Origin: Branchiostoma floridae
Lineage: Eukaryota > Chordata > Leptocardii > Amphioxiformes > Branchiostomatidae
DNA: 64,000 nucleotides
Assembly (NCBI RefSeq): GCF_000003815.2
Contig: NC_049996.1
Coordinates: forward strand, 8,827,310-8,891,309
Direction: 5' to 3'
The notes under the pieces are model-generated. The model was not told the DNA's origin. It did no database searches and saw only the letters and a list, made by a program, of their open reading frames with translations. A program made the position numbers and the translations under genes. Each line of letters starts with the position of its first letter. Position 1 is the stretch's first letter. Positions 1 through 64,000 of this stretch are shown here, piece after piece.

Positions 1-475
1 GTGTTTGCATGTGAGTGGATGGTGTTCAGCACCAGGGACAGGTATGTTTGTCTGTGTGTGGATGGTGTTCAGCACCAGGGACAGGTATGTTTGCCTGTGT
101 GTGGATGGTGTTCAACACCAGGGACAGGTATGTTTGTCTGTGTGTGGATGGTGTTCAGCACCAAGGACAGGCGTGTTTTGCTGTGTGTGGATGGTGTTCA
201 GCACCAAGGACAGGTGTGTTTGCTATATGTGGATTGCGTTGAGCACCAAGGACAGGTATGTTTGCCTATGTATGGATGGTGTTCAGCACCAGGGATGGGT
301 GCTTACTTGTGTGTAGATAGCGTTCAGCACCAAGGACAGATGTGTTTGCATGCATGGATGGCATTCAGCACCAAGCACAAGTCTAATTTAATCTGTTTAA
401 ATATGTTTTTCAGTACCAGGTACAGGTAGATTTGTTTGTGTGTACATGGTGTTCAGCACCAGGGACAGGTATGTT
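1..475. repeat. 43-bp minisatellite
   Basis: About eleven tandem copies of a 43-bp unit containing ATGGTGTTCAGCACCAGGGA. Starts at 19, 62 and 105 give the 43-bp period, and the copies diverge toward the right end. The array runs off the left edge of the window, so its full size is unknown. Because 43 is not a multiple of 3 and the unit has few stops, long open frames appear in all three forward frames; I do not regard them as genes. Confidence 0.93.
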
Positions 476-1389
476 GTGGCACAATTTTACCAATTTGACC
501 CCTGCTAACTGTATCTTTATTCTGTATTTTTACAATAAACATACAATGTTAGACTTTGCCAAAACATACCCTACAGCAGGTAGTTCAAAATAGAAAGACA
601 CATAAAAAAACATTGACATAATTTAATAAAGGTAAATATTTCAAACAAGGGTGATGTTAATGTTGCATACAAAACCTGTCTCAAGAGACATATGATAACA
701 TTAGTTAAATCAAAGAGGTCACAATCTTTGATAAAATTTCTTATAATTGGTTATGTATTATGTTTAATATTCTAATATCATATATTTATATGTGTTTTTT
801 TTTTCAATATAGTGTGCAGGATGTAAATATTGTTAAATCAAAAAGTGATCACAAATTAAAAAAATCATTGAGACCAGCAATGGAAAAAAAAAACAAAGAA
901 AATTGTTGGTCAAAATTGTGAGAAGTTCACTTACAATATTTTTTTCTAACTACAGAAATGGTTGAAAGTGGGACGATACTAGTATAACGGTAAGCCCATT
1001 TGTCTTCATTATAAGGAAAATAATACCCATATTTTGGAAAATATTCTCACCAATTTTGTATATATGACATGGTCTGTTACAGTCTGACCATGTTAGATTC
1101 TTCCCGGTCCAAATAAGAACAAATCCAAAGTCTGAGTTGTTAGGTTTTCATAAGTTCTAATTTCTTTGCTTTGGCATGATAGCATTGTTTATCAAACTGT
1201 GAAAGAGTGACAGGAATTCAATGAGCCAGAAAAGAAAACAAACCCTGCACTTAATAATGAACTAAACCAAATGATTATATAATTTTTTTAACTTTCACCA
1301 TGTTGATCTTGAAAGTTATTTCCTTCCTTAGCATTGATTATCAAATGATATATAAATATCGATGTCTGAGAGTGAAGAGGAACTCAACA
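476..1389. other. AT-rich intergenic / UBE2G2 3' flank
   Basis: No gene seen. The sequence is AT-rich with homopolymer runs. A minus-strand AATAAA (TTTATT at 516-521) is a possible but distant poly(A) signal for UBE2G2. Confidence 0.5.
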
Positions 1390-3719
1390 TCATAATCCGA
1401 TGGATTTTCTGACGAGTCTGTGCGCAATTTGGTCGAACTGTTCCCGATCTTCACGCCACATCTTGGAGGCGTCCACGTTCGCTCCACTTTCATCATTGGG
1501 TTCTGGAGGGGCACAAGAACATTCATGGGTCTTTAGACATCTCATTTCGTTCCATGCATTCCTTAAGCTAATTCTTCCTTACACAAATAAGGCTACAGTC
1601 TGAGAGGATATATATCAAACATGCTGATTTCATGAGCAAACATATCCAAAAATGTTTGTTCACACAGAGAACATATAAGTGCGTTACCACTTCATTTGTA
1701 CCATACAGTAGTGGGAAAAGATGTTGGATAATTACATCTAATACAGTCTAACTGAAAGATACCCTTTATCTGGTAATTACAGTATTTACAAGTTCATTGT
1801 TCCAAGGAAATCTCCCTTTTTGACAAGTATAATGTACAATGAACAGTCAACCAGGGATTTAACTACAACTCTTTCAAGAAGCAAGCATGTTATATGTTGG
1901 GTGAGTGACATAGCCTGGATTCATATTCATGGCCTCTTGGTCCAGAGGCTGGGATACTAACCTCAGGACTATGCATGCTATACTAACATTTGGAATGTGG
2001 GACATGATAATACCTGCTAGCATGCTGACCACGGACAGTAGGATCTTCTCCACACTCTGTACAGGGCTCCAGCGTTCGTTGCTGCTCTCATAACCCATAG
2101 GGTCATCACCAGGGGCGTGTAGGATGGAGATACACACCCTGCCATCAGGGTAAACTAGGGACACAAAGTTCAATGTTAACTATTACAACAAATAAGGATT
2201 TTAGAAATGTTCAAAATACTGGGCATACCCATAATCATTCATTCAATGTCATAAAGATTGTTAAAAGTGATTGAATGGTGGCAGAGGTAGTAGATACAAA
2301 TTGGTACATAGCATATTTACCTAAAGCTGTCACTTATATAGTACATGCATTACTACCATATCATGTATACAACTACATGTACATGTATCTTGAATTGGAC
2401 AGTATAGTATTTCTCAAAGCAGATGTCAGAAGACGACCCAAGACATTGCTAGAATCGAACTTTGGCCCATGGATCCATAGACTTTGATTTTGATGGCTAG
2501 GCAGTGGAGTTGCATTACCAATTGCGCCGCAGGGCCATGCTTGATGAAGATACGCATGGTTGAAATGAAAGCACATGAGAACAACATACTGTTTGGATGG
2601 AACATCTCGCTGGTGAACTTCATCTTGGGTGGACTGAGGGGGTAGTCTGAGGGGAACGTCATCCTGGCCTGGAACACGCCTCCTTCAAAACACGTCCCTT
2701 CTGGGCCTCTGCAAACACACACAAAGAATTGCACAATAAATTGACTACCTGTAACTAGCCTGGATACCAGACCCCAGGACAATCTCAAAAATATGTATAC
2801 ACTAAATAATGTTATATCTATGCGATAGATATATTTGAGATCGGGCTGGGGTCTGGTATCCAGGCTAACCGATGACATCACAGTGAAGATGGCAACCAGC
2901 TCGCAACCTAGCAGTAGCATAGCGGCTCAAAAGAAAACAGACTTTTGAAAAGCCATAAAGGGAAATAGTATCTTTCAATCACACTGTTCGCTTCTCAAAT
3001 GTATTTTTCGTGGAAGCGCTAATTTCCAAACTATTGTAATTAGGTTTCATACAATCTCTAACCAAATGAGTGAACAACTTGTTGCAACGTTTGCAGCATT
3101 GTTAAAATATACAGTAGGTGCATTAACAGTGGTAAAACACGTATATTATAGTTCAATGCAGTGCAATAGTTCAAGATTCTGGGCACAACTGACATGAAAA
3201 TTTATACTATATAGTATATTAGTATATAGGAAGGAAGGAAGGAAGGAAGTAAGAAGGAAGGAAGCTTAACCCTGCGCCATCTACATACCGATTCTACCAG
3301 CCTCATTACCCGACAAGGGTACCTATCAGCTGGATGCAAGGTGAATATGCAAGGTGAATAGAAAGACATTTGACAGAAGGTTTACATACAAGATGAGAGC
3401 TTCCCATTCAAAGAAGTTTTCTTCGTTAACTGGCCCTGCAACAATCCCCTCTGGTGGATTCAGGGTCAGCTCTGGGGGTCAAAATATCACAGGTTAGGGC
3501 ACGAATTGCAAGTATTTGTGTACTATCATAATAATTATTTTTCAAGGTTTTGTATTGTAACATATGTGGATCATAGCAGCTTAGATTGACACGTCAACGT
3601 TTCTAAATCACGTCATAAACACAGACTTTTCAGAGATTACGTTACGTCATAAAGGTACAGGTGAGAGGAAACTTACGTTTGTATTCTGCCATCAGACGTT
3701 TTAGCGCAGATCCAGCCAT
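1390..3719 (-). CDS. UBE2G2: Ubiquitin-conjugating enzyme E2 G2
   Basis: E2 enzyme of ER-associated degradation; in other animals it builds K48 chains with gp78/HRD1-type ligases at the ER. Five coding exons on the minus strand: 3677-3719, 3390-3471, 2590-2708, 2014-2154 and 1390-1502. All have GT-AG borders and compatible phases, totalling 498 nt = 165 aa, the length I recall for the human protein. The start reads [14 protein letters not shown]. The active-site Cys is residue 89 in [20 protein letters not shown], including the acidic insert typical of the G-type E2s. The last exon reads [14 protein letters not shown]. The gene is head-to-head with TOP2, about 1.1 kb between start codons. No break is seen. 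Confidence 0.96.
2440..2540 (-). repeat. tRNA-derived SINE head (fragment)
   Basis: In a UBE2G2 intron. Read on the minus strand it has a tRNA-like 5' part (GCGGCGCAATTGGTAATGCA, resembling an A box) and a B-box-like GTTCGATTC. It lacks a canonical tRNA fold, so I call it SINE-derived rather than a tRNA gene. Confidence 0.5.
2756..2867. mobile_element. 112-bp foldback MITE
   Basis: Short non-autonomous element in a UBE2G2 intron. The ends are inverted copies: TAGCCTGGATACCAGACCCC at the left, and its complement GGGGTCTGGTATCCAGGCTA at the right. The interior is AT-rich and has no coding capacity. Superfamily not determined. Confidence 0.8.
3230..3263. repeat. (GGAA)n microsatellite
   Basis: Nine or so GGAA/GAAG units, slightly interrupted, inside UBE2G2 intron sequence. 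Confidence 0.85.
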
Positions 3720-4799
3720 TTTCGTGTGTTTTGGTAGCCAGGAAAAAATAACGCTTCCGGTTTCTGCTTGAACCCGGAAGTGATAGCGCAAAGGTACCAG
3801 AGCCTAGATTTTGGAAAAAGGGGCGTTGATTGGCTGATCTAGCTAATTTACATATGAATGATCCAATGAAGGAGACTTTTGTAGCACGCACATGGTCTTC
3901 CAAAATGGCGGACATTTGAATTACGTCAAGGATAGCCTGTGCTTGATTTACTTGTAATATTTCGTCCATTTGCTGCATATTTCAAGATCGAGGAATTTGA
4001 GCCATTGGTCTTTAACTTCATCAATTCTGTCGTCCCCGGAAATCGGTTTATATCCGATCGTAGGCGGAGAAGGGCCGGTTTTCTAGAGCCGGCTTTTTTT
4101 CAAACCAGAACTTCAAGCTGCGTGGTCTCCGTTAGATCACCACACCTAACGCGGAGTCCTCCAGAAAAATACCAAGATGGCGGCAAAAGAAGGAACAAGT
4201 TCGCTTCCTGATTGGGTGGTATGTACAGCTTTCAGACATTTTGATTAGATTAGTTTTGCGATTGCAGATATCAGCCGCGAGAGTCCGTCCTTTGTTTTTA
4301 TCGATGTGCGTTCCGATGCACAGATTTGGGGCCAGCTGCGTCTTCGTTCAAACGATCGATCGCCAAAAAATACCAATATTATTGATATTTGGGAGATGTA
4401 CAAACTTCTGATCAATTATCATAACCGTTAAGTGCACATAAACGCAATAATTTATGCTTAAATTTCGATAATAAAAAAATCGTCTGTCTGCCGGCGAAAA
4501 TCTCACCTGAATTCCCGCGAGAAAACACGAGATTTCATATTCGAATAGTGAGCTCTGATTGGTCGACTTGGTTTTGGCGGTTGTGGCAAATTTCGGGCGA
4601 CTTTGTATCGTTTTGCCGTCGCTCATACACAACTGTCCTTAGTTTTGTACATTTTCTCGCGTTTTATGCCTTAATTCTTGTCAGAAGATATCTAGTAGCA
4701 TCTGTAGAAGTGCTGATATCATAGGCAAGACGTGTCAAAGCTTCTTTGTTAAGATTTCGGCGTAAATTCAGCTGAAGTACTAGCGCTAACTTTTCCAAG
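3720..4799. promoter_or_regulatory. Divergent UBE2G2/TOP2 promoter
   Basis: 1.08 kb between the UBE2G2 and TOP2 start codons. Visible candidate elements are YY1-like AAGATGGCGGC (4175-4185) and AAAATGGCGG (from 3902), an inverted CCAAT box GATTGG at 4557-4562, an E2F-like TTTTGGCGG at 4572-4580, and TTTCGGGCG at 4591-4599. CCAAT and E2F sites would fit the S/G2 expression known for topoisomerase II, but the assignments rest on motif matches only. No TATA box is evident. Confidence 0.6.
4177..4218 (+). other. Possible alternative first exon of TOP2
   Basis: An ATG in YY1/Kozak-like context opens a 14-codon frame (MAAKEGTSSLPDWV) ending exactly at a donor-like GTATGT (4219). The phase is 0, matching TOP2 exon 2 at 5345. 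Splicing to exon 2 would replace the MDAESPLR start with a different N-terminus. There is no transcript evidence and it may be chance. Confidence 0.25.
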
Positions 4800-7700
4800 A
4801 TGGATGCCGAAAGTCCACTAAGGGTAAGGGTGAGCTGTGTGTTCATGTTTCCTTCTAGACGTGATCGTTACGTCCTCAGGACTGGCTTCCAACTTCTTTC
4901 TGACAGTCAACTTCTTCATGTTTCCGTTGTTACTGCATTTATGTCATTTGACTATTTTCTCGAACAGTTCAGAACGCTTATATGTTTCATAATATTTAAA
5001 AAAAAGTTTCTTCTACTAGAAGTTCTAGACATGATCATCCATACTTGATATTTTTCTTGCCACACACTTATCCTTTTCAACTGTCCCTATGATTTCAAAT
5101 TATACGTGGAGAATACTGCATGTATATACATGGAAGACAGTGATCAGGGATCGAAAATTTATTATACACAATTATGCAGGTTTGTGTCTGTATGATTGGA
5201 TTTGGAGCTAAATTTTGAAAGGTAAAGATACCTTTTCAGCTGTGCAGAGTTAAGAAAAAGACACCCTCTCAGTCTAAGAGTCGCCGTGCTTAATGAAGTG
5301 TATACCATACAAATATGTAACTTACTTTCAAACCCTTCCCACAGACCTTGTTTGACAATGCCCAAAAGAAGGCAGAAAAGGCCCCTGCTGGAGGAGATGC
5401 CCCTCCCAAGGCAGAGAAGGAGAAGGGAGGGAAGAACAAGAAGCGCCTCTCTGTGGAGCGGATCTACCAGAAGAAGACTCAGCTGGAACACATCCTGCTC
5501 CGTCCCGACACCTACATCGGATCTGTGGAACATCTCACACAGGTACAGATTTCATATTCGAATAGTGCGCTCTGATTGTGGCAAATTTCGGTTGACTTTG
5601 TATCATTTTCCAGTTGCCCACTCACAACTCTGCTTAATTTTTTTCACAATTTTCTTGCGGTTACGTCTTGATTCTTGTCAAAATATATCCAGTATTATCT
5701 GCAATTAAGTGCCAACATCATTAGGGTAGATAGTAGACATGGCAAAGCCTCTTTTTTTCCAAATTTCAGGGCATAAATTCAGCTGAAGTTGTAGCGCAGA
5801 CTCATGTTGTATTGTTGTTGTTATTTGGTTTACACTTACTATGAACAAATTGAAAATATCATCATCACTGTACTATTTGCACAGAATTTTCCTTGTGAGG
5901 GTGTAGGAGAAGTCTGTTGGCTTCTTAATGCTCAATAGTTCCATAACATCTTTTTTTTTCTACAATGATATCATCATGATATGTAAATTTTCTAAACCTT
6001 TTTCTAATTCTCTCTTTCCAGAACATGTGGGTCCATGACGGTGAGGATGTGGGTCTGGTGAATCGCTCCATCACCTTTGTTCCTGGTCTCTACAAGATCT
6101 TCGATGAAATTCTCGGTAAGAAGCCCTGAGTGTTTTACTATTTCAGCTACTAGTGTGATGTATACTGCAGATTGAAGTCTGTTAACAGTTCATACAAGAA
6201 GATAAACAGTTCAATCCTTGACAAGTGGTCATGTCTACAGTAGAAGCTGTCGGCATTACAAGTGTGTACAAACTTGTTTTTTTTTATTTCAGTGAATGCT
6301 GCTGACAACAAGCAACGGGATCCAACCATGAACATGATCAAGATCACCATCGATCCGTAAGTGTTCTTATCTTGAATTGTGATTTCAGTTGTTGATAAGA
6401 AAAACAATGTCATTGTACATGATTTGTAATGACATTATATTGAGCTTGGAATTGGCTACAGAAGTGTGTGATCAATACAGTCAAAATATTCTGATATTTG
6501 GATGTAATGGTATTATGGCAATGTATGTGACTATGACTATGTGACATAAGATGTAGAAGAAGTAGGTGTTTTTCAATTTGTCTTGCCTTGAGTCAAGAAT
6601 GAAAAGTGTACCTTTCACTGATATGTTGTTAACTTGTTTTCCATCCCCCCTGCTTACATTGCAGAGCTGGGTAGGTGTGACGTACCACCCCCACTGGAGG
6701 GTCTGGTATATGTTAGGTGGTAGTAACACTTCCCATAGCATACAGAGATTGGGTATACAACCAGTGTTATTTTATAAAATTCTTAGGAAAGCAAAATAAG
6801 TACTGTACATTAACTTTGTTTCCCAACAGTACATTGTTGCATGCTTTTATTCCAAATTTAGCAAACTTGTATTTATTCCTAATTCAGCCCAAAAATACTA
6901 TTGCCAAGAAAAAAAGAAAAAAAAATTGAAATTGGAAGTAAAATTGTTGGTATTTGTGTTGCTATGGGAAGTGCTACATTACCAGGTTGTTCAAAAGCAC
7001 CCTGGTGTTTCTGTGATTTATAACAGCTATTACATGGCATGTTAGGGCTCTTCTGTTTGCTGGTTTTGTCTTGGAAAGGCTGCTTTTGTTTTGTTCCGCT
7101 GATGCTCAAAGTTGTGTAACGGTAGTTTTGTTCTTCAAGTTGCATTGTTACAAGTCATGTTTTGGTTCTGCCTTACATTATCTGGTATATTTTTAAAACT
7201 TCTTATGCTTGCAAATCTGCCATAGTATTGGCAATGACTTTTTGCTTACCCAATTAGTTAGTAAATGCTTAGCCAATTAGTAGATTTTACGTTTTTGGTT
7301 TCATTATAAAAGAATCCTGTTTATTTTATACCAGGTTTTTCAACTTCCATAGATAGCCCCACCTAGATTTAACACCTGCATGAAAAGAACACTGTCTATG
7401 TAACATAGGTTCATAATGTCTTACCCGCCAATATGATGCCTGCCCAAAATGTGCAGGCAAAAATGATGAAAAAAAAAGGAAAATATTTGTGTGGAAATTT
7501 CCAAGATTTATGACTAAGATCTTTCTGGCCCATCATTGGGCCTGTCCTGTTCATATTCCCAACACATACTCCTAATTTCAATGTCTTATGACTAAGATCT
7601 TTCTAGCCCCGTTCATATTCCCAACACACATACCTAATAAACTCCTGTGTGTTTTGTGTACAGAGAGAACTGTAAGATCTCTATCTGGAACAACGGAAAA

Positions 7701-10700
7701 GGCATCCCTGTTGTCATGCACAAGGAACAGCAGGTATATGTCCCCACACTCATCTTCGGGCACCTTCTCACATCCTCCAACTACAACGATGAGGAAAGGA
7801 AGGTCACAGGTAAACCATGGCTTATTTTACATTGTATATTAGATTTTACACTGTGATTCCTGCTGTCCTTCCGAACATGTGGTTTCCTGTGGTCTCTGTT
7901 TCTATAAAATGTTTGTACTTTTGCAGGACCATTGCTGAAGTTTTGTTTAGCACTTTTATGTTTTGTTCGAAATGTAATGTGCCCAATACAATCCAGTGTA
8001 TTGAGACGGGAATACAATCCAGTATATTGAGGGTAGTGCATGAGATGCAAAAAATACATCATGGGTCAGTGGTACCAAATTCTTTTTTCTAGAGTGTAAT
8101 TTCTGACTGTAATTTCTGACTGTCTTCTGTATGTGTTCATTATGTCATACCTGTGACATGAAACCGTGTGATAACTTTCCGTATCACACAGGTTCGAAAA
8201 TTGTATCACACGGGCGATCCTTCCCGCGGTCGGGCTGGTACCACGGGTGATACGGAATACACCGTGTTGTATTCTATATTTATTAAACTTCAGAAGTTCT
8301 TGTGTTCTGTACACTTAGGTGGAAGAAACGGTTATGGTGCCAAGCTGTGTAACATCTTCAGCAGCGAGTTCAGTGTGGAAACTGCATCCAAGGAGGAAGG
8401 CAAGAAGTTCAAACAGACCTGGAAGAGTAACATGGGCAAGGCCGGGGAGCCCAAGATCCAAGACTACCATGGCGCAGTGAGTAAATAATTCTTGTTTAGA
8501 GTGTTGCTTGGGTTCTCAGGACTTGAAATACTGGGTGCATGTGCACCCGGGTGCACCCAAAATTGAAGCTGCACCTAGATATTTTCTTGCGTTTATGTAT
8601 GTAAAGATATCAAAGTATACTAATATACATCATATCATCATATTCTTGACATCTAAGTGTTAGAAAGATAATAAAAATGTCTGTCATGGTACATGTTTAA
8701 GAATTTGATAACTGTAACTAAGTTTTATTATTAGGTTATTATTTGAATTTAAGTGGTGCACCCGAAAATGTTTTGGTGCACCCAATTTTTTAAGCTGGGT
8801 GCACCTAGTCCCCAAAATGAATTTCGAGCCCTGGTTCTTCATTAAGGCCTGATTTACACGAGCCAAAAAGCAAACGACGTACGTCTTCCGACGCGCGACG
8901 CACGTCCTACGACACTATTTTTCGCTGTGTAAACAACGAAGACGACGCGCTGCGGCGCGCTGTGGCGCCTCCAGTGTGGCACCTCCGGAGGTGACTTACG
9001 ACACTCCGCGGGGAGTCTGCGGCGCCGTCCAACCTCGCGTAAACGGATCTGCGTCGCAGGCAGTCCATTCTGCGGCGCTGTGAGCGCTCCCGGTATGCTC
9101 TCGCACACAAACTGCTCCGTTGACGTGGCCTTGAGCTTGAATGATAGCATCTGCAGCAAAGAAGGCTGCCCGTTGAATGTCGTGGTACCAGTCCCTACAA
9201 CGTACAAGCCGTCTTTTGCCCCTTGCCAGGCGCTGCATGTACGCGCGATTAGACAAGAAAATCATCATCTGTAGGATAAACAACAACAACAGAACTTGTT
9301 CTATTCCCGCCAAATTGAAAACGCGCGCTGTCAAACGTCACAGCGGGTTACCAGACTTCACGCCAACGCGACGCGCCGTGACGCACTGCGGCGCGCCGCA
9401 GGGTTGTGTGTAAAACGAAAACAGTCGTAGGTCACTGTCCTAGGACAAACGACGTACGTCGTTCAAAGTGCCTCGTGTAAATTGGGCCTAAGTTTAAGTA
9501 CTAGTCGTACCCACCTCATACATGGTGGCACACATCTTCGATCCTAAGCTCTTGGGTCATGAGATAGAAGGCTGGTTCGCTGGCAGTAATATGTGTGTTT
9601 GACTCAGTCCCTTTTCCCGATCAATGATTGCCAAGCAGAGAAATTAGTATGTAGCATTAATGTTTTTGGTATAACTGGGCTGGATAACGAACTTACAGCC
9701 CTCAGAGTTCAAGGTGAACACTTTTCTCAATAGGCCCTTTTACTGGTTCTCTGATGCTCTACCTTTAGTTTATAAATCTAGTAGAAGTAGTCACATATCT
9801 TGAACTGAATCCATGAACATTTTAGCCAAATAGAAATGATTGTAACCTTAAAGAAACAATGAGTAGCATTTGAAATTTTGACTTTTTTTCCAGGACTTCA
9901 CTTGTGTGACCTTCAAGCCCGACCTTCCAAAGTTTAAGATGGACCGCCTGGATGACGACACAGTTGCGTTGCTAAGGCGGCGAGCGTACGACATTGCTGG
10001 TTCGACCAAGGGTGTCAGGGTTCTCTTGAATGGAGAAAAACTGCCCGTAAGTATCCAGCACATCTTGTTCGAGAATGACTGTTCAATACAGTTGTATGTC
10101 AATGAAGCTTAGACATCCAGGTGATACGACACTCAATGTATAAAAGCTAGTCAAGCAACTGGCCAAGCTTGAAAACTGACATCCATTTCAGACAGCATGC
10201 ACTGTCTTTTGAAAGTGAAGAATGCTGTCTGGAACTTCTGTTTTCTATACTTAACAAGTTACTTGAGTAACTGTTAACTTCTTAAGCAATGCTTGTACAC
10301 TCAAAATACACACATACAGTTTGCTGGCCATAGTTAACTGCTGTGGCAAACAGTTATGTGTGGCCCTCAGCATAGACTTCTAGACACTATGTCCACCAGA
10401 ACAGTTGCCAGGTCCACAGGAGGTCAGGTTTACAAATGAGATGTTTTGTCCCTTCCAGGTTACGTCATTCCGCCAGTATGTGGACCTGTACCTGAAGGGG
10501 AAGACAGACGAGATCGGCAACCCTCTGAAGGTTGTGCACGAGGTCGTCAACCCTCGCTGGGAGATCTGCGTGGTGCAGAGCGACAAGGGCTTCCAGCAAG
10601 TCAGCTTCGTCAATAGTATCGCCACCACAAAGGTAAGAGGAAAGAGTTGCTCTGCTTCACATACAAAAAAAAACATGTTGTCACCCTTCCTTTGACTTTG

Positions 10701-13700
10701 CATGGTGCCCTCTTTTATGAAAATATCTTCTAAGCTCAACACAACACAACAGAATGAATTCTTTGTCTCAGGTTGCTATTTATAATTTGTTGTGAACAAC
10801 TTTTTTTAAAAGAAAATACCTTTTACTGCTTGAAGGAAATGAAAGGAAAATAAAGGAAATGTGTAGATCTTAATCTTTCTCAATTTGAACTTGAAGTGTT
10901 TTCAATTTAATGGTCAAAAAAAGTGTTATATGTTGAAATTAACTGAAAAGGTTATTCTTTTCTGTATTGTTACATTAGGGTGGACGACATGTTGACTACG
11001 TAGTGGACAAGCTGACTGATAAACTGATTGAGGTTGTCAAGAAGAAGAACAAGAGCGGCATCCAGGTGAAGCCTTTCCAGGTAGGTCTATCGATCTAGAC
11101 GTACCTAGGTCAACATGAGAAGACTTCATTTTTTACTCCTTTAACTTTAAGAAAGGGTAAAGTGATCATTGACCCTTGGACTGAGCACGAAGCATGATGC
11201 ATGACCAAAAAGCTTCAAGTTCAAATCCCAGCTAAATGTATGTAGGGTCGTAGGACATTTAGCCGTGGTCCACTGGTCATTGTACTTGTGGAAAAAAGCT
11301 AGAGGAATGAACCTGTAAACACTCTATGTTATGTTGTTTTTCTCTGTCGCAGCCAGTGGAAGATTAGCTCTTTAGTGAGTACTGCTTTGATATCAACTTA
11401 ACTTTTTTTTACCACCATTTGAACACACTCCACGTTTGTATCCACCAGGTGAAGAACCACTTGTGGGTATTCGTCAACTGCTTGATCGAGAACCCGTCCT
11501 TCGACTCCCAGACCAAAGAGAACATGACCCTGCAGGCCAAGAAGTTCGGTTCCCAGTGCACCCCTACTGACAAGTTCATCAAAAGTGTAAGTCTAAAAAT
11601 GAGCAATCTGAAAGCTTAATTTGAAAGTTTATTTCGTGGGTAGAAGTCACTCTGATGCAGTGTTGAACCATAAGTTTTGACACAAAATTGGATCTCATAT
11701 AGAAGTTGGTCAATAAAAAACGTTTGTATTGGAAGTTACAGGTGCAACGTTTGTATTGGAAGTTACAATTCCACTTTGGTTACCTGTCTTTCAACATGAC
11801 ATATATTTTCCTTTCAGCAATAGAAGTAATAGACAAAGTCTATTGTAAGATTTTATCAGGTATTGAAAATAGACTTTTATTTCTTATTTAGCATGTAATG
11901 AAAATCTTCCCCATTTGCAGGTCCTGTCCTGTGGTGTAGTGGAGAGCATCATGAACTGGGTCAAGTTCAAGACTCAGACACAGATGAACAAGAAGTGCAG
12001 CGGCACGAAGGCCACACGACTGAAGGGCATCCCCAAGTTGGACGATGCCAACGATGCAGGTACTTGTGCTCTTGGGTTGGATTCGAATAGAAAAAGGCAA
12101 GCATCATCCTCATCTGAGGTGAAGCAGGATGCTTTTTGAAGTAGCTAGTAGTTGTGCAACGCAGCTTCACTGCCCTTTGCCACGCATACCAGTCACCCAT
12201 GCTCTTCTCTATGATAGTCCAGCAGCATAGCTGGAAAATCAGTCAAATTCTTCAGATTTGTCTAAAACTAAAAGCACCAAATTTGGCACACACACGGTCA
12301 AACATAACCTAAGCAAATCTAGATATGGAGGCGTCCCACTTTCTTCCTGTGAGTACTTTATGTGCAGAGGTTTGACACCATATTTAAACTCATTCATACA
12401 CAAGGCCAGCAGCTTTATGTGCCTATCCGAAAGGATGCAATAAGAAAAAGAAATGTGTATATGTATCAAGTAATCATGGTTAAAGACAAGTAAAAGAAAA
12501 AAAAACCTTGAAATAAATTTCGTAAGCTAATTTTGAAAGCTGTGTCATTATCTTCTGTTTCTCCTCTAGGCACCCGCTACTCGAGGGACTGCACTCTGAT
12601 CCTTACTGAGGGAGACTCAGCCAAGACTCTGGCTGTGTCTGGTCTGGGTGTGGTGGGGAGAGACAAGTTTGGGGTCTTCCCACTCAGGGGTAAACTTCTC
12701 AACGTCAGAGACGCTACAGCTAAACAGGTATGCATGGGCTATGTCTTTCCCTTCCTTTTAAAGTTTTACTGTTTGGGGATTAAATAAGCTCTGTGTATAA
12801 GAATTATTCAGATAACGTAAGTATGTCAATGAAGATTAGGCATTAGACATTCAGGTAATAATGTACCCCTAATAGCAATTATCTAGCCATGCATGTATTT
12901 AGGCTCTGTCTTTATGGTCTTTCTACTGTTTTTGGATTAGAATTTAGATAAGCACTCTGCCCATACAGTTTCTGGTACCTATGTTGATGTTGATTAAGAC
13001 TTTCTTGTTACTTTAAGATCATGGAGAATGCTGAGATCAACAACGTCATTAAGATCATGGGCCTGCAGTACAAGAGGAAGTACGAGTCTGAAGAAGACAT
13101 GAAGTCTCTACGCTACGGCAAGATCATGATCATGACAGATCAGGTGTAGTACATGTGTTCCTCTGTTTTTTGTCTTCAAAATTACCGGAATGTAGATCAA
13201 CAGTTGTCGACAAAGTCATCCCTAAGTGTTTAATGGCAGCAAGAAATGTTTCTTGTGCACTGCTGTTGTCTTTTTGGTGTCTGTGTGACTGTAGGCATAG
13301 GTTAACCTGGTAACCTGTATGTGCTCTTAATCTCGTAGTTACCAGAACTAGAAAAGGAGCTCCCCAAATCCCTCATGTTGGCATACATGTTAGTCTGAAA
13401 TGTTCTTAATGATGCCTTCTACATCCGTTCATTTGTCAGTCAGACGAAGTATGATTAGGTGTTTCCTTCACTTGATAGGTCCCCTAAGGGAGTTCCCTAA
13501 ACCCTTTTTGATTGATTGATTGATCTTATAGGGTAGTCCCTTCAGTCTAGATGACTGATTTCCAAGGGAGCCCTGAACATGTTCGCACATGTTTACACGG
13601 CGGGGTTATAACGCCCCTTACGGGGTGACATACCCTTTCGCTGGTAAATCACCGTGTGGCTGATACGGTATGGAGGTTCGCCAGGCCTCCATCCGGGTGA

Positions 13701-16700
13701 TTTGAAGTGAATCACCAACTCCAGACAGAAGGGTTTGTTCCATCTCACACCGCACCATCGCACGTGTGGGGGTTCTTTAACGTGCATGGGGTGTGACTCT
13801 CCCCATACACGGGATCTCCATTTAACGTCCTATCCAAGGGACGGCCCTAGCCGAAGCTAGGTACTCATTTTCACCTGAGTATAGTGAGGAAATTCGTGTA
13901 AAGTGCCTTTCCCAAGGGCACAAGATCGGTGACACGCAGCCGGATTTGAACCCGCAACCTCTCGGTCACGAGGCACAAATCCTGCCACTGCGCCAGGCGA
14001 TCTCACAGACCCTTAAGTGGGCATACATACATACATACATCAGTCTAAAATGTTCTTACATGTACCACTACTCCACTAGTGTCTTTTGCATATCCTTCTG
14101 GTTGTCAATTAGACATAGTTGTAGGCAAAACTGACAGCTCTTATGAGTCCTCCACTTGGTAACTCCCAAAAAGGATCTCTCCTACATGTCAGTCTAAAAT
14201 GTTCTTACATGTACCACTGTTGTTTTGTTCACAGGATCAAGACGGTTCCCATATCAAGGGACTCCTGATCAACTTTATCCATCACAACTGGCCATCGCTG
14301 CTCAGACTACGCTTTCTGGAGGAGTTCATCACTCCCATCGTCAAGGTGGGTCCTGAAATAAAAATCTGTGTACAGATAGTATGTGGAGAAATATATAGAG
14401 AATCTGGTTTAAAAGTTAGGCTTAACAGTTACTGGTTAGTATACATTTCATAACTGGTGTGTTAACTGTTATGCCAAGGGTGGCTATATATACAGATTCA
14501 GATACAACAATATACCAAATCCATAGCCATACCCACCTCCGTCAAAATGTAAATTAGAAACAAAAATGATATTTGAAGGACATGCATCCACTCTCATTGG
14601 TGGAAACACTTTTTAAGTTTCTGATGCCGCTATAGTCAAATAGTGTACAGTAATAGAAACATTGGTGGTTTTAAGTTTGCAGAGAAGCAGTCACTGGGAA
14701 TATTGCAAACATAAAACTGCGGCGATAATCTCAAGAATCACAGCAACTGTATTGTTTTGAGTGACTACTTTTTTTACCAACAGGTCAGCAAGAACAAGCA
14801 GGACCTGTCCTTCTACAGCCTTCCCGAGTTCGAGGAGTGGAAATCAGAAACAAGCAACTGGCACACATGGAAGGTCAAGTACTACAAAGGTGTTGTCCCA
14901 AAAATACCTATGTTCTTGTCTTTGTTGCACAGTAATTCTGTCCCTGACTTTTTTATACAGAAAGTTGGTTTTGGATCAGGGCTGGAAGATCATTTTTTGG
15001 AAAGTTGTATTGCTCAAAAAGCATTTTGAATGTCAGCGAAAGGTAATTGCAAAATTTACTGCTTCAAAATCTGGAATTTTAGAACCAACTTCAAAGTTAA
15101 CTGCAAAAGCTTTTGCTCTATTTTCTGACACTGAAACTTGAAAAATTACGTTCATAGCTCCAATTTCTGGATGTTAAAAGTGCATATGGAGCCCAGTATT
15201 TTAAGCCCTGTTTTGAATTTTTAGAGATATGGATTTTGCAAGTGTGACAATCCATTGCTAACTCTGATATACTTTGTCTTGGCCCACACCAAGGTTTGGG
15301 TACGAGCACGTCTAAGGAAGCAAAGGAATACTTCGCAGACATGCAACGTCACCGCATTCCTTTCAAGTACAACGGACCTGAGGACGATGCTGCTGTGGAT
15401 CTGGTAAGTCTCTTCAGTTTTTATACAGTTTGTTACTTAAGCTGACTTGTACCGTTAGCCTGGGTTATTTAAGTTTTAGCACACTCTCTGTTTCTTCCTG
15501 GGAATAAAAGACTGGACCCTTACATATTCTTGCCAGCTGTCATTTGAATGTTTGTTTGGAATTTGAAGAGACACATTGATTGGCTAAACTGGAGTGGCAG
15601 TATCGGCTCATCCGATCAGTATAGAGGCCCTACCCAATGCACGACAAGTTGAACTCCTTATGTTTGGTTTGGCCAACCAGCATGCATGTTCAAATTCTGG
15701 ACATTCAAATAACAACAGGAACAGCTCATCATCATGCTAAAGCTAAAAAGGATTGCACCCAGGCTGAATTGAAACAGTCTTTGTGAACTGTAGACAAAAG
15801 TTGTTTTTTGTCTGGCAAGCTGTACCAGACGTCTTGTCATCAGAGCACACTTAACATACTTTCTTTTCCATCCTGTTTTCCCCAGGCCTTCAACAAGAAG
15901 AAGGTTGACAACCGTAAGGAGTGGCTGACCAACTGGATGCAGGACAGGAAGCAGCGACGAGAGATGGGCCTGGGCGAGCAGTTCCTGTACGGCAAGGACA
16001 CCAAGTACCTCACCTTCAACGAGTTCGTCCACAAGGAGCTGGTCCTCTTCTCCAACTCCGACAACGAGAGGTCCATCCCCTCCCTGGTGGATGGTGAGCT
16101 GCTCCGTTTTGTTACATCAGGGGATTGGAATTGGAATCATACACTCTTAAGAAGGGGGTGTTGTCAAATCCTTTAGTAGCATACAAGTTTGTGCACACAG
16201 ACACCTATTTCTTTTCTCAAGCTCCAACAACAATGAATGGTAGATAGCATTTTTCACACATGATCCACAACTGTAGAAGGGTTTTTTAACCCTTTGTTTG
16301 AGAGGCCCTCGATGTAACATTATGGCAATCCTATGTGTGAAGTTGTTGATATTTTTGGAAAGAGAAATTTCCAGCAATGAGTATATTGGCTGCTTTTCAA
16401 AAGTGCTATGTAGCTGTTCAAGAGGTTTTTAACCCTTCATTTGTTAGCCTTTTCTAGTTGCATTTTTTGTAATGCGAAATATCATTAAAATTGTTGTTCA
16501 ATCCCAGGCCTGAAGCCCGGCCAACGCAAGGTGCTGTTCACGTGCCTGAAGCGTAATGATAAACGGGAGGTGAAGGTGGCGCAGCTGGCTGGTTCTGTGG
16601 CAGAGATGTCTGCGTATCATCATGGAGAGGTTTGTTTTCTTGTTTTGTAGTGGAGTATATAACACATCTTCTTATGAACTGGAATACAGCACAGCCGCTA

Positions 16701-19700
16701 CATCAAACACAAGGAAGAAACTAAGAAGTACCACCGAGTGCACCACAATACCACCGTCTTTTCTGAAGATGTGGCGTAAGTGTGTGCGATTGGTTTGAGG
16801 TTGTCCTTTCCCACGTACTCTACATCTTCCTTTGAAGGTTCATCTTTGTTGGGGATCAACATAGAAATTTAAAATTTCACACTTTATTTCCGTACACAAT
16901 GTAAAGCACTTACCAACAAGCTTTAAGGCAGTCAGTCCTCAGACCCTTCTCAAGTTGGAATGACCCAAAGTCTTATGTCACGTGACCTGAACGGAAGCAA
17001 AGGCTCATAGGGCACCTGGCAGTCATAGAACGTCTTGTTGAGTACTTGATTGTACAAGGGACAAGTTTTGTTGTGTCATTACAGGAAAAAGCACAAAGAA
17101 ACACTGAGGAATCAGATGTGTATCATTGTTGAAATAATCATTGTAACATTCGATTGGCAGTGCTCACCAGTTTTGATTTCATGACGTTTTTCTTCAGACG
17201 TCGTTGATGGGAACCATCATCAACTTGGCGCAGAACTTTGTGGGCAGCAACAACGTGAACCTGCTGCAGCCCATTGGTCAGTTTGGTACGAGGATCCACG
17301 GCGGCAAGGACGCTGCCAGCCCTCGATACATTTTCACTATGCTCAGGTGAGTTCACTACAAGTCCGCAAATGTGCTATTGTTGTTTAGATATTCAGGGCT
17401 CGAAATATTTTTTTCTGCATACCTGCACTGGCACAGGTAACCTTGAAAATTACCTGCACTAGACAAATTTTACCTGCACTACTCTACATTTAGGAAGTAT
17501 GGATCATACTGAAATTGTTCAGAAACCATTGCCATTATTTCTTTTATACTTCGTTCATAGGTGGTAACATTCAATGCAGCTAATAACAATCCACATAGAC
17601 CTACATCATAGTGATTTATGTAGAAAAAACAGTACATTGACCAGTGCAGGTTAGGTGCAGGTAGACATCAGAAATACCTGCACAGCTTCAATTTTACCTG
17701 CACTAACCTGCATATGCAGGTGGTATTTTGAGCCTTGGACATTGATACTACGTGTATCCAGTAGAAATCAAAGGCATGTCCAAGAGTCTTCTCATAACTA
17801 GTATTTTTGTAGGACAGGGTTAGATTTTTGAAAGTTGTTTTTTATTTGGTTTCTCTAGATGTGCAAAGATTAGGCATGACAGGTCGTTCAGTATAGTAGA
17901 ACTGGCTGCTGCCGCGCCGCATGCCTGTAGAGCTGTTTTTTTTACGCATAGGGCATAGGGGTGATTATATTGGCCATATAGTCTAGATACAGATACAGAA
18001 GATGGTGTTATATAGAAGGATAGTTATACCGGCTAAACAGATAAAAGATACGCACAACTTTTTATACATGAGACATAACACCAACCCTGATTTTTTTGGC
18101 TTACAAAAGCTTTATCTAGTCTCAAATAAATTTTCTGCTTCTCGCTTGAATCTGTTGCCTGTCCTTTTTCAGCACACTATCGAGAAAGTTGTTCAACACT
18201 TTTGACGACCCCTTGTTGAACTCTGTTGCTTTTCCTTTGTCAGCACACTAGCGAGAAAGTTGTTCAACACTTTTGACGAGCCAATGTTGAATTCTGTTGC
18301 TTTTCCTTTTTCAGCGCACTATCGAGGAAGTTGTTCAACACCTTTTTGAGCATATATTTTTTCCTTTTTCAGCACTCTAGCGAGGAAGTTGTTCAACACC
18401 TTTGACGAGCCGATGTTGAACTACCAGTACGATGACAACCAGAAGATCGAGCCCGAGTGGTATATTCCCCTCATCCCCATGGTTCTGGTGAACGGCGCGG
18501 AGGGCATTGGGACCGGATGGAGCACCAAGGTGCCCAACTACGACGTGCGCGAGATCATCAACAACATGCTGAGGATGATCGACGGGAAGGACCCGCTCCC
18601 AATGGTAATTACCTCCATGGAAAACGGTGGAGGTATAGTTTTAGACTCTGTTTGATTGCTTGTGTGTGTGCATGTCCACAGCTATAACTTAAGACTTAAG
18701 TACCTCTAGATAGATTGTGATGATATTTAGTATGTAGGTAGGTGTTGTGAATGCAATGATGCCGGCTGATTTTGTGGGGTTGTTTGGTCCAGAAGCCACT
18801 GGTCCTAGGTTCAAACCCTGTTGTGCTACTGATCTTGTGCTCTTGAGACAGGCACGTAACATAAGTTTCCTCATTCCACCTGTGTGAAAATGTGTACCTG
18901 ACTTCAGTTAAGGAGGTAAAATATGGTGAAGGAGAGGGATGGGTAATCTCCAAGCAGATCCTACGGTAGCATAAGACAATATCAAAAGCTGCCAGAGGAG
19001 TGAAGCCGGCTTAGGAGTGTGTTTTGCTACCAGGGATCTGCCTCCACTGAAACAGGGAGGAGCATTTCTATTCAACAATGGTGTTGCTGCCCCACCCTGT
19101 TGCCATGTGCTAATTATTTTACGAGCGATTTACACTGGGAGTCAGTGACCAGCACATGTCTCAGTTGGAAGTTAACACCAAACAGGAAGTAGGGCAATTA
19201 GCACCTACACTGCAAGCATAGTTTGAATGGGAAACAATTGGATGTTAATAGCCTTTGTTCCAGCCGACTGGTAGCAAAACACACTCCTAAGCCAACGTTT
19301 CTCCTCTGGCAGCTTTTGATACTGTCTTATGCTACCGTAGGATCTGCTTGGAGATTAAGGATGGGCTCTGCCTTCTAGTAGCTTGCCCTAGATAACCCAC
19401 AGTAGATAACCCACTGCCCCTTCGGCCTTAAAAAAAGGCTATGGTACCTCCCTTATCTTTACCTTTCCTTCTCCTTAGAACCCCTCCTAGAAGTACTTTC
19501 CTGCAAGATGTCATATCATTGCAAATGTTACTTTCCATGAGCTGGTTGCTTTCCTAGTAGGCTATAATCAATGTAGATAATAGGAGCACTTGGTATTTGA
19601 TGTCCTTGCCATAGGATTCAATGTATAAACAAAAACAGCTCTGCAACAATTTTGGGGCAAATGTAAGAAATGTGATGGCTTAAGTAATTTCCTTCTTCTT

Positions 19701-22700
19701 AGAACCCCTCCTACAAGAACTTCAAAGGGGACATTGAGGAGTTGGAGGAGAACCGCTACGTGGCGAACGGCGAGGTGGCCATCCTGGACAACAACACCAT
19801 CGAGATCACGGAGCTGCCCATCCGCACCTGGACACAGAACTACAAGGAGTCGGTCCTGGAGGTCATGCTGCATGGCACAGAGAAGACTCCCAGCATGATC
19901 ACGTAAGTGTATCCTGGATCGTAAAGTTGAACTGTAATATCCAACACAGTGAGACCGCGTGACGCAGCAGCAGCGTGTTCGAACTTAGACAGAGAGGTCT
20001 CGAGTTCGAATCCTGCTGTGTCACCGATCTTGTGCCCTTGGGAAAGGCACTTTACACGGCTTTCCTCACTTTACTCAGGTGAAAATGAGTACCTAGCTTC
20101 GGCTTGGGCCGTCCCTCGGATAGAACGTTAAATGGAGGTCCCGTGTATGGGGAGAGCCACACCCCATGCACGTTAAAGAACCCCCATACGTGCGTTGGTG
20201 CGGTGTGCGATGGTGCAAACCCTTCCGTCTGGAGTTGGTAATTCACTTCAAATCGCCCGGATAGAGGCCTCGCTAACCTCTGTCTTGTATCAGCCACACG
20301 GTGATTTACATCATTCACCCGGACGGGAGACCTGACGCATCCCCGTCTTGTAATTAGCCAGCGAAAGGGTATGTCACCCCGTAAGGGGCGGTATAACCCC
20401 GTCGTGTGTAATCACGTTGACAGATGATGACGATCCAACACTAGAAATTGGACTTTACACAGTAGATGCAAATGAATTTCATTGTGAACTCATTTATTGT
20501 TGGTAACTATCATTGTGCGCTCTGACCACTGTAGGGACTACAAGGAGTACCACACGGACACGACGGTTCGGTTTGTGGTCTCCATGACAGAAGAGCAGCT
20601 GATGAAGGCAGAAGCGGCAGGTCTGCACAAAGTCTTCAAACTACAGTCCAACATTGCCAGCACCAACATGGTAAGCTCCTGCCTTTAATGTTATCACAAT
20701 TTATCTTTTAGTGATGTTTACTCATTCGCCTACGCAGAGACATCCAACGGCGTTAGCAAACCGCCTTTTGTCTGTACTCTGCTATCTCAACCGTCACAAT
20801 CAGTTCCCGATCGCCCTGCTTATAAATACTTATGAGCAGGGCTCGAAATACCACCTGCATATGCATGTTAGTGCAGGTAAAATTGGAGCTGTGCAGGTAT
20901 TTCTGGTGTCTACCAGCACCTAACCTGCACTGGTCCATGTACTGGGTTTTATACATTAATGTCCTATGTTGTAAGTGTATATGGATTGTTATTAGCTGCA
21001 TTGACTGTTACCACCTACAAAGTATAAAAGAAGAAATAGTAAATGGTTCCTGAACAATTTTAGTATGACCCATACAAAATTCAGAGTGGTGCAGGTAAAA
21101 TTTGTCTGGTGCAGGTGATTTTCAATGTTACCTGCACCAGTGCAAGTATGCAGAGAAAAGTATTTCGAGCCCTGCTAATGAGCTTACCCTTATATGGGCA
21201 CCAGCCAATCAGCGCCCAGTGGCCTTTGCGAGATCCCTTTTGAAAACTGAAAGGCCTATTCTTTGATTGACTGACATTGTGGCGACGCCCACAGGAACTG
21301 ATTGTGACAGCAGGTTGAGATAGCAGATTAAAGACAAGAGGCGCTTTGCTAGCGCCGTTGGATGTCTCTGGGTAGGAGAATGTGTTTACTAGACCATTCC
21401 TGGTAGTATAGCCAGCCCCAGCCCTCCAATACTACGGTCAAGATGCATGAGTGGAAAGATTTGACTAGCAAAATTATGGTCATGAGTGAGAAGTTTGTAT
21501 CTTTTGAATCTGTATTCCCTGGTTCTAAACCAAATTTCTGTTATTCTTTTTCACAGCTACTACCATGTTTGTTGCTATGTTAGTATACCCTGGCACAGTT
21601 TTGTTTCTAAACCAGGGCTCGAAATACTTTTTTCTGCATACCTGCACTGGTGCAGGTAACATTGAAAATTACCTGCACTAGCCAAATTTTACCTGCACCA
21701 CTCTGAACTTAAGAACTATGAATCATACTAATTGTTCAGGAACCATGCATTGCTACTTTTCTCTTTCATACTTTATCAATGAAGCTAATAACAATCCATA
21801 CACCTACATCATAGGAAATTTATGTATAAGACCCAGTACATGGACCTGTGCAGGTTAGGTGCAGGTAGACACCAGAAATACCTGCACAGCTCCAATTTTA
21901 CCTGCACTAACCTGCATATGCAGGTTGTATTTCGAGCCCTGTAAACTGTATGTCGTTCCTGTACGTTCTGTTTGAACTTTGACCATAACGGGTGCTTGTA
22001 AATCTACAATAGTGATTCGAATATCACAGCCCAGTCCATAGATTTATTAGGACCCTAGGAACAGTTTGGAATTGAAACTGTATGTCTGCCTGTTCCCGTG
22101 GGTTCTGTTTTACCACAATGGCTGCCTGCGGACCTACAACAGTGTCCATCAGATCCTGCAGGAGTTCTTTGACCTGCGTCTGCAGTGGTTTCTAAACTGT
22201 TTGTTTGTTTGTTGTTCCTGTAGGTTCTGTTTGACCACAATGGCTGCCTGCGAACCTACAACAGTGTCCATCAGATCCTGCAGGAGTTCTTTGACCTGCA
22301 TCTGCAGTGGTTTCTAAACTGTTTGTTTGTTTGTTTGTTTGTTGTTCCTGTAGGTTCTGTTTGACCACAATGGCTGCCTGCGGACCTACAACAGTGTCCA
22401 TCAGATCCTGCAGGAGTTCTTTGACCTGCGACTGGAGTGGTTTCTAAACTGTTTGTTTGTTTGTTTGTTTGTTGTTCCTGTAGGTTCTGTTTGACCACAA
22501 TGGCTGCCTGCGGACCTACAACAGTGTCCATCAGATCCTGCAGGAGTTCTTTGACCTGCGACTGCAGTGGTTTCTAAACTGTTTGTTTGTTGTTCCTGTA
22601 GGTTCTGTTTGACCACAATGGCTGCCTGCGGACCTACAACAGTGTCCATCAGATCCTGCAGGAGTTCTTTGACCTGCGTCTGCAGTGGTTTCTAAACTGT

Positions 22701-25700
22701 TTGTTTGTTGTTCCTGTAGGTTCTGTTTGACCACAATGGCTGCCTGCGAACCTACAACAGTGTCCATCAGATCCTGCAGGAGTTCTTTGACCTGCGGCTG
22801 GAGTGGTACACCAAGAGGAAGGACTGGCTGATGGGGATGCTGGAGGCTGAGGCCAGCAAGCTTAACAATCAGGCACGCTTCATTCTGGAGAAGATTGAGG
22901 GCAAACTCGTCATTGGTTAGTCACCTCTTTTTGGTTCTAACCATTCTACAGAATTTTAGACAGGGCTTCCCGGCCCTGCCTTTCAATGCATATCTCATTA
23001 TCTGTAGCCTAGCCTACGCCAATGGTGTCACAACAAGGCACGCTCCATTTTGGAGATGAAGGGAGGTCATTGGTTAGCTCTTTCCAGTTATTCATTGTGA
23101 AAGCTTATATGCAATGAATCAAGTAAATTTAGTATTGCCTTGTCCCAAACTCAAAGTGCAGTTTGAAAAAAGCTACTACAGTTTCTTTCTTTGTTCCTTA
23201 TTTTAGAAGTATAAGGTATAGAAGTCATTTTTAGTTCTGTTTGAGTTCTCCTTTATAACAAAACAGCTGTAAGGCAAAGTTTAGTTTCTACTTTCGACCA
23301 GGCCTGTCCTGGGACAAAAACCCTGCTTGTAAGGACGGGCAAGAATTCACCCCATCTGTCAAAAAAATTGAGAAAGAAAATCGATGACATGATCTCTTAA
23401 ACAAGGAGTGGGACAGAAAAAAATGTCTATAGATAGCCAAACAATGTGAAAATTAATTTCTTTATCCAGATTGTCTTTTGTGGTACAGGGCTCAAAATTC
23501 ATTTTTGGGATTAGGTGCACTGGTGCACCCAGCTTAATAAATTGGGTGCACTGCACCACTTAGATTTAAGTAGAATGTCAGAAAAACCTAATAACAAAAC
23601 ATCAAATTCTTAAACAAGTACCATGGCAGACATTTTTATGTCTTAGATGTCAAGAATATGATGTATACTAGTACACTTTGATATCTTTACATACATACAC
23701 CAAAGAAAATATTTGGTTGCACCCTGTGCACCCACAGAAAATAATTGGGTGCACAGCTCCAATTTTGGGTGCACATGCACCCAGTATTTCGAGCCCTGTG
23801 GTAGAACTGGAAGTGACAGCTGTTCGACCAATGTTTCTCCTTCTCCCCTCCAGAGAACAAGCCCAAGCGCGAGCTGATCCAGATGCTTCAGGCGCGCGGG
23901 TACGACAGCGATCCCGTCAAGGCGTGGAAAGAGACGCAGAACGACAAGGACAAGCCTGATGACCTTCTGGATGTGGAGGAGGTTTGTCAGATTTTTATTA
24001 GTTATGCCTGCATAAGTCATTACCTAAAGATATGGGAAGTTTTTCAAGGAATCACAAAATTGTATTATCTACAGATATTTCTATACTTATCTAAAGTATT
24101 CAACATCAGTTCTTGTTATTTTGCTACAATATTTCTGTTATATAATCAGCAGGCTTCCCGTATAAAGTTTTCTTATTCAATGATGTCTTTGAATAAGAAC
24201 TGCTGCCTACCCCTGCGTCAGGGAACCCAGCAGCAGTATAATCTAACCATGGATAGTGAGTGTGAGTGTGAGTGCATGATGTCTTTGATAAAAATGTCCA
24301 TTACAGTAATGAGTAAAGCATATCACCAGGTGTCTTTTTACCAGTTCAAGTTGTGATTATGTTATACCAAAGTAAACATATCAATCCATTTTTATTCTTT
24401 TTGTAGAAGAAAGGGAGTGGAAAAGTATTATGCATTAAAATCTGTCCTTATGTTGACCTTCTCATCTCTCTTTCCATCTTCTGCCTGCTATTCACATGGA
24501 ATGCAGGCTTTCTACCTAAGGGTATAAAATTTCTTTGTCTCATGACTTTCTTATTGTATTTATCTATCTACTTAGTAAATATTGGAAAAGCTTGCAGCAT
24601 CTAAATATGATCTGTTAGAAGCTTTTACAACCAAAGATCAAATTGCAGTAGATTTATATTATACTTTACACTTCATCACAGCGGCAAGAAAAAGTAACAG
24701 TAGATATGTCGGGATGTCTAACCTTCAAACTTACTTCAAATATTATTTCAAAACCCTCTCGGTGACTCGGAATTGACTCCAGTCGTTTTTCCTGACCGTT
24801 TTTCGCTAATGTTGTCCACCAGGAGGAAGCTGAGAGCGTTGCCTCATCGACAGCCTCCCGCGGCGGCCCCGACTATAACTACCTGCTGGGGATGCCGCTC
24901 TGGAACCTGTCCAGGGAGAAGAAGGAAGAGCTGCTGAAACAGCAGAGGGAGAAGGGGCAGGAGCTGGAGGACCTGCGACACAAGACTCCCAGCGACTTGT
25001 GGAAGGATGATCTCAACGACTTTGTGGAAGAGCTCGAGGTAATTTCTACCTATTTGGTCCTTTCTGGTGCATAGGGTGGTGTCCATCTCAGTTTCTGTAG
25101 CCCTGGGTTGCACAACTTTCGTGCAATTACAACAGCAGGGGGCACCAGACTCCCAGCGACTGGGGTCTTTTTTGTCTAGTTCAGTCTGTTTGTTTATTTA
25201 TTCATTTGATTGGCTGTACAATCAGCCAAGGTTACCCAACTAGCCTTTGGCTATTGTAACTTAAGTGCTAACATAACCTTAGGTCAGTCTGTAATAGGGC
25301 TGGGTATCAGTACAGCGTACCTGTACAAAACCGTTTTTTTTTCTTATTGGACCGGTCCAGAAAAACCAGACCTGAAAAAATTAGGTGGACTGGATGTTGG
25401 ACCGATTAGAAATTTAACAGATTATTTTATCAGGCATTCACACTTTTTGGCGATTGCAGGTGGAAGAAAATAACAAGAGTGCAGTAGAGTAGAGTTTATA
25501 GAAATTTTTACCAAGTTTTACAGCCAATCGTATAGGTGCAGTTAGCGTTGTAGGATTTAAAAATGCCAGTATGAGTCTAATACTCCACCAAACAGATTTC
25601 TTTTTAGTGAACTGGACAATTGGTATGAGTCATACTGAATCAGGTTCAGGTCCGCACCTGGACCTGATCCTCTGGACCTGAACCGGACCTGAACCTGAAT

Positions 25701-28700
25701 TTTCTGTACCGGTACCCAGCGCTAGTCTGTAACCAAATATTCTTTTTATGTAGAGAGTGGAGCAGCAAGAGAAGGAAGATGAACAAAACTCCGGGAAGAT
25801 CAAGGCTAAGGACCCGAAGGGGAAGAACAAGCGTCAAGCAGCGGTGAAGCACGAGTACAAGCCGTCCCCCGTAGGAAGGCGTGTCATCCCGGTCATCGAC
25901 GCTGCCATGAAGAAAGCTGCGGCCAGTAAAAATGCTCAGGCCGAGAAGAAGAGAGTCAAGGTACATGGCAGACTGTGAATGCATTTTAAGTTTGTGGGGA
26001 AAAAATGGAGTGCATAGTAGTTTTTAGTTTGTCTTAGGCAGGGTTGTAGCCAGCCTGAAATCATTTTCCATCTCTTCGATTTTAAATCCTATCGAGCACC
26101 GAAGGCGTGATGTTCCTAGGAGGGTCCCTGGGGGCATGCTCCCCCTGAAAATTTTGAAATCTAGACCCTCTGAAATTCTATTTCCTGCATTTTGAGGCGT
26201 AAATTTTGCTGGTAGACTAAGCTGTTCAACGGCATCTGTTTAGATGAAAAATTACACAAGGAAGACTTTTTTTATATCTTAACATATCGATTTTTGACGG
26301 AATGGGCAAACGTTTTTCCATCCCCAGCTGCAAAATTCCGTCAAAGGACGGAAGGACAGGTGCTGGCTACAACCCTGGTCTTATTAGGTAAACAAGGGGG
26401 AAGGCGGGTAGAAGACAGAACAAGCATGTTTGCAGTGGTTTTAAGTATGCGCTGAAGAGGCTACTGGGAAAACTATGAACATTAGATCACTTAAAATTTC
26501 AGCATTTACAGTACCTATTGCAAAGTGATGTTCTGTTGTAAGAGTAGCATGATATATAACACTTAATGTTAGAGAAAACAATGGTAAAGAAAGAGTTACA
26601 ATGTTAAAGTCATCATATGAAGCTGAAAGCAAATCTTTCAAGTGACTTATCATTGGATATTTTTTGTGGTGCTCATCTACACTCCTAGAATGTTTTAACC
26701 TAATACGTGTTCTTCCCTACATGGTAATCACAGTACCGGGAGACACTTGCTGGAGAAGTTGGGAAAATATATTTGGAGCTTGATGAAGAAGTACATACAC
26801 TTTTATTTTGAAAAAGGGAGGGTGAAAAGGTTGCTTTGGTCAGGTGGTTTTAGCCTCACGGAGATCAGATGTGCTTGCTGCAGTATAGATTCATAGAGTA
26901 TGTTGGATAGAGCCACATGCAGGGGACTGGAAAGGTGCTGGAAAGTGCTTGAAATAAATATGTATGGGTGCTGCTTTGACAGTCATGCTGGGTGCTTGGC
27001 AATTAGGGTGAATGAATTGCTGCAAAAGAGGAAAGGTTCTCGGGGATTTTAATATCGCAATGCTAGAGAGAAGGAGTGTATACGTGCTGGTTTTAATTCA
27101 CATTTGAAATTGCCATACAGGTTTTTTACTGTAAAATGGGAAATGCTTTTGGTGGTTTTAATTTCACAGTGAAGAGGTTACCATGAAAAACACAAACTTA
27201 TAACCGACACAGAATTTTCTTTTTTACAGTACCAACTACAATACAACTTGGCCATCCATACAATTGTATAATGTTTTCCTTGTTGTTGCATCAGAAAGGA
27301 AGCTATGAATAAAAAAAAGGATGAAAGATATTCCTTGTTGACATACTTTTGTGTTCTTTTGTTAACAGAAGGAGCAGGCAGGAGACAAAGCCTCGGACAT
27401 GGGTGACTCTAGCTTCGGGAAGGATGAGGATGAGTTTGGGTTCAAGGCAGCAGCCAAGGAGCTCACTCTGGCTGAGAGGGTGGCCAAGAAGACTAAGGGT
27501 GGACTAGGAGGTAACATCTTTTGTCCACACATAATAGTTTCAAAAGGGGCAAATATTAAACAACAGATGTGATTTTTTCATTTGTATGAAAAGTCTTTTG
27601 AGACTTTTTTTTCATCTGCTCCTCAGAATCAGATATTGTGTATCATCACTATGTATTATCATCATCATGTGTGCATGTATTTGTGAATATAATTCAAAGG
27701 GAAGCACATGCTATTTTTATCAAATTCAGGAGGCAAGTCTAAGCAGTCCACTCAACTTCAAACCTGGTTTTTCTGTTGAGTGAAAAGATTTTTCAGTTGA
27801 GTTGTTTTTTGTGCACCTGTTCTACTGAATTAGATAGATGCTGTGTATATATTATCATCACCATGTATTTGGGAATTCTTTCGGAAAGACAAGCTATTTG
27901 TTTGTGTTGAATGTTCTATTGTAGGAGGCAAGTCTAAGCAGTCCACTCTGAACTTCAAACCGTCCAAGAGGCCAAAGTGGCTGGACGAGGACTCGGATGG
28001 GTCAAACGATGACGGGCCTGACATAGACATGGACGTCGTTGTCGAACCGCGGGAGAAGGCCCCCAGAAGAGCTGCAGGTATTATTCTTAAGATGTTCAAA
28101 TACAAATCAATCTCTGCAACTGGATAAAAAAACAGATTCATTTCCAAATGTTTCAAGTGACATCAAACATCTGGGAGTAATTCTCAGATTTTTTATCCAG
28201 TTGTAGATTGGATTGTATTTGAATATTGTTTACCTGGATGTCTAACCTTCATACACGTATTCTTAAGATGGTTCTACAAAGGAAATTACCCATGACCAGT
28301 TCTAAACACCTCAGTCAGTTGACTTCTTATACAAAAAGTTGACAGGCAGAATGTGAATATCTGGTGTTTTGAGTAGTCACTGTGTTATTGAGAAGACTGC
28401 TAATTTAATTGCTAATTGGTTCATCCAGACTCTTGACTAGTGGCACATAGGGTACCAAGTTTCCTTGCTGTTTCATTAGCAGGGTATGTTTTTACAGGGA
28501 GGTGTTGCTACCCTTCAATGTACTTGAAGTAACTTCTTGACCCTCGTTTTATGTCCCTTCCAAAAGGCGGGTACAAGCTGAAGCGACTTCGCAGGATAGA
28601 ACTGGGGTCTCCCTGTTACCAACTGTTTTGAAGCACAAGCTCGATGGTTCAGTTGAGCTACAGGGACATCCCATGTTATTGATTGAGTAGTCATGCCATA

Positions 28701-31700
28701 ATGCACATTTGTCCAATTGCAACACATCTAAACACTTCCACATTCATATCATCACCTATATCTTGTTGCAGCTGCTACTAAGAAGTATGCCCTTGATGAT
28801 GAGAATGATGAGGTTGACAGCTGGGCCCCTTCAAGTGCTAAGGATGAGGATGACGGCTCCTTCAAGCTGTACAACTCTGACGGAGATGACGAGTTCGCCC
28901 CCAAGCCAAAGAAAAAGGCAGCTCCCAGAAAACCAAAGTAAGTCTAACTTTTACTGTTTTGAAAAAGGTCAAAGTGCTATGATTTCAAAATCTGAAGACT
29001 ACAGGGCAGTTAACAACATTTTCCCTCCATTGCATATCATTTTCTTCACATTATGTCATTTCAGTTTTTTGTGTTGTTAGCAAAATGAACAATACTTATG
29101 AATTTCGTATGCATATTAAGTGCTTGTAGAAAAAATAACAAGCACTCTTCCGATTCATTCCACCTTTTATTAGTTTTACTTATTTCTTCAATTCATCACT
29201 GATGGCAGAAGTTTTCTCCTGAGTTATTTTGCTTTGATTTAGAAGATCCAAAATGATAACAAGCACACTTTCACTTCTTTCCACCTTTTATTAGTTTTAC
29301 TTATTTCTTCAACTCATCACATGATGGCAGAAACTTTCTCCTAAGGTTATTTTTCTTTGTAGAAGATCCAAAATATGCATGCTTGTTACTTACCTAACCC
29401 CAGGGTACTTGATAGTGAGGATGACGACAGTGATGACTTCGACCCTGATCCAAAGCCTCAGAAAAAGGCTGCAAAGTGAGTCATAACAATGACACAGAAA
29501 AATGCTCAACTCAATTCAACGTTTTGTTGGTGTTCTTTTGCACAAGTTGTACTAACTGGTGAAATTGGAGTTGGGGTTTTACAGCAACATAGAAAAGTGC
29601 ATACCACAGTTCAATGTTTTAACTTTTGTTGGTGTTTTTTCACACATGAACTCAAAACACTAACTGGTGCACTAGGTGTAAGGTTTACAGAATGGGTTAG
29701 TTTGTCTGTTCTTTCTTGAATGTCTTATGTTGAACTTTTGCAGTGTTGCTCCTTTACAAATAACATTGTTGGTTTGATAAAATATGTGCTTTCTTTTCAC
29801 AGTTTAATTCCGACATGTTTCAGAGTTTAATTCTGACATGTACATTCCCATTCAGGTTTTGTACTACAATGTTTAAAGCTGTGTGTACATATTAATTTGA
29901 CACATGATATGATACAAAAACACAGCAGTAACCAGGTCTTGTTTGTCCACAGGGTAACAAAACCGCCGCCAGCTCCAAAGCCCGACCCAGAGCCCATGTT
30001 CGGTGACAGCGGCTCGGAGGCAGTCTCCATTCCTGACATCCCCGACTCTGAACCAGAGACAAGACCCATGGACATTGACTCAGGTAATGATCACTCCATC
30101 AACATGAACATTTGATGATGCCAGCTGTAGCTCTCTCACCAGCTGGTTTATTGTCTGTTGTTCCCAGGCTTTTAGCTAGGACGTTGTCATATGGGGTCCA
30201 AATTTCTTGCCATGCAGTAAGCGCTGCAGGGGTGAGTATTGGGGTTTGGGGAGATCTTTCCTCAGAAACTTTTGAAATTCATAACTCTCTGAAACATTAT
30301 TTCCTGCATTTTGATGTGCAGATTTTGTTGAATACAGCAAAGTTACTGGCAGACGGCTCACATATGACCTACAGTAGTAGTAGGTTAATCAGACTTTTAT
30401 GCTTGTCAGAGAATCTGCTCCCTAGGTGAAGAGGCATTTTTAGGCATCCAGGGGGTCCAATTTGCTGAGCTTACTGTACAGTGTGCACGGACACAGTCTT
30501 GAGATATCTGAAGCCCAAAGCTGAAGCTTGAATTGATTTGTTTTCCTCTGCAGATAGAGAAAACCCTATCACTATCGACAGTGACTCCAGCAGTGTAGCC
30601 ATGGGGAAGACAAAGAAAGCACCTGCGAAGAAAGCAGCTGGAAACGGTAAAGCGCCTGCCAAGAAGGCTCCAAAGAAAGCCAAAGGTAAAATATGTTTTG
30701 ATACATTATTATTCTTGCACTATTTGCAGTGGGTTTTTTTTTGGAAGTGCCTTCCCACTGTCATTTTTCACCACTACAAAAACCTGGCACTGCAAATATG
30801 TGTTTTGGCACCACAGTATTGTTTTAGGCACAAATTTAGAATGTTGCAAAAAACCCTTTTGACTCCTGCCATGAAATTAAACTCCCCTTGAAAAGAATGG
30901 TTTCTGAGTTGCAGACTGACAACTAAAATCAGGCAAAACAAAGAAAGACTTGTGCATACTTAAACTAGAACTATAATCTGATGTATACCACCTATTTTCT
31001 GCTGTTTGGTGGTAGGAGACAAACTGCATGTTTGAAATTTGATGGGCTTTGTTTGTAAAACCATTCTTTGGTGTGAATCTTCCCTGCAGCACCAGATGCC
31101 AGCCAACCCAGCATCTTTGATGCCATCGTGAAGGCCAAGGCCAAGAAACCCGCTCCAAAAAGGAAGAAGGCAATGTCAGACTCTGACTCAGATGCACCTG
31201 CTGCAAAGCCAAAGAAAGGTAAATGGTCTCAACATGTTTCGGCTCTGATAATGGCTTCATATATCCTCACGTCTTGAATGTATGTAGAAGATTTGTAGTA
31301 GTATCGAATTCTTGTTACTAGATATTTTCAAGACAAAATTTCCATCCATTGTCATATGAATCTGCACATTTTTGTGTTGTCAGATGTCTGTAACTTTTCA
31401 AACATTTGTAGTAGAATTTGCGTTCCAGTTACACAAACTATGTTTTCAAAAGGAGGATGGACCTAACACATTTGTCTGCATGTTTTTGTGTTTCCTGTCG
31501 TTCAGTTGGACTGAGTTATCTTGCATTTCTCTCTAGTTTTGTTGCATGTGTATATCTGTACACACTATCACTAGTATCACTAGTGTTAGTGGGTTAAACT
31601 TGTACATAAGCTGTGAACTTAACGTTTGACAAATGACCCTTGTTCTTATATTTAGCGGCAGCAAAGAAACCTGCGAAGAAGAAGGCATTTGACGACTTCA

Positions 31701-32117
31701 TCAGCGACGAGTCTGATGATTCTGCCAAGCCAAAGAAAGCGCCAAAGAAGGTATGGCATCTATACAAGCCTAAATGATAGGTGTTTATAATACATATAAC
31801 ATTATTACATCATGATGACATTTTGCTATCGGGGGAACAGTGCAGAAAACACATAGGCATTTGCTGAACACTTTATAGCTTTGTTGTGTTTGTGGCAACT
31901 TTTGAATGAAAGTCTTTTTAAGCCTTGACTGACATATTCTCTACTATCTCTATAATAACAGAAGTCCAAGAAAGCTGCGTACAGTGATGAAGATGATGAC
32001 AGCTTCGCCCCCGAAGACTTTGAAGCACCGGTCGCACCGCGGGCACGTTCTGGTCGCAACGCGGCTTCCAAAGCCACCAAGTACTGCTACTCCAGTGACG
32101 AGGATGAATTTGAATAG
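4800..32117 (+). CDS. TOP2: DNA topoisomerase II (35 exons)
   Basis: Type IIA topoisomerase: passes one DNA duplex through a transient double-strand break using ATP, for decatenation and relaxation in the nucleus. I could chain 35 exons with GT-AG borders and matching phases, totalling 4971 nt = 1656 aa, slightly longer than the vertebrate enzymes. Order: ATPase with NAADNKQRD and [12 protein letters not shown] loop near residue 392; TOPRIM with EGDSAKTLA (477-485) and DQDQDG (557-562); catalytic Tyr near 821 in SPRYIFTM; then a charged C-terminal domain ending [11 protein letters not shown]. Start chosen at 4800 because exon 1 (MDAESPLR) ends on GTAAGG in phase with exon 2. It looks like a single pre-duplication TOP2, not assignable to A or B. 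Introns 19, 20, 22 and 27 carry decoy copies of the following exon head. Confidence 0.96.
5548..5803 (+). repeat. Copy of the TOP2 promoter inside intron 2
   Basis: Begins six bases after the exon 2 donor and parallels 4531-4789 almost to the TOP2 ATG. Shared landmarks in order: GATTTCATATTCGAATAGTG, GTGGCAAATTTCGG, TGATTCTTGTCA, AAATTCAGCTGAAGT, TAGCGC. About 22 bases covering part of the inverted CCAAT box and the E2F-like site are missing. The copy stops just before the ATG. Confidence 0.85.
8144..8270. mobile_element. Short inverted-repeat element
   Basis: In TOP2 intron 5. Carries CCGTGTGATAAC/TCCGTATCAC at the left and GTGATACGGAATACACCGTG at the right, inverted relative to each other. 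A related copy, also starting TCATACCTGTGA, is at 34556-34937. Confidence 0.55.
8517..8833. mobile_element. hAT-like MITE, GTGCACC-type interior
   Basis: In TOP2 intron 6. Ends resemble CAGGGCTCGAAAT in inverted orientation (CAGGACTTGAAATAC left, ATTTCGAGCCCTG right). The interior repeats GGGTGCACC-type words. One of six elements in the window with the same termini; sister copy with the same interior at 23486-23798. Confidence 0.7.
8846..9488. mobile_element. PIF/Harbinger-like element with TAA target duplication
   Basis: 643 bp in TOP2 intron 6. Terminal inverted repeats GGCCTGATTTACACGAG and its near-complement CTCGTGTAAATTGGGCC are flanked by the 3-bp duplication TAA (8843-8845, 9489-9491), typical of PIF/Harbinger. 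The interior is rich in CpG and GACGTACGTC words. A minus-strand open frame (8996-9334) is probably a remnant; I recognise no transposase motif. Confidence 0.82.
11921..15403 (+). other. TOP2: TOP2 exons 11-16: TOPRIM domain
   Basis: Coding exons: 11921-12059, 12570-12727, 13018-13143, 14235-14345, 14784-14889, 15294-15403. Key metal-binding residues are Glu477 (EGDSAKT) and the Asp triad of DQDQDG, split by the exon 13/14 junction. [29 protein letters not shown] and GPEDDAA follow as in other type IIA enzymes. No missing residue is seen. Confidence 0.94.
13592..14010 (-). mobile_element. tRNA-derived SINE
   Basis: In TOP2 intron 13, minus strand. The 5' end has an A box (TGGCGCAGTGG) and a B box (GGTTCAAATCC), followed by a roughly 340-bp body with CCGATCTTGTGCCCTTGGGA and a tail reading GGGTATGTCACCCCGTAAGG. 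The same body is in the plus-strand copy at 19948-20415, and a tail fragment is near 40060-40125. Confidence 0.82.
16690..16775 (+). other. Exon-like 86-nt segment in TOP2 intron 18
   Basis: Open frame reading [20 protein letters not shown] and onward, preceded by TACAG and followed by a strong donor GTAAGTG. Composition is coding-like and unlike the flanking intron. Length 86 is not a multiple of 3, so inclusion between exons 18 and 19 would shift the frame. I do not recognise the peptide; it could be a poison exon or a fragment of another gene. Confidence 0.3.
17394..17737. mobile_element. hAT-like MITE, CCTGCAC-type interior
   Basis: In TOP2 intron 19. Starts CAGGGCTCGAAATA and ends with a degenerate TATTTTGAGCCTTG. 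The interior repeats CCTGCACTGG/GTGCAGGT words. Closest relatives are the copies at 20837-21174 and 21613-21941. Confidence 0.7.
18150..18372 (+). repeat. TOP2: Three decoy copies of the exon 20 acceptor and head
   Basis: Upstream of the real exon 20 acceptor (AG at 18371-18372) are three tandem copies with AG at 18171-18172, 18242-18243 and 18313-18314 (spacing 71, 71 and 58). Each has a pyrimidine tract (TTTTCCTTTTTCAG type) and exon-like sequence such as GAAAGTTGTTCAACAC. Copies 1 and 2 read [12 protein letters not shown] in frame and then run into stops, so their use would truncate the enzyme in the breakage-reunion core. Confidence 0.9.
18765..18943 (+). mobile_element. tRNA-SINE fragment
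   Basis: Contains a B-box-like GGTTCAAACCC followed by CTGATCTTGTGCTCTTGAGA and GTGAAAATGTGTACCTGACT, a diverged version of the SINE body seen at 13592 and 19948. It abuts the next element. Confidence 0.6.
18944..19357. mobile_element. Mutator-like MITE, long inverted repeats
   Basis: In TOP2 intron 20. Terminal inverted repeats approach 90 bp, beginning TAATCTCCAAGCAGATCCTA. The flanks share a near 9-bp duplication around GGGATGGG/AGGATGGG. Related copies are at 49009-49164, 50616-50771 and 57778-57912. Confidence 0.8.
19462..19500 (+). repeat. TOP2: Decoy copy of the exon 21 acceptor
   Basis: TTCTCCTTAG (AG at 19477-19478) is followed by AACCCCTCCTAG, matching the true exon 21 start AACCCCTCCTAC at 19703 but with an in-frame TAG at 19488-19490. 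Use of this site would end translation after three codons. Confidence 0.75.
19948..20415 (+). mobile_element. tRNA-derived SINE
   Basis: In TOP2 intron 21, plus strand, about 470 bp. The tRNA-like head carries a B box GAGTTCGAATCC; the body has CCGATCTTGTGCCCTTGGGA and GGGTATGTCACCCCGTAAGG. It is the same family as 13592-14010, inserted in the opposite orientation. Confidence 0.82.
20723..21382. mobile_element. TIR element with perfect 8-bp duplication (outer of a nest)
   Basis: In TOP2 intron 22. Inverted ends CATTCGCCTACGCAGAGACA and TGTCTCTGGGTAGGAGAATG begin TIRs of about 80 bp. The flanks carry identical TGTTTACT (20715-20722 and 21383-21390). An 8-bp duplication suggests hAT or a related superfamily. 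It is interrupted by the element at 20837-21174. Confidence 0.85.
20837..21174. mobile_element. hAT-like MITE nested in the outer element
   Basis: Ends CAGGGCTCGAAATAC and GTATTTCGAGCCCTG (shown at the right as TATTTCGAGCCCTG). Flanking CTTATGAG (20829-20836) and CTAATGAG (21175-21182) form an 8-bp duplication with one mismatch, as for hAT elements. The interior carries GTGCAGGT/CCTGCAC words. It inserted after the outer element. Confidence 0.83.
21613..21941. mobile_element. hAT-like MITE, CCTGCAC-type interior
   Basis: In TOP2 intron 22. Starts CAGGGCTCGAAATAC and ends TATTTCGAGCCCTG. The interior is a close relative of 20837-21174 in the opposite orientation, and of 17394-17737. No clean target duplication is seen. 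Confidence 0.78.
22077..22719 (+). repeat. TOP2: Five decoy copies of the exon 23 acceptor and head
   Basis: Tandem copies with exon-like starts at 22102, 22224, 22354, 22484 and 22602, then the real exon 23 at 22720 (spacing 122, 130, 130, 118, 118). Copies 2-5 keep the TTCCTGTAG acceptor and encode [20 protein letters not shown] almost exactly like the real exon. They diverge at the codon after LEW/LQW into TTTCTAAACTGTTTGTTTG instead of TACACCAAGAGG. Copy 1 has lost its AG and has YHNG for DHNG. No copy has a donor. Confidence 0.93.
23028..23077 (+). repeat. TOP2: Decayed copy of the exon 23 tail and donor
   Basis: Contains GGCACGCTCCATTTTGGAGA and GGTCATTGGTTAG, parallel to the exon 23 end (GGCACGCTTCATTCTGGAGA, CGTCATTGGTTAG at 22871-22920) with small deletions. 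It lies about 110 bases after the real donor. Confidence 0.65.
23486..23798. mobile_element. hAT-like MITE, GTGCACC-type interior
   Basis: In TOP2 intron 23. Ends CAGGGCTCAAAATTC and TATTTCGAGCCCTG. The interior repeats GGGTGCAC words, as at 8517-8833 but in the opposite orientation. The flanks share TGTGGTA. Confidence 0.75.
26039..26377. mobile_element. hAT-like element (CAGGGTTGTAGCCAGC ends)
   Basis: In TOP2 intron 26. Inverted ends CAGGGTTGTAGCCAGC and GCTGGCTACAACCCTG, flanked by GTCTTAGG (26031-26038) and GTCTTATT (26378-26385), an 8-bp duplication with two mismatches. The interior has no recognised coding sequence. A diverged relative may lie near 30160-30450. Confidence 0.78.
27610..27790 (+). 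repeat. TOP2: Decoy copy of the exon 28 acceptor and head
   Basis: AAATTCAG (AG 27728-27729) is followed by GAGGCAAGTCTAAGCAGTCC, identical to the real exon 28 start at 27925, 195 bases downstream. Two bases are missing after CCACTC, so the copy shifts frame and stops a few codons later. The upstream ATCATCA-rich intron sequence is duplicated too. Confidence 0.82.
28575..28690 (-). repeat. tRNA-SINE-like fragment
   Basis: Read on the minus strand: CCTGTAGCTCAACTGAACC (A-box-like) and CCAGTTCTATCCTG (B-box-like). Located in TOP2 intron 28. A weak call, with no complete tRNA fold. Confidence 0.4.
29130..29385. repeat. About 125-bp tandem duplication before exon 30
   Basis: Two adjacent copies share CCACCTTTTATTAGTTTTAC, TATTTCTTCAA, GATGGCAGAA and AGAAGATCCAAAAT. 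The second ends about 20 bases before the exon 30 acceptor (29402-29403). No exon sequence is included. Confidence 0.8.
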
Positions 32118-33100
32118 ACCTGTTAAGTGCCATGTATTATTTATTTCTTGGTCGTGCCTCAAGCAGACGTATGAAACAAGGGTTGTCGTGTTATTTTCTA
32201 CGCAGTCAAGTTATGAAACCCCTGCTTTGGGAATTGGTTGTGTTGATCTGAAAACATTTTCTTGTATCTTCAAGAGTAGCTTTTGGTAAAAGTAGTCAAC
32301 ATAAGAGCAGTAGTAAGATGCTGTTGTGACTACACACACAGTGTGGAAAAAAATTCATGTTTCTGTTTAATGTTAAGATGTCCTTTTTATATTCCGTATT
32401 GTCTTGAATTCTTGTTCCAGTATTCTGTCGTTACCTTAAGAAACTTGTAGTTATTTTTATTGACTTTTGGATAGCAGCATGTTTTTCTGAAATGTGGAAA
32501 TACTATGTCAGATATAAAGTGTCAACATTTACCCATGAAGAAAAAACATCTGATNNNNNNNNNNNNNNNNNNNNNNNNNNNNNNNNNNNNNNNNNNNNNN
32601 NNNNNNNNNNNNNNNNNNNNNNNNNNNNNNNNNNNNNNNNNNNNNNNNNNNNNNNNNNNNNNNNNTGTACATACTACATATATTAGAAACTATGCATTTC
32701 ATATCTAGAATTTCAAATGCTGTCCTCATTTTTGTTTCATGCCTCTCCCATTTTTAGAATAATTTTTTTTTTGCATCTGAGACTGTAGTTGTTTACTGTA
32801 TGTGTTAGCTGTAAAGTTTGTTGTTTATTGTGCACACAATAGTGCATAAAAGTAATTTTGAGTGTGTTGTTTTTGTACCCTTTAAAAAGAACAGAACCTC
32901 TGAAAGATGATAATGTTCCATATGAACTTCATTAAGAAGAAAAGACATTCTTAGCTGTTTCAGCCATGTATTGATCTTATAGCTTCTATTTAGGGTTAGA
33001 GCTTCATGATTAGGGTAAGAAGTTGCCAATATTCCTGTCAGTTAACATTCCATTTCTTCCTATTTGTGTAAATAAAGGAAAATATTCCAAGACCTTTTAA
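32118..33100 (+). terminator. TOP2 3' UTR and poly(A) signal
   Basis: AT-rich sequence after the TOP2 stop. AATAAA at 33071-33076 is the best poly(A) signal and is followed by TG/TTTT-rich sequence. An assembly gap (32555-32665) lies inside. Confidence 0.7.
32555..32665. other. Assembly gap (111 N)
   Basis: Unsequenced bases within the TOP2 3' UTR. Confidence 0.99.
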
Positions 33101-33137
33101 CAAAAGTGGTTTTCTCTGTTTTTCCTTAATTCTTTAG

Positions 33138-33182
33138 GCCACACCAATTTATTTATTGCTTCTCGGATTTTTATAGAAAAAT
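33138..33182. mobile_element. Left end of a Harbinger-like MITE
   Basis: GGCCACACCAATTTATTTATTGCTTCTCGG preceded by TTA matches the start of the complete element at 47306-47719. No matching right end is seen; the minisatellite follows directly. Confidence 0.55.
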
Positions 33183-33199
33183 ATTGGGGCGGAGAGAGA

Positions 33200-34530
33200 G
33201 CGGGGCTGAAGTGTTGGGCCATGGGAGAGAGTTTGTGTGGGCTGAATTGAGTTTGCGGGGGCGAATTGAGTTTGTGGGGGCTGAATTGGGTTTGTGGGGA
33301 CTGAATTGAGTTTGTGGGGGCTGACTTGAGTTTGTGGGGGCTGAATTATTGAATTTGCGGGGGCTGAATTGAGTTTGTGGGGGCTGAATTATTGAGTTTG
33401 TGGGGGCTGAAGTGAGTTTGCAGGGGTGTTTGTGGGGGCTAAATTGAGTTTGTGGGGGCCGAATTGAGTTTGTGGGGGGCTGAATTATTGAATTTGCGGG
33501 GGCTGAATTGAGTTTGTGGGGGCTGAATTATTGAATTTGCGGGGGCTGAATTGAGTTTGTGGGGACTGAATTGAGTGTGGGGGCTGAATTATTGACTTTG
33601 TGGGGACTGAATTGAGTTTGTGGGGACTGAATTGAGTTTGTGGCGGCTGAATTATTGAGTTTGTGGGGGCTGAATTATTGAGTTTGTGGGGGCTGAATTA
33701 TTGAGTTTGTGGGGGCTGAATTGAGTTTGTGGGGGCTGAAGTGAGTTTGTGGGGGCTGAAGTGAGTTTGTGGGGGCTGAATTATTGAGTTTGTGGGGGCT
33801 GAATTATTGAGTTTGTGGGGGCTGAAGTGACTTTGCAGGGGAGTTTGTGGGGGCTGAATTATTGAATTTGCGGGGGCTGAATTATTGAGTTTGTGGGGGC
33901 TGAATTGAGTTTGTGGGGGCTGAATTGAGTTTGTGGGGGCTGAATTATTGAATTTGCGGGGGCTGAATTGAGTTTGTGGGGGCTGAATTGAGTTTGTGGG
34001 GGCTGAATTATTGAGTTTGTGGGGGCTGAATTGAGTTTGTGGGGGCTGAATTGAGTTTGTGGGGGCTGAATTATTGAATTTGCGGGGGCTGAATTGAGTT
34101 TGTGGGGGCTGAATTGAGTTTGTGGGGGCTGAAGTGAGTTTGCAGGGGAGTTTGTGGGGACTGAATTATTGAATTTGCGGGGGCTGAATTGAGTTTGTGG
34201 GGGCTGAATTGAGTTTGTGGGGGCTGAATTATTGAATTTGCGGGGACTGAATTGAGTTTGTGGGGGCTGAATTATCGAGTTTGTGGGGGCTGAAGTGAGT
34301 TTGCAGGGGAGGTTGTGGGGACTGAATTATTGAATTTGCGGGTACTGAATTGAGTTTGTGGGGGCTGAATTATTGAGTTTGTGGGGGCTGAATTATTGAA
34401 TTTGCGGGGGCTGAATTGAGTTTGTGGGGGCTGAATTGAGCTTGTGGGGGCTGAATTATTGAGTTTGTGGGGACTGAATTGAGTTTGTGGGGGCTGAATT
34501 ATTGAGTTTGCGGGGGCTGAAGTGCCTGAT
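33200..34530. repeat. G-rich 20/23-bp minisatellite
   Basis: About 1.3 kb of units GAGTTTGTGGGGGCTGAATT with or without an extra ATT (20 or 23 bp), plus GAATTTGCGGGGGCTGAATT variants. It lies just past the TOP2 poly(A) signal. The G-run strand is the TOP2 sense strand. Confidence 0.93.
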
Positions 34531-34555
34531 AAGCCTGAATGTAACTGAATTTTTG

Positions 34556-34937
34556 TCATACCTGTGATGCGAAAAGGTTCGGACCGGACCATGTGATAAC
34601 TTTACGAATCACTGGGCTCAAAGTTTGTATCACACAGACTTCCTTAGAGTAAATAGAACCATTTTGAGCGGGCCGAGTGCGGCACGTTGGCAATTCGAAT
34701 ACCTGATTCGGACGTTGGAACACTTTTTGTTCGAGGACACCAAATTTGTTCAACTTCTGGGGCATTTCGCATCAAAACATGGGGTATGACCTAAATAAAA
34801 CACAGTGTATTCCGTATCACCCTCGGTCCCAGCCCGGGTCCGGTCACTCTCTGGCCTTCAGCCGACAGGCGATCCTTCAGCCCTCCCGCGGGTCCGGTCA
34901 CTCTCTGGCCTTCAGGCGCCAGGCGATCCTTCATGCA
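34556..34937. mobile_element. TE remnant related to 8144-8270, with a short direct repeat
   Basis: Starts TCATACCTGTGATGCGAAAA and has GTGATAAC and TCCGTATCACCC words shared with 8144-8270. Near the gap, GGGTCCGGTCACTCTCTGGC plus CAGGCGATCCTTCA occurs twice. The right side is lost in the following gap. Confidence 0.5.
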
Positions 34938-35221
34938 NNNNNNNNNNNNNNNNNNNNNNNNNNNNNNNNNNNNNNNNNNNNNNNNNNNNNNNNNNNNNNN
35001 NNNNNNNNNNNNNNNNNNNNNNNNNNNNNNNNNNNNNNNNNNNNNNNNNNNNNNNNNNNNNNNNNNNNNNNNNNNNNNNNNNNNNNNNNNNNNNNNNNNN
35101 NNNNNNNNNNNNNNNNNNNNNNNNNNNNNNNNNNNNNNNNNNNNNNNNNNNNNNNNNNNNNNNNNNNNNNNNNNNNNNNNNNNNNNNNNNNNNNNNNNNN
35201 NNNNNNNNNNNNNNNNNNNNN
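34938..35221. other. Assembly gap (284 N)
   Basis: Unsequenced bases between the TE remnant and the FZR-like 3' region. Confidence 0.99.
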
Positions 35222-36171
35222 ATCTCTGTTGGCCATATTTCATTTTACATACGGAACAAATACATAAAAGTTGACTTGAACAACAAAAAAGGGGGTTTCA
35301 ACACAACCAACAAACAGAGCTGCAAGTCTTGACAAGTTTGAAGTAATGTAAACCAGAAGTTTCTTTCGGGTGTACTCCTAATGCATGCTTGAACATATCT
35401 TAAGAATATAATAATCTCTGGATGAACAGAGCATGGCTTTCCACTGCGAGTATATATGTATAACCTTAAAAGGTAAAAAAATATTTAATGTTCAAATAAA
35501 AGGGCCAGGTATTAAAACGTTCTTACTGGGCTCAGAGGAAATTTTGAATTATAACAGCTTTTATACCACTTGTTTACTCCAATATTTTGGTTTTTGACAT
35601 ATTCCTCCTTACACTGACCAATGTGACTCTGGCCTACTGTTGGTTTGCACATAATTGAAGATGTAAGGTAAGAGAAATGTGTAACTCAAAGAAATATTCA
35701 TAAAAAGATGCTTCAAATGCTAGGAAAACATTGAGACTGAAGCAGCCTATATCTGCCTGGGGTACATGTTAGATCTTCACCATTATTTTACATTGTATCA
35801 TGTCTGTAGGATTGGAAATGCTTTTTCTTGCAGTTCTTTTCTTGTGTAGAAATTGTTTAAGTGTGAAAAAAAAAGTTCTTCTTGCTGTTAGCCTGAGGTA
35901 CCCTTAGCTTGGAACTGATGCCTGAGTTCCGTGGTCACCGGGAACACAGATTGAGTACTCACTCAGTTAGATTCCTGAAAAAATTAAGAGAAAAATCTTC
36001 GTAAAAAAAAAAAGAATGACAACTCTCAAATCAAGGAATACAAGAAACTTGCACAGTACAGAGTATTAGTTAGGTACAAGACAAATCTATGTCGAGTTTT
36101 GATGACATAAAAAGGTCATCACTAGTACATAGTACACTATGTGATAGTACTAGTACACTAGTACCTCTTAC
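35222..36171 (-). other. Probable 3' region of the FZR-like gene
   Basis: AT-rich and without open coding frames. A minus-strand ATTAAA (near 35486-35491) could be the poly(A) signal. A candidate terminal exon begins at an acceptor near 35975 (TTTTTTCAG), but joining it to the preceding donor gives only a few codons (RSHRI then stop). The expected Ile-Arg tail of Cdh1/Cdc20 proteins is not found. Confidence 0.4.
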
Positions 36172-39100
36172 TATGAGACCTAGTCTTGCTGAAGACGTTC
36201 CACAATCTTAGCGTCTCATCCCCAGCGCCGGTGACGATGGCCTTGCCATCAGGAGACATGGCGAGGTACAGCACACGGTAGGAGTGGCCCATCAGCTTGG
36301 CCACCTGCACCAAAGATGGGTACTTCCACACCAGGATCTGGTTCTGGGAGAACCCGTGGGTGCTCACCTGTGTGAGGAGAGCAAAAATCAGACTTTGGCA
36401 TTGAATCAAAAGGTAGCAGAGTCCAGTTACATCTGAGAATGTTACATGTATAATCCTTGCCTTTTAAAGCTGGCTTACCTGAGGAATTTTCCAACATCAG
36501 ATGAAAATCATGAAATAGATGAGTTAGCAGCGGTTCCAAGTTACGGTCAATGTTGGAAAGGTCTACATGGAAAGCCAGCTCAAAAAGCTGTCAGAACTAT
36601 AGGGAATATGTAGTTGATGTTACAAATATCAATCTGTCAGTCTTCTTATCCATCAGCATGGTATTAGAAGTGAAACTGAGGGAAAACCCTGAACTAGGAC
36701 AGACTTACGTCTAACAAGTGGCAACTTGACTTTCTGGAATATTCAGCATTATATGATAGTATAATTCAAGTAGGCTTGTCAATTCTCAGTTTTGCTCCCT
36801 GTTAACAACATAGCCTAACAAGAGATAGAAAACCTACCAGCTCGTTGGCATGTTTGGACCAGGCCAGGTTGCAGACCTGAGAGCCCGTGTCCACACACTT
36901 TAGCGGCTCACACGTCAGAGTGTTCCAGAACCGGATGCAGCGATCAGCTGTGCCTCCGCCGGACGCCAACAGACCTCGCTGGTGGGGTGACCAGGCGATG
37001 GCCCTGACAGCAGCCAGGTGCTCGGTGTACTGCTGGACTGGGTTTACACTGGTCAGGTTCCATACAAACAACTGCGGAAAAAGAAAGGGATTGTGGCATT
37101 CTAAAAATTTTCATTTTAAAATTAGACCCCGTTTTTTTCCTTGCCACTCTTTTTCATTTCAAACATTTACACATAGCTAATACTTTTTTCCTTTGGCAGT
37201 CAAGGGTATATTTTGTATCTATGGGAGCCGTCTTTACCATGATTTTTGTTAGATCTAATAATAATAATGTAAATTTGTACACTTATGTTTGAACACCTAT
37301 GATTTTAACAAACAAATAGAAAACATTATACAAATGTAGTTCAGAAATTGAAGACTCGAACAGAGATGTTGAATTAAAGGACCTGATATAGAAAACATGT
37401 CTTTTCACCTTATTGTCATTAGCACCTGAGGCCAGGTGTTGGTGATCAGGAGAATACTTCAGGGCACACACCTGTAATAAAAGAATAGATAAATAAATAA
37501 ACGATCAAAACACTACAATTAACAAAATATATGACTACAAAATAGCACTATAGATTAGTATAATCTTATTTGTAGAAACGTGAATGTTTCCACTTCTTGT
37601 GCTTTGGTACTTCAAGTTCAGTGTTCCGTTTACTTTATTTCTATTTTCTGCAATACATGTTTCTTGACACTGAGCCTGTATTATTTTAGCGTGCAAAATT
37701 TCAAATTACTTTTTTAATGTTTTTTAAAATCACCAAAATATTTCATACAAATTTCAGGCTGCAGGTGAGTGTTTTGAACCCTGACAGTTCAGTCTTACAG
37801 CCTACATCCACATCACTGTTTCCATAGCAACTAGTGCCTATTGTGTTTACCTCATGGCTGTGTCCGGCCAGTCTTCTCTCTGGCACTACGCTGGGTGTTC
37901 TCACGTCCCTCTGCAGAACAAGTCGATCTCTACTGCCCGAGGACAAGATGTCTGCATTCCATGCCAAAGCGCCTGTGTGTGGGAGAAAGAAATCATTATC
38001 AAACATCTTTTTGGTCCCTAATAATCGATTTCTGTTAGCCTAGGTTAAATCCAAGTTCTACCAGTGCTCCTTGTGCTCGCTAGGGCAGAGAGTGCTTGCT
38101 AGGGCAGAGAGTGCTCGCTAGGGCAGCGAGTGCTTGCGAGGGCAGCGAGTGCTTGCGAGGGCAGCGTGTACAAGGGGCACCGGTAGAAATCGGATGGTAC
38201 CCAGGTTAGATTTCTATTTTAGTTCTTCCAACATCATATATGGTGTATACAGCAGCACAAATCTTGGAATCCTTGGCCCTTGGGCCACATAGCTAAGCAT
38301 GCACAATGACTAGTCCACTCATTGCACATTATGTTCAACTTCAAATCTTTCCTACATTAGTTACAACCTCTGAGTGCTATGCACAGAAGCAGTAGGTAAC
38401 ATGTTATACTTATTGGTCTTTCCAAAATCGAATTTAAAAGATTCCTCTACTGAATGCAAAGAAAGCTTCTGCCCAATACACTTTTGCAGTGGTGTATTTA
38501 ACTTGCTGATGATGAATAATTGTTGGAAGCAATGCAAGTTACATGAAGGTTAAAGACTGGATGACTCCAACATGTGTTAATTGAAAGGCCTGCTGTTACT
38601 AACCAACTCTAGCCGAGTGCCCCTCCAACACAGAGATCCTTTTGCCTGCCATGGCGTCCCAGACTTGGACATAACCCTTTTGGGTCCCGACCGCAACCAG
38701 GTTCCCTCTCTCGTTCCAGTTGACTGATGTTACAGAGTCGCCGTTACAAGACAGGTCACATAGTCTTGTCTTCTGTACAGAAAAAAGATACATGATGTCA
38801 GTAAAGAAAAATAACTATTGCAAAGAGCTGCCAGACAATTCTATATCAGTAACAGCTGAAATGTAGAGATCCTTTACATACCATAAAGTTTAAAAATGCT
38901 TACTGTAATAGTATTACAGTAAGCATTTTTAAACTTTTCAAAACCGGAAAGTGGTCCCAAGATGTTGCCAAATGTAACAGGGTGCCCCTGCACTGTATTG
39001 TAGTTTAGCTGTGTTCCTTGTAGTTTCCAAGATGTGTGCATTTAAACTTTAGTTCCTTGTCCAGTATCCCTGTTCAGTTCTCAGAAAAGGGAGTGGGTGG

Positions 39101-40799
39101 TCAGAGTTAAATGACCCCAGAAGTCTTAATGACCTTCATCTCAGTGGGTCTGGTGTGCCTGATGGTCAGTTTGCTGGTGGGCACAACCATATTTGGTATG
39201 GCTAGGGACTGACCATAGGAAGTTAAGTCATTGATGATGTCGTGATGATGTAAAGAGAAAGAATGTACGTAGGCGGATAAGAAGCACATGAATAAGGAAA
39301 TAGAGCCCATGTACTCAGAGTAGTCTGGAGAGGAGAAGAGAGATGTATTGTTCAGCTTTGGAGAGAGAAGAAATACAGACACGTCTTCCATGTAGCTCTG
39401 GCTCCTTGTGTCCTTGGTTCGCGTACATAAGTATAAGATCTGCAGCTATTCCCAAACTCTGTAAGGGGTGCCTTCGAAGTCAAGGTCACGACCAACTATC
39501 ACCCTTACACAAAGTCGAGTTGCGTACTTTATTTGAGGTAACTGTTCGGACAAAATCAGACCCCAAATCAGCTAGAAACAAATTGGAACACGGACACTTA
39601 TGGCTTAGAAAAGCATTGAATGATCATACATGAAATAAATTTTAGAATTTTGATTTGGTCAGCCAAATCAAACATAAGATCTATGGCACTTGATGGTAGA
39701 TTATCTCTCTACTAGTATTACCATGACAAAACCGAGAAAGAAGAAGACCTACCTGACTATCATTTAAATTCCACAAATATACAGACGTTCCCAGTCCAAC
39801 ACTCAAGGTGTTGGTAGCTGACCAATCAACAAGGTTTAGGTAGAAGTCATCTTGGAGTTCTGGGGCATGAAGAACCTGGAAGGGAAAAAAATTGTTATAA
39901 GGTGTCTTCTTGAAGAAAATAAAAGTTCACTGATATTTCATACATCAACATGAATACTACAACATAAAATCAATATAATATTCAAATCATTATGGTACTC
40001 GAAACTTTTCCTCCGGGATCCTTTTGAATTCTTACCAAATCATCATCAACATGATCTATTGACATGTTCACACACTGCAGGGATTATACTGCCCCTTACG
40101 GGCTGACATACCCTTTCGTTAGCTGATAGGGATATGCCAGGTGTAAGAAATGAGTCTTTGAAATATTCAAGAACCAAGAAAATAAACTGTCATCACCTAA
40201 TACTGCACTGAAGAGATTAACAAAAGTCACAACCTATTGAACCTTAGTTAGTTTGCTACAAGCAGGGATCGAAATCCTTTTTTTTTTGCTACATGCAAAA
40301 TTGCAAGTTGACAAAAATTTTACAATTTGAAAAATTTACATGCAAAATACAACTAGTCTATACTGCAATGATCTAGCCAGCATCCATCTCAGGATTACTT
40401 TTTATTTAACGGACTGAAATTGGCGCATGAAAATATAGACAAATTTTGGAAAGATATCCACATAATCAGCATGTAAGTTTGCAGCAAAGTCAAATTTTAT
40501 TACTTATAAGGCTTCTGACGATCCCCGTCAGACAAACAAAGGCATCGTGGCCTCAGTGTTTTTACTATAGGCCAGGTATTTCAACATGCAAGACTGCAAG
40601 TTCAGAATATTGCAAATCTCAAAAACTTATGTGCAAATTGCAAGTTAAGTATGTGTATTTCGAACCCTGACAAGTAAACCATTAAATATCCAATTCTACT
40701 CATGCTCACCTTGAAAGGATTTTTGAAAATCTTGTGTGTCTGTTTTGTGGGTGAACGCAGGTACCGGTCCTGGAGTTTCTGTGACTTTTTCCTTGTAGG
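36172..40799 (-). CDS. FZR1: Fizzy-related (Cdh1) WD40 APC/C coactivator, N-terminus not found
   Basis: Substrate-recognition activator of the anaphase-promoting complex. Minus-strand exons: the FZR part of 40710-41214 ([15 protein letters not shown] to FKNPFK), then 39753-39875, 38604-38772, 37851-37972, 37409-37471, 36838-37071 and 36172-36367. All are GT-AG with consistent phases. The peptide follows animal Fzr1 closely: [92 protein letters not shown] and [18 protein letters not shown], covering the seven-bladed propeller. The N-terminal C-box exon is not seen between 41 and 54 kb; instead a zinc-finger frame leads directly in. The C-terminal IR tail is also not located. The gap at 43551-44025 could hide the N-terminal exons. 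Confidence 0.9.
38036..38209. mobile_element. Foldback MITE with internal 19-bp tandem repeat
   Basis: In an FZR-like intron. Approximate inverted ends: TTCTACCAGTGCTCCTTGT left and ACAAGGGGCACCGGTAGAA right. The middle (about 38070-38166) is five 19-bp units of the form GTGCTCGCTAGGGCAGAGA. Confidence 0.7.
38885..38937. repeat. Perfect 26-bp-arm palindrome
   Basis: Arms of 26 bases (AAAGTTTAAAAATGCTTACT onward) separated by a single G. Lies in an FZR-like intron and would form a near-loopless hairpin. Origin unknown, perhaps a minimal MITE. Confidence 0.9.
40060..40125 (-). repeat. SINE tail fragment
   Basis: CCCCTTACGGGCTGACATACCCTTTCG matches the tail of the tRNA-derived SINEs at 13592 and 19948, with the same orientation as the former. 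Confidence 0.6.
40263..40669. mobile_element. hAT-like MITE, TGCAAGTT-type interior
   Basis: Ends CAGGGATCGAAATCC and GTATTTCGAACCCTG. The interior repeats TGCAAATTGCAAGTT-type words and so differs from the other two interior types. It lies in the FZR-like intron just after the zinc-finger/FZR exon. Confidence 0.7.
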
Positions 40800-41213
40800 A
40801 GTCTTCATACTACATAGCAGACTGAACCCACTGCTGCACTCTTCACACCTGTGGGGTTTCTCCCCTGTGTGAGTCTGAATGTGTCTCTTCAGACTATCTG
40901 ACCTGCTAAACTGCCTGCTGCACTGCTCACACCTGTAAGGTTTCTCCCCTGTGTGTGTACGGATGTGGATCTGGAGTTTATCCGACCTGCTAAACTTTTT
41001 ACTGCACTCCTCACAACTGTAGGGTTTCTCTCCAGTGTGACACCGCATGTGGCTTGTCAGTCGATCCTGATGACTGAACTGCCTGCTGCACTCCTCACAC
41101 CTGTAGGGTTTCTCCCCTGTGTGAATCCGCAGGTGCCTTTTCAGATTGCACCCCTGACTGAACAGCTTGCCGCACTCCTCACACTCGTAGGGTTTTTCAC
41201 CTGTAGGGTTCAT
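40710..41213 (-). CDS. C2H2 zinc-finger frame fused in phase to the FZR exon
   Basis: The frame opens at ATG 41213 ([18 protein letters not shown]) behind an acceptor-like TTCCCTTCTTCAG, exon start 41214. It encodes four complete C2H2 fingers with TGEKPY linkers and then a fifth with its CxxC but no histidines ([18 protein letters not shown]). There it passes without a stop into FZR sequence (PTRKKSQKL, near 40799) and ends at the genuine FZR donor (AAG then GTGAGC) in the right phase. No convincing pyrimidine-rich acceptor lies at the junction. It could be a real zinc-finger/APC-coactivator chimera, or a zinc-finger pseudogene that truncated FZR. Confidence 0.75.
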
Positions 41214-41261
41214 CCTGAAGAAGGGAAAATATGACTGATTGATCTAAGAATAATTCCATTA

Positions 41262-41500
41262 GACCACACCAATTCTATTTGTTGTTTCTCGGATTTCATG
41301 ACACTATTTTTTCTGATTTTAAAAGAAAAAAAACTTTTCAAATTGATGACCACACAAAATTTCACTGCCTCTCCTTTTTTAAATTAACTATGGGCCTCAA
41401 ATTCCAGTAGCTGTACATGCCTATTTTGGACGGTACTAGTACTTTTATCATTTTTCGTCAAACTTTGGATTTTGCTACCAGAGACCCCCTAAATGTTTAA
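41262..41500. mobile_element. Truncated Harbinger-like MITE
   Basis: Preceded by TTA and starts GACCACACCAATTCTATTTG. The interior follows the complete element at 47306-47719 (CTATGGGCCTC, GACGGTACTAGTAC) but no right terminal repeat is seen. Confidence 0.6.
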
Positions 41501-41796
41501 AGTTTAGGTTTTCCTGTCCAATCTCTCCTAACCTAGGCACTGTCCACTTGAATACTTTAGATCAATGCAAGATATAAACCACTCTCAATACTTGAGCTAT
41601 AGGAAAAACTACTACTAGTACTATCAAAACCACAAAAGCTGTCATTAAATTCAAGAGGCAACATAATCTTTTATTGATGACCCCAAATATTGAAGACTTT
41701 TTTTGACAAGTTAAAAGAATTCAGTATCTTGTCAGCTCGTAATTGTAGATGATTGTCTAACATTTTCTGCTACTTTGTCCAGGAAAAAGAGATTTA

Positions 41797-42201
<405 letters not shown>

Positions 42202-42803
42202 TTAATGCTTGCGTTGAGTTTTTTTTTACATAGTATATGATATGTTATGACAATATATAAATTATATATTAAATTATATTATAATTACTCAAGGTTTACA
42301 ATGTACAACACTTGCATAGTGGGGCGTGTTTTTTTACTCGGACCTTCACATTCCGACAATAACCTTGATCTATAGCCGCGAAACGTTGCCTCTCTACTTC
42401 ATTTTCCTAAATCCCACTCAATACTATAAGGTGTGCATAATACTAATAGTAATTATTGGTATACTATAGTATTTTACTACCTTTGAGTATATTGATCCTC
42501 TTCTGTTTAGAATATTTCAGATATTTTCATTCATTGCAATTCAGCACAGCAATTCAATAAATTTTTGTCATCATTTGAAGAGATTAGATACATCAAAATG
42601 GAAGGTAAAATCAACTACTGTACATGACTGTACTTGGTAACACTTGCAGAGGGCCCTGGGGGCTCTTACAATCCGGACCATGAGTCAATTATACAGGCCT
42701 GATACTGCCTTCTTTCTCGAAGATACTATTCTGGCATATACACGTAAAAAAAAAAGTTATATATGCAAGATATGTATGACTATACTATACATTTATTTTT
42801 TGC

Positions 42804-42854
42804 AAATATTGTTTTTTCACTCACTTCAGTAAAGTGAGTGAAAAAACAATATTT
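42804..42854. repeat. Perfect 23-bp-arm hairpin, 5-base loop
   Basis: Left arm AAATATTGTTTTTTCACTCA onward, loop CAGTA, and an exactly complementary right arm. It stands alone in AT-rich sequence. Confidence 0.9.
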
Positions 42855-43029
42855 TGGTGAAATATATTCAAATAGACCTGGAGTGATCTTGTCTTTGTTT
42901 TATTCGCCTTGTGCATGGTATAATAGCATTCCAGAAAATATAGTTTTACTATCTCATGCACAACTGTGAAAGCAAATAAAATCTCCAAACACCACGGAGG
43001 TCATTCCGGCTAATTTCTACATTTTACAC

Positions 43030-44584
43030 CATGCCCGTAGCCAGGGGGGTTCGGGGGGTGCGGACGCACCCCCCACGCGGGCTCGAAGGTCCGCTTTTTT
43101 CACGAAGGTCCGTTTTTTCAATGCACAATACTTTTCAAAGGCGGACTAATTTGTATTTCCAACGGGTCTAGAATCCTAGAAAAATTGCTCACATTGTCTG
43201 TGGTTTACAGTTAGTTCTTCCTGAGTCCGGGGCGTTCTACTGTTTAATAATATGTAAAAGACCCGGCCCGCGCGAGGTGGGGCGCGGCACGCGTTAGAAA
43301 GACAACTTTCACGCAATCACCCTCGTATAACTCCAGCTCCGGCCCGCACGGTCCAGCTCTTGCCCGCACGGTCCAGCTCCGGCACACACTGATTCCAGCT
43401 CGGTGCGGGCCGGAGCTGGACCGTGCGGGCCCGAGCTGGAGTTTAACGGGGGTGGCAATGAAAGTGGCTGACCGCAGTCAAAAAAGTCAAGCCTGGCTGT
43501 TGCTATGGTAAAAGTCGACTGGAAGTCTTTGGCGGACTGTGGATGACAGCNNNNNNNNNNNNNNNNNNNNNNNNNNNNNNNNNNNNNNNNNNNNNNNNNN
43601 NNNNNNNNNNNNNNNNNNNNNNNNNNNNNNNNNNNNNNNNNNNNNNNNNNNNNNNNNNNNNNNNNNNNNNNNNNNNNNNNNNNNNNNNNNNNNNNNNNNN
43701 NNNNNNNNNNNNNNNNNNNNNNNNNNNNNNNNNNNNNNNNNNNNNNNNNNNNNNNNNNNNNNNNNNNNNNNNNNNNNNNNNNNNNNNNNNNNNNNNNNNN
43801 NNNNNNNNNNNNNNNNNNNNNNNNNNNNNNNNNNNNNNNNNNNNNNNNNNNNNNNNNNNNNNNNNNNNNNNNNNNNNNNNNNNNNNNNNNNNNNNNNNNN
43901 NNNNNNNNNNNNNNNNNNNNNNNNNNNNNNNNNNNNNNNNNNNNNNNNNNNNNNNNNNNNNNNNNNNNNNNNNNNNNNNNNNNNNNNNNNNNNNNNNNNN
44001 NNNNNNNNNNNNNNNNNNNNNNNNNCTTTGGCGGACTGTGGATGACAGCGCCGACACAAGTTATGATAAGCTATAGAACTGTAGTTAATTGATAAATGTA
44101 GATGCCATACTTTTTATCTTGTACAATTGTTGTGCAACAAAGGTATACACCGTGATAGAGCCTGCTGATTGGAACGATGTAGTTTCACCTAAGAGGAAAA
44201 ATATTTCAAGTAGAAGAGCGTTGTAAAGCATCCAGTTTTCGTGTCGGTTGTCGTATACAAATTGAATGGGGTATCAGAGCCAGTTAAAAGTTCGGAGAAG
44301 TGATGACGTGCCATTTCATAACTGATGTACCCAATCTTTCGTTTTCGTCGAATAAAATAATGTCTGAAGCAGTTGTGTGTCTCTGATTTTTCCTTTGACA
44401 ATCTCACAAAAACGCAGGAAATGCCATTTCAGAGAGTTCAATTTTCAAAATTTTCCGGGGGAATATGCCCCCGGACCCCCCTAGGAAACTCGCGCCTTCG
44501 GCGCTCGCCTCGCGTCTTTGGCGCTCGTTGGTCCGTCAAAGAGTAAAACAAACCCCCCCAGGCAAAATCCTGGCTACGGGCATG
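43030..44584. mobile_element. TIR element spanning a gap
   Basis: Inverted ends CATGCCCGTAGCCAGG and CCTGGCTACGGGCATG, with TACAC repeated outside each end (43025-43029, 44585-44589). Subterminal G/C runs and a GC-rich inverted repeat (43340-43441, GCCGGAGCTGGACCGTGCGG type) occur inside. The centre is the 475-N gap, so coding content is unknown. Confidence 0.7.
43551..44025. other. Assembly gap (475 N) between identical flanks
   Basis: CTTTGGCGGACTGTGGATGA plus CAGC stands directly before and directly after the Ns, suggesting an unresolved tandem repeat or two overlapping contig ends that were not merged. Confidence 0.97.
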
Positions 44585-44688
44585 TACACTAAATTCCTGA
44601 AGCAGGGTGTAATTTTATCTAGCGACGGAAGGGTTAACCATGTAAATTCCCATAGTCGAAAAACTGTGTTATGAGACCGTTGGGGGGG

Positions 44689-45372
44689 TATCAGGACAAC
44701 TCGGCACCTGGGACAACTCGTCCCCAGTCAATCAGGACGACTCGGCACCTAGCCCAGGACAACTCGTCCCTTAGTTTAGGACATGTTGGCACCACATATA
44801 CTCAGTACATCATTTGTGTAATTTGGGCTCGGAAAACAGTTTTAACGATCTTGGAGCTCTAGTCGATCTCATGACTATAATTTTCACTTTGCTAGGCAGA
44901 TATTTTCATAGCGTCGGCAAACTTGGGTGCGCTCTGAGCGGAACCACTGTGACCTTGTCGGCCCCGGCCGTCAGTTCACCCGAGTCGGCTCAGAGACTAC
45001 TGGATTACATTATATACATGTACTAGTTGGCTAAAAACTACTTGACATTATGAAGCATACACTAAGCTTCTTGGTCTTTGTGAATATGCTCAGTTTCTTT
45101 AACGTTATACATTTGTATTTCAAATAAAGCTTACTCGTATTTTGAGTGTAATTTTTGAGTGACGCTTCTGGTCCTGTTCGTGGACATAAAGTCCAATTGA
45201 AGAATAAAATGAAAGTGTCCACCGTTCTTTCACATCTATAGATACCATCTAGGGGTAATTTTGTTGCTTGGACATGTCCAAAACTAAGGTGCCGAGTTGA
45301 CCTGCGCTGGGTGCCGAGTTGTCCTGATTGTTCAGGGGCCCAGTCGTCCCAGGTGCCGAGTTGTCTCGGAAT
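44689..45372. mobile_element. TIR element, possibly Mutator-like
   Basis: Both sides carry AGGACAACTCGGCACC-type words in inverted orientation, including internal repeats of ACAACTCG. CCGTTGGGGG lies just outside both ends (44677-44686, 45373-45382); a 9-10-bp duplication would fit Mutator-like elements. No coding sequence recognised. Confidence 0.65.
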
Positions 45373-46544
45373 CCGTTGGGGGCAGTAGGTGGAAGTGAGG
45401 TACCGTTCCAGAAATATGCTCCTTCTTTCCTTACAATAACTTACAACTGCATTGGATCCGGTCCAAATGGTCAGAGGAATGTGAAGAACAAAATAAGGTG
45501 CGACTTTACCGACTAAAACGCACGTGGCGTGTGTTTTGTGGACGAAATTTGACAGACCAGCTCACCTTTCTTCACCACAGAAATGTCGTCCTCTCGAATC
45601 TCCCGCCGGAAGTTGCGTTGCATCATGGGAACACTGTGCCTGGACCGAAATATCTCAAAGCAGATGCAGGGTACGCTCAGTTTATTCTTGCGAGTGTGAG
45701 TTTCTTGAAGTAAACCCTTCTAAAAAATTATCAGCGTTTTTCCTCGGTGGTGCTTACTTCAGCAAGCAGGATCAACTCAGACCTATTGTAACATCATCTG
45801 TATTTAGACTGTAGCCTGTGTTTACACACAATCTCTCACTGCACTGGCTGGCCAGAGAATTTTTGGCGGCACGAAGACGGAATCGCAAGGTGAGAAAGTT
45901 TTCTGTCTTAAAATGTCTTCAAATTTGTGACGTTTACTGTGAATCCTTCGGACAGGTTAACCCAGGCAGTTTAAGGAACAATGCGGTGTATGGTTTGTTT
46001 GGTTTTGTTGATTTTTTTTGCTCAGTATTCGCAAAAAGTTTGATAGAGAGTGTGTATGTGAAGTCAAGGTTAATAGTTGGCGCAGGAGGGTCTGCATGGG
46101 GGAGGGGGGTGGGCGGTGGTCCCGACAACGAATTCAGAAGAACATCCTTCGTATTTTTTAATACGCTAAATCAATGAGGGTAATAACGCTAAATTTGGTC
46201 ACCTCGCTACGAATTTAAATACGAGATGAGATGGTTTTCCCTACGAATTACGGGAAATAAAACTAGGCTGCCTTAGTAACGCCTTACAACAAGAGCATGC
46301 AGACCCTCTTTCAGGGGGTTAGGCTATTCTCCAAGCAGAGGTTGGGTCGCGGAAATATAGTAGTGGTCGGTAAAGTAGTGGTCGGGGTTTGTTACGTGCG
46401 CAGATGTCATCCATATAATCAAATCAACATGGCCCCACGTGTTTCAGCACAACAGTTTCTGTATGTTTTACCAGAGGGGGCGAAGTCTGCTATCTCTGAT
46501 TGAGTTGTTCATGTTGTCATTGCAGGAGTGTATTACTCTTAAAT
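45373..46544. other. Upstream region of the zinc-finger gene
   Basis: GC-richer than its surroundings and without a recognised gene. Parts (AAGCAGATGCAGG, CTCAGTTTATTCTTGCGAGT, TGTAGCCTGTGTTTACACA) recur at 49.9-50.5 kb. A minus-strand ATG frame of 61 nt (45566-45626) ends on a donor-like GTGAGC but has no partner exon. AAATATGGCG at the zinc-finger start codon is YY1-like. Confidence 0.4.
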
Positions 46545-47129
46545 ATGGCGTCGAAAGGCGAAAGTTCAGGTGACCACAAAAGAGAAGTAAAAAGTGCTAC
46601 AGGCATGAAAACCTACAGGTGCAAGGACTGCAGCAAGCCATTCAGTCAGCAGGGTGCTCTGAAGGTTCATATGCGGACTCACACTGGGGAGAAACCCTAC
46701 AGGTGTGAGGAGTGCAGCAAACCATTCAGTCAACGGGGTGCTCTAAAGATGCATATGCGGACTCACACTGGTGAAAAACCCTACACATGTGAGGAGTGCA
46801 GCAGGCAATTCAATGGCCTGGGTCATCTAAAAAGGCACATGCTTACTCACACTGGTGAAAAACCCTACACATGTGAGGAGTGCAGCAGGCAGTTCAATGA
46901 CCTTGGTCATCTGAAAAGACATATGCAAACTCACACAGGGGAGAAACCCTACAGGTGTGAGGAGTGTGGCAAACAGTGTAGTAGGCTGGATCATCTGAAG
47001 AATCATATTCGGACTCACACAGGAGAGAAACCGTACAGTTGTGAGGAGTGTCACAGGCAGTTCAGTGACCCGAGTCATCTGAAAAGACACAGGCGGACTC
47101 ACACTGGGTCAGAAACACTACCACCATGA
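46545..47129 (+). CDS. Six-finger C2H2 zinc-finger protein
   Basis: Single open frame of 194 aa starting MASKGESSGDHKREVK. A short charged leader is followed by six C2H2 fingers (CKDCSKPFSQQGALKVHMRT first, CEECHRQFSDPSHLKRHRRT last) joined by TGEKPY linkers. The fifth finger has CGKQCSRLDHLKNH, with Cys replacing the usual core Phe. No KRAB, BTB or SCAN domain is present. Tandem C2H2 arrays normally bind DNA in the nucleus; the target is unknown. The same repertoire type appears at 40.8-41.2 kb, so both may be lineage-specific duplicates. An acceptor-like TCATTGCAG at 46516-46524 suggests a possible 5' UTR intron. Confidence 0.88.
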   Translation: MASKGESSGDHKREVKSATGMKTYRCKDCSKPFSQQGALKVHMRTHTGEKPYRCEECSKPFSQRGALKMHMRTHTGEKPYTCEECSRQFNGLGHLKRHMLTHTGEKPYTCEECSRQFNDLGHLKRHMQTHTGEKPYRCEECGKQCSRLDHLKNHIRTHTGEKPYSCEECHRQFSDPSHLKRHRRTHTGSETLPP

Positions 47130-47305
47130 AAAATGTTTAGTCAGCTGGATAACTTGAAGATTTGCATGGTTTAGTGAACATTACGCATGTGAAGTAAGAT
47201 CTCTGAGTCTTAAGGTTCTTGGAGTATTGATCAGTATTTAGTAACTCTTCCAGACATTTGGATGGATGTCAGTGAATAGAAAAAATAATTATAAGAATTT
47301 TTTTA

Positions 47306-47719
47306 GGCCACACCACTTTTATTTGTTGCTTCTCAGATTCTGCTGTCCTATTTTTCCCAATTTGAAAAAAAAAATTAGCCACACCTCCCGTTGACAAATT
47401 TTCACAAATAAACTATGGGGGTCTTTACGTGGTTATTTTGAACGGTACATTTAATTTTTTTTCAAAATTGGGGCTTTGCTAATTAGGGACCACCCTAGAT
47501 ATTGATTTGTTGCATAAAATGTGCCAAGGAAATATAAAAATTTCTTATTTGTTAAATCTGTTGTTATGTACAAATGTACATGTATGTTGTGCAACTTGAG
47601 TAAGCACCTTGATCTCCTCACCTGACTTTTTGCCCCAAAAAATTCTAATTATTTTTTCAACCTGCCGGTCCAATTTTTTTGTAAAAATCCGAGAAGCAAC
47701 AAATTAAATTGGTGTGGCC
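47306..47719. mobile_element. PIF/Harbinger-like MITE with TTA duplication
   Basis: Inverted ends GGCCACACCACTTTTATTTG and CAAATTAAATTGGTGTGGCC-type sequence, flanked by TTA (47303-47305, 47720-47722). 414 bp with no open frame. Partial relatives at 33138 and 41262. Confidence 0.85.
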
Positions 47720-47830
47720 TTATATTTGAAAAAAAAGAAGACCAGACAACAGTGATCTTTTAGGCCACCAAGTGAGGTAGACTAAAAGTTAGCTCGCACT
47801 CTCTGTATAGTACAGGTACAAAGTAAAGAG

Positions 47831-48165
47831 GAATTCAGAATTTTCTGTTTAGACCTTGTGTTGTTGACCTTGCTGTTAAAATGTTAACAGGACGTTATGT
47901 CTGGATCTCCTGGACAGAGAAAAAAGACAGTTAACATGGGCTCATAATCATATAAGGAACAGAGCAAAAGCCACCTTTGTTTTTGTTGAGGAATTGAGAA
48001 TTTTTCTGTTCAGACCTTGTGTTGTTGACCTTGCTGTTAAAATGTTAACGTTATATATAAATAACAGGAAGTTATGTCAATCTCCAGGACAGAGAAAAAA
48101 GACAATAAACATGGACTCATATAAGGAAAAGAGCAAAAGCCACCTTCTTTTATTTGTTTTTGTGG
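47831..48165. repeat. Tandem duplication, 160-bp unit
   Basis: Two copies starting at 47831 and 47991 share GACCTTGTGTTGTTGACCTT, GCTGTTAAAATGTTAAC, GGACAGAGAAAAAAGACA and AGAGCAAAAGCCACCTT. The second copy has an added TTATATATAAATAACAG. Downstream of the zinc-finger gene; no gene content. Confidence 0.88.
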
Positions 48166-49008
48166 AGGAAACATTTCCTTGATTTCGGCTTTCTGAGTCC
48201 ATACTGCATTTCACAATGCATCATTCATTCTAGTTGTCACATGCATGTTACTATACTGGCATTCTATGTTAAAGTTGGTTATCAAAACTTAGTGTTGAGT
48301 TTGTTTACATCGAGGAGAAAACCTCCTGGTTTGTTTAAAAAACGTTAATTGTTGGTAGGTTTCAAATTTTGTACTTACTTGGCCTTGATTATAGCTCTTT
48401 TTTCTTGTAAAGAAAGTTTGATATTTAAGGAAGCATGTAGGGTGGTTTCTTCAGCAAGAACTTTGTTTTTGGACATTGCTTTTGTTGGTTAACATTGTAG
48501 CAAGTGACATCAAAGTTTTCATTTACCATGAGATGTCTCTCAAGGATATATCTACTACAGTACTAGTACGTAAATGCAGAATAATGTACAAGTTTAATGA
48601 TATTCCTCTGTGGTCAATCTTCTATATAGAGATTATACATGTAATGCAGTTGACTTGTAATGCATGTATGCAAGAAATGTAGACTTGCAAATTGAGTTAC
48701 ACTTAGAACTTAGGAAAAATTCTATTATCTTTGATTTGAAGCTCTGAGCTACTACAACTATCACTGTGAGATATCTTCTAGAAACACTATTGTCTATTCA
48801 TGCCATCTGTATGTAAAATTATGTTACATGAATGATGTATATTTGGAGCCAATGCATCTTGTTGAAGAAAAGCTTTGAAATAAAGTCACTGTGATGCAAC
48901 TGAACCTTGATAGTGTAACGTTGCATTGCATCAATGTCCACAGTTTATCTAAAGATGTCTCAAGGCTGCAGTATATTTTCAACGCTAAACATTAATGTAT
49001 ATAAGGCT
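48166..49008. other. AT-rich intergenic
   Basis: No gene recognised. A plus-strand AATAAA (48878-48883, in GAAATAAAGTCACTGTG) could be a poly(A) signal for a zinc-finger transcript with a long 3' UTR. Confidence 0.4.
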
Positions 49009-49255
49009 CCTACGATCATAATATAGTATCAAAAGCTGGTAGAGGAGCGAAGTTGGCTTAGGAGTGTTTCGCTACCGGGGCAAATGCACACCTCTTAGCT
49101 GACTACACTCCTTGGCCAGTCTAGTTACTGTATCTTATGCCATCGTAGGATCTGCTTGGAGATTGGTCTCCTGGCTACCCGGATTCGAACCCTGGCCTGC
49201 CAGGTCACAAACCCAACCCTAGGTTTGGGCTGCTAGGCCAAAAGTTCCGGATCTT
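49009..49255. mobile_element. 5'-truncated Mutator-like MITE plus SINE head
   Basis: 49009-49164 ends GTAGGATCTGCTTGGAGATT and carries AGTATCAAAAGCTGG, the family of 50616-50771. Directly after it, on the minus strand, GGGTTCGAATCCGGGTAGCC is a B-box-containing SINE fragment (49165-49255). Confidence 0.65.
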
Positions 49256-49284
49256 GGTAAGCACTTGAACCCCACTGTTACAAT

Positions 49285-49495
49285 ACTGTAAATGCATTTA
49301 AGTTTGCAGGGATTTAATGGAGTGTAGTGGTTTTAAAGTTGCGGTAGTGCCATCCTGCGAACTTATTTACAGTGACTAAACTGCAGTCGCACACTGTGTT
49401 ATGAATATTCACTGCGGTTTTTAGTTCAGTGGCCACCGCAAAAACAGCGAATATGAAACAACCGTTAAAGTTTCTGCATCTACAGTAAGTTGCTG
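49285..49495. mobile_element. MITE, TACTGTAAATGCATTTAAGT family
   Basis: Starts TACTGTAAATGCATTTAAGT and ends with the inverted TTTCTGCATCTACAGTA. A second copy is at 58335-58545. The interior repeats GGTTTTAAGTT and CGCGGTAGTG words, also seen as fragments near 14650 and 26430. Confidence 0.7.
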
Positions 49496-50606
49496 TCAGG
49501 AATCCCCAGATTTCCCCCATGTAGGCCCTTAGCCATAAAATCTCGCTTATAGCAGCACGTCAAACATCCGCCGGCCCCCCGCGGGGAGGGGCCAGTTACA
49601 GCCCTGGACATCGGAGTTTTCGTTACACGGACTAGTAGGCCCTCATTCACGATAAGTTTCATACATGTAAAGCAGTGTGTTATGAACCCACCGTGAACCA
49701 CGTGATCACTCCCACCCAAACCCCCCTATTTTAGAAGTAGACTAGTCCTGTTACCTCATTCTGGTGCAAAGAATCCTGGATGAAGGACATTAGACTATGT
49801 AAACTCTTCAAAATGTCCAGTGTGCGACCAGTTCTTTACAATTCATCAATAGCCTTACTTACCATCATCATAACACAGTGCACGAATCTTCAGTGCACAG
49901 TGCACAAGTCTCGAATCTTGAACTCGAACCTCACGCCGAAGAGCACTGCATCATGGGAACAAACAAACAAACACCTGTTACCTGTGTTGCTCCCAGACCA
50001 GGAGTGAACTAATCTAATCAAGTACACCTCCATCTCCAAGCAGATGTAGTGTGCGGCTCAGTTTATTTTTGGGAGTGTGACTTTCTTTAAGTAAAGAGTA
50101 AATCCTTAAGGATTAACTTTTTTTTTCTCCATACTGAAAGGATTACAAGATATTGTACTTTAACCCCCTTGGTTTAGAGGTATTGCCTGGTGAGTTATAG
50201 ATAAAAACCTAGATGGTTCAAAACTATTAGTGAAGTTCCCATTCCTTATGATTATCAATAGTGTAAAATTATCGTTTTGGTTGGCTATGGATGATCAGAA
50301 TTTATGTGAGATTTTTTGGTTTCCCCACTAAATGCTGCTGGGCTATATCCATTTCATTGTCTTTTCAGAATTGTGCTCATCAAACAGCATTACTGGATTC
50401 TTGTTATATTAGAGTCCTTAAAAATCAATAATCTATCCCTAATAATTGCAGCTGATGGCAGCATCTACATTTTATTGCGACACATATTTTGTACCTTAAC
50501 TGTAGCCTGTGTTTACACAATCTCTCTCTGGCTGAGAAAGGCCTGCCGCTAGGAGCACAATTTTAGTCAGGCTACCCTAGACTGCATCAAAATCAGTTGG
50601 GATGCA
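49496..50606. other. Intergenic with diverged copies of 45.6-45.9 kb
   Basis: No gene. GCATCATGGGAACA (49948 onward), AAGCAGATGTAG, GCTCAGTTTATTTTTGGGAG and TAGCCTGTGTTTACACAATC repeat words from 45.6-45.9 kb in the same order, implying an old duplication or shared TE. Confidence 0.5.
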
Positions 50607-50615
50607 ACCTTCTGA

Positions 50616-50771
50616 TAATCTCCAAGCAGATCCTACAATGGCATAAGATAGTACCAAACTGGCCAAGAAGTGTAGTCAGCCAAGAGGTGTCAATTTGCCC
50701 CGGTAGCGAAACACAATCCTAAGCCGGCTTTTGATACTACCTTATGCTACCGTAGGATCTGCTTGAGATTA
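50616..50771. mobile_element. Mutator-like MITE with perfect 9-bp duplication
   Basis: 156 bp with inverted ends TAATCTCCAAGCAGATCCTA and TAGGATCTGCTTGAGATTA. Flanked by identical ACCTTCTGA at 50607-50615 and 50772-50780. The 9-bp duplication is characteristic of Mutator-like elements. The cleanest copy of the family in the window. Confidence 0.88.
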
Positions 50772-50780
50772 ACCTTCTGA

Positions 50781-51220
50781 TGCATTCCAAGAGATGTTGG
50801 CAATATTGCCATGGCAATCATTACATTTGCACCCCCACATTACCCAATTTGAAAACCTGCCAGAGCACTGAAATAATAAGCAATAAAATAAGATAAAACT
50901 CTTGAATTTTCATGCCATCAATTTCATTTTATCCTCCATTTTCTGACTAGATCACCAGCATGACCACTGTACTGTAGTACTGGTAGTAAGACTCCCCCCC
51001 CCCCTTTCAAAAAATTAATTGCCCAATCCATTAACTTTCCTCCTGAATCTGTTCTACAGTAACAAACCAATAAATTCAGATAGTACTCTTAAATTTCTAT
51101 GCCATCCTTCATTTACTGACTAGATCACCAGCATGACCACTGTAAGGGTACTCCATTTAATTGCCCCATCCTCCTGAATCTGTTCTATTTGTATTAGTAA
51201 CAATCAAGGACACTTCATTC
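50781..51220. other. Intergenic before RPL41
   Basis: No gene. The phrase ACTAGATCACCAGCATGACC occurs twice (near 50945 and 51118), marking a local duplication of about 170 bp. There is a C9-C10 run near 50994. Confidence 0.5.
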
Positions 51221-51235
51221 AGCAAAACAGAAGTC

Positions 51236-51241
51236 TTTATT
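51236..51241 (-). terminator. RPL41 poly(A) signal
   Basis: Minus-strand AATAAA, about 390 bases downstream of the RPL41 stop codon. Confidence 0.65.
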
Positions 51242-51627
51242 CAAGATCACTTTGAAAGAAGAAGTAGGTTTTGCTGAAAAGGGTTTACAAGTAGCTGTAA
51301 GCGAGGTCAGGCATTCACAGGTGTACATCTGTCCAAAGCAGAACGACTAACAAGAGACACAATCGTAACATGTTCAGCTCTTCAACGGGAGAACACAGTT
51401 CGTGTTTTCAATCTAGAGAGAGTCAGTTCTTTTCTGCTCCCAAGATTCAGACAGGAACCCGTGTTGCATTGTAGCAATCCCAAGTCCATCCGAACGTCTG
51501 CTTGGTGAAGTAGTGTCACTGCAACCACAGGAAGGCTGGATACTGGAGGTCTCCTCAGATGTTCAGTGTTGATCCAGTCTGCATCGGACAGGTCCATCTG
51601 TGAAGCCGGGATGGTGGCAGGTGGTGC

Positions 51628-52821
51628 CTACTTGGACCTGGCCCTCATCTTTCTCCTTTTTCTCTTCAGCCTGAAAGAGGAACAGGTGGAGTTCAGTAAC
51701 TTCAAGAGATCATATTTACAGCACAACAGGGTTAGGATCTAACAAGAATTCATGCAATTTCCTTTTATAACGGGTACCCTCCCCTGGGAACCTTCAAAAA
51801 ATATTAGTACAAAATGGCAGACAAAAATGAATTTTACAACCTTTGAAACGCAAATACAGTAGAAGCCACTTAATTGCATGGCCTATTTGCCAGTAAATTT
51901 CGTGCAATTATCCGGTTGGTGCAACAATGCGAAGTTATTTAGCTGGACTGCTCTGTTTAGGGATTTGGGGATTCCGTACAGATAAAACTTAAAAGAAGTG
52001 TGCATTAATCCGGTGTGCAATTAACTGACTTCTACTGTATACATAATTTGATGTTAAGATGCCAGCAAAATTAACGAGCATTTCTTCTGCACAATTAAAT
52101 GATGTGACTGTAGTGCAACAATATATGTTTGCTCACCTTCGCATACGCTTCTTCTTCCACTGTGGAAAAGATGAAAAATAAATTAAGTTGGGAGGATCAG
52201 TCATTTTTTAATTAACATACACAGAAACTGAGCTGACGACAGTTCAAGTCTAAAAATTATGATATTTATTGCCAAGATTACAACGTCATGAAATGCAAAG
52301 TTGTTATTATCTATTCAAATAACGAAGCCATGTTTCATCTAAAATTTTCATAATTTGAAATAGGGTGCTAGAAAATCTATGCGTAAAAAATCATGCCATG
52401 TGCAAATTATTACTTGGACGACATAACCTGACATCCACCGAATACCAATAAAATCGTCTACAAATCAAGCAAGAAATAATTTGCCTCGTGTTTCTAGTTT
52501 CGTGCATGCATGAATCATTTTTAAGAACATAAGTTTTAGGCACATGGCAGGCAAGTGCATAATGTGTTTTAGTTTCCGAAATTGTACCCAGCACGCTTTT
52601 CTGACCGTCCAAATTGCGGGAAAAAATTCAGGACACAAAGCATTGATTTTTCCTATGCAATTTGTGGAGATAGCGAACGACAACGCTACTGAAGAAGTTA
52701 TGGGGGAATATAATCGAAGAAGAAGAATCGTTCAAATTCGTGACGCATGATGCTTCACACCCAAAACCTTATCTTCTTCTCAAGCTATTTTTGGTTCTTT
52801 TCAACTTACCTTGGCCCTCAT
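51628..52821 (-). CDS. RPL41: Ribosomal protein eL41
   Basis: Tiny, extremely basic 60S-subunit peptide. Three coding exons on the minus strand: 52810-52821 (MRAK), 52137-52159 (WKKKRMR plus split R) and 51628-51670 (LKRKRRKMRARSK, stop TAG). Total 78 nt = 25 aa, the usual eL41 length, with near identity to other animal eL41. All borders are GT-AG: AAG/GTAAGT, CACAG/TGG, AAG/GTGAGC, TTTCAG/GCT. A CTGCAG acceptor (ending 52827) five bases before the ATG shows that the 5' UTR is split. It is too short for ordinary gene finding. Confidence 0.93.
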
Positions 52822-52939
52822 CTTGACTGCAGATGGCTAGAAGAGATTAAGAAACAATGTTATGCAGTTGAAATAGACTGATGAGAGGAAATAACACGGA
52901 TTTTCGATGGATTCAACTCGGACATTTTTGTCACCTCAC

Positions 52940-52968
52940 CTTGCCAAGATGGTGGAACGGGAAAGAGA
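52940..52968 (-). promoter_or_regulatory. RPL41: Probable RPL41 5' noncoding exon with TOP tract
   Basis: Minus strand CTCTCTTTCCCGTTCCACCA onward ending CAAG then GTGAGG. A pyrimidine-initiated leader is the hallmark of ribosomal-protein mRNAs (5' TOP), translated under mTOR/LARP1 control in other animals. The donor would join the acceptor just before the RPL41 ATG. The exact start site is inferred. Confidence 0.6.
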
Positions 52969-53608
52969 GCGTGCTGAGGGCAAGGCCCCGGATGTCGAAT
53001 TGGGTTATTCCATATGAAATCTCGAAGGGGGGTGTTGGAAAACATAAGATAGTTTACATTGGATCGTTGAGACAGAAAAAAAAAGATATGGATAAACGAG
53101 TATATATATATCAAGATATGGTAACATACGTAAAAGGTATCTTATACGTAGTTTCTAATTTAGAGCATTTTAGATTCTAGTTTTTCATGTATATCTATTC
53201 GTATGGACTGATCCTACCGCCCAGATCAATGCGGCATCTAGCGGGATGGTGTAATAGTGCAGTTTACGACGATTGTGATTTCTTTGTGACAAAGTCTTGA
53301 TGTTTCTTTTACCGACTGAATATTGTCGGGCATACAAATATTGTATCCATTTTCATTGGAGAAAAATTATCATTGATTTCTTTGATTGATTTCTCCTTTA
53401 CAATTTCTCTTACTTTGTTCTTGATAACGTTACTCACTGCAAAGCCTGGAAATTTATCTCATTGGTTTAATATCTGTTCCAAACTAAGTAAGACGCAAAA
53501 AACATCATGATGGACAACTGCGGTGGAGTTCAACTATAAGCAAGGAGATTATAACATCCTTGTTGCAAAGTTGCTCGCCCCACCATCTAACTTTATTGAC
53601 CCCAGGTC

Positions 53609-53622
53609 ATTGCCTTGGCAAC
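53609..53622. promoter_or_regulatory. RFX X-box-like site
   Basis: ATTGCCTTGGCAAC is a near-palindromic match to the RFX X-box (GTTGCCATGGCAAC type), about 440 bases upstream of the PP2D1-like start codon. RFX factors drive ciliary and testis genes in animals. This is a motif match only. Confidence 0.35.
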
Positions 53623-54064
53623 GGTAAGGGACCTTGTAAACAAACCGGCTTTTCCATCTAACTTTGTTACTCCCGCAATCTTTGTGCTATATTGAAATGC
53701 TGCATAATAATGATAAAAATTCGAAAGACATGGTGTAAATCTTTCAATGGGATATTCTTAAAAGTATATTTTAACTTAGCTGGACATGTCCGTTTTGTCC
53801 AGGAAAACATACGTTTGGGTAAGGAAAGAACATAAGTTGTGGTTGAAGTAGGGGGTAAAACAGCAAATTGCAAAGCAAAATGGCTGCGTGCAGGACCGTG
53901 ACGTCGGTGGCCTGGACGACAAAATAATGACTTGAGCCCTTTATTCTCCTCCAATTTATTCAGTTTAACGAGGGTCATTAGCGTGAGAACCCAGGTAAGT
54001 CTGATCAGTTTACCATTAACAACACGTAGGGACGTTGTCGTATAGAGATCGGGGGGAAATAAAC

Positions 54065-57000
54065 ATGGAGGACGGCGGTGAAAGTTGGTGCGATCGCGAG
54101 AGTTCCGCCTCGGCTTCCGAGGTCTTCTCCGATTATACATCGGAATATTCGGATGATGATGGGTACATAATTATAAGGAATACTTAATTACGATTGCCGA
54201 TGTTTCAAATCGTACACATTGTTGCGTAAAGTGCCCAATTTTCCAGCGCAAGAGCGCCCCAGATTGTTATGTTTCAGTTGTTGTACTTTCCCATGGATGT
54301 TTACAGATCCTAGAAAATTACTTAATCCCGACTTTATTGTGCTAGGATCAGGATTAGTGTGAAGAACACCTTCTCGGGTTTGGATTATTTTCCACAAGAT
54401 TAAGAAAGCATGTCCACTCTACAAGCATGTTTTGCTGTGATCCGTCAGTAACAAGATAATGATATCTCAACAGAAGCTATGACCCTTTTGAATGGTGCAT
54501 AATGTACAAAAGGTCACAAATTACAAATCATCATCGCGCATCCGATGTGACAAAATCACAGAAGGGGATTTTCTCAAGCAAATGTCATATTTTTTACGGA
54601 AATGAGACCTTGAACATTTGAAAAGGGTGGCTTTACAGCGGTACAGTTGTCACAGAAATTGAGATCTATTCTTTGTGGTGTGAAGTGGTGTAAAGTAATA
54701 AAGGTGAATTACGTATTAATGCAATGGGCCATAATAGAAAAAGGCCATAACGGAAAAAGTTATAGAAAAGAATCAGTGAAACTACAGTGTTGTCAGCACT
54801 TGTTATAAGCATGCAACTGACACTATTTCCTGTTGTTTTTTTCCATTCCAGTATGATAAAGCCACAGCTGGTCCACAGCGACTCTGAACAGAGTTCAAAC
54901 TCTGACCAAGAGGAGCTCCAGGGCCCGTCCACCACCGGCCGTAGGACCACCCGGTACACGGGAACGCGGAAGGGTCGGGAAGACGACGCAAAGAGTCCCG
55001 AGACGCTGATTACAGACTACCCCATCAAGCCCGACATTACCATCCAGTGCGAACAGTGCAGGAACTTCATGGATATTCGGGACTTCAGCGAGCACAGGAC
55101 ATTCCATAAGGCGTTGAAGATGTACGGATATCAAGGGGACGCCGACCCAAATAGCCTGGAAGAGCTGATCGAAAGGAGAAAAAGACTGCTAAAGAGGCTG
55201 ACGTCTGAGGCTACTCCGGAGAAACCCATCTCACAGGACAAGTTACGTAAAATCAACGATGCGTACGAACTGCTGAAATCGGACTTGGAGGGTACGTTTG
55301 AAGTCTTCCGCCAAATCCGTGAAGACATCCAGGTCGACATAGAGGGCATCGCACTCAACTGTAGTGCTCTGTGTGCAAGGGCTGTTGGGATATGTGCAGA
55401 CGCAAATCCCAGATGGCGCACATCGATGGAAGACTTTGGCGTTTTTCAGAACCACTTTGGCGAAGATCCGAACAAGACATTTTTCGCTCTCTATGATGGA
55501 CACCACGGACCGTTTGCAGCAGAGGTTGCCTCTGATGAACTACACCGATATCTCATAGAGGAGGTGGCCAAGTTTGATCCGGATGTCGTCTACGATCGCC
55601 CAGAGGACCTGCAACACCCCGAAGACTACTTGAACTTGACAGAAAAAGATGAGCCAGCAGTGACATATCGTAGCGTCAACCAAGATGGCGAAACAGCTCG
55701 GTCTACAAAAACAGGTGAACAGGCCACGGTACCCAGTGATCCGTACACGGAGGACGTAGCGACAGCGTTCAGACGGGCACACCAGCAGACGGACTGGGTC
55801 CTGACTCGAGGGAGAGACGAGCAGTCCCGCGTACGGTGGAGTGGGTGTTCCACGCTCACGTGCCTCGTACAGAGCACCAACATGGAGGAGGTGTCAGACG
55901 ATGAAACGGACGAGGTGAAGACGACCAGAACAAATCCTTCATCTGTGGAAAAGGACCTGCCACAGGAGAAAGGGGTCCTCTATGTTGCTAATGCAGGTAT
56001 GTTACTTTCATGTGTTGTTTGTCATGCAGTAATTGAACTTTCTCTATATTAATTGCTAGCATTACATTTAACCTTCACACTACTGCCTGTCACTGTAATC
56101 CATGCAAATTCATGTCAAAAGGCAATCTCAGTAGAGGTCAGTGTTAAGAGTTCCATATTTGTGCACTAATCATTAAAATTATTCTATGCTGCTATGGTCC
56201 ACCACATTTTAATACAACCCTCATATCTTTTGTATAAAGGTGTTTCCAATAGCATCACAACATGTACCGTTTTCACATCACATTCTGCTTGTATTACAGG
56301 AAACACCCACGCTGTGTTGTGCCGCGATGGAAAAACCTATCGCATCACCAAAGACCACACCACGTCCAACCCTCACGAGCGCAGCCGCGTCGTACGCACC
56401 GGGGGCACCATCACCGGCAGCAAGAAACACGGACGCATCTTCGGCACCATGGCAACGACCAGGGGGCTTGGTAACCATGGCGATATAAACATAAAAAAAT
56501 GTGTGCTGAACGAGCCATTCACGACATGCGTCTCTATAGACCAGTACGCGCAGTTCCTGATTCTTGCGTCTAACGGAGTTTGGGAGGTTCTCTCTGACAA
56601 GGAGGCAGTTTCCCTACTCCTACAGATGGTGCCCGGTCAGGAGATCCCGCCCCCGAGCGACCAGCCCCCCATCTCCATACACGGCGGCAGTCGCTGGAAC
56701 GGGCAGAGTTCTTTTGCTGGGAGCAACAGGCCGATGATAGGAGACAACCATGCTCTGAACAGGGGAGGGGGGAAGACCGAACGATCACAGAAAGGCAAAG
56801 CGAGGGCACAGACTGCACTGTCAGTCAAACTACACACACCACGGGACGTCGAGAAGACAGCAGAGAGAGAAAATGAGGGAAAGAGAGATGAGAAAAAGGA
56901 TGAAAAGAAGGAGAGCGCAAAACTAGAGGAAAAACTGGATATTGTGAGTAAATCTCTCGAGCAAGGACAGGATCAGGAAAAATTTGATGACGAAGAAGTA

Positions 57001-57270
57001 GAAGTCGGTAGTGTCATATCTGAAAACATTAAGATTCTCGAAGCTGATTTTGGTGACCAGAAGTCAGAAGCGGACTCCCAGAAACCTGTCCAACACAACT
57101 ACCCAGCCATCTACACCCAGTCAGAGCTGACCAGTATGCCCACTAAGAGGGAGTTGTACTGTAACCTGGCTAAACTCATGGCTGAGAGACTGGTGCAGAG
57201 CGCCCTACTGGCAGGGTCCAGGGACAATATCACTGTCATGGTCGTGCTACTACCTGGCTGCAAGATTTGA
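54065..57270 (+). CDS. PP2D1: PP2C-like protein, PP2D1-type (probable pseudophosphatase)
   Basis: Three exons: 54065-54162, 54852-55996 and 56300-57270, GT-AG and in phase, 2214 nt = 737 aa. A Ser/Asp-rich N-terminus (SASASEVFSDYTSEYSDDDG) is followed by a C2H2-like motif CEQCRNFMDIRDFSEHRTFH (about 99-118) and a helical linker. The PP2C fold then follows: SMEDFGVF (about 224-231), ALYDGHHG (about 245-252), STLTCLVQ, LYVANAGNTHAVLCRDGK, MATTRGLGNH and SRDNITVMVV near the C-terminus. The usual ASDG is ASNG (Asn506), so one metal-binding Asp is lost. A Lys/Glu-rich insert lies before the last strand. I assign PP2D1 from the zinc-motif-plus-divergent-PP2C layout; another divergent PP2C is possible. 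AATAAA at 57487-57492. Confidence 0.82.
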
Positions 57271-57486
57271 ACTACAAGAACTTCTATTGAACTTTGGCTG
57301 GGTAAAAATGTTGCACTGAGATGCTTGTACAGTGTACTATAACATGATAGTTATAAATGCACAATGAGTATTAGAAATTCCCACCCTGACATACAAATTA
57401 TGCAAGAACATTAACAATATAATTACAGGTACTTTTGAAAGATAGACATTAACTACTTACATTTTTGTTAACAAGATAACTTTCTG

Positions 57487-57492
57487 AATAAA
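57487..57492 (+). terminator. Poly(A) signal of the PP2C-like gene
   Basis: AATAAA about 220 bases after the stop codon, the first on the sense strand. Confidence 0.7.
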
Positions 57493-57777
57493 GTTGAACT
57501 GTACTTTCCAACACAAGAAATTGGAGTTACCAACACAGATGACCTTTCAAGTTACAAAAATATCTGTCAAATTACAATATTCTTTGTTCAAGAATGCTTG
57601 ACATAAGGGTGACATTATGGCAAATCTGTTGGTACAAAGATGATGGAAATGTTGTTCATAAATTGAGTGAACAATCTGAAACAAAACCACAGGCTTAACA
57701 ATGGTTTGAGTGGTTATTACAATAAGAGATTTTGCGTAATTTCCTGGACCAACAGGCAGGAATGTGACTGTTCAGGC

Positions 57778-57912
57778 TAATCTCAAACCAGATCCACGGT
57801 GCGTAATATATAGTATCAAACTTCCGGTGCCCGTTTGACTCCCTTGGCCGGCTACACTCCTTGGCCAGCTTTGATACTATCTTATGGCACCGTAGGATCT
57901 GCTTGGAGATTA
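57778..57912. mobile_element. Mutator-like MITE
   Basis: Starts TAATCTCAAACCAGATCCAC and ends TAGGATCTGCTTGGAGATTA. GTTCAGGC occurs on both flanks (8 of 9 bases of a duplication). Family of 50616-50771. Confidence 0.75.
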
Positions 57913-58222
57913 GTTCAGGCCTGATGAGCAGCCTGTTTGAGGTTTTGAGAGGTTGCCAAATGTAGCTGATGTAGGCACACTAGACATTCTTGAAAGATTG
58001 CACTCTCCAAGGAGAGGTTGGTGTCCGTCCATTCTGGTCATTTTTTAAGGCGTTTTTATCTGGCTTTCTATTTTGTACCGTTTTCTTTATGTCTTGTGGC
58101 CTTTTGGGTGCAAGACAAGACAGATCTGATTTTAAAAAAAACAGTCAGAGCCAAACCTCTGCTTGGTGAGTAGAGAGATTGAACATGAACATGAATGGAC
58201 ATGAATTACCTGTAGATCATGG
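57913..58222. other. Intergenic, short inverted words
   Basis: No gene. CTCTCCAAGGAGAGGTTGGT and the inverted ACCTCTGCTTGGTGAG suggest another small TIR element of about 150 bp (near 58003-58180). Confidence 0.4.
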
Positions 58223-58322
58223 NNNNNNNNNNNNNNNNNNNNNNNNNNNNNNNNNNNNNNNNNNNNNNNNNNNNNNNNNNNNNNNNNNNNNNNNNNNNNN
58301 NNNNNNNNNNNNNNNNNNNNNN
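58223..58322. other. Assembly gap (100 N)
   Basis: Unsequenced bases in intergenic sequence. Confidence 0.99.
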
Positions 58323-58334
58323 CTCCCCTCTGAT

Positions 58335-58545
58335 AACTGTAAATGTATTTAAGTTTGCAGGGATTTAATTTCGCGTTAGCGGCAAAGTGGAGTGTTTACG
58401 GTAATTTTAAGTTCGCGGTAGTGCTATACACTGTAGTTACACACTGCAATGGAAACTGTTCGCGGTGGTTTTAAGTTCGCAGTAAGACTGCCTCGTGAAA
58501 AGAGCGAACATAAAACCAACACGAACATTTCTGCAACTGTAGTAC
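58335..58545. mobile_element. MITE, second copy of the 49285 family
   Basis: ACTGTAAATGTATTTAAGTT at the left and ATTTCTGCAACTGTAGTA at the right, with internal GGTGGTTTTAAGTTCGC words. The following CTCGCTTATAGCAGC/CATCCGCCGGCC segment also follows the 49285 copy, so the two loci share more than the MITE. Confidence 0.7.
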
Positions 58546-58925
58546 CCAATTTCCAACTGACCCTTTCATAATATGATCATCTCTATCTCTGCTTGGAGAG
58601 GTCTGATTAAATCTCGCTTATAGCAGCCCATCCAACATCCGCCGGCCATGGGGAGGGTCCATCTCTGCTTGGAGGGAGCTGGCTGTCAAATGTCTGATAT
58701 CTATCAAAATAGAAGTCTCCCTTCCACCCTCTGCTTGGGGAGTTATCACAACCCTAAGCATCCACTGAAATGCTTGCACACATCTTTCATGGCCTTGTAT
58801 TTGCTACTTTTGTTCAAAACTACTTGTGTGTAACACACATGTATTTCTGTCTTGTTGGTCATCCAAGTATTAAATATGCAATAAAAAAGGGGTCATGGCG
58901 TTTTAGACGACTGGATAGAAAAAGA

Positions 58926-59069
58926 CATACGATAGGTCAATTTATTCATGCGAGAACGGATTACTCATACATGACTGCTGTAATCAATATTTTTATACAT
59001 ACGATAGGTCAATTTATTCATGCGAGAACGGATTACTCATACATGACTGCTGTAATCAATATTTTTATT
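58926..59069. repeat. Two exact 72-bp tandem copies
   Basis: CATACGATAGGTCAATTTAT begins both copies (58926 and 58998). I see no mismatch, so the duplication is recent or an assembly effect. It lies in a probable LINE 3' end whose tail is an ATTC microsatellite (about 59155-59190). Confidence 0.88.
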
Positions 59070-59190
59070 CTGTACGGAGCTTTGTAGTACCATTGTCTAT
59101 ATAGCTAGTAGTTGTTATTGGTTGCGGTACATTGTACCATGTGCGATTATTGAGCAATAAAATTCATTCACTCACTCATTCATTCAAGCA

Positions 59191-60046
59191 AAGATACTAT
59201 CAATCTGATTAACTAAGTACCTTTGAGAAAATCCTTTATCTTAGATGTCCAAGGAGTCACCAACACCAACTTTCATACAAATGTGGTTTTTATTTCCCTC
59301 CCCAAGCCCTAACACAAATACTGACTTGCACAAATATCAATGATTGTTCCTAGAGTTACAGTTATCTTGTACAATCTTTATCAATACCTTTGTTAATTCC
59401 TCCAAAATGTCCAAGCCTCAGTCGACTGACTCAATACCCTTGGATACGTAACGACGAAATTGAATAAAAGCCCAAAATTTATACAGTTTGATTATACTAC
59501 AAGTGTCTAAATACATCTTTTCAGCAACACCTCAACCAAATGGGGAATGGTATATAAATGAATTAGCCAATGGGCGCCTGTGCATTGTTGAAAGGACCCA
59601 CCAGACAAGACACACAGCAAAATGTCTCGTAACATTTGCATACAACAAATATCAACCCTTTCCGGTTGGATTGCAGTCTCTGTCTTTCAATTCCTTCCAA
59701 ACATTATGATGTGTAGTGACTATACCACATTTGCGATTGACTATAACTCTTCGGCAAACCACGATTCGACATGTTATTGTTGTGAGAATAGACTTCAAAT
59801 ATTCAATAATACGTCCTTCACACATTCATGTTTTCTTTCTCTACATATATTGGTCTGTGTATTTAATGTACAACAGAATTAAATTCATACATGAATATGT
59901 CAGTATTTAGGGGGAAAAGGAAGTCATAATTATGCTTTACAATGACAAGTCAAAGTCTGACTTGTACAGTTAAGAAAATACAGGGTTCACACCAACAAAG
60001 ACATTTTTGGAAATACCATAATTCTGTGCTTATGGATACACTAAAA
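59191..60046. other. AT-rich intergenic
   Basis: No gene or clear repeat recognised. Confidence 0.4.
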
Positions 60047-60050
60047 TTAA

Positions 60051-60324
60051 CCTAACCAACACTAAATTGATTGGGTCTTACCCCAAATTTTCAGCCAACA
60101 CTGTCAGCCTTGTTCACGTTATGGACCCGTCTACTGTAGCTTCCAGAACGTGACATCAAAGACACACAACTGCAGCAGAGGGTCGTAAATGCCAGATAAC
60201 CTGTATTGCCCCGTCTCTGTTCTGTCTTTTGGAAGCTACAGTAGACGGGTCCATTCCGTAAACAAGGTGGACGGAGTCGGCCAGAAATTTGGGGGTAATT
60301 CCCAATCAATTTAATGTTGGTTAG
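60051..60324. mobile_element. Palindromic element with TTAA duplication
   Basis: Inverted arms of about 100 bp starting CCTAACCAACACTAAATTGA and ending CAATTTAATGTTGGTTAG, flanked by TTAA (60047-60050, 60325-60328). A TTAA target suggests a piggyBac- or Kolobok-type MITE. An internal arm word is GGACCCGTCTACTGTAGCTT. Confidence 0.82.
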
Positions 60325-60328
60325 TTAA

Positions 60329-61579
60329 AGTTAAGTTTATCCATAATGTCATTTACCAACACAGATGAACTTTCATGCTATAATTCTGTGCTGTGATGTC
60401 ACACTGCTGGGTAAGTCACCTGCTATTTTATATTCCTTAGTGTTACCTCCAAGAGAAAACACTTGTTACCACTGTAACAAAGCTGTAACTTCTCCTGTAA
60501 CTTCTTTGCTTGGTTCCATGAGAAATTTGTAACAACTAAAAATCTTCCCATATGTAACAATAATATATTCAGCGGAAAAAGACGGACCTAGGCATTACCG
60601 GTACCTCCCTCCCACCCCTTTTTATCCAACGTTAACTCTAGTGTACACTACGTACGGGTACGTTGTCCAAGAGGCGATTATAGCATACAAGCCAGCATAA
60701 GAGTAGAAGACTTCAACATTGAAAAAGCATACACTGTTCATATTTACAATGTTCGTGTTTTAGATAGGGTAAAGTTGACAAGCCGGTTCGGAGAGGAATG
60801 CACATCACTACAATGAAGGCACCAGCTATAATTAGCTTGGCTAAAAATGCAGCGCTAGGCAGGGTACATGTCTAGCCAGTGCTGTACTGTAAAATAAAAA
60901 AAGCATCCATGGTAATGTAAATACAGGGTAGTTTTAATTGGTCAATTTCACAGCATTGTGTTATCATTTCTTTTTAAATGTGACTGTCAAATGAACATAC
61001 TCAAGGAAAGCAGTTGTCCTTTTAAGGTTATTTCATTTCATACAATCATCATAATATTGTAACTGACAGTCCAATGATCAAATCGCCTAAACAAATACCT
61101 AACCCCAGACGGTTTCATTTTTTAAGTTTTTATAGAATTAATCTCTGCAATTGCTTTTCTCTTAACGATGATCTTACTACACCTGTACATTGCCACTTAC
61201 GTCATTATGCAAGAACTCTTGTATCTACAATGGTACTGGGAAGCTTAAAAACAAAACATTGCTAGTATAATATTACATACACCTTGCTTTGATATAGAAA
61301 AAACGTCCGCCTTTCCTCACACCATATTTTTTTTGATTTACAAAGAATAGTTTGAGCTACCATTTGTACATGCAGCAGGACTAGCAGATGAGGATGAAAT
61401 GGCGTTGGACGACGGTGAAAATGTCTAGAACGGCGTGGGAAACAGCAGAAAACCCTCAGAGATCCGGCGGGGGAAGAAAAAGGAGTGGGAGAGGAAAGGT
61501 GGGGTGTGGTTGGGAAGGAGTATTTTGGGGGTAGAAAATACAGAAGTTGGGTGGTGTGGTTGTTCTTGTTGTGGTGCCA
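60329..61579. other. Intergenic / RAB5 3' region
   Basis: No gene recognised. Part is probably the RAB5 3' UTR on the minus strand, but I found no clear poly(A) signal. Confidence 0.4.
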
Positions 61580-63934
61580 TCACTTGCAGCAAGTGCTGGA
61601 AGCCTGTTGGTTCCCTGTTTCCTTGAGATCTACCCGCCGCCCCTGTGCCTGGTTACCCGCGCCACCTGCAGGCTCGTTCTTGGGAAGTTTCTTGGCTGGA
61701 AGTACAAGAAGAACATACGTAAGAATTGGTGGATCTGGTACCTCTTGGGAAATGATTTTTTTTAATGTTTCTGAAGGAAAACATTCTGTTTTTGCTGGCC
61801 TACTGGCCTGCGTTCTTCTGTCATCAGCCAAGCAAAACTCAGCATGGCTGATGACGTCAGGAAGCTAAAACATTTTATACCTTAATAAATTGCCATGATG
61901 TAGTGTAGATAAAAGTAGCTCAGTCGACAGAGTTATCATCAATGATACTTAAGGACGAAGCTTCGTGTCCCACCACTCTTTTTTCCCCTTTTTATACCTC
62001 ATGTAAATACAACACTGCCATCTTTCAAACAGGGCATTGTACGTTTGACAATCAGCTTTTCTTATTTCTTTTCTGACGATTTGTCTTTTTTTCCCCGTTC
62101 AGAAACATCTGTGGCCTTTCTAGTATGTCATTTTATTCATGACTATGCATTTTAATCCCTGTGGCACTATGCACCAGGCCAAAGCCAATTCCAGCAACTT
62201 TGGACCTAGGCCAAGCCAACCCCATCTTGCCAATCTCTGGTTACACTGTTCTTCTGCCACAAATCCTGTTACTGTACAATATTCAAATGACTGGGACACA
62301 ATCACGGAAAACAGCTCAATTTTCACGGAGATAATTACAAATGTAGTTCCTTCTTTCTCACAGAATAACCTGATGTTATATTACCAAAAATCAGAGTAAA
62401 AAATAAAGGAAAGAATACGGAAATCTTACCTATTGCCAAGAAGATGTCATTTACGTTCATTGCCGTTTTTGCAGAAGTTTCCATAAACAATAAACTGTTA
62501 TCCTCTGCGTATGCTTGGGCCTCCTGTAAATGAGTCAGCAAAAACATTAGCATGTAAGCACATAATAAATCACTTTCCAAAACATTTTTCAATGAACTGG
62601 TAGAATTTTGGGGTCTAAAACTACACGTTATAAAACCATTTTTGAAATCAACACAGAAGCACAGTACATCTAAATAGCTGTACTACCATGCTACAAGCAA
62701 AGTTTGTCACTCTTAACCTTCAATAGTGCAAGAACAAGACCATTTTGAATTTATGCGCAAAAACTAATTTTTCCTTTATTGAAATAGAACAATTTTTTTC
62801 CTGTAAAATCAACTTCAATGTCATACAATAACAAATTATCTATTGCTATTTTTTACAGAACATGAAATCTACATATACATGACATTGTACATAACCACTA
62901 GATAGTGGTGGACGCTAAAAGGTGCTAAAACTAATTTACTTTACACCGCAAGATCTAAAACAAGCAAATACATAATTTGTGCTCAAATAATGCCATGCAA
63001 CAATTCTTTTTCTATAATCATTGTTCCAAATATGCTGTTGGCAAATAATCAGATTACAGCAAACATGGCAAATTGTTTCAAACTTTTCTACAAACCAGTT
63101 TTTACTTTTAGTGAAATTTCAGCTGTACATAAAGAAGGAAGCCATGCAGAAATGTATACCGATATGACAGCCCATGTACATGTACCTACAACCAGAAGTT
63201 ACAAACAAGACGTTGGCCAAGTGGGGAGAAAGGCACACCGCGGGAACTCACACGAGCGGTAACGGACACAGGCGTCCTTACCTCATACTCAACCATTCGC
63301 TTGTTAGCGAGGTCGGCCTTGTTGCCGGACAGCGCTATTACGATGTTGGGACTGGCTTGTCTCTGCAGTTCCTTCACCCAATTTTTTGCCCTCTCAAATG
63401 TGTCCTAGACAAGAACAACATGGAATCTGACCACTGCTTCCTCTATCTACTACGGGCTGCTCTGGTAGAGATAAACAAGGAAGTGCAAAATGTACAGTCC
63501 AAAACAACTTGTGTGGCTTTCTGACAATGCCTCAAGGTAGGAGTCTGACCATTTGAAACGGCCGTTTCCAAAACCATATCCAGTTGCTTGAGTAACTGTT
63601 TTTTTTTATTTCTATACTTTCATCGAGGTATCTCAAGGGAGGAGGCTTTAAATTTCGCTTTATTTTTCATGTATCACTAATAAAGAAAATGTTGTAACAT
63701 GTGTCGCACACATTAAACTCTGCCACAAGAATGTTTTGGATGCACAACTTTGCAGACTTCCCTGCACTCTAGAAGAACCAGCCCAGGACGTTAAGGCAGC
63801 CCTCCACCCACCTCCATTTCAATCATTCTCTTGTTGGCAAGATCGGCCTTGTTGCCGGCCAGTGCTATTACTATGTTGGGGCTGGCTTGTCTCTGCAGTT
63901 CTCGCACCCATGTTTTTGCACGGTTAAAGGACTC
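61580..63934 (-). CDS. RAB5: RAB5 small GTPase, 3' half, with paired alternative exons
   Basis: Early-endosome Rab GTPase. Minus-strand exons seen: 63812-63934 ([20 protein letters not shown] onward), 63282-63404 ([20 protein letters not shown] onward), 62430-62523 ([20 protein letters not shown]) and 61580-61695 ([12 protein letters not shown] to TCCK, stop). The first two are versions of the same exon: both 123 nt, phase 0, both with the G4 motif NKAD and intact splice sites. Either joins the third exon in frame. METSAK is the G5 motif. The C-terminal CC pair is the prenylation site, ending CCK rather than the CCSN I recall for vertebrates. P-loop and switch exons lie beyond the right edge. 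No vertebrate A/B/C assignment is possible. Confidence 0.93.
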
Positions 63935-64000
63935 CTGCAAGGCGTGACATGCAAACAAACGCACACAACATCAATCCACCAACAGAAACACCGAGGAAAC

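Follow-up and report, generated by a model that had tools for sequence, protein, structure and literature searches.

A partial FZR duplicate joined in frame to a C2H2 zinc-finger exon in Branchiostoma floridae: a candidate chimeric gene with a conserved propeller

The window analysed here, a 64-kb stretch of the amphioxus genome (C18:8827310-8891309, in an assembly of 513.4 Mb and 431 contigs), carries on its minus strand an open frame in which C2H2 zinc fingers run directly into sequence of the APC/C coactivator FZR. Exon A (41214-40710) lies behind a good acceptor (tcccttcttcag/G ATG, with 80% pyrimidine over the 20 nt preceding the AG), has an ATG at 41213, and comprises 168 codons, which encode four full fingers, half of a fifth, and an FZR linker whose last residues, NPFK, stand directly at the GT of a good phase-0 donor at 40710 (AAG/gtgagc); the phase is the same as in the homologous exon of the FZR gene on C15. 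Its C2H2 block (40800..41204, minus strand), kin of a large array family, begins within a TGEKP linker and ends within finger five. The four full fingers follow the pattern CX2CX12HX3H with TGEKP linkers and, in a sequence search, match C2H2 chains deposited in the PDB for PRDM9, ZNF568 and CTCF. The FZR-derived end of the exon (40710..40792, minus strand) is homologous to C15:9913439-9913509 and contains a 12-nt insertion that splits the KLLR motif.

Exons B (39753..39875, ending NDSQ), C (38604..38772), D (37851..37972), E (37409..37471), F (36838..37071) and G (36172..36367), likewise on the minus strand, continue exon A in phase and make up a complete CDC20/Fizzy WD40 propeller, giving a predicted protein of 472 residues; if exon G is spliced, the last coding piece lies at 35967..35974 on the same strand. 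Exons A-G are free of stops, frameshifts and lost splice sites, save for the altered end of exon G, and exon boundaries and phases are the same in the window propeller and in C15 FZR. The coordinates, frame and phases confirm the original prediction of an in-frame finger-to-FZR fusion that switches inside finger five and reaches an FZR donor in the correct phase.

Several other features share the window. A minisatellite (33229-34521) of about 63 copies of 20-bp units (GAGTTTGTGGGGGCTGAATT) follows closely on the 3' side of the FZR duplicate and of a run of N (34938-35221). A separate open frame of about six C2H2 fingers (46500-47129, plus strand) stands 5 kb upstream of the chimera and on the opposite strand. 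Farther away, at 22091-22807 on the plus strand, part of an exon that we take to be topoisomerase II-like is tandemly repeated in five copies with the same start and 118-130 bp spacing; every copy is preceded by a ttcctgtag acceptor of its own, the last alone runs into a longer coding frame, and the repeats could represent alternative acceptors or a recent expansion.

The FZR identity of the window copy is beyond chance, given that 264 of 332 aligned columns are identical to human FZR1 and that the propeller matches the Pfam model PF24807 (WD40_CDC20-Fz) over its full length (1-292/292) with 418.1 bits against a cut-off of 200, the C15 protein scoring 440.7 bits. The canonical gene lies at C15:9911027-9918194 on the plus strand, has 11 coding exons and encodes 500 aa, starting with MDQDYERRLL and containing the C-box DRFIPSR, SQKLLRSP and a C-terminal THIR; it is the second FZR with a C-box for which the original prediction had proposed a search. 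Since a complete, normal coactivator is present in the genome, the window gene is an extra. Searches of the same genome, with queries of 73 and of 332 residues taken from the window copy, returned one other FZR, the one on C15, together with Cdc20 and, at C18:17398996, a short, decayed fragment; the Cdc20 label is our own assumption for C15:20606830-20611518, which was matched in four pieces at 43-60% identity to the window copy.

Homology of the duplicate runs from the middle of exon 4 of C15 FZR, its fourth coding exon, to past the gene end, and nothing in the window copy corresponds to exons 1-3 or to the earlier half of exon 4. Introns occupy the same six places in both copies, and a portion of every one (117-360 nt) can be aligned with C15; alignment blocks that span introns and 3' flank stand at 68-77% identity, and this homology indicates duplication at the DNA level. 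A retrocopy or processed pseudogene is ruled out by the kept and partly alignable introns, and an allele or haplotype copy of FZR by a Ks of 0.36 and the location on separate contigs. The notion that a zinc-finger gene had landed in FZR was likewise not borne out, given that the FZR sequence here represents a partial duplication and that the acceptor and start of the finger exon are common to a second locus on C18.

At the junction itself, finger homology mostly stops at 40802-40799 in the best matches, in some earlier and in a few at 40796, and FZR homology begins between 40801 (by BLAST) and 40792; the letters CTC or CTCCT at this point would fit both sides. The finger family of the exon A block has at least 161 matches in the genome, the window included (40 of 825 candidates were scored). 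Most of the best of these span 41204 to 40802-40799, and the age of the fusion cannot be read from the fingers because the closest other arrays, among the matches scored, are 81-82% identical to the block. A hidden acceptor at the junction was considered and set aside: by a simple pyrimidine count, used without a splice model, none of the 23 AGs between 40900 and 40700 exceeds 60% upstream pyrimidine, compared with 70-95% in the 17 acceptors of the window and C15 FZR genes, in agreement with the earlier remark that no good acceptor exists there. The absence of a C-box exon upstream was also upheld for the readable part of the 64 kb, where a six-frame pattern scan found no C-box (475 N at 43551-44025 are unreadable), and neither tblastn nor a motif scan of the readable sequence turned up N-terminal exons of FZR anywhere else in the window.

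Upstream of the chimera, the intron next to the exon A acceptor holds a dispersed repeat of ~280 bp (41256..41533, minus strand), with at least 35 full-length copies that are 80-86% identical, and a further neighbour of exon A is a broken UBE2E-type E2 fragment (41551..42206, minus strand). Three relatives with normal-looking exons occur at C18:9.58-9.73 Mb; two of the three have an upstream exon (RIQ[KR]ELAEITLDPPPNC), separated from the following one by about 6 and 15 kb, and in the third it falls outside the stretch examined. With regard to capture of a UBE2E promoter, BLAST of window positions 41200-52000 against the three relatives gave, past 42706, no matches other than short and scattered ones that resemble repeats.

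The same neighbourhood recurs at a sister locus 8.5 Mb away (C18:17390130-17388999), where a UBE2E fragment damaged in a related way is followed by an AG/GATGA acceptor and a four-finger exon that closes with a stop codon of its own and is not fused to FZR. Because the acceptor and ATG of exon A are common to this locus (C18:17.389 Mb), the ATG at 41213 is a plausible translation start. A start of the form AG/GATGA is not general in the finger family, given that only 2 of the 20 loci examined open the finger frame in this way, the window being one, and the shared start is therefore a feature of the C18 relatives. At 7-10 kb beyond the sister finger exon, on the opposite strand, there are decayed FZR exons D and then C; another finger array separates the two, and tandem repeats surround them. 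The exon C region shares intron insertions with the window, and of its 34 informative differences 18 agree with the window, 12 with C15 and 4 with neither; the exon D piece carries no signal (of 14 differences, 5 agree with the window, 7 with C15 and 2 with neither). These FZR pieces are dead, which implies that the duplicate was dispensable there. The broader stretch C18:17384001-17412000, with its finger arrays, UBE2E fragment, decayed FZR exons D and C and tandem repeats, is a scrambled sister of the window block.

These observations bear on whether the fusion might be an assembly join of a finger contig and an FZR contig, as the original prediction had allowed. Runs of N do lie nearby (34938-35221 and 43551-44025), but the nearest is 2.7 kb from the junction, and a Ks of 0.36 between the C15 and window copies means that they are not alleles. 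Moreover, since the same types of neighbour, FZR-duplicate pieces included, stand together within about 10 kb at an independent second locus (C18:17.39 Mb), a join of this kind appears extremely improbable.

A different possibility is that the propeller duplicate works, but that its mRNA enters exon B (at 39875) from another 5' exon, the finger exon being part of a different transcript and the frame matching across the junction by chance (1 in 3). The exon B acceptor is good by pyrimidine count, constraint on the FZR-derived end of exon A is lower than on the propeller (it has 4 changes in 23 residues and a four-residue insertion), and 475 bases upstream are unsequenced, all of which would suit such an entry. 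However, exon A has kept its donor and its phase and stays open from the fingers into FZR, the sister locus has the same acceptor and ATG conserved, and the readable window yielded no further 5' exon of FZR; entry at exon B is unlikely in our judgement, although by no means negligible. Production of the finger-propeller fusion as a protein, as predicted from these sequence features, is the reading that we slightly favour.

Comparison of the window copy with C15 FZR over 325 codons gave a Ka of 0.049, a Ks of 0.359 and a Ka/Ks of 0.137 (bootstrap 0.081-0.213), where about 0.5 would be expected of a neutral copy beside a conserved parent, in a test that is pairwise, within one genome, and with a single outgroup sequence. 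That outgroup, human FZR1, has 493 aa, the same length as 4ui9_R, and residues named in the papers fall at the expected positions of its numbering. With it, 29 of the 30 residue differences could be placed, 27 changes being on the window copy, 0 on C15 and 2 assigned to neither branch, and on this comparison the window branch is relaxed relative to its C15 parent, yet far from neutral. The 975 coding nt contain a single gap, which is in frame, compared with 20-37 gap events per kb of aligned intron, a rate that depends on the alignment (37/kb over 1243 nt with loose gap costs, 19.6/kb over 967 nt with strict ones), the introns being only partly aligned.

Neutral evolution was also simulated from the C15 sequence (2000 runs each) at d values of 0.11 and 0.18, which are half of the local intron divergence and half of Ks; two values were used because intron divergence in local alignments (0.20-0.22) is below the Ks of 0.36. 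At d=0.18, 0.2-0.35% of runs were stop-free and all had at least 71 replacements, and at d=0.11 the corresponding values were 2% and at least 38, compared with no stop and 30 replacements in the observed propeller. On this evidence, the propeller is maintained by purifying selection. At d=0.05, however, 37% of runs show 30 changes or fewer and neutrality is not rejected, which leaves room for a recent end of selection. In simulations of finger decay, four intact fingers were kept in 0.9% of copies at d 0.1 and in 8% at 0.05, and the intactness of the fingers is, given the undated junction, suggestive only as a sign of constraint; for the same reason, part of the selection signal may be older than the fusion.

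In this context, the window copy might be a duplicate that died only very recently, having been under selection during most of its existence, and that is now untranscribed. Such a history would accord with its faster evolution than C15 (27 against 0), with the broken IR tail described below and the decayed FZR pieces at the sister locus, and a short neutral spell (d about 0.05) would leave no mark; nevertheless, no stop and no frame-breaking gap is present in exons A-F and the GT-AG sites of the propeller are intact, and we consider recent death rather unlikely.

Coactivators dock on the APC/C through the C-box, which contacts APC8 with the aid of KILR/KLLR, and through the IR tail, which contacts APC3 (PMC5717348 and PMC11473103, excerpts). 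The window copy has no C-box, the duplicate starting downstream of it; its KLLR is interrupted by four residues, QDRY, through the 12-nt insertion; and its IR tail is lost by a 2-nt deletion at the end of exon G, which shifts the frame of the last exon, and a 4-nt insertion in the old tail, the predicted C-terminus being TRSHRI and a stop with exon G spliced, or TRSHSKRY and a stop unspliced. On account of these lesions, the window copy should not work as an APC/C coactivator, as far as sequence can tell. The proposal of a new kind of APC/C coactivator consequently finds no support, all three elements being gone or broken here and present in the canonical FZR on C15; a true coactivator with added DNA-binding fingers would be compatible with the complete propeller and its KEN contacts, but against the absent or broken docking elements it must be considered very unlikely.

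The degron-binding surface of the propeller has a different record. Residues proposed by modelling to contact the KEN box (D187, F188, N333, N335, G376, T377, Q401 and R445; PMC9926468, excerpts) are all kept in the window copy by residue comparison (8/8), N333 and N335 being encoded in exon E. The acidic pocket for Arg P1 of the D-box is formed, by docking, by D180 and E465 (PMC9713472, excerpts), and the Cdc20 mutant D177S/E465S bears on this pocket (PMC6712056, excerpts); in the window copy E465 is kept and D180, encoded in exon B, is replaced by His, a change that probably weakens D-box binding. ABBA-site residues are equal to those of C15 FZR (12/12). According to the excerpted text of PMC8764033, the human Cdh1 WD40 domain by itself binds KEN peptides (dwell times 0.17-1.48 s), but none of the ABBA peptides was bound. 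Taken together, we hold with high confidence that the window gene is a genuine partial duplicate of FZR whose propeller has been under selection and whose docking has been lost.

The sequence itself shows a copy of FZR, running from the middle of the fourth coding exon to past the gene end, behind a C2H2 exon on C18, the middle of a finger being joined in frame to the middle of an exon; the propeller has remained intact under purifying selection, and the C-box, KLLR and IR tail have been lost or broken. From there on, a possible course of events can be outlined. Transcription would come from upstream, with splicing into the acceptor at 41214 and a translation start at the ATG at 41213, and the product would have ~472 residues, comprising four DNA-binding fingers and a degron-reading propeller. 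With less certainty, KEN-containing proteins might be bound without being ubiquitinated, as proposed on the basis of the kept KEN surface and of APC/C docking not being expected in any known mode, and the protein might either shield them as a decoy or, as a tether, hold them where the fingers bind.

Regarding the strength of these proposals, we are evenly divided on the general reading of a chimeric gene born by partial DNA duplication and possibly acting as a DNA-tethered degron reader independent of the APC/C. A role of the finger-propeller protein as a decoy for KEN proteins, or as their tether, is put forward tentatively, as suggested by residue conservation. Similarly speculative is the fuller picture of an amphioxus-lineage protein that would combine a four-finger DNA-binding array with a Cdh1 propeller free of the APC/C, and that would act on chromatin as a tether or shield for KEN-box proteins, locally opposing APC/C-Cdh1. 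If true, this gene would be a natural experiment that uncouples degron recognition from ubiquitination, with the degron surface selected, docking lost and DNA-binding fingers gained, as well as an example of a new gene that arose from partial duplication into a zinc-finger neighbourhood.

Propellers of coactivators are known as APC/C subunits. Compared with FZR1/Cdh1, represented by the C15 copy and human FZR1 (PDB 4ui9_R), the window copy is alike in its whole WD40 propeller and KEN contact residues, but it is without exons 1-3 and half of exon 4, where the C-box lies, has a split KLLR, no IR tail and the D180H change, and has four C2H2 fingers instead. With C2H2 array genes, a large family in this genome that PRDM9, ZNF568 and CTCF exemplify, exon A shares the TGEKP linkers and C-X2-C-X12-H-X3-H fingers; the window array, however, breaks off in the middle of finger five into FZR, whereas the sister array at C18:17.389 Mb has its own stop after four fingers. 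APC/C-independent roles of Cdh1 have been described (PMC4860961 and PMC6697746, excerpts), there for the full protein, which also serves the APC/C, whereas the docking elements of the window copy are lost. Furthermore, amphioxus is known for domain shuffling (PMC2575513 and PMC4284660, excerpts). The combination of C2H2 fingers with a Cdh1/FZR partner was not found in the titles and opening lines of abstracts of the open-licence literature, among the matches listed. Partial gene duplication that gives rise to chimeric genes is, in turn, a known class of new-gene origin, which the window gene resembles in its DNA-based truncation in mid-gene and its in-frame join to the exon of another gene, and of which it would be a case.
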